Source of the DNA: a virus
Virus record (IMG/VR): IMGVR_UViG_3300033143_005101
Coordinates: 1 to 25,486 of that record
Strand: one strand, 5' to 3'
DNA: 25,486 nt
Both the position numbers and the translations under genes were made by a program. Shown piece after piece: positions 1 to 25,486 of the stretch (positions are counted from its first letter, which is position 1; each line of letters starts with the position of its first letter). The notes below the pieces were generated by a model. That model saw only the letters and a program-made list of their open reading frames with translations, searched no databases and was not told the DNA's origin.

Positions 1-45
1 ATATGAAGAATTTCAGCTAGAAGAGGAGTTATTTCTAGTATAGTA

Positions 46-1119
46 TTATAGCCTTGGAAACTTTGATATTAAATTTGGTGTGCCTTTACCCATAGGTATT
101 GCATCACCAATTTTTCGTTGAAGATCACTATCAAATAATTTTCTAACTTCATCTGTTCCACGGCCAGCAAAGTATTTTAGAACACTAGCTTGGTTGCCAG
201 ATTTTATAGATTTATGTATAGATTGCAGTCGTTTAAATTTTGAACGAGCATCAAGTAATGCTCTGAGATGATCTGGTTTCGCTAGTGCTGGTTCTACTTG
301 TTCAAATGTTGCAGCCCACTGAGCATCTGTCATATCAGTAACATTTGAATTATCAATAACATTAATAGATGAACCAAATTTAATAGTGCTTCTAAAAAGT
401 GGTGATAAATCTTTAAATGTAAGTGTTACATTACAATGAGTTGGGTATCCATCAATATATGGTGCGTTCCAAGTTGGTTGTACTGAGGTTAGAGCACAGA
501 ATTCATATATAAGGAAATTGTTAGGTGATGTTTCTAGTCTCCATATATAAGGAAATTCATATTCAATAGTAGATGAATTTTTTATTGCAGGTGCTGAATA
601 CATCATTAAATCTTTTACAATATTGTTGACTTCTGTGATACTACTATTTCTAACTTTTCCGTATCCTCTTGCACCAGGTTCATCTACCACAACATTTTTT
701 GCTGAAGACAATAAAATAAATTCAAGAACTATCTCTCTTCTACCAGAATCCATATAACGTAAAGGAGTATCTACTTTAAATTTAGGAACATCCGTGCCTG
801 ATATTTTTCCAGCAGCACGAACTGCCGCATCAAAAGAACTTTCTATTGATGGGCCAACAGAATTGCTAGGATTATTTCCTTTAACAATATTTGATAAAGA
901 GTTTTTTAGAGCAGATACTTCGTTTTTTAGTTTTGCACCCGCTACTAGTTTTCCCATTAGTCTAGATTGGATTGAATCAAAACCTTCCCAAGTATGATTG
1001 ATATTTTCTTGTATAGTAGATGGTGCTAGAAAAGCAAATGTTGGTCTGTTCTCTCCACCAATAGATATTGAACCACCTCTACCCGCAGAATTTTGATTTT
1101 CTAATTTTAAGGGAACCAT
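46..1119 (-). CDS. 48: Baseplate tail-tube initiator, T4 gp48-like (main open part)
   Basis: This 357-residue frame resembles the T4 gp48/gp54 proteins that cap the baseplate and start tube polymerisation. The best-conserved part is around residues 205-250, where a tube-domain-like strand pattern ends in VTLTFKDLSPLFRSTI. T4 gp48 has a comparable C-terminal segment (364 residues in T4). The position directly downstream of the tape measure matches T4 order 29-48-54, which favours gp48 over gp54. The ATG at 1119 has no good ribosome site. The natural start is probably the ATG at 1274, which follows a GGGAG motif, but a 35-bp duplication separates it from this frame. Without the duplication the protein would be 397 residues. 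The family call rests on pattern and synteny, not alignment. Confidence 0.6.
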   Translation of the reverse strand: MVPLKLENQNSAGRGGSISIGGENRPTFAFLAPSTIQENINHTWEGFDSIQSRLMGKLVAGAKLKNEVSALKNSLSNIVKGNNPSNSVGPSIESSFDAAVRAAGKISGTDVPKFKVDTPLRYMDSGRREIVLEFILLSSAKNVVVDEPGARGYGKVRNSSITEVNNIVKDLMMYSAPAIKNSSTIEYEFPYIWRLETSPNNFLIYEFCALTSVQPTWNAPYIDGYPTHCNVTLTFKDLSPLFRSTIKFGSSINVIDNSNVTDMTDAQWAATFEQVEPALAKPDHLRALLDARSKFKRLQSIHKSIKSGNQASVLKYFAGRGTDEVRKLFDSDLQRKIGDAIPMGKGTPNLISKFPRL

Positions 1120-1274
1120 ATGTACCCATAAAGCATTTCTCCAATTTGCATACGGCTCAAAATTAGGATTTTTGACTATAGCATTTCCTTTGTATGTAAA
1201 ATCATCTGATGCTCCTTTTATATTTCTACTATATAATCATCTGATGCTCCTTTTATATTTCTACTATATGCCAT
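1120..1274 (-). pseudogene. Detached 5' end of the gp48-like gene
   Basis: An ATG at 1274 sits 16 bases after the tape measure stop codon and has a GGGAG ribosome site. Its frame reads MAYSRNIKGASDDYIVEI and then stops at 1218. If one copy of the 35-bp repeat at 1200-1269 is removed, the same start reads MAYSRNIKGASDDF, continues for 40 codons and joins the downstream gp48-like frame at its internal methionine (1119). The repeat length is not a multiple of three, so the duplication causes a frameshift. It may be a real mutation in part of the population or an assembly artefact. Confidence 0.75.
1200..1269. repeat. Perfect 35-bp tandem duplication
   Basis: Bases 1200-1234 and 1235-1269 are identical 35-mers beginning AATCATCTGATGCTCC. 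They lie in the first codons of the gp48-like gene and put it out of frame. Confidence 0.95.
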
Positions 1275-1287
1275 TAATTTCTCCCTT

Positions 1288-2889
1288 TTATTGTAATTGT
1301 GTCACTATTGATAATCCAGTATCAGTAACATTTGCTGGTATGTCATTTCTTCCACCACCACCACCACCAGCAGGTACAACTGCAGTATTATTTTGTCCTT
1401 TATTAGCATTTTTTTCAAGTGCCTTTATAAAATTCTTTTCAAGACTACTAAATGATTTTTGTAGTTTTTCATTTCCCTCACTTTCTTTAAAACCCTTTCC
1501 TTGTAGAACATCTTTTACAGAACTAGCAACTGCTGATCCTTTACTAATAACTGCATCACCAATTTTATTTTTCATATCACCAATTTTTTCACCAATTTTA
1601 AATCCACCTGTGAATAGTTTTTTGAGATTTTCCCATGTAAAGGTTTCCTTCATCCATGTATCTATACTAATAAAAAATTCTACTATTTTTTTTGGTATAT
1701 TAAGTATATAATTTTCAATATCTATACGGAATGTATCCAATTTTGATATCATATTATCTACACTAGTTTGTAAATTTTTTGGAAATTCTTTTATCCATGA
1801 TATTATACTATTAAATGTATCTGTTATCCATACTTTAGTTTCGGCAAAATATTTTTTCGGATCAGCAAACATTTCTATAACTTCTCCAATAATTTTATCT
1901 ATAATCCAATGGTACATATCCATCATTTTTTTACCAACATCAAAATCTATACCAAGCAAGCTAAGTACTTTGGTTGGTATCCATCCAAGTATTAATATTG
2001 GTAGTTCAAATATACTATCAAATATAGCTTTAAGTGCTGCCTTTGTTTTATCAACTTTTGTTCCTTCTGTGTTTGCCCATGCTTTAATTCCATCAATAAG
2101 TGAAAGTAAAATAATAAGAGGCCAACCAAACCATTTGAATCCTAATCTTAAGCCTTGAATTAGCTTACCTAGTATTGGCATTTGTTTCATTACATTAATC
2201 AATCTTCTAAATGGACCAGATATTGATCTTATAAATAAACCAATTCTACTAAAAAATCTTCCTACTATTGGTATATGTTTTAATATTTTACCAATAACTT
2301 TAAAAGGTGCTCCGAACATTTTTGTCATAAATAATAGTGGCTTTCCAACTATACCAAGTAAGGCACCGATTGCTAAACCTAATGTTACAGCTAATAAACC
2401 AAAAAGACCAACAACGGTTCTTTTAATTTTTCCATCTTCTCTAGCTTCTTTCTTTTCACCTCTTTTGAAAATACTAAAAATACCAGCCATAATTTTTTGT
2501 TGAATTCCAGTACTTACAAATAATTTTGTCCATATACCTTTCATAGAATTAAGTAAGTTAGCAAAAGTATCCTTTATAAAATCATATGCTTCAGCAACTG
2601 GACCAAGTATTTCTTTTATATGAGTTGTGATGTTACTAACTATTTTCTGAAAATATCCTTTTAGATCACCCATAAAACCACCAATTTTTTTAAATATACC
2701 TGTAACATTTCCGAAGACTTTCATAAAACCTTTTCTTCCTTTTTTGGCTTCATCTTTATTCTCTTTTATTTCTTCAACAATATCTTCAGCTTTATCATCA
2801 ATATCATTAAGAGTTTCCTGGTCTTTATCAACAAGTTCTCGTACTAGTCTTTGTATATTTTTGTCTATGCTTTCTAATGGTGTTGGCAT
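1288..2889 (-). CDS. Tail tape measure protein (T4 gp29 role)
   Basis: This 533-residue protein is probably the ruler that sets tail length inside the tube. The start is the ATG at 2889, preceded by GAGG at suitable spacing, rather than the GTG in the same frame at 2916. Residues 1-60 are charged and look coiled-coil. Long amphipathic helices follow, with hydrophobic stretches at about 158-190 and 254-264 and Trp/Phe/Ile-rich helices to about residue 430. The C-terminus is glycine-rich. Hydrophobic patches in a helical protein are typical of tape measures. Length is close to T4 gp29 (590). It lies between the gp26/51-family gene and the gp48-like gene, where T4 has gene 29. No specific gp29 motif was recognised, so the call relies on composition and position. 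Confidence 0.7.
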   Translation of the reverse strand: MPTPLESIDKNIQRLVRELVDKDQETLNDIDDKAEDIVEEIKENKDEAKKGRKGFMKVFGNVTGIFKKIGGFMGDLKGYFQKIVSNITTHIKEILGPVAEAYDFIKDTFANLLNSMKGIWTKLFVSTGIQQKIMAGIFSIFKRGEKKEAREDGKIKRTVVGLFGLLAVTLGLAIGALLGIVGKPLLFMTKMFGAPFKVIGKILKHIPIVGRFFSRIGLFIRSISGPFRRLINVMKQMPILGKLIQGLRLGFKWFGWPLIILLSLIDGIKAWANTEGTKVDKTKAALKAIFDSIFELPILILGWIPTKVLSLLGIDFDVGKKMMDMYHWIIDKIIGEVIEMFADPKKYFAETKVWITDTFNSIISWIKEFPKNLQTSVDNMISKLDTFRIDIENYILNIPKKIVEFFISIDTWMKETFTWENLKKLFTGGFKIGEKIGDMKNKIGDAVISKGSAVASSVKDVLQGKGFKESEGNEKLQKSFSSLEKNFIKALEKNANKGQNNTAVVPAGGGGGGRNDIPANVTDTGLSIVTQLQ

Positions 2890-2899
2890 ATTTTCCTCT

Positions 2900-2922
2900 A
2901 AAATAAAAAATCCCACAGGATT
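2900..2922 (-). terminator. Weak terminator-like hairpin before the tape measure gene
   Basis: On the minus strand AATCC-TGTG-GGATT is followed by TTTTATTTT. The stem has only 5 bp and the tape measure ribosome site follows at once, so it may equally be an mRNA structure or chance. Confidence 0.2.
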
Positions 2923-2950
2923 ATAAAGTCCTTGAGATTCTTAATATCCT

Positions 2951-2968
2951 TTAACTATAGTTAGTTAA
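2951..2968. other. Inverted repeat (7-bp stem, 4-base loop)
   Basis: TTAACTA (2951-2957) and TAGTTAA (2962-2968) are exact reverse complements. The hairpin lies 10 bases past the stop codon of the frameshift extension, between it and the tape measure gene. It has no U-run, so it is not a clear terminator. It might protect the mRNA or pause ribosomes; the function is unknown. Confidence 0.45.
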
Positions 2969-2977
2969 GCGAGACTT

Positions 2978-3171
2978 TTATTTATTTTCAGTTTTTTGGT
3001 ATTGTTTTGCTTCTTCTTCTAGATGTTTTATAAGTAACGATACATAAGCTTCTCTTTCAAAATCAGCCATATTTTGTGAATCACTAATTGAAATATTTGC
3101 TTGATGTGATAAATGAAATTGATCTTCAATTATACCATGTAATCCCTTACCTGCACTATATAAAAGAATTA
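2978..3171 (-). CDS. -1 frameshift extension of the gp26/51-family protein (64 residues)
   Basis: This frame is open from the slippery site to TAA at 2980-2978 and has no convincing start. Its only ATG would give about 30 residues and lacks a ribosome site. A -1 shift on the heptamer at 3178-3172 joins it to the 259-residue upstream protein and gives 323 residues. The extension is mixed, with a helical charged end (EAYVSLLIKHLEEEAKQYQK). Position just before the tape measure gene matches the T part of lambda GT. A sequencing error in the nine-base homopolymer would produce the same picture, so frame continuity without slippage remains possible. Confidence 0.65.
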
Positions 3172-3948
3172 TAAAAAAAAATTACCCATAGGTATATCTG
3201 TTTCTTCTGTATAATCACATTTATCATTTTTACAAGATGTTTTCACAACCATATTTATACCAAAGTCATTATCATCATACCAATTTTTGATTTTTTCAAA
3301 TCCAGAAGTTGGTGTATTATCAACTAGATATATTCTACTCTGTATATCAGTATTTTCTTCAATACCATCTGGTGTTGCTATTGCTTCAATACCAGCTGCG
3401 AATAATCCAGTTTGTATACCTGAATTTATCTGAGTTTCAGTTCTATCTTCAATATCAAGAAATTGTGATATTAATTTAAAGTCTTTTCTTTTTATATGTC
3501 TTAGTGTCACACTAATATCATCTGTTAATGATACAGAATTATCAAATTCTTCTGGTATTTTTTTAACTTCTAAGTCATTTAAATCTAAACTATTTATTGA
3601 CTGAGAATTACACTTAGGACACTTAAAGGTAAATTCATATTGTTCACCTTTTGTTTTTTTTCTTATCTCTATTAATAGAAAAAATCTATCTTGTAAATAT
3701 AATTCATCAATATCAAAGTCTTCACTAATAACACAGGATGTTATTAGTTGATCCATCGCTTCTTCTTGGACTATTATACTTTTTTCATTTTCATAAACTA
3801 ACAGTTTTTTAAGTTGTCCTGTTGTAAGTGGTTTGAACTTTACAACTTGACCGGACCCAGGCAATGTAGTTTCAAATTCATAAATATTTAAATATTTTGT
3901 GAACGCTGGATTTTTCACAAATTTTGAGCTATCTTGTTTTGTATCCAC
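3169..3948 (-). CDS. T4 gp26/gp51-family baseplate or tail-assembly protein
   Basis: This 259-residue protein resembles the T4_baseplate family (T4 gp26, 208 residues, and gp51, 249 residues), which act in baseplate hub assembly. Visible marks are the N-terminal beta segment ending FKPLTTGQLKKLL (residues 38-50) and a helical middle. Two cysteine pairs, C110-x2-C113 and C239-x4-C244, suggest a zinc-binding unit. The start is GTG at 3948, preceded by AAGGAG. The gene follows the tail tube and precedes the tape measure. In lambda and many long-tailed phages that slot encodes the frameshifted tail chaperones G/GT. The last codons TTT-TTA form a slippery heptamer, so this frame is probably the short product of a two-product gene. 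Confidence 0.75.
   Translation of the reverse strand: MDTKQDSSKFVKNPAFTKYLNIYEFETTLPGSGQVVKFKPLTTGQLKKLLVYENEKSIIVQEEAMDQLITSCVISEDFDIDELYLQDRFFLLIEIRKKTKGEQYEFTFKCPKCNSQSINSLDLNDLEVKKIPEEFDNSVSLTDDISVTLRHIKRKDFKLISQFLDIEDRTETQINSGIQTGLFAAGIEAIATPDGIEENTDIQSRIYLVDNTPTSGFEKIKNWYDDNDFGINMVVKTSCKNDKCDYTEETDIPMGNFFL
3172..3178 (-). promoter_or_regulatory. Programmed -1 frameshift site, U UUU UUA
   Basis: The minus strand reads AAT TTT TTT TTA TAA in the coding frame. T-TTT-TTA fits the X-XXY-YYZ rule exactly, with P and A codons TTT and TTA, and the 0-frame stop follows immediately. U UUU UUA is the heptamer used by HIV-1. After slippage the next codon is ATA at 3172-3170, which opens into 64 codons. 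A small GTAA-GGGA-TTAC stem-loop lies downstream, but no strong stimulatory structure is obvious. Confidence 0.65.
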
Positions 3949-3976
3949 TATTTTTATTTCTCCTTTACATTTTTAT

Positions 3977-4513
3977 TTAGAATATGTTACCACCCGTTGC
4001 TTCAAAGGATAGTTCATGATATGAATATGTCCATGTTACATCAAATGTTGCTATTTCAGCAGTTCCATAATCTAATGTTATTTGTCCTACTTCTTTTGGC
4101 CATGCATGAATTAGTTTAGCCTCTAATATTACAATACCATTATGGCCAAGCATTTGTAGAATTTGGTCAGCTTGATAGTCACTATGTAATCCATATTCAT
4201 TAGATCGCGGATCATGTGCTTTATTTGACCATTCTTCAAATAACATACGAATTTTAGCGTTGTAATCAACATTAAAAGTTATTGTTATATCAGAATAAGT
4301 GTGCTTACCAGCTAATTTATAGTCCATACCTTGCCATGGTACAACAATTTCATCAAGTGTTGTGCTTGGAAATTGAGTAGTTTTAACTAGATACATGGCT
4401 TGATCTGGTGTCATTTCAGCAACACCAGGTGGAAACTGAGGTTTAAAGTAAAATAAATTACTTTTAGCTCCGTCACCAAAGTTTGCTTTGAAATCATTAA
4501 TTGAGAATGCCAA
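3977..4513 (-). CDS. 19: Tail tube protein, T4 gp19-like
   Basis: This 178-residue protein is close in length to T4 gp19 (163), which stacks as hexameric rings to form the inner tail tube. The pattern fits the family: an N-terminal SNLFYF strand, FPSTTLDEIVVPWQGMDYKLAG around residues 48-69, the strand DITITFNVDYNAKIR near 74-88, and a C-terminal beta segment with FDVTWTYSYHEL. The start is TTG at 4513 with AAGGAG nine bases upstream. The in-frame upstream codons contain a stop, so no longer form exists. It is the first gene of the tail block and has an exact late promoter octamer upstream, which suits a very abundant structural protein. Confidence 0.85.
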   Translation of the reverse strand: MAFSINDFKANFGDGAKSNLFYFKPQFPPGVAEMTPDQAMYLVKTTQFPSTTLDEIVVPWQGMDYKLAGKHTYSDITITFNVDYNAKIRMLFEEWSNKAHDPRSNEYGLHSDYQADQILQMLGHNGIVILEAKLIHAWPKEVGQITLDYGTAEIATFDVTWTYSYHELSFEATGGNIF

Positions 4514-4535
4514 TTGTCAATACTCCTTGTTTGTT

Positions 4536-4553
4536 TTATACCATGTGGTATAA
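4536..4553. other. Near-perfect palindrome in the tail tube leader
   Basis: TTATACCA-TG-TGGTATAA has 8-bp arms, extendable by one A-T pair. It lies between the late promoter octamer and the tail tube ribosome site. It could be an operator or an mRNA leader hairpin. On the minus strand no U-run follows, so it is not a normal terminator for the genes read here. Confidence 0.5.
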
Positions 4554-4578
4554 ATGTTTATTTTTTATTTACTATATC

Positions 4579-4586
4579 TATTTATA
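4579..4586 (-). promoter_or_regulatory. T4-type late promoter octamer TATAAATA
   Basis: An exact TATAAATA on the minus strand lies in the 86-base gap between the 2535-aa gene and the tail tube start, about 65 bases upstream of that start. This is the -10 element of T4 late promoters. The octamer also occurs by chance inside AT-rich genes here, so the intergenic position is the main support. Confidence 0.6.
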
Positions 4587-4599
4587 TAACTTAATTTTT

Positions 4600-7500
4600 T
4601 TATGGATAATTTATTCCACCACTTAAATTTCCGCCTCTAATTGGGTGTAATATATCATGTATATATGCGCCAATCTCCCAATCTCCCAATCCATGAAGAT
4701 TTTGATCAGATAATGATGAAATGATTGGTGGCAATTCGGTTTTTTTATCAAAAGTTATTCTATAAATGGAACCCAAATCACTTAAACCACTATTAACTGC
4801 TGGAGAATCTGATTGTAGATAATATTTTTCATTAAAAATTGATTCTATTGTAATATCATCATTGTTACCTAATTTCGGGTTCTCCATTACAGAACCAACT
4901 TCAGTACTAAATTCTGATTTCATTTCATCTAAAGTAAACGAATCATCCTTGCTAGCGAAATAAAAATTAGGAGTTAAAATAGATTCACCATACATTATAT
5001 ATTCTTCATTAATTATCATTATATCTTTATCTATTGATAATTGAGTAGCACTATCTATAGCTGTTACTAAGGCATATGTGTTGTCTGTTGTGTTTTTAAT
5101 AGTATCACCAATATCAACATTGTTTAAAAAGGTAGTACTTGTATCTATTAGTTTATATGATCCTGTTCCGGTAGCTGATCCGGCTTGTGGTATAAAATTC
5201 CAATAATAAACATTACTAGCAAGATCCACATTTTCATTAGGATCACCATAACCACTTGTGTCTTCAAACCTCATTAACTTCTGACTACTATGATTAAGAC
5301 TGGCAACGATATTATTTTTAAACACTACACTATTTCCTTCAAATTCGCCTTCAATAACCAAACCAGCTGCTAAACAAAACATACTATTCCATGTATCTAT
5401 AAATGTATTGTTTATTATATTAATATTATCACTTTTATTATTTATAAGTATACCAGCATTGGTATCACCAGCACAGATATTTCCAAATATATAAATATTT
5501 TCTGTTGGTTTTGCCCCTAAATTATCAATTCTTAAACATCCTGATGTCGATTGTGGTGATGCTGAGTTGTGTCTACCAACATCTTTAAAGTAGTTATTTT
5601 TTATTACAATATCTTTTGCGGATTTAGCAAGTCTTATACCAACCATATTAGTGTCGGTGCAATAATTTTGAGATAATAAAACATTTTCTGCTGTTATATC
5701 AAAACAATCACTATCTTCAGATCCGCCAGTTCCAGAATTATTTAAAAATTCCCAACCAATAGCAACATTTGCTATTACAGTGTATTCATGTGTTGTTGCT
5801 GTTGGTGTACCAACGGCTGGTGAAAATGTAAATGTTTTACTAGTTGAATTCCAACCAGTAACAAGAACAATATCATTTTCATTTGGATCACCAGCGCCAT
5901 TAAATAATATTTCATGGCCTACAAAATCATCATCATCAAATCCATTCCATTGGATACCAGTATCAATTAATGTAGTTGTTGTTCCATTAGAAGTTGGTGT
6001 ATATGTAAAGTTATCATCATCTTGGCTAACCAAAAAAACATCTGTACCTGATGTGGTTACTGCTGTATTGTTAAAAACAGATACATTTCTAATTTGTTCT
6101 GTTAAAGGAAATCCTGTTAAAGCTCTAAATTCCATAGGTATAAGTTCTGTATTCCATGTGCTGTTACTAATAGTAACACCATTTACTCCTTCAATTAAAA
6201 TACCGCCAGCACCAGTATTATCACAATCAATCATATTATATATATGATTAATTCCGTTATATGATAAGCTATAAATACATCCATAAGTATCATTGCTTCC
6301 AGTTATATTGAGCCATAATGCTTGAATAGTTAAATTACTCAAGGATGCTGTTATATTTAAAATTAAATTAGCATCACTTTCTGTAAATTTAGGACGAGTA
6401 CCACATGCGGCTAGTGTTACAGAATCAGTTACTTCTGTTTCAACACTACCATCCATATAATATGCACCAATAGTTAAATTATTAACATTTGGATGAATTG
6501 TATCATCTGTCCATTCGTCTCCACATTTAAATAAAACTTTACTACCAGCACTCCATGCTGCTTCAGCTTCGTCTATTGTTCCAAATGCAGAGGAATCAGA
6601 TGATCCATCACCAGTTCCACCACTTTTTATATAATAAAGTGGTGTATATGCTAATATTGAAAATGATATTGAAGTTGATGTTTGGTTTTCATTACTATCA
6701 CCATCTATACATCTAGTATAATAAGTATAAGAATCAGCACATGCTAAACTACTTATTAATTGTGAATGACTAGTTGATCCAGTAGTTGAAAAAGTGTTAC
6801 CCATTAAAGTATATGTTGTATCACTTGTGTCATATTTACAAGTCGCATTTTCATTAGTTGTAATTGAAATTGTTATATTTCTAGGATCTGTAGTACAGAC
6901 TTGTGCACCAGTTGGTAGTGGGTTTGAAACAACTGGTGATGTGTCTTCTACATCAGTAAATGCATGAACCCATTCTTCAAAGTTAGTGTATCCATCATTG
7001 TTATCATCGTCATTTGAGCTTGATGGTATATCACTATGAGTTATCGGTGTTCCATCATCAGGTAGGTTATCCCAACCAACAGAATCATTTCTTGTACAGT
7101 CCCAATCATTTGAACCAAGACAACATCCAATAGGATCATCAATACCCTCACAATCAGATTCAGCAAATGAAATGGTATCTATTATTGAACCACCAGTTTC
7201 ATTATTAATATATTCTATAACTCTACTATCTTCTATATCACGATCCCAAGGTCTTGATCCAACACCTAGTATTTTATCAGTGCTTATTAGGTTTGATTTT
7301 AGTGTATCAAGATCTGTTATAACAACATCATTCCATTCTGCCAAATTATAAGCGGCAATGACGCTCGTTTCAATAATTCGATCTCTTGCGCATTCCCATT
7401 CACTCTGTAAATTAATTGTATGGCTATCATTTGTATCACAGGCATCATTTTCCCAATCATCCCAAAATCTAGCACCCTCATGATTAGTCCAACTTCCCCA

Positions 7501-10500
7501 ATCAGACGAACTTGATTGCGTAAAATCATTTTCAGTACCGGAATTATCAATTTTGTTTCCAATAGCATAGACTTTAGTATCTATATCCAATGATTTTTTA
7601 ATTGACATAAATTCTAATCTTTCATAATTTAAGATTAGATTATATGTTAGATTTAATTCTACTTCTCTATTAGAATCTACGACAGATATTTCTGTAAAAT
7701 TACCACCACCACCATAATGTATATTATTAGATACAAAACCATGAGCATCTTGCCATAATGGATTTCTATCATTTGATAAAGCGGTTATATTTTTAGCATA
7801 AAAGCATGTATCAGCACCATCACTAGGTGATCCACGATTGAATGATATTCCTTTTGAATGCCCGTCCCACGGATCACCAATTGTTTTTGAATGTATTGAT
7901 TCATCCAAACCTTCATAGGATAAAACATTTGTAACTGTTGTATTTGAAATATCAACACCCTCAGCTTCATAAGCCATAAGTCCATTTACATCAACCCCCC
8001 ATGATAGAGATAAATGATCAAAAACAATATCTGATAGATCTCCAGATAATGTTGATGCACTACTTGTTACACATCTTCTATAATCTGGTGTTTCTCCATC
8101 TTCAGCATCGCCAACTCTTATTCGTAAATGTCTTACTAGAACATTTGATGATCTATTTGTTATCATAATATTACGAAGTGTAATACCAGGAGATGGTGCT
8201 GTTTCTCCCCAAATCATTGTATAATCATTGTCAATATAATAAACATATGGAGATGAAGTTGTATGAATAGTACCGGATACTTCAAATATAATATGCTTTC
8301 CTTTTTCAAGCGAACCTGCGTCGATTGAATCATAATCAATACAATCTCTAAGTGTTCCGACTCTTACATCTTCACCATTTCTTGTACTTGCAGTTGTGCC
8401 TGTTCCAGTTGTTGCAAGACTATTAACTATACAAATAATTGGATCATCTAAACTTGGAGAATTTTTTATTGACCAATCAGTACCGAAACCAACAGCACCT
8501 GGAAATACTTTTTTATCAGTTTCATGTAACCATTCTTCAATATTTGTATACCCATCTGCATCATCATCATCGTAGGGATTGGCTGGAATATTAAGAGTTA
8601 CTGGACCAGATTCTGTAATAATGGGAAGATCTGATATTTCTGGACTTGTATTTCTAAATATACTGGTTCTATTAATGATATCATTTATAACACCAGCGGT
8701 TACGGTATCTCTGTTTGTTGGATATGCGCCAGCACCTGTAGCGTTTGTTGCTAGTAAATAATTTTCAACAAGTGATGAACTCATATGAGTAAAACCAGGT
8801 GGTACTGTACCTGCTGGTGATGTTATTACTTTTAAGTCAGATATTGGTGGGGTGCCGCTTTCAGCATGTTGTTGGACTTCAACTACATCCCAGTCAGAAG
8901 CATCAGATTGTATATGCCATTCTGAATCTTCATAATCTTGTGATCTGTTATCATAAAAGTAAAAATCAGAACCTGAATAATCTGGTGTTCCATCACAAGT
9001 TCCTGTATGTGTCCAAGAACTACATTCTACTCCACCTTCTAATACTGTATTATATGCTTTCATCGTTCCTATTTTTTCTGTTGAACCAGATGAAACTGAA
9101 CCACCAATAGCTACATTACCTTGATAATGAGATTGAAAATATCCAGAAGCAGATCCAGTTTCAGTATGAAATGCATACCATTTAGCATTATATGCTAAAC
9201 TATTTGAAACATGATAGTATAGAGATCCCTCAAATAAAGGCATACGATATGTATTATGAGCTTCTATATTATTGAAATAACTTATATGATGTGGCCCATC
9301 AGGATTTCTACTATAAAAAGCATATCCTTTTGTTTCAGTATCCATATCACATTCAATAGCTACTTCACCTTCATCAGCCTCCACACCTACCATAAAAATA
9401 CTATTTGCAACTGTAGCATAACCATCATCCCATGTTGTATCATAATCAGACATAATTGTTCTAATACCTGATAAATTCCAAGCTAATGTGGCGTGATCCA
9501 ATACAATATGTGTTAAAGCACTAGTTGGATCTTTATCTCTATCACTAATTTGAAATGAGTTTCTTTCATTTATACTATTACCAACACCACACTCACCATC
9601 CCAAGCACCATTGAATTCTCTAATATCTCTCATATATAAATGACTAAGATCTTGACCATCGGCGTCAAATGCATCAAATCTAACTCCAGTTATAAGTACA
9701 CCATCTGATGGTGCACCGGGTGGGTCCATGTCCCATATTGTCCAATCACATTTATCTACACTCCATGTCCAATCTGTTCCATTATCAGCATTAACAATTA
9801 TACCAGATACGGCATTAAGAATATATTTACCACTTTTACCATTATCCAATCCTATACAATATTTTAATGTTCCTTTGTATACCGGTACATTATTTGGGCC
9901 ATAGCTATTATCAGTAGCACCACTAGAAACATCACTTAAATCATTTACTATACAAATAATTGGATTACTGCCACCTGGTGCGTCTTGCATACTCCAATTC
10001 GTTCCCCATCCATAAAGACCAGGCCATATTTGATTTGTATTTGGATTTTCTACATATGTTCCATGTATCCATTCTTCTAAATTTGTATAACCATCAGAAT
10101 CATCATCGTTCCACATATTTTCTGGTAAATCTAAAGGAGATGAGGAACCAGTGGTTATTGTTGGATAATCACTATCAGTAACCGTATTTCTAAGACCCTT
10201 AACAGAAACTCTATTTTCTAAATCATCCAAGACTCGTTGTGTTTCACTATCTCTGTTATCAATATATGCCCCGACATTATTTAGTATTGAAGATTCTATG
10301 GTAGAAAAAGATGTCATTGGAGAATATCCAGAAGGTAGGGCATCTGTAGGTGATTCTGTGTGTGCAACTGCACTTTCGGTTATATCATACCTAGTGTCAA
10401 CAATATCATCTGTGCCATCCCACCAATCATAAGGATTTGGTAAATCAGCTTGATCTCTTGTTAAACTTAATCTGTATGAATCTCCATTAGATACAGCAAT

Positions 10501-12207
10501 TGGTAAAGCTGATGACCAATATATTGTGTCCGTTGTGCTATTGAAATCAGTAATTGTTCTGCTTAATCCATCATTAGAACCAGATGTGAAATAAATAGTT
10601 CCACCGTTCCAATAATCTACGGCATCACCAGATAGATCATCTGTATCAGATAATGTTGTTGTTGACCCAGAAGAGGCTGTTCCTGCTTCATATTCATAAG
10701 AAGCGTTATAAGCAATATATAAATCATGACCGGAAAAATCTACAACATCAAAATTATCACTTGAAACAGGTGTATTTGGCCAAGATGATTCTACTATTGT
10801 TATATCATTATCTGTATTAGATTCAATTTCTCTAATATCATTACCATTACAAGCAGTACAATCAGAATTATCCGTAAATATTACTGAATGTCCAACTAAT
10901 GCATTGGGTGTCCAAGGCGTACCAGCTACAGTTAAAGTGGTACTTGTTGCTGATGTTACTGTTTCACTGTCAATTACAATATGTTTCCAATAATTACCCC
11001 CACCGGATGCGCTCCATTCATACATTAAAGCAACTTCTGTATGATGACTAATTCCAGATTGTGGCCCTCCAATGTTTATATTATAACTAAAATCACCTTT
11101 TAAATACTGGTCTTTCCCACGAAAATCAATTCCCCACCATTTGTGATTATAGGAAATATTATTATTGAAATTATATTTATTTATTGACATTGCCAATGGA
11201 TTTCTTTGAGTACTATGGCTATTAAAATTGTTTATATAAGATACATAAGAAGGACCAGTATTCAAACCAGCGTATATCGAAGAACCTTCTCTATCATCAT
11301 TTAAATCTTGATTTTGATACCAATACGTTCCTTGGTTGTTACCAACCCCAGGCTCGTCTAAATCGGTGCCTGAAATATGAGTTTCTCTACACTCATACAT
11401 TAATCCATTATGCATAATAAGTTGCCATATAGTATATGATGTTGAATCTTCCCAATCTCCACTGCTATCATATTCTAATGCTTCCGCAAAAATGGTATTT
11501 GAAATAGTTGCATATTCACCAATTCCACCATATGTTCCAAATACTGTTTCTGATTCCAATCCCCACATAAAAGTAGAATGATCTAAAACAAAATATCGAA
11601 ACGTTTTTCCAGTATCTGCTGATAGTGTGAGTGTTTTTCTAGAACTAGAGGAATCAGCTATTGTATTTGATCCACCGTCATTACCATTTGCACCAGCACC
11701 ATGAAATGATCTTAAATTTCTTATAGCTAAATGATCTACTTCTGTTGCAGAATCAAAAATATCAAAACTTATATTACGGAAAAGAAGTCCATCACCATCT
11801 GTTTGCTGATTGAAATCCATAATTGTCCAACTACAATTATCAAAATACCAAGGCCATTTATCATTTTTAGATGTTTTATTGATAGTTCCAGATATGTTAT
11901 TTATAATTACTTTACCATTGTCACCATTATCAAGATTTATACAATATAATGCATCTCCTTCCCATACTTTTACACCAGTGCCATTATAATCAGCATTAAC
12001 TTCACCTGTTGCATAACCACCGTCAATATCATCAATTATACATAGAATTGGATTTCCATTGTCTAATTCATTACCACCTCCGGGTGCATCTAACAGAGTC
12101 CAATTTGTTCCATGACCTGTTACTCCTGGAAAGACATCCACACCATATGAAACTGATGTAGATAAAAAAATAAATAACATTAGTATTGTAATAAATAACT
12201 TTTTCAA
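4600..12207 (-). CDS. Giant secreted multi-domain pectate-lyase-like / beta-helix protein
   Basis: This 2535-residue protein starts at TTG 12207 behind AAGGAG and has a Sec signal peptide (residues 1-22, ending SVSYG). Three modules beginning FPG or WPG at about 25, 725 and 1235 resemble PL1-type pectate lyases. Each has an IICIVNDL-like strand, a DH-x4-W segment, and a motif RNPL or RMPL with Arg335, Arg988 and Arg1481, in the place where such lyases have a catalytic Arg-x-Pro. Each module ends in a DDDxDGYTNxEEW calcium-binding-type repeat (about 695-716, 1208-1229, 1730-1749). An Ig/Fn3-like part (about 1761-1856) precedes a right-handed beta-helix to the end. It probably binds or cuts an acidic polysaccharide. 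A signal peptide on a phage protein between head and tail genes is odd: it may be exported during infection, or be a spike with a retained leader. Catalysis is not proven. Confidence 0.7.
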   Translation of the reverse strand: MKKLFITILMLFIFLSTSVSYGVDVFPGVTGHGTNWTLLDAPGGGNELDNGNPILCIIDDIDGGYATGEVNADYNGTGVKVWEGDALYCINLDNGDNGKVIINNISGTINKTSKNDKWPWYFDNCSWTIMDFNQQTDGDGLLFRNISFDIFDSATEVDHLAIRNLRSFHGAGANGNDGGSNTIADSSSSRKTLTLSADTGKTFRYFVLDHSTFMWGLESETVFGTYGGIGEYATISNTIFAEALEYDSSGDWEDSTSYTIWQLIMHNGLMYECRETHISGTDLDEPGVGNNQGTYWYQNQDLNDDREGSSIYAGLNTGPSYVSYINNFNSHSTQRNPLAMSINKYNFNNNISYNHKWWGIDFRGKDQYLKGDFSYNINIGGPQSGISHHTEVALMYEWSASGGGNYWKHIVIDSETVTSATSTTLTVAGTPWTPNALVGHSVIFTDNSDCTACNGNDIREIESNTDNDITIVESSWPNTPVSSDNFDVVDFSGHDLYIAYNASYEYEAGTASSGSTTTLSDTDDLSGDAVDYWNGGTIYFTSGSNDGLSRTITDFNSTTDTIYWSSALPIAVSNGDSYRLSLTRDQADLPNPYDWWDGTDDIVDTRYDITESAVAHTESPTDALPSGYSPMTSFSTIESSILNNVGAYIDNRDSETQRVLDDLENRVSVKGLRNTVTDSDYPTITTGSSSPLDLPENMWNDDDSDGYTNLEEWIHGTYVENPNTNQIWPGLYGWGTNWSMQDAPGGSNPIICIVNDLSDVSSGATDNSYGPNNVPVYKGTLKYCIGLDNGKSGKYILNAVSGIIVNADNGTDWTWSVDKCDWTIWDMDPPGAPSDGVLITGVRFDAFDADGQDLSHLYMRDIREFNGAWDGECGVGNSINERNSFQISDRDKDPTSALTHIVLDHATLAWNLSGIRTIMSDYDTTWDDGYATVANSIFMVGVEADEGEVAIECDMDTETKGYAFYSRNPDGPHHISYFNNIEAHNTYRMPLFEGSLYYHVSNSLAYNAKWYAFHTETGSASGYFQSHYQGNVAIGGSVSSGSTEKIGTMKAYNTVLEGGVECSSWTHTGTCDGTPDYSGSDFYFYDNRSQDYEDSEWHIQSDASDWDVVEVQQHAESGTPPISDLKVITSPAGTVPPGFTHMSSSLVENYLLATNATGAGAYPTNRDTVTAGVINDIINRTSIFRNTSPEISDLPIITESGPVTLNIPANPYDDDDADGYTNIEEWLHETDKKVFPGAVGFGTDWSIKNSPSLDDPIICIVNSLATTGTGTTASTRNGEDVRVGTLRDCIDYDSIDAGSLEKGKHIIFEVSGTIHTTSSPYVYYIDNDYTMIWGETAPSPGITLRNIMITNRSSNVLVRHLRIRVGDAEDGETPDYRRCVTSSASTLSGDLSDIVFDHLSLSWGVDVNGLMAYEAEGVDISNTTVTNVLSYEGLDESIHSKTIGDPWDGHSKGISFNRGSPSDGADTCFYAKNITALSNDRNPLWQDAHGFVSNNIHYGGGGNFTEISVVDSNREVELNLTYNLILNYERLEFMSIKKSLDIDTKVYAIGNKIDNSGTENDFTQSSSSDWGSWTNHEGARFWDDWENDACDTNDSHTINLQSEWECARDRIIETSVIAAYNLAEWNDVVITDLDTLKSNLISTDKILGVGSRPWDRDIEDSRVIEYINNETGGSIIDTISFAESDCEGIDDPIGCCLGSNDWDCTRNDSVGWDNLPDDGTPITHSDIPSSSNDDDNNDGYTNFEEWVHAFTDVEDTSPVVSNPLPTGAQVCTTDPRNITISITTNENATCKYDTSDTTYTLMGNTFSTTGSTSHSQLISSLACADSYTYYTRCIDGDSNENQTSTSISFSILAYTPLYYIKSGGTGDGSSDSSAFGTIDEAEAAWSAGSKVLFKCGDEWTDDTIHPNVNNLTIGAYYMDGSVETEVTDSVTLAACGTRPKFTESDANLILNITASLSNLTIQALWLNITGSNDTYGCIYSLSYNGINHIYNMIDCDNTGAGGILIEGVNGVTISNSTWNTELIPMEFRALTGFPLTEQIRNVSVFNNTAVTTSGTDVFLVSQDDDNFTYTPTSNGTTTTLIDTGIQWNGFDDDDFVGHEILFNGAGDPNENDIVLVTGWNSTSKTFTFSPAVGTPTATTHEYTVIANVAIGWEFLNNSGTGGSEDSDCFDITAENVLLSQNYCTDTNMVGIRLAKSAKDIVIKNNYFKDVGRHNSASPQSTSGCLRIDNLGAKPTENIYIFGNICAGDTNAGILINNKSDNINIINNTFIDTWNSMFCLAAGLVIEGEFEGNSVVFKNNIVASLNHSSQKLMRFEDTSGYGDPNENVDLASNVYYWNFIPQAGSATGTGSYKLIDTSTTFLNNVDIGDTIKNTTDNTYALVTAIDSATQLSIDKDIMIINEEYIMYGESILTPNFYFASKDDSFTLDEMKSEFSTEVGSVMENPKLGNNDDITIESIFNEKYYLQSDSPAVNSGLSDLGSIYRITFDKKTELPPIISSLSDQNLHGLGDWEIGAYIHDILHPIRGGNLSGGINYP

Positions 12208-12219
12208 TTCTTACTCTCC

Positions 12220-13023
12220 TTATGGTATATTAACATAACAGTATCCATATTCAATAGTTATAGCTTCTCCATCTTCTATTTGTTCTACTGCCCCAAGATG
12301 TAAATACCGACTATTAATATCTGATCGTGTAAAATATTGCTCAGAACCACCATCAACAGTGATATAACTACTTGCTGCTGTTCCATCTAGGTGCAAAAAA
12401 ACCGTATACCATGTGTCTAGACTGACAGAAGTATAAGTCCCGGTGGTTGCACCGCGTCCTCTCATTTCCCAACCATCCTGACCACCGCCGTTTTCATGCC
12501 ATTCAACATATCCTGTACCATTCCATGTAGCATTAGTGTTACCACTCCATCTCATGATTACTATTGAATTTCCGGTATCGATGGTTGCGGAATCGACATA
12601 TAATTCACAAACAACATCAACATCGGTAGTATAAGCAATGGTGGATGATCTAGTCCAATATGTATGACCAAAGGCATCTGTAGCGATAACATTAAGCCCC
12701 TCGGTACAACTATTGGCAGGTGGGGTTCCAGAAAGTGGCGTAAAATCCTCATTTTTTATTTCTGTGCCACCCTCTATCCATGCTGGGTTGAAACCAAGTT
12801 CATATCCAGCTCCAAGGAAACCCTCATTCATTTCACTACCAATATTAGGCGTTGTGCATCCTGTTGAAACACCTGGATAATGCATTATTTGTAAAGCTAA
12901 AAGAGGAAAATTTTCTTTTGGCTGTTTATAATTTATGTTATTATAATCTAATTCATTACAATATAAACTAGATGAAAATATTAAAAGTAATAAACTTATA
13001 ATTACTAAAATATATTTTTTCAT
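12220..13023 (-). CDS. Secreted lectin-like (LamG-type) protein, copy 2
   Basis: This protein has 267 residues from the ATG at 13023, which has AGGAGTGG upstream. An in-frame upstream methionine would add 20 residues but overlaps the preceding gene and lacks a ribosome site. Residues 1-22 form a Sec signal peptide (MKKYILVIISLLLLIFSSSL). The following YC does not fit a lipobox. After a linker (about 23-45), residues of about 95-267 have the alternating beta-strand pattern of a concanavalin/LamG jelly roll, for example DTWYTVFLHLDGTAASSYI and YLHLGAVEQI. It probably binds carbohydrate. The leader and linker are nearly identical, also in DNA, to those of the gene immediately upstream, while the jelly-roll parts differ. 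No catalytic motif was seen. Confidence 0.6.
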   Translation of the reverse strand: MKKYILVIISLLLLIFSSSLYCNELDYNNINYKQPKENFPLLALQIMHYPGVSTGCTTPNIGSEMNEGFLGAGYELGFNPAWIEGGTEIKNEDFTPLSGTPPANSCTEGLNVIATDAFGHTYWTRSSTIAYTTDVDVVCELYVDSATIDTGNSIVIMRWSGNTNATWNGTGYVEWHENGGGQDGWEMRGRGATTGTYTSVSLDTWYTVFLHLDGTAASSYITVDGGSEQYFTRSDINSRYLHLGAVEQIEDGEAITIEYGYCYVNIP

Positions 13024-13038
13024 TAATCCACTCCTAAA
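12896..13038. repeat. 143-bp leader repeat, copy A (pair with 13765-13907)
   Basis: This segment covers the ribosome site, signal peptide and linker of the downstream lectin-like gene. It matches 13765-13907 at 140 of 143 positions by eye. Similarity stops sharply on the payload side. Confidence 0.9.
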
Positions 13039-13055
13039 TTTTAATACTACAATAC

Positions 13056-13892
13056 TTATTCCCACGGGCAGTCTGTTAGCCATCCCGGTAAACTTACGAC
13101 TCTATTAATATCTATATTTTTTGTTGCACCACCCACAGCTCCAATTAACATATAATCAATATCCCCTGTAAATAAAACAAGCGTCCGATCTTCCTCAACA
13201 GTGCCAGTTGACCAAGAATCACCAATTGTTATCGCAACATCATTATCCACATGTACTCTCCATGACATACCAACTGTATTCCAAGTTGATCCGTCACAAG
13301 TAATTAGATCGTTTGAATCCGCTCGGTAGTTAACCCCTCCAGCAAAATAATAAGCTCTCACTTCACCAGGGGGAGTTGATTCAATATGCATTCTTATATA
13401 GTTGTCTGCTGGAGTAGTGTCTGAGGGGGCATAAAATATTCCTATATCACCTGCTGGGCAAGTAGTCGCCACCCTGAATTCAATCCATACTGTTCCAGAA
13501 GTTTTAGATATAAGATCTTCCGCAGAAGAATCATCCCATTTAAGATAATCATCATTCGAATATCTCCAACCTATTGAACCGTCTTTTCCGTAAGATGTAC
13601 CGAATGCTCCATTAAAGTTAGTTCCTGTTGCGTTCGATGCCCCAGAATCATAGCAAATTTGATCATTATCATCTAAAAAATCTCCATCCCAAAATGATGT
13701 ATATGTTCCAATTTGGCAATTATTATCAACAGCACTTACGCCTGAAAAATGTATCATTTGTACGGCTAAAAGAGGAAAATTTTCTTTTGGTTGTTTATAA
13801 TCTATGTTATTATAATCTAATTCACTACAATATAAACTAGATGAAAATATTAAAAGTAATAAACTTATAATTACTAAAATATATTTTTTCAT
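13056..13892 (-). CDS. Secreted lectin-like (LamG-type) protein, copy 1
   Basis: This protein has 278 residues. Its ATG at 13892 overlaps the stop of the upstream gene (TAATG) and has AGGAGTGG upstream. Residues 1-22 are a Sec signal peptide nearly identical to that of the next gene, and a shared linker follows. Residues of about 75-270 have a jelly-roll beta pattern typical of LamG/concanavalin-like domains, including GTVWIEFRVATTC and WNTVGMSWRVHVDNDVAI. Several cysteines (for example in ATTCPAG, LITCDG and TDCPW) could form disulfides after export. A carbohydrate-binding role near the lyase-like giant protein is plausible. It could also be a virion decoration or fibre tip protein. Confidence 0.6.
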   Translation of the reverse strand: MKKYILVIISLLLLIFSSSLYCSELDYNNIDYKQPKENFPLLAVQMIHFSGVSAVDNNCQIGTYTSFWDGDFLDDNDQICYDSGASNATGTNFNGAFGTSYGKDGSIGWRYSNDDYLKWDDSSAEDLISKTSGTVWIEFRVATTCPAGDIGIFYAPSDTTPADNYIRMHIESTPPGEVRAYYFAGGVNYRADSNDLITCDGSTWNTVGMSWRVHVDNDVAITIGDSWSTGTVEEDRTLVLFTGDIDYMLIGAVGGATKNIDINRVVSLPGWLTDCPWE

Positions 13893-13907
13893 TAATCCAC
13901 TCCTAAA
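13765..13907. repeat. 143-bp leader repeat, copy B
   Basis: This segment matches 12896-13038 with three mismatches. Two change residues (N/S and N/D) and one is silent. It includes the ribosome site, signal peptide and linker codons of the upstream lectin-like gene. Confidence 0.9.
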
Positions 13908-14887
13908 CTAAAACCTAATGTTATTAATAAACCCTCTGGTGGTGTACTTGTGCCACCAGCACTGTCAACATCAACTCTTATTATATCTTTTTCTTCAACA
14001 TCATCAAAAGAAGAATTTATTACATAATCACCCGCAAGACCAGATGTATATTCAGTATCATCAATACTTATAACTGTTGATAACATATTACTAGAATTAT
14101 TTTCACTACCATCTCTTTGTGTTTCTCTTATACGATATAGTTGAATATTTGTATTTGTTCCACTATCACTTGCTGTAATAACAGCAGCATTACAATATAC
14201 AAGATTTAGTCCGCCTAGTTTTTGTCCTATATTAAAATAAAAAGCTCCATCGCCTAGTGAAACAGCTTCATCAAAATCTGTTACAATTAATTGAACTTCT
14301 TCATAATCTTGTGTTACTCTATCATCATTATTATTACCAGATACATCTTCTACATAATCTCGTCTTACTCTATAATCAACATCTGTTCCGGGTGTTACAT
14401 GTCTTCTAATTTCATAGTTATCATTATCAACACCATCTGGTGATGGACTATGATTCGGTCCTGTACGATATCTAGTTTCAACTGCCGTTAGTGGTTCATA
14501 ATCTACTGCAGCATTATCTTGAGCAGATGTGCTTACTGCCTTTCCATATAATGTTGTCAAAACCCATCTTTTATCACCAGCGGTACCAGAAGGAAGAATG
14601 ATGTTTGGTGAATCTTGGGGTAATCCGGATGTCGCGTCTAATGTATAAAAATAAGCACCATCATCAGTAACAACAAAAGCAACATCTAAATCATTTAAAT
14701 CAGCACCATCAATTTTACCTAAATAACCAGTTCCAGTACCCTCAAGACCTACAAAAGCTCTAACACGTATAGCACCAGATTCTTCGGCTAGTGTTTGAAA
14801 GTATTCTCTTGTAAATTCTTTTACTTGTGTGTTGTCTTTAGTATAATTTTGATATATACTAAAACCAACCATTAAAAACAATAACAC
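13892..14887 (-). CDS. Membrane-anchored tail-fibre-like protein, copy 2 (start region lost)
   Basis: This protein has 331 residues if read from GTG at 14887; the first ATG in frame is five codons later. It is a paralogue of the upstream gene. It has an N-terminal hydrophobic helix, the PSGTAGDKRW motif typical of phage fibre proteins (about 99-108), and a C-terminal domain (about 200-328) matching the copy 1 domain. An insert of about 70 residues (115-190) with RYRTGPNHSPSPDG is unique to this copy. Its 5' end is unusual: the upstream TAA stop is followed in the same frame by ATA-TTA-GCT-GTA-GTG, homologous to the middle of the copy 1 anchor. The native start codon and ribosome site are absent. 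Translation may reinitiate after the stop. Confidence 0.65.
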   Translation of the reverse strand: MLLFLMVGFSIYQNYTKDNTQVKEFTREYFQTLAEESGAIRVRAFVGLEGTGTGYLGKIDGADLNDLDVAFVVTDDGAYFYTLDATSGLPQDSPNIILPSGTAGDKRWVLTTLYGKAVSTSAQDNAAVDYEPLTAVETRYRTGPNHSPSPDGVDNDNYEIRRHVTPGTDVDYRVRRDYVEDVSGNNNDDRVTQDYEEVQLIVTDFDEAVSLGDGAFYFNIGQKLGGLNLVYCNAAVITASDSGTNTNIQLYRIRETQRDGSENNSSNMLSTVISIDDTEYTSGLAGDYVINSSFDDVEEKDIIRVDVDSAGGTSTPPEGLLITLGFSLGVD

Positions 14888-14899
14888 TACAGCTAATAT

Positions 14900-15676
14900 T
14901 TATGGTGTATATGGTTTTTCAAAACCCAAAGTTACTATTAATCCGCTACCACCAGTTGTGCCAGGCACAGCATCAATATCAACTCTAATAACATCATTTT
15001 CAGCAACATCATCGTTTGATGCATCAATTACAGCAGCCGCTGCGGCTGTATCGGATCCAGTTTCATCTTCATCAATAGTAAGTGTTGTTGTTAACATATC
15101 TACTGTATCTGTCAAATTATAAATTTCAATATCAGTTGTTTCTGAACCCGAACCAGTTGCGGCTGTTATATTTTCAGCATGAACATAAACAAGATTCATA
15201 CCATTTAAACGTTCACCAATATGAAAATAAAACTTACCATCACCAGTTGCGACTTCTGTCACCCATTCGACAACTGACATTTGTATTTCTTCATAATTTG
15301 TTAAAGATGATATTCTACCTGATAATATCCATCTTTTATCACCAGCAGTACCAGAAGGAGTAACAACATTTGGTATATCCTCAGTAGCACCAGAATTATC
15401 ATCTAAAGTATAAAAATAACTAGAACCATCAGCCATTATAACTATACCCATATCAAGATCATTTAATAAAGAAGCATCAACATCATCTAAATCACCAGTT
15501 GCTTCACCATCTATGCCATAAAAACCACGAACTTTTGCAGCACCAGTTCCTTCTGCAAGTTCCTGTAGTTCTTCTCTTGTCATTGGTTCAACTACATCTT
15601 TGTCATAAACTTGATATGTGTTATAACCAACAACTAATACTAATAACAATACAGCTAATATTTTAATATATTTCAT
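14900..15676 (-). CDS. Membrane-anchored tail-fibre-like protein, copy 1
   Basis: This protein has 258 residues, with ATG at 15676 and an AGAGG site upstream. Residues 5-20 form a single hydrophobic helix (KILAVLLLVLVVGYNTY) resembling an uncleaved anchor or signal peptide. Residues 103-118 contain NVVTPSGTAGDKRWIL, a motif frequent in phage tail fibres. Residues of about 137-254 carry a beta-rich domain with DGKFYFHIGERLNGMNLV and DMLTTTLTIDEDETGS, a pattern I associate with the C-terminal domains of phage fibre and virion proteins. It probably takes part in binding surface glycans. Cytoplasmic fibre proteins normally have no membrane helix, so its route into virions is unclear. It follows the gp67-like gene with a 4-base gap. 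Confidence 0.65.
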   Translation of the reverse strand: MKYIKILAVLLLVLVVGYNTYQVYDKDVVEPMTREELQELAEGTGAAKVRGFYGIDGEATGDLDDVDASLLNDLDMGIVIMADGSSYFYTLDDNSGATEDIPNVVTPSGTAGDKRWILSGRISSLTNYEEIQMSVVEWVTEVATGDGKFYFHIGERLNGMNLVYVHAENITAATGSGSETTDIEIYNLTDTVDMLTTTLTIDEDETGSDTAAAAAVIDASNDDVAENDVIRVDIDAVPGTTGGSGLIVTLGFEKPYTP

Positions 15677-15680
15677 TTTA

Positions 15681-15851
15681 TTAATCCTCTTCTTTTTTAG
15701 GTTCTATATCATCTTTTAAATCAAGCTTGTCTTTAAGAAAATCATTTTTTGCTTTTCTTATTTCCTGTGATAATGTTTCTTTAGATCCTACAAAATCATC
15801 ATTTTCAAAACTATCAATTGCTTTTTTTATTTCTTTTGAATCAATTCCCAT
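15681..15851 (-). CDS. 67: Prohead core protein, T4 gp67-like
   Basis: This small 56-residue gene lies directly after the portal gene, where T4 has gene 67 (80 residues). It reads MGIDSKEIKKAIDSFENDDF and then a charged helix with SQEIRKAKNDFLKDKLDLK and an acidic-lysine tail. T4 gp67 has the same design: a short helical region with 'ai.s.D' and 'K..f...i', then a highly charged tail. It should be an internal scaffold component cut by the prohead protease. The ATG at 15851 has GGGAG eight bases upstream; the ATG at 15857 in the same frame is too close to that site. The next gene starts 4 bases after its stop. Similarity is weak, so position carries much of the call. Confidence 0.65.
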   Translation of the reverse strand: MGIDSKEIKKAIDSFENDDFVGSKETLSQEIRKAKNDFLKDKLDLKDDIEPKKEED

Positions 15852-15872
15852 TTTCATCTCTCCCTTCTAACA

Positions 15873-15880
15873 TATTTATA
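15873..15880 (-). promoter_or_regulatory. T4-type late promoter octamer TATAAATA
   Basis: An exact TATAAATA on the minus strand lies directly after the portal stop codon, about 20 bases before the gp67-like start. The short distance allows a very brief leader that still includes the GGGAG ribosome site. It would drive the gp67-like gene and the fibre/lectin block. Confidence 0.55.
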
Positions 15881-17434
15881 TTAATAACCACTATCTTCGT
15901 TTCTAAAACCAAATTCTTTATCTTTTTTCATTCCTTCTACATTCTTTCTTATTTCTTCATCATCCCATTTTAAATATTTTTTCATAAGATAATATCTACT
16001 TATTTCTTCTCTATCTGCTAAACCTTGATATAGATTAAATCTAGTATCTTGAAAATTAGCTTCCATTTGTTCTTTATATTTACTTGGTGGATTCAGTGAT
16101 AATTTTATATTTTCTTCACTTAAATTGTATAACTTTTTAAGACCTTTAAATTCAAGGTGAAGTAAAAATATTTTGGTAAATTCTTTGCTAAACTTTTTTT
16201 GATTTCTCTCTAAGAATTTGGCCCATTTAATTTCATCTCTACTAATATCACCAGTTTGCCCTTGTCCGAACATTATATCAGAACTATTATTTTCTTGTGC
16301 TGACTCAACTCTAGATGCTGGATATTTTAATGATCTGTATAACTTTTTTTGAAAATAATATACATCTTGTAGTTCTGTAAATCCAATATTACTACCACCT
16401 ACAGAATCAATTTGACTTCCACGACCATCAGCAGATTGTGGAATGTAGTAGTTTTCAAGTATACTGAATACATTTGGATCATTAGTTATTTGTCCTGTTG
16501 CTGGATCATAGGATTGTTTCTTTGTCATTTTTTGTTTGATCTTTTCAACATACTTCAATGCTTTATCACGCGGCATATTACCTGTATCAATTCTAAATAC
16601 TAATCTTTCTGGTGCTCTAATAATACGATAAATTATAACAGATGTTTCAAGAAGCTTTAATTGATTATATGGAACTCTTGATTTTTCAAGATAACCAAAT
16701 ATTTCGTATTTTGTTTTTCCATAAACACCATAATTAACAAAACTTATTTGCCTTGGTTCAAATAAAATTAGATCTTTTCCATCTCGCCTTTGTGCCTCTT
16801 CTATTGATTCTGGTTTTTTTGTTTTTGGATTTAAGTATTGAAAATATGATATAATTTTTCCTGATATTGGATCATATATATAATCCATTGTTTCTGTAGG
16901 TAATCTTTTTAAACCTATTATACCATTTTTTGGTTTTCTTACATCTATAATTTTTTCAAAAAACACACGACCATCGATATAATAAGTTTTCATTATATCC
17001 CATAGTGTTTCATTTATATCAATTCTATTTTCAAACAACTCTTTGAATTCATTGTTTATGTTGTTTACTATATTTTCATTATCTTCAAGACCTGGATCTG
17101 TTATATTTAGATGTAGAATATCACCATCTTCATCTTCTTGTGTTGATTCGTTTGTTGCGTCTTCTATAACATCACCAACTTCTGGTAATATTGCCATATT
17201 TCTATATTCTTCTATTTTTTGTAGTTCATTTTCAAATGTTCTGTTGATATATGAGTTATAAAATAAATTAAATGATTGAAGACCTACTTGGCCAACACCT
17301 GGTATATCTTGGATGTTTTCCCAGCCTTCACCTCTAGTAGACATTATATCTCTTATTTTAGGCGCAGGTTTTTCTTTAAAAGCTTTAATCTCTTCATCGA
17401 TTCTGTTATCCCAAAATTTCCAGTTTATTGCCAT
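15881..17434 (-). CDS. 20: Portal vertex protein, T4 gp20-like
   Basis: This 517-residue protein matches T4 gp20 (524) in length and character. It forms the dodecameric ring at one head vertex through which DNA is packaged and ejected and to which the neck attaches. Recognisable stretches are NLFYNSYINRTFENELQKIEEYRNMA (near 55-80), ETLWDIMKTYYIDGRVFFEKIID (about 140-162), GLKRLPTETMDYIYDP (about 172-187), ERLVFRIDTGNMPRDKALKYVEKIKQKM (about 275-302) and SRDEIKWAKFLERNQKKFS (about 393-411). The ATG at 17434 has AAGGGAG upstream. The order portal then gp67-like matches T4. This is the most secure assignment in the window and fixes it as T4-like. Confidence 0.95.
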   Translation of the reverse strand: MAINWKFWDNRIDEEIKAFKEKPAPKIRDIMSTRGEGWENIQDIPGVGQVGLQSFNLFYNSYINRTFENELQKIEEYRNMAILPEVGDVIEDATNESTQEDEDGDILHLNITDPGLEDNENIVNNINNEFKELFENRIDINETLWDIMKTYYIDGRVFFEKIIDVRKPKNGIIGLKRLPTETMDYIYDPISGKIISYFQYLNPKTKKPESIEEAQRRDGKDLILFEPRQISFVNYGVYGKTKYEIFGYLEKSRVPYNQLKLLETSVIIYRIIRAPERLVFRIDTGNMPRDKALKYVEKIKQKMTKKQSYDPATGQITNDPNVFSILENYYIPQSADGRGSQIDSVGGSNIGFTELQDVYYFQKKLYRSLKYPASRVESAQENNSSDIMFGQGQTGDISRDEIKWAKFLERNQKKFSKEFTKIFLLHLEFKGLKKLYNLSEENIKLSLNPPSKYKEQMEANFQDTRFNLYQGLADREEISRYYLMKKYLKWDDEEIRKNVEGMKKDKEFGFRNEDSGY

Positions 17435-17484
17435 TACTTAAATCTCCCTTACACACATTTTATTTGTACAACTACTTCTTTTAT

Positions 17485-17492
17485 TATTTATG
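17485..17492 (-). promoter_or_regulatory. Possible late promoter (CATAAATA) before the portal gene
   Basis: The 67-base gap between the tagged gene at 17502 and the portal gene contains CATAAATA on the minus strand, one base off the T4 late octamer. It lies about 50 bases upstream of the portal ATG. The mismatch makes the call tentative. No terminator is visible in the gap. Confidence 0.3.
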
Positions 17493-17501
17493 CATTTTTT
17501 A

Positions 17502-18155
17502 CTAAAACATATTATAAATTCCAGACCAATTACCATCTATATGAACATAATAATATTGTTTACAATCAAACCACATTTCATAACTATTTTTATATGCTTC
17601 ATTAAATGCTTTTTGTGAATTACCATCTATTGATTTATCTAAATATTCATATAAATCAGTTTTTTCTTCCCTACCTTCTTCTGTTTTCTCACCACCAGAA
17701 TATGTATAATAATCACTTATTCTACTACTTAATTCATCTGGTGCCCATGTTCTATTTGAATTAGAAAAATTCATATCACTAGATCTTACCATAGCATACT
17801 TAAATTTACCTATTGGGAATACAAAACAACGTTGGCCTCCAAACATTCTTATGTGACTCTCATTTGGTGTACATATCATGCTTTCTTTTCGTAATGGAAG
17901 ATTTTTTGATTTCAAATATTTATCCATAAACCCTAACATTGCTAAACCCATTAATCTTGAAAATCTATCTTTTCTAACATTTTTAATTCCAGCATGATAC
18001 CATGCATCAGTATGTATACTACGAAATAAAGGTTTTTTGCCTTTAAGTAATTTAATATATTGATTACAATTTTTTTTAATAAGATTATATAGTTTACTGA
18101 TGTTCTCTACACGTATCTCTTTCTCCGATTCTATTATATAATTTTGTAGTCTCAT
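17502..18155 (-). CDS. Capsid-targeted candidate ADP-ribosyltransferase-like protein (A)
   Basis: This 217-residue protein begins MRLQNYIIE, a capsid-targeting-type leader with a predicted cut after Glu9. Its body resembles the next gene upstream. Shared features are PLFRS with Arg45, an ICTPNES segment around 94-100, FVFPIGKFKYAM (about 111-122), and a C-terminal strand pair E193-MWF followed by KQYYYV. The spaced Arg, Ser/Thr strand and Glu before a hydrophobic strand fit the R-S-E layout of ADP-ribosyltransferases such as T4 Alt, which is also packaged in the head. That fold is an inference from motifs only. The ATGA start overlaps the preceding stop by 4 bases, so translation is coupled. 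Confidence 0.6.
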   Translation of the reverse strand: MRLQNYIIESEKEIRVENISKLYNLIKKNCNQYIKLLKGKKPLFRSIHTDAWYHAGIKNVRKDRFSRLMGLAMLGFMDKYLKSKNLPLRKESMICTPNESHIRMFGGQRCFVFPIGKFKYAMVRSSDMNFSNSNRTWAPDELSSRISDYYTYSGGEKTEEGREEKTDLYEYLDKSIDGNSQKAFNEAYKNSYEMWFDCKQYYYVHIDGNWSGIYNMF

Positions 18156-18787
18156 AGACTTATCATCCCAAATAATGGTAAACTAACTAGATAGTATTTA
18201 TTTGATTTGAACATTATTTCTTTTCTACTTTCAAAATTAGTGTTACCGATACGAAGAACTTTATCTAAATCCTTATCTGTATATGTGTTAACAATGTTTT
18301 TAAACACCGACATATATTTATCCATCCATTCTTCTAATTCTTCATTTGACCATGTAGCTGTTTTCACTTTAGCAATTGGTGATTCATTATATAAATCTGT
18401 AAATGTTTTTGACCAACAATATTTAAATCCGTTCTTTGGGAAAAACACATATGATCTACCACCATTGGCTGTAGCAAAAAACTGTGTTTGCTTTAATGTA
18501 TTAGAAGTCGATATACCATCACGAACATTCCATCCGAATTTCTTCTTGAAAAATCTGTTGAGTTGGTCATGTATTTCTATATCTGTATTACGTGGATCTC
18601 TATCATTTACTCGTCCTGTTTTTTCTACAAAGTTTTTATTATGTTTTGTTCCTCTATAAAATACTTTGTTATACTTTTTATATAACTTTGTTATTTCACT
18701 ACAGTTTTTTGCAATTAGATCCTTTGCTTTGTCAGCTTCTTCTTTTGTTGGTAATTCTGATTCTGTTATATATTTAGATAGTCTCAT
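18152..18787 (-). CDS. Capsid-targeted candidate ADP-ribosyltransferase-like protein (B)
   Basis: This 211-residue protein begins MRLSKYITE, with a predicted cut after Glu9. The body has FYRGT (43-47, Arg45), RDPRNT (63-68), FGWNVRDGISTSNT (84-97, Ser-Thr-Ser at 93-95), SYVFFPKNGFKYCWS (112-126) and E190-IMFKSNKYYLV near the end. An Arg in YRG, an STS strand and a Glu just before a hydrophobic strand form the R-S-E arrangement of ADP-ribosyltransferases. The residue two before the Glu is Arg, not the usual Glu/Gln, which would change target choice or argue against activity. ATGA overlap couples it to the upstream gene. Confidence 0.6.
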   Translation of the reverse strand: MRLSKYITESELPTKEEADKAKDLIAKNCSEITKLYKKYNKVFYRGTKHNKNFVEKTGRVNDRDPRNTDIEIHDQLNRFFKKKFGWNVRDGISTSNTLKQTQFFATANGGRSYVFFPKNGFKYCWSKTFTDLYNESPIAKVKTATWSNEELEEWMDKYMSVFKNIVNTYTDKDLDKVLRIGNTNFESRKEIMFKSNKYYLVSLPLFGMISL

Positions 18788-19632
18788 CTACCATACCTAT
18801 TCAAAAAATCATCCATACTTTTACCACATTGAATCATTAAAGATTTACCTTCTGTCCATACTTCATTTTTACCAATGGCAGAATTCATTGTTGATGTGGT
18901 AACAAGTCTAAAATCATTATTATTTGGATCAAGTTTTTGTTCTATCATTTTGTATAGATCACCAGAATATTTATCCATAACTATCCACATGGCTCTTATA
19001 TCATAATCATTACCATTAGTAGAATCGTATACTACTTCTTCTAATATATCTTTATTATATCTTTGGTTTTTATACCATTTATCAAATGATTTGAATGCTT
19101 TTTTTATAGTCGTGATGTCTTTATCAAATTTTTCAAGACCACCTTTTCTTCTGGTTCTTTCATTTTTTTTAACTTTCATTCCTATGTTGGATAAAATATT
19201 GATAATATAATTTACCTCATTCATACCTTTATAAAAAGAATTTTTAAAAGCATCCCATAGATCATTAGTAGGACATACTCCTATTGTGCTACCGTTTTCT
19301 GGAAATACTCTATGTGGGGCATTAATACCACAACTCGTATTAATACTACATATTAAACTTCTGCCTCGTCTGGGATATTTTTTCCATTTAGATGAGTTAT
19401 CCATTATGAGTGTATAATAATTACTTGTATTTCTACTTACTCTTTCTTCACCTGTTTTTGGATCTATTAGATAGTATTGTATTTTCCATGAATCCATTTG
19501 TCTAGCAATGGTTGTACCACTTTCTATAGCATCACTATATTTTGGTGAGATTTTAAGAGCTTCTTCAAGCGAGATTTCTTTACCTCTACCTTCTTTCTTG
19601 TATTTTTCTGTTATGTAGTATTTGAATCTCAT
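18784..19632 (-). CDS. Capsid-targeted candidate ADP-ribosyltransferase-like protein (C)
   Basis: This 282-residue protein begins MRFKYYITE, with a predicted cut after Glu9. It has TIARQMD (41-47, Arg44), RVSRNTSNYYTLIMDN (64-79), RRGRSLICSINTSCG (88-102), HRVFPENGSTIGVCPTNDLWDAF (107-129), and near the end NEVWTEGKSLMI (Glu257). The order Arg, NTxNYYT, SLICS and EVWT resembles a family I associate with T4-like phages and is compatible with an R-S-E ADP-ribosyltransferase fold. The evidence is motif-level only. A charged helical insert lies between about 130 and 210. It overlaps the upstream 97-aa gene by ATGA and starts the run of three similar tagged proteins before the portal gene. Confidence 0.6.
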   Translation of the reverse strand: MRFKYYITEKYKKEGRGKEISLEEALKISPKYSDAIESGTTIARQMDSWKIQYYLIDPKTGEERVSRNTSNYYTLIMDNSSKWKKYPRRGRSLICSINTSCGINAPHRVFPENGSTIGVCPTNDLWDAFKNSFYKGMNEVNYIINILSNIGMKVKKNERTRRKGGLEKFDKDITTIKKAFKSFDKWYKNQRYNKDILEEVVYDSTNGNDYDIRAMWIVMDKYSGDLYKMIEQKLDPNNNDFRLVTTSTMNSAIGKNEVWTEGKSLMIQCGKSMDDFLNRYGR

Positions 19633-19922
19633 AGTGTTGTGACTTCTAATTGGGTAACATGATAATAAATTTTATTGTTCTTTGTTATTTTCCATATAAT
19701 TTTATATATATCTACAGTTGATGTAACAGTTGTATTCACATCAGCAAAGATTACATTACTATTTTTTGCTGCAATTGTTTCTGAAACAACAGTTGTACTA
19801 TCACTATCAAGTATGCTATAATGCGCTATGTCTGGTGCAAATGCATTACCATCCTGATCTATAATCGTAATTTCAAGAACCCTAACTTCATAGAGGTTCA
19901 TTGTTTGATAGGTATATGCCAT
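19629..19922 (-). CDS. Small beta-rich protein, probably virion-related
   Basis: This 97-residue protein has ATG at 19922 with AAGGAG upstream, directly after the stop of the previous gene. It consists of alternating hydrophobic strands (YEVRVLEITIIDQDGN, YSILDSDSTTVV, VDIYKIIWKITKNNKIYYHVTQLEV) and looks like a single Ig-like or tail-accessory beta domain. It lacks the [LI]xE leader of its neighbours, so it is not predicted to be an internal head protein. The position between a basic protein and the tagged genes before the portal suggests a head or neck role. The family was not recognised. Confidence 0.55.
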   Translation of the reverse strand: MAYTYQTMNLYEVRVLEITIIDQDGNAFAPDIAHYSILDSDSTTVVSETIAAKNSNVIFADVNTTVTSTVDIYKIIWKITKNNKIYYHVTQLEVTTL

Positions 19923-20417
19923 TTACTTTCTCCTTTTCTTAGATCTTTTTCTCATTATTCTTCTGAATTTATTGAGAAGCGAGCTTTTAATCTTTTTACT
20001 AAAGTCTTTGTGCCAAGTACTTATAACAGCTTTATTAATATTATCAAATGGTATTTTTTCAAGCTTTGTTATATAATAATTTGGCTTGTAAAAGTATCTT
20101 CTTACAGCATGTTGTATTTGTGGATATTTTGCTTTAACTTTCTCCCATGTAAATTTGGGGTTATTAGTTTTTTCTAATTGTGCTTTCCATTCTTCAACAA
20201 ATCGTTTTCTTATTGTACGCGGGACATAAGTAAAATTGATACATTGTATAAATCTCCATTGGTGTCCTGTTCTTGGATGTATACCTTGTAGCCAATACAT
20301 AAATATAACAGTAGGTTCCGGATCATTTTCCCATGCTTGATACCGGAATTTATAAAAATGGCCGCTTTGAAGATCCACACCTTTAAATTTCTTTTTATAT
20401 TTTCGTGTTATTGCCAT
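19923..20417 (-). CDS. Basic protein of unknown function
   Basis: This 164-residue protein starts at ATG 20417; the upstream GTGGAA is only a weak ribosome site. The N-terminal half contains aromatic strands with YKFRYQAWENDPEPTVIFMY and GIHPRTGHQWRFIQCINFTYVP. The C-terminus is extremely basic (KKIKSSLLNKFRRIMRKRSKKRRK pattern), which suggests contact with DNA or RNA. There is no capsid-targeting leader, membrane segment or known catalytic motif. I did not recognise the family. Tight coupling to the 97-aa gene (stop and start adjacent) suggests they work together. Confidence 0.6.
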   Translation of the reverse strand: MAITRKYKKKFKGVDLQSGHFYKFRYQAWENDPEPTVIFMYWLQGIHPRTGHQWRFIQCINFTYVPRTIRKRFVEEWKAQLEKTNNPKFTWEKVKAKYPQIQHAVRRYFYKPNYYITKLEKIPFDNINKAVISTWHKDFSKKIKSSLLNKFRRIMRKRSKKRRK

Positions 20418-20449
20418 TCTTGTTTATTCCACTACTAACAATGTTTCCA

Positions 20450-20671
20450 TTATAGTTTTTTATATATTTTATTTAAATCATTAATGTATTTTTTTAGAAA
20501 TCTTCTTGTAACATCTTCTAATAATTCAAAATCATACTTCCCACTTATGATTTTCATATCTGTTATGAATTGTTTTGATAGTTTTACAAGTTCGTTTGCT
20601 CGTGAACTATCACCACCAAAAATTTCTAATCCTCTACCGAATTCATTCAAATACTTATCTAGTTTACTCAT
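20450..20671 (-). CDS. Capsid-targeted small helical protein
   Basis: This 73-residue protein begins MSKLDKYLNE, with a predicted cut after Glu10. The rest is two amphipathic helices (about 26-45 and 49-72) ending in a lysine-rich DLNKIYKKL. After processing only about 63 residues would remain. Its ATG overlaps the stop of the upstream membrane-protein gene. No known family was recognised; packaging in the head is inferred from the leader. Confidence 0.65.
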   Translation of the reverse strand: MSKLDKYLNEFGRGLEIFGGDSSRANELVKLSKQFITDMKIISGKYDFELLEDVTRRFLKKYINDLNKIYKKL

Positions 20672-20793
20672 TTTATTTCTTCCTTTACCTTTCCTTTCAT
20701 TTTATCATATATTGTTTTTACCCATAATGGTTGTGGTAGAAGATTCCAACCAATAATAAGTCCTACTACTATTCCTATAATTAAATATATCAT
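20668..20793 (-). CDS. Small single-pass membrane protein
   Basis: This short 41-residue gene starts at ATG 20793 with TATAGGAGTG upstream. Residues 1-17 are a hydrophobic helix with glycines (MIYLIIGIVVGLIIGW). NLLPQPLWVKTIYDKMKGK and a charged end follow. It has one predicted inner-membrane helix and no capsid leader. Its TGA overlaps the next ATG. Similar small proteins with GWN-LPQP are, from memory, seen in other T4-like phages, but the function is unknown. Confidence 0.65.
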   Translation of the reverse strand: MIYLIIGIVVGLIIGWNLLPQPLWVKTIYDKMKGKVKEEIK

Positions 20794-20806
20794 AATTTTT
20801 ACACTC

Positions 20807-21010
20807 CTATAGAAATTTTTCTATATCTTTTAATCTTGTTTTAATCCACTTGTATGATTTCTTTGCCATTTTGATGTTATCATATTGTATCATTTTCTCT
20901 ATATCTTCAAGTGTATCAATAAGACCTAAAAATACTGGCCTTGTATCTGGTGTTGGTTTAGTGCTAACACCATCACCCATTTTCTCATTCAAATACTTTT
21001 CTATTTTCAT
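20807..21010 (-). CDS. Capsid-targeted small helical protein
   Basis: This 67-residue protein begins MKIEKYLNE, with a predicted cut after Glu9. A Gly/Pro/Thr-rich linker (about 10-25) leads to two helices with VFLGLIDTLEDIEKMI and MAKKSYKWIKTRLKDIEKFL. The ATGA start overlaps the 2H phosphoesterase stop by 4 bases, so the two are translated together and probably packaged together. No family was recognised. Confidence 0.65.
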   Translation of the reverse strand: MKIEKYLNEKMGDGVSTKPTPDTRPVFLGLIDTLEDIEKMIQYDNIKMAKKSYKWIKTRLKDIEKFL

Positions 21011-21543
21011 TTTATCCTCATTTCTAGTTCAAATTTATTATTCCATAATTCTATTTCTGTTGGTTTAAGAGTTGGTAGCTTAGGTAAATTATTTTTTATA
21101 TCATTTAGAACATCACCTGTTAGTTTACCTTGCTCTACCGTAAGTAATGATACATGAGGTTTCACTGTAGCAAATTTTGTTATCTCAAAGTTATTATCTA
21201 TGTCATTGAAATATTGTAAGAATTTCATATTGGGTTTATATTCGATAACAATAAAATCTTTTTTAACTTTCTGTCCATAGAATACTGTCAAATCTTTTGG
21301 ATTGAATTTCATGTTTAGATCAAATTTATTTAGTTGTCTTACTAGCTCATCTTTTGGATATGTTTTTGGAATTTGAGCTATAGTAAAATGAGGTTTTCTT
21401 TCTTGTTCATATTTGATTTTATGTTTTATCAACCAGCTCTTTATATAGCTTGATACTTTTTTAAGATCGGATGGATTGACACCAAATCCAACCATTGTGC
21501 CTTTAAGTTTTTTAGATTCTGTTAGATAGTCCTGTAGTCTCAT
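21007..21543 (-). CDS. Capsid-targeted 2H phosphoesterase
   Basis: This 178-residue protein has leader MRLQDYLTE (predicted cut after Glu9) fused to a 2H phosphoesterase domain. The two signature motifs are His52-Phe-Thr54 (KPHFTIAQI) and His130-Val-Ser132 (KPHVSLLTV), 78 residues apart, each in a hydrophobic strand as in LigT/2'-5' RNA ligase-like enzymes. The superfamily cleaves 2'-5' or cyclic phosphodiester bonds. T4 Acb1, a 2H enzyme, destroys CBASS cyclic nucleotide signals, and viral 2H enzymes remove 2-5A. I infer an early anti-defence enzyme delivered with the DNA; RNA repair is the main alternative. The substrate cannot be read from the sequence. The ATG at 21543 follows the previous stop by 2 bases. 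Confidence 0.8.
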   Translation of the reverse strand: MRLQDYLTESKKLKGTMVGFGVNPSDLKKVSSYIKSWLIKHKIKYEQERKPHFTIAQIPKTYPKDELVRQLNKFDLNMKFNPKDLTVFYGQKVKKDFIVIEYKPNMKFLQYFNDIDNNFEITKFATVKPHVSLLTVEQGKLTGDVLNDIKNNLPKLPTLKPTEIELWNNKFELEMRIK

Positions 21544-21545
21544 AA

Positions 21546-21806
21546 TTAACCTTCTATTTTCATAAACCCATGAGTGAGATGTTCTATTGCCTCAGATATT
21601 CTATCTACTGCATCATCCATATTTCTTGATGCAGCATCAAACTCACCAGCAATATCACCATATTTTCTATCTAGTTGTTCTGATAGTCTTGATGCTTTCA
21701 TTAAATCCTTTTCAGCTTTTTTCAGCAATAATTTTATAGGCATCATATCTTTTTTACTTTTTTTCTCTTCACTTAAATATTTGTTTATGTTTTCTATTGT
21801 TTTCAT
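21546..21806 (-). CDS. Capsid-targeted coiled-coil protein
   Basis: This 86-residue protein begins MKTIENINKYLSE, with a predicted cut after Glu13. A lysine-rich stretch (EKKSKKD) follows, then a long helix of heptad character from about 24 to 80 (KLLLKKAEKDLMKASRLSEQ, then DDAVDRISEAIEHL). The AAGGAAG ribosome site precedes ATG 21806. Coiled-coil cargo might form part of the scaffold core. The family was not recognised. Confidence 0.65.
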   Translation of the reverse strand: MKTIENINKYLSEEKKSKKDMMPIKLLLKKAEKDLMKASRLSEQLDRKYGDIAGEFDAASRNMDDAVDRISEAIEHLTHGFMKIEG

Positions 21807-21818
21807 TTTTATCTTCCT

Positions 21819-22028
21819 TTATATACTTCTTAATATATTATCTAATTCTACTTTAAGGCTTGTTAATTCTAATGTAAGTATTTCTTTTAGATGCTCTGGT
21901 GTATCATATGGAAAGTTTCCAATTTTTACAACTCTTTGTATTCCTGTTAGTTTTAATTTTATTTCTTTTAGTTGTTTCCATATATCTTTATTGGAAATTG
22001 TTTCTGTTATATATCGTTGTAGTTTCAT
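21819..22028 (-). CDS. Capsid-targeted small helical protein
   Basis: This 69-residue protein begins MKLQRYITE, with a predicted cut after Glu9. The remainder is one or two helices (DIWKQLKEIKLKLTGI and HLKEILTLELTSLKVELDNIL) around a short NFPYDTP loop. The ATG overlaps the stop of the gp4-like gene as ATGA. The function is unknown; it is grouped with the internal head protein set by its leader. Confidence 0.65.
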   Translation of the reverse strand: MKLQRYITETISNKDIWKQLKEIKLKLTGIQRVVKIGNFPYDTPEHLKEILTLELTSLKVELDNILRSI

Positions 22029-22459
22029 TTAAATAATTCCTGCTCACTTATAATCTTCCATTGATAACCAAATTTCTTACAATACTTTTGAGCCGCAGAG
22101 AACTTTGCTTGGTTGGTTATATATGTAGCTTCTTGATATAGTTTTGTTTTCTTTGACTGCTTATTTGTTTTTCTTGGCGGTACAGTTTCTTTCTTTGGTT
22201 TTATTTCTATTATATATTCTGTATATCCATTGTTATTTTTTATCTTTGCATAAAAGTCTGGAATATATCTTCTATTTTTCATTTGCATTGGATCATAGTA
22301 GGGTATATAATGTCTTTCACTAGACCACTTTATTATATTTTCATTATAATCAAGCCATTGGGCAAATTTTAATTCCCATGATGATCTAAATTTGATTGGG
22401 AACTTACCAATATATTTATCTATAAATTTAGGAATATATGGATACTGTTTGCGTTGCAT
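22025..22459 (-). CDS. 4: Head completion protein, T4 gp4-like
   Basis: This 144-residue protein is close to T4 gp4 (about 150 residues), needed to finish DNA-filled heads. The pattern matches: KFRSSWELKFAQWLD (23-37), NIIKWSSERHYIPYYDP (41-57), RRYIPDFYAKI (63-73) and YIIEIKPKKE (82-91). Glu29, Asp68 and Glu85-x-Lys87 lie in an order typical of PD-(D/E)XK nucleases, which suggests a nuclease-like fold, perhaps trimming packaged DNA ends. It has no [LI]xE leader, unlike its neighbours. Its ATG directly abuts the previous stop (TAAATG), and its own stop overlaps the next start. Confidence 0.85.
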   Translation of the reverse strand: MQRKQYPYIPKFIDKYIGKFPIKFRSSWELKFAQWLDYNENIIKWSSERHYIPYYDPMQMKNRRYIPDFYAKIKNNNGYTEYIIEIKPKKETVPPRKTNKQSKKTKLYQEATYITNQAKFSAAQKYCKKFGYQWKIISEQELFK

Positions 22460-22711
22460 TTATTTAAAATAATCATTAAGATCTTTTAATTCGTTGACTA
22501 AATATTTTATATCATCAACATAATTTAAGTCTAATTCGGATTCTTGAAAAAATCTATTTTGATGATTTCTTAATTTTGTTTTAAATATATTAAGAATAGA
22601 TGATGCTTCTTTTTGATATTTTTTATAATCATCAAATGCTCTTTTTTTCATTGGGTTTGCTGGTATAACAGCTTCATCAATATACTTATCAATCTTGTTT
22701 ATTGTTTCCAT
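22460..22711 (-). CDS. Capsid-targeted small helical protein
   Basis: This 83-residue protein begins METINKIDKYIDE, with a predicted cut after Glu13. A short basic linker (NPMKKRAF) is followed by helices (YQKEASSILNIFKTKLRNHQ and DDIKYLVNELKDLNDYF). AAGGAA precedes ATG 22711. Its leader DNA is almost the same as that of the gene at 23236-23637, which suggests leader duplication. Function unknown. Confidence 0.65.
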   Translation of the reverse strand: METINKIDKYIDEAVIPANPMKKRAFDDYKKYQKEASSILNIFKTKLRNHQNRFFQESELDLNYVDDIKYLVNELKDLNDYFK

Positions 22712-22721
22712 AATTATTCCT

Positions 22722-22949
22722 TTATGCTTTTACTATTTCTTTATTATGGTATTCATATGTTTCTTTATCACCAGAAAATTTAACATTATAAACCACTAAT
22801 GATGTGCCTATTCTCTCTATAACCTTTGTGACATTACCTACTTCTTTTTTTCCGAATGGGCCGTTTTTCTTCTCTTTAACCTTATCTCCAACTTTAAGAG
22901 ATATTTTCTTTTCATTCAAATACTTGTCTATGTTTTCTAATATATTCAT
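22722..22949 (-). CDS. Capsid-targeted SH3/KOW-like small protein
   Basis: This 75-residue protein begins MNILENIDKYLNE, with a predicted cut after Glu13. The body LKVGDKVKEKKNG, EVGNVTKVIERIG, LVVYNVKFSGDKETYEYH is a run of short strands, opening like KOW/SH3-type barrels (VGDxVxxxx..G.V..V). Such domains often bind nucleic acids or proteins. AAGGAAT precedes ATG 22949. The fold call is by pattern only. Confidence 0.65.
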   Translation of the reverse strand: MNILENIDKYLNEKKISLKVGDKVKEKKNGPFGKKEVGNVTKVIERIGTSLVVYNVKFSGDKETYEYHNKEIVKA

Positions 22950-22964
22950 TTTATTATTCCTTTT

Positions 22965-23225
22965 TTAATTTAATTTTAGAAGTTTAAATTTCATTTTATC
23001 TACTAATTTGATCATTTGTGAGGTTTCTTTCTTTGATATTTTAGAGAAATCTCTGTGACCCATTATTTCTCTTATTATATCATCTATACTGTCAATTTTT
23101 TTATATAATGATAATAATTCTGGATTATCATCTGAGTCTATGCTCATCCATCCTTTATCTGTTTTAAAGCTTACAGATGATGATTCTTCATTCAAATATT
23201 TGTCTATGATTTCTGATATACTCAT
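22965..23225 (-). CDS. Capsid-targeted small protein
   Basis: This 86-residue protein begins MSISEIIDKYLNE, with a predicted cut after Glu13. A short strand region (SVSFKTDKGWMSIDSDD) is followed by helices (LLSLYKKIDSIDDIIREIM and KKETSQMIKLVDKMKFKLLK). AAGGAGTG precedes ATG 23225. The family was not recognised. Confidence 0.65.
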   Translation of the reverse strand: MSISEIIDKYLNEESSSVSFKTDKGWMSIDSDDNPELLSLYKKIDSIDDIIREIMGHRDFSKISKKETSQMIKLVDKMKFKLLKLN

Positions 23226-23235
23226 TAATCACTCC

Positions 23236-23637
23236 TTATAAAAATTTTCTTATTCTTTTACCTGTAGATGTTTTACCTTGCTTAGCTTTTCTTTTTGATT
23301 TTCGTTTATATTGTTTGAATTTTGTAGTTCGTCTATATTTCTTAGCTCTAAGTTTAAGCTTAGCTCTATTTTTTCTATATTCCATTTTTCGCTTTCTTTT
23401 ATCAGCTACTTTGATCTTGACTTTTTTCTTTGCAAAGTCTTCATCAACATCATCAGTTTCATCAGCCAAATTATCTATTATATCAATATAAGAATCCGTC
23501 ATATTTTCTGGAATTTGTTCTGGATCAAGCTTTTGCATAAACTCAAACATTTTATCCATTAGCTTATCATCAAAATTGTCTTCCTCTGTTTCCTCTGTTT
23601 CTTCTATATATTTATCAATCTTGTCTATTGTTTCCAT
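23236..23637 (-). CDS. Capsid-targeted acidic/basic two-part protein (paralogue 1)
   Basis: This 133-residue protein begins METIDKIDKYIEE, with a predicted cut after Glu13. An acidic part with MFEFMQKLDPEQI (30-42) and YIDIIDNLADETDDVDE (50-66) is followed by a very basic tail (70-133, many Lys/Arg, TSTGKRIRKFL end). It shares this plan with the gene at 24104-24676. The basic tail suggests DNA binding inside the head, like T4 internal proteins. AAGGAA precedes the ATG. A second processing event near Val64-Asp-Glu66 could free the basic part, although Val is not the usual residue. Confidence 0.7.
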   Translation of the reverse strand: METIDKIDKYIEETEETEEDNFDDKLMDKMFEFMQKLDPEQIPENMTDSYIDIIDNLADETDDVDEDFAKKKVKIKVADKRKRKMEYRKNRAKLKLRAKKYRRTTKFKQYKRKSKRKAKQGKTSTGKRIRKFL

Positions 23638-23639
23638 TA

Positions 23640-23858
23640 TTATTTCCTTTTGTTTAGAAATGCCTTTCCTGTTTTTTTACTTAATTCAAGTTTGGTTCCT
23701 TTTCTTTCTATAATACTTTTACAAAATTCACAGATATAATCACCACTTTTTAAAGCCCATACTTTAAAAAATTTTCCTTGACAATTGATACATTCATATC
23801 TTTTAGATATTTCTTTTTCAATAATAAAATATTTGTTTATTTTAATTATAGTATTCAT
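23640..23858 (-). CDS. Capsid-targeted zinc ribbon protein
   Basis: This protein has 72 residues from the ATG at 23858, chosen because it gives the leader MNTIIKINKYFIIE (predicted cut after Glu14); the frame is open further upstream but lies inside another gene. Cys23-x2-Cys26 and Cys43-x2-Cys46 form a zinc ribbon, with a lysine-rich end (SKKTGKAFLNKRK). Zinc ribbons of this size often bind nucleic acid or RNA polymerase. If injected, it might act on host transcription at once; that is speculation. It overlaps the preceding gene by 17 bases. Confidence 0.7.
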   Translation of the reverse strand: MNTIIKINKYFIIEKEISKRYECINCQGKFFKVWALKSGDYICEFCKSIIERKGTKLELSKKTGKAFLNKRK

Positions 23859-24102
23859 TAGTTCTATTATCTTTTTCTGATTCCCATTCTTTTTCGTTAC
23901 TACCAATACCAATATCTTCAAAATTATCCATTATTCTTTCTCTTTCTATACCACCAAATTCATAATCAAAGTGATACCATTTTTTCCCATCAAACCAAAA
24001 AACACCAACACTACTAAAATTATTATCTTCAATATATTTTAGAGCTTTCTTTATTTTGTCTTTCGGTATCTTGGATTCGTTTAAATATTCTTTAAATTTC
24101 AT
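23842..24102 (-). CDS. Capsid-targeted small protein
   Basis: This protein has 86 residues from the ATG at 24102, one base after the previous stop codon. The frame is open further upstream, but only this start gives the leader MKFKEYLNE (predicted cut after Glu9). The body has a helix (KDKIKKALKYIEDN), then strands with VGVFWFDGKKWYHFDYEF and an acidic C-terminus. There is no strong ribosome site, so reinitiation after the preceding stop is likely. The family was not recognised. Confidence 0.65.
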   Translation of the reverse strand: MKFKEYLNESKIPKDKIKKALKYIEDNNFSSVGVFWFDGKKWYHFDYEFGGIERERIMDNFEDIGIGSNEKEWESEKDNRTNEYYN

Positions 24103-24103
24103 A

Positions 24104-24676
24104 TTAGTTTGTATGTCCTCTTGTGTTATATCTTGTATCATTACGACCAGTTGCTGTTCTATCACTAGCTTTCATTATCTTCTTTTTGTTTTTCATAGCA
24201 TTATCAAATTTCTTTTTCTTTTTCTTGATTTTTTCTTTATTTAATCTGGCATATTTTTTAGAGTAACGATTATGACTCATTTTACTTTTCTTTGATTTGA
24301 GTATAGATTCATCAATATCATCTTGTGATTCCATATCTTGAATAATATCCATAGCTGTCTGTAGTTGGCCCGTATCAAGTATATCTGGATCAATATTCAT
24401 AATGAACGAAAACATTCGCCCAAAAATATGTTCATCCATATTCCATATCATAGGAGTTAGGAAATCTTCTATATTTTCAGTTATATATTTTAGATCTTTT
24501 GCTACTTTTTCCATATAATCTAATACTTGTTCTGCTTTTTTGCCCTTCAATCCTTGTAACGATTTTAGTTTAAATTTTTTTAGTGCTTTTTTATACATAA
24601 CGGTTGCATCTGGGTTAATAGATAAATCAGAATCATAATCTCCTTCATTCAAATATTTATCAATTGTTTTCTTCAT
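24104..24676 (-). CDS. Capsid-targeted acidic/basic two-part protein (paralogue 2)
   Basis: This 190-residue protein begins MKKTIDKYLNE, with a predicted cut after Glu11. A helical middle contains MFSFIMNIDPDIL (88-100) and AMDIIQDMESQDDIDE (108-123). A strongly basic tail follows (SILKSKKSKM onward, with a KIKKKKKKF run). Ile121-Asp-Glu123 is itself an [LI]xE site exactly at the acidic-to-basic junction, so the protease could release a free basic peptide. The plan is shared with the gene at 23236-23637. The role is probably internal head protein or DNA condensation. Its ATG lies inside the previous gene (17-base overlap). Confidence 0.7.
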   Translation of the reverse strand: MKKTIDKYLNEGDYDSDLSINPDATVMYKKALKKFKLKSLQGLKGKKAEQVLDYMEKVAKDLKYITENIEDFLTPMIWNMDEHIFGRMFSFIMNIDPDILDTGQLQTAMDIIQDMESQDDIDESILKSKKSKMSHNRYSKKYARLNKEKIKKKKKKFDNAMKNKKKIMKASDRTATGRNDTRYNTRGHTN

Positions 24677-25040
24677 CTTTTTTCTCCTCTTGTGGATCTT
24701 CTACTGGCTCTTCTTGATTAACACCTCTGGCCATGAATTCTGGTTTTCTCATTGGAACCATTTGGGCACCTCTATCTAATGCGGCCACAATAGCTCTCAA
24801 GGCTAGAATGAACTCACCATGTTCTTTAGAAAGATCTACGAGTAGCTGGTTTACTTTTCTTTGAAACACAGGATTTTCTTCAACCGCATCAATTTGTTTT
24901 TCTATTTGCTCTATAACCGCATCAATTTGTTTTTCTATTTGCTCTATAAACTTTTCGATTTTATCATCAAGTTTATGTAATGAGGGTTTCAGTTTTCGCT
25001 TTTCCTCAGTTAGAAATGTTTTTAGTTTATCGTTACTCAT
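24660..25040 (-). CDS. Capsid-targeted coiled-coil protein with 11-residue repeat
   Basis: This 126-residue protein begins MSNDKLKTFLTE, with a predicted cut after Glu12. A helix with a tandem repeat IEQIEKQIDAV twice (about 33-54) is encoded by an exact 33-bp tandem duplication. A second helix (VNQLLVDLSKEHGEFILALR) follows, and then an acidic tail. The ATG overlaps the stop of the previous gene (ATGA), with a GAAGGTGGG site upstream. It may be a core or scaffold component. No family was recognised. Confidence 0.65.
   Translation of the reverse strand: MSNDKLKTFLTEEKRKLKPSLHKLDDKIEKFIEQIEKQIDAVIEQIEKQIDAVEENPVFQRKVNQLLVDLSKEHGEFILALRAIVAALDRGAQMVPMRKPEFMARGVNQEEPVEDPQEEKKDEENN
24882..24947. 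repeat. 33-bp perfect in-frame tandem repeat
   Basis: Bases 24882-24914 and 24915-24947 are identical (AACCGCATCAATTTG...). The unit encodes 11 residues and lengthens a coiled coil without shifting the frame. Confidence 0.95.
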
Positions 25041-25228
25041 AATATCCCACCTTCTTGAAGTGCTTTTATTTTTTTAATAATGTCTTTATCTAATTGTTTC
25101 TTTTCTTCTTCATTCATATAGACAAACTTATCTATAACTTCATCAAGTGTTAGTTTAAAGTAATACTCTGATGTTCTTTTAGATGGTGATTTTGTTATTA
25201 TATCAAGTTTATCAAGTATATTAGTCAT
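25037..25228 (-). CDS. Small helical protein without the leader motif
   Basis: This protein has 63 residues from ATG 25228 (MTNILDKLDIITKS); a GTG five codons earlier is less likely. It overlaps the upstream gene by 8 bases and the next by 4. Charged helices with LTLDEVIDKFVYMNEEEKKQLDKDIIKKIKALQ. Its N-terminus resembles the longer leaders loosely but lacks [LI]xE after an aromatic residue, so it is not counted as capsid-targeted. Function unknown. Confidence 0.6.
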   Translation of the reverse strand: MTNILDKLDIITKSPSKRTSEYYFKLTLDEVIDKFVYMNEEEKKQLDKDIIKKIKALQEGGIL

Positions 25229-25486
25229 CTTCGTACATTTCACCTGTTTTGTAATTAATTGTTACTGAATAACTTTTCATATCTATTGTATCAAAGTTTA
25301 CTGTTATTTGTTTTTCATTATTATAACTTGTAGATTGATATGATCCTAATATTCTCCACAGCTTTAAATTATTCTTTTTTATATATTCTTTTATTTTCTT
25401 TGCTGAATATGAATTTATTAATGACCATGTTTTTTTATCTTCTTTTGGTTTTATAGATTTTATTATTTTGGCTTCAAATACTATAT
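25221..25486 (-). CDS. C-terminal part of an unknown protein (cut by window edge)
   Basis: The frame is open from the window edge to TAA at 25223-25221, about 87 residues. It reads VFEAKIIKSIKPKEDKKTWS, then NNLKLWRILGSYQST, then KQITVNFDTIDMKSYSVTIN, ending KTGEMYEDD. The mix of a lysine-rich helix and three beta strands suggests a small folded domain. The start lies beyond the window, so the presence of a leader cannot be judged. The family was not recognised. Confidence 0.6.
   Translation of the reverse strand, partial: IVFEAKIIKSIKPKEDKKTWSLINSYSAKKIKEYIKKNNLKLWRILGSYQSTSYNNEKQITVNFDTIDMKSYSVTINYKTGEMYEDD

Follow-up and report, generated by a model that had tools for sequence, protein, structure and literature searches.

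Why should sixteen neighboring proteins of one phage, most of them unrelated to one another, begin with the same kind of short segment? The question is raised by the window, which here means the whole 25,486-base viral fragment that was analyzed and whose source is an uncultivated T4-like bacterial virus. On its minus strand, a block of 21 genes precedes the gene for a T4-type portal, after which come a 58-aa gene, a run of secreted-looking proteins, and genes for the tail tube and baseplate. Of the 21 proteins in the block, 16 open in frame with a leader of 9-14 residues that ends in [YF][LI]xE, as the original prediction had it, and the five block genes described there as leaderless, the gp4-like gene among them, do lack the segment (25037-25231, 22025-22459, 20668-20793, 19923-20417, and 19629-19922). 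The tagged proteins were also said to be mostly unrelated, which holds for the set as a whole with the exception of two paralogue pairs, 18152-18787/17502-18155 and 24104-24676/23236-23637.

All of these genes lie on the minus strand, many of the leader genes are preceded by an AGGA/GGAG-like ribosome-binding site, and leaders are given here up to the predicted cut. At the end farthest from the portal gene, the leaderless 25037-25231, almost entirely outside 17502-25040, is followed by a conserved helical protein of 126 aa (MSNDKLKTFLTE, 24660-25040) with leader-bearing homologues in L005, L032, L041, and L076. A 190-aa protein with a very basic C terminus (MKKTIDKYLNE, 24104-24676) and its 133-aa paralogue with a basic C terminus (METIDKIDKYIEE, 23236-23637) enclose two genes with internal ATG starts, which encode an 86-aa protein (MKFKEYLNE, 23842-24102) and a 72-aa protein with a zinc-ribbon-like CxxC...CxxC part and an atypical leader (MNTIIKINKYFIIE, 23640-23858). 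Three leader proteins of 86 aa (MSISEIIDKYLNE, 22965-23225), 75 aa (MNILENIDKYLNE, 22722-22949), and 83 aa (METINKIDKYIDE, 22460-22711) come next; the 75-aa gene is duplicated in L041, where the tandem copies (L041:4443-4928) have nearly identical mature parts and differing leaders. Beyond the leaderless gene for a gp4-like head-closure protein (22025-22459; phrog_218, E=1.3e-42; PF08722) lie leader genes for proteins of 69 aa (MKLQRYITE, 21819-22028), 86 aa (MKTIENINKYLSE, 21546-21806), 178 aa (MRLQDYLTE, 21007-21543), and 67 aa (MKIEKYLNE, 20807-21010), then a small hydrophobic, membrane-like protein of 41 aa without a leader (20668-20793) and a 73-aa leader protein (MSKLDKYLNE, 20450-20671). 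The leaderless gp2-like DNA end protector (19923-20417; phrog_429, E=8.9e-6) and a leaderless 97-aa protein with no assigned function (19629-19922) precede three larger leader proteins of one superfamily, of 282 aa (MRFKYYITE, 18784-19632), 211 aa (MRLSKYITE, 18152-18787), and 217 aa (MRLQNYIIE, 17502-18155). The portal protein (gp20; 15881-17434; PF07230, E=3.6e-100) is leaderless, and the 58-aa gene after it (15681-15857) is gp67-like by position only; its 57 homologous ORFs in portal-selected contigs have no leader.

Between the portal and tail tube genes, the window encodes proteins with signal-peptide-like N termini (12220-15676), two of them nearly identical (MKKYILVIISLLLLIFSSSLYC), which is unusual for late phage structural genes. 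The same region of L041 holds a signal-peptide-like N terminus with a lipobox-like LIGC (L041:12013-12966), and a repetitive 2535-aa protein in the structural region of the window (4600-12207) also begins with a signal-peptide-like segment and matches nothing in Pfam.

With the search pattern M-x(3-16)-[YF][LI]xE, leaders were found in none of the 11 other window genes and in none of 97 internal 20-residue segments. Shuffling of whole proteins gave a mean of 0.37 leaders and a maximum of four in 5000 rounds, and shuffling of the N termini a mean of 0.45 with the same maximum. Together with the control residues at P1, the shuffles rule out chance or amino acid composition as the source of the leaders.

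Aligned on the terminal Glu (P1), all 16 leaders have Leu or Ile at P3 and Tyr or Phe at P4, figures that, like that for P1, were preset by the search pattern. The figure for P7, hydrophobic in 15 of the 16, is independent of the pattern, and the same position is hydrophobic in 84% of 173 leaders from related contigs. P2, P5, and P6 are mostly polar, longer leaders tend toward an extra hydrophobic residue at P10/P11, and the outlier is 23640-23858 (KYFIIE), whose P7 is not hydrophobic. The window leader agrees position by position with T4 MKTYQEFIAE, whose P7, P4, P3, and P1 residues are Y, F, I, and E. In T4, mutagenesis tied residues 4 and 7 of the CTS (P7 and P4) to targeting and residues 8 and 10 (P3 and P1) to processing (reviewed in PMC9026906). 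The T4 proteins IPI, IPII, IPIII, and Alt, which gp21 processes, offer the nearest likeness, with an N-terminal leader of about 10 residues ending in [LI]xE, an aromatic P4, and a hydrophobic P7; the two systems also share diverse mature proteins and a T4-type portal, and an S77 protease is seen here in relatives. As a separate observation, T4 gp61.1 (L118:18966-19130), annotated as hypothetical, starts MKTFKEFIKE, which closely resembles the capsid-targeting sequence of T4.

Our answer is that the leader would act as a portable propeptide that targets proteins to the capsid, of the kind known from the T4 internal proteins. Its short amphipathic segment, hydrophobic at P7, P4, and P3, would dock each protein onto the prohead scaffold, and a phage gp21-type protease would cut after [LI]xE, so that the mature protein would be set free in the head before the DNA is packaged. 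During infection, the cargo set would probably be ejected with the DNA and act ahead of any phage gene expression. We infer the docking step, cleavage in this particular phage, ejection, and what every cargo protein does. Judged from sequence comparison, packaging in the head and cleavage by the prohead protease are very probable, and ejection into the host, argued by analogy with T4, is likely.

Homologues were searched for with the mature parts only, so the leader played no role in finding them. A leader is present in 34 of 49 homologues of the leader genes and in 0 of 167 homologues of the leaderless genes (gp4-like, 0/13; gp2-like, 0/13; the 97-aa protein, 0/12; portal, tube, and others). 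Many of the homologues without a full leader retain some [LI]xE, and in a few the Glu or the N terminus is missing, the P1 Glu being gone in L041 (KYLHTD) and in L035 and L039 (KYIMG). By this sequence evidence the leaders are inherited along with their gene families. The T4 counterparts of the gp4-like and gp2-like proteins act on the filled head and have no need of prohead targeting.

This inheritance bears on the idea that the common N termini are a functionless relic of gene duplication, for which the two paralogue pairs speak, as do five YLNE leaders, which have the rare Leu codon TTG in common and suggest copying of 5' ends. It is scarcely credible, since the mature parts are mostly unrelated, the leader is kept in orthologues whose mature parts are only 25-50% identical, and synonymous codons across the 16 leaders are no more alike than expected (identity 296 versus 289 expected). 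There being no overall codon excess, we also reject the view that recently duplicated leader DNA explains everything. A post hoc observation is that TTG encodes the YLNE Leu in 11 of 13 leaders of the window and its two nearest relatives, L041 and L032, and makes up ~5% of window Leu codons, and some leaders may for this reason derive from copying at the DNA level.

Neither a gp21-type (S77) protease gene nor a capsid gene occurs in the 25,486-base window. In a portal search, 80 related loci were found, and an S77 prohead protease is encoded in 32 of the 33 longer portal-related contigs, shortly after the portal where coordinates were compared, as well as in G036 and G037, two contigs found via the 2H protein described below. 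Searches with the 282-aa protein and the baseplate proteins yielded no close relatives, or one distant locus. The closest long relative, L041/G013, has a portal that is 82% identical, keeps the cargo block, and has tail genes after the portal as in the window. No protease or capsid gene is found within its 76.8 kb contig, and its head-maturation genes are presumably located in another part of the genome; with none in the window or in this contig, the local cleavage machinery is assumed. Two further features of this relative are an intein in the portal gene (L041:9772-11775; PF14890, residues 334-460), with a similar length excess in L072, and an extra ORF inside the cargo block beside the gp4-like gene (L041:5199-6050), possibly an HNH-like homing endonuclease as judged by eye, with a weak zinc-finger match only.

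The major capsid proteins of relatives open with MLENQHNYLMEQ, MLENQHAYLTET, and similar sequences, mostly MLEN...[YF][LM]xE, the same type of cleavage site as in the leader, seen in relatives only. Where P1 is another residue, an [LIM]xE usually follows a few residues on. In this lineage, therefore, [YF]LxE also stands at the start of the protein that corresponds to the classic gp21 substrate of T4. The missing P1 Glu in a few homologues would fit a leader that directs proteins elsewhere (membrane, replication site, or tail) or that acts as an uncut docking peptide. We give this very little credence, because E at P1 is strongly preferred across the surveyed relatives, capsid proteins carry the same motif at their N termini, and the gp2-like and gp4-like neighbors lack the leader. 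Packaging in the prohead followed by cleavage, as originally predicted, is supported instead by the match to the T4 leader, the protease and capsid site of relatives, the leaderless gp2-like and gp4-like head-completion genes within one operon with the leader genes, and inheritance with gene families.

Among the proteins that the tag would carry is the 178-aa protein 21007-21543. Its two H-x-[TS] motifs, H52-F-T54 and H130-x-S132, are invariant in five homologues, its Pfam match to PF13563 is weak, and its structural model (pLDDT 71) matches Usb1 (E=7.7e-7), a phage BCSR5 PDE (1.2e-4), and Acb1 (6.1e-4) in Foldseek. Acb1 is an anti-CBASS nuclease. The model indicates a 2H phosphoesterase fold, which makes this protein a candidate degrader of cyclic-nucleotide defense signals or RNA ends. 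The three proteins of 17502-19632 contain YRG..., S/T-rich, and E[VI][MW] motifs as in ADP-ribosyltransferases; with respect to the R-S-E triad, they have an invariant R45 and E190 and an S/T-rich strand. Searches for an ART fold or profile with Pfam, PDB profiles, Foldseek, and hhalign to T4 ModA/ModB returned nothing significant, and since the motif fits but no search gave a significant match, we call them ART-like only. The likely enzymes of the window cargo would be one 2H phosphoesterase and three ADP-ribosyltransferase-like proteins. A PADLOC search gave no useful match. Tagged proteins of relatives include a CCA-adding enzyme, a deoxyribonucleotidase, HAD phosphatases, a methyltransferase, a carbon-nitrogen hydrolase, and a zeta-like kinase; in the CCA-adding enzyme, homology to solved structures begins at residue 26, and the tag stands ahead of a complete enzyme.

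Other leader proteins raise the alternative that the set is packaged and cleaved but remains in the head to form the core or condense DNA, with few or none entering the host. Two window leader proteins have an acidic N-terminal and a very basic C-terminal part, conserved across relatives, several are small and helical, and T4 core proteins are likewise gp21 substrates; the small basic leader proteins probably do help to condense DNA or form the core. As an account of the whole set, retention is rather unlikely, because a tagged 2H phosphoesterase, CCA-adding enzyme, methyltransferase, and nucleotidase are implausible as scaffold and ejection is known for the T4 internal proteins and Alt.

Ejected or retained, a virion location can be set beside data from a cultured phage. 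The three proteins of 17502-19632 are distantly homologous to a tandem array in the Agrobacterium phage Atu_ph07 (CDS 53-64, as counted; L097:8427-20320); the 282-aa protein matches phrog_12810 at E=4.9e-33 and the array at 3e-17 in tblastn. The array comprises ~12 related proteins, most with MRWxQLTE-type leaders and one also with a zeta-toxin-like kinase domain. In Atu_ph07, CDS 31-76 form one of three clusters holding most of the virion proteins found by MS, with 29 detected there (PMC6102473). The array falls inside this cluster, the MS evidence being at the level of the cluster and not of each array protein. It differs from the window block in being one paralogous family in tandem and in having a leader without the P4 aromatic; Atu_ph07 is enriched for another form, M[KR]..[LI]xE (25 observed versus 7.5 expected).

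To place the window among phages, enrichment was expressed as the excess of [YF][LI]xE N termini per 100 kb, with one gene caller throughout and other P1 residues as control. The window has an excess of 50, and the relatives have 17 (G006), 10 (G013), 17 (G014), 18 (G007), 11 (G002), 6 (G005), and 11 (G036). Among cultured phages the values are 2.5 for T4, 1.2 for KVP40, 3.3 for PTm1 (noisy), 1.0 for RaK2 (first 160 kb), 0.6 for S-PM2, and 0.2 for phiM12, and HTVC008M has no excess. A set comparable to that of the window is absent in HTVC008M, S-PM2, phiM12, RaK2 (first 160 kb), and KVP40. The motif search suggested by the original prediction gives an excess of ~6-18 per 100 kb in relatives versus ~2.5 in T4 and close to zero in most other cultured T4-like phages, and the relatives in this clade use the tag several times more often than T4. 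Further differences from T4 are that 16 tagged genes stand here in one block, directly upstream of the portal gene, and that several mature parts are recognizable enzymes.

The claim that the set is unusually large holds in comparison with T4 and other cultured T4-like phages but not in general, since giant phages are known for large sets of head proteins that are processed or packaged. The phiKZ-like phages (phiKZ, 201phi2-1, and SPN3US) have many head proteins, and a gp21 homologue cuts a number of these after Glu, the products being ejected or packaged; their motifs are [SA]xE or AxE and the SPN3US propeptides are mostly >100 residues, whereas the leaders here are short and end in LxE. ARTs and 2H domains have also been proposed as head-packaged effectors of the MuF/polyvalent type (PMC9503650), where they are fused to head proteins, in contrast to the small removable tag on each protein here. 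The arrangement is a variant, on a larger scale, of the internal-protein system of T4 and not a new kind.

For the clade of uncultivated T4-like phages as a whole, there is perhaps an even chance that one short, removable tag is a general code for packaging, by which perhaps 15-30 different proteins are loaded per head and delivered ahead of phage gene expression, among them immune-signal phosphodiesterases, enzymes for tRNA repair and for nucleotides, and ADP-ribosyltransferase-like effectors, and that the injected proteome can be read from the tag. If so, sequence alone would suffice to list the proteins that these phages inject, across a whole uncultivated group, and these proteins would form a set of candidate early anti-defense and takeover proteins, most of them without known function. 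The T4 packaging tag would then have been scaled up to a large enzyme cargo, and its natural variants would be available for loading cargo into T4-type phage heads.
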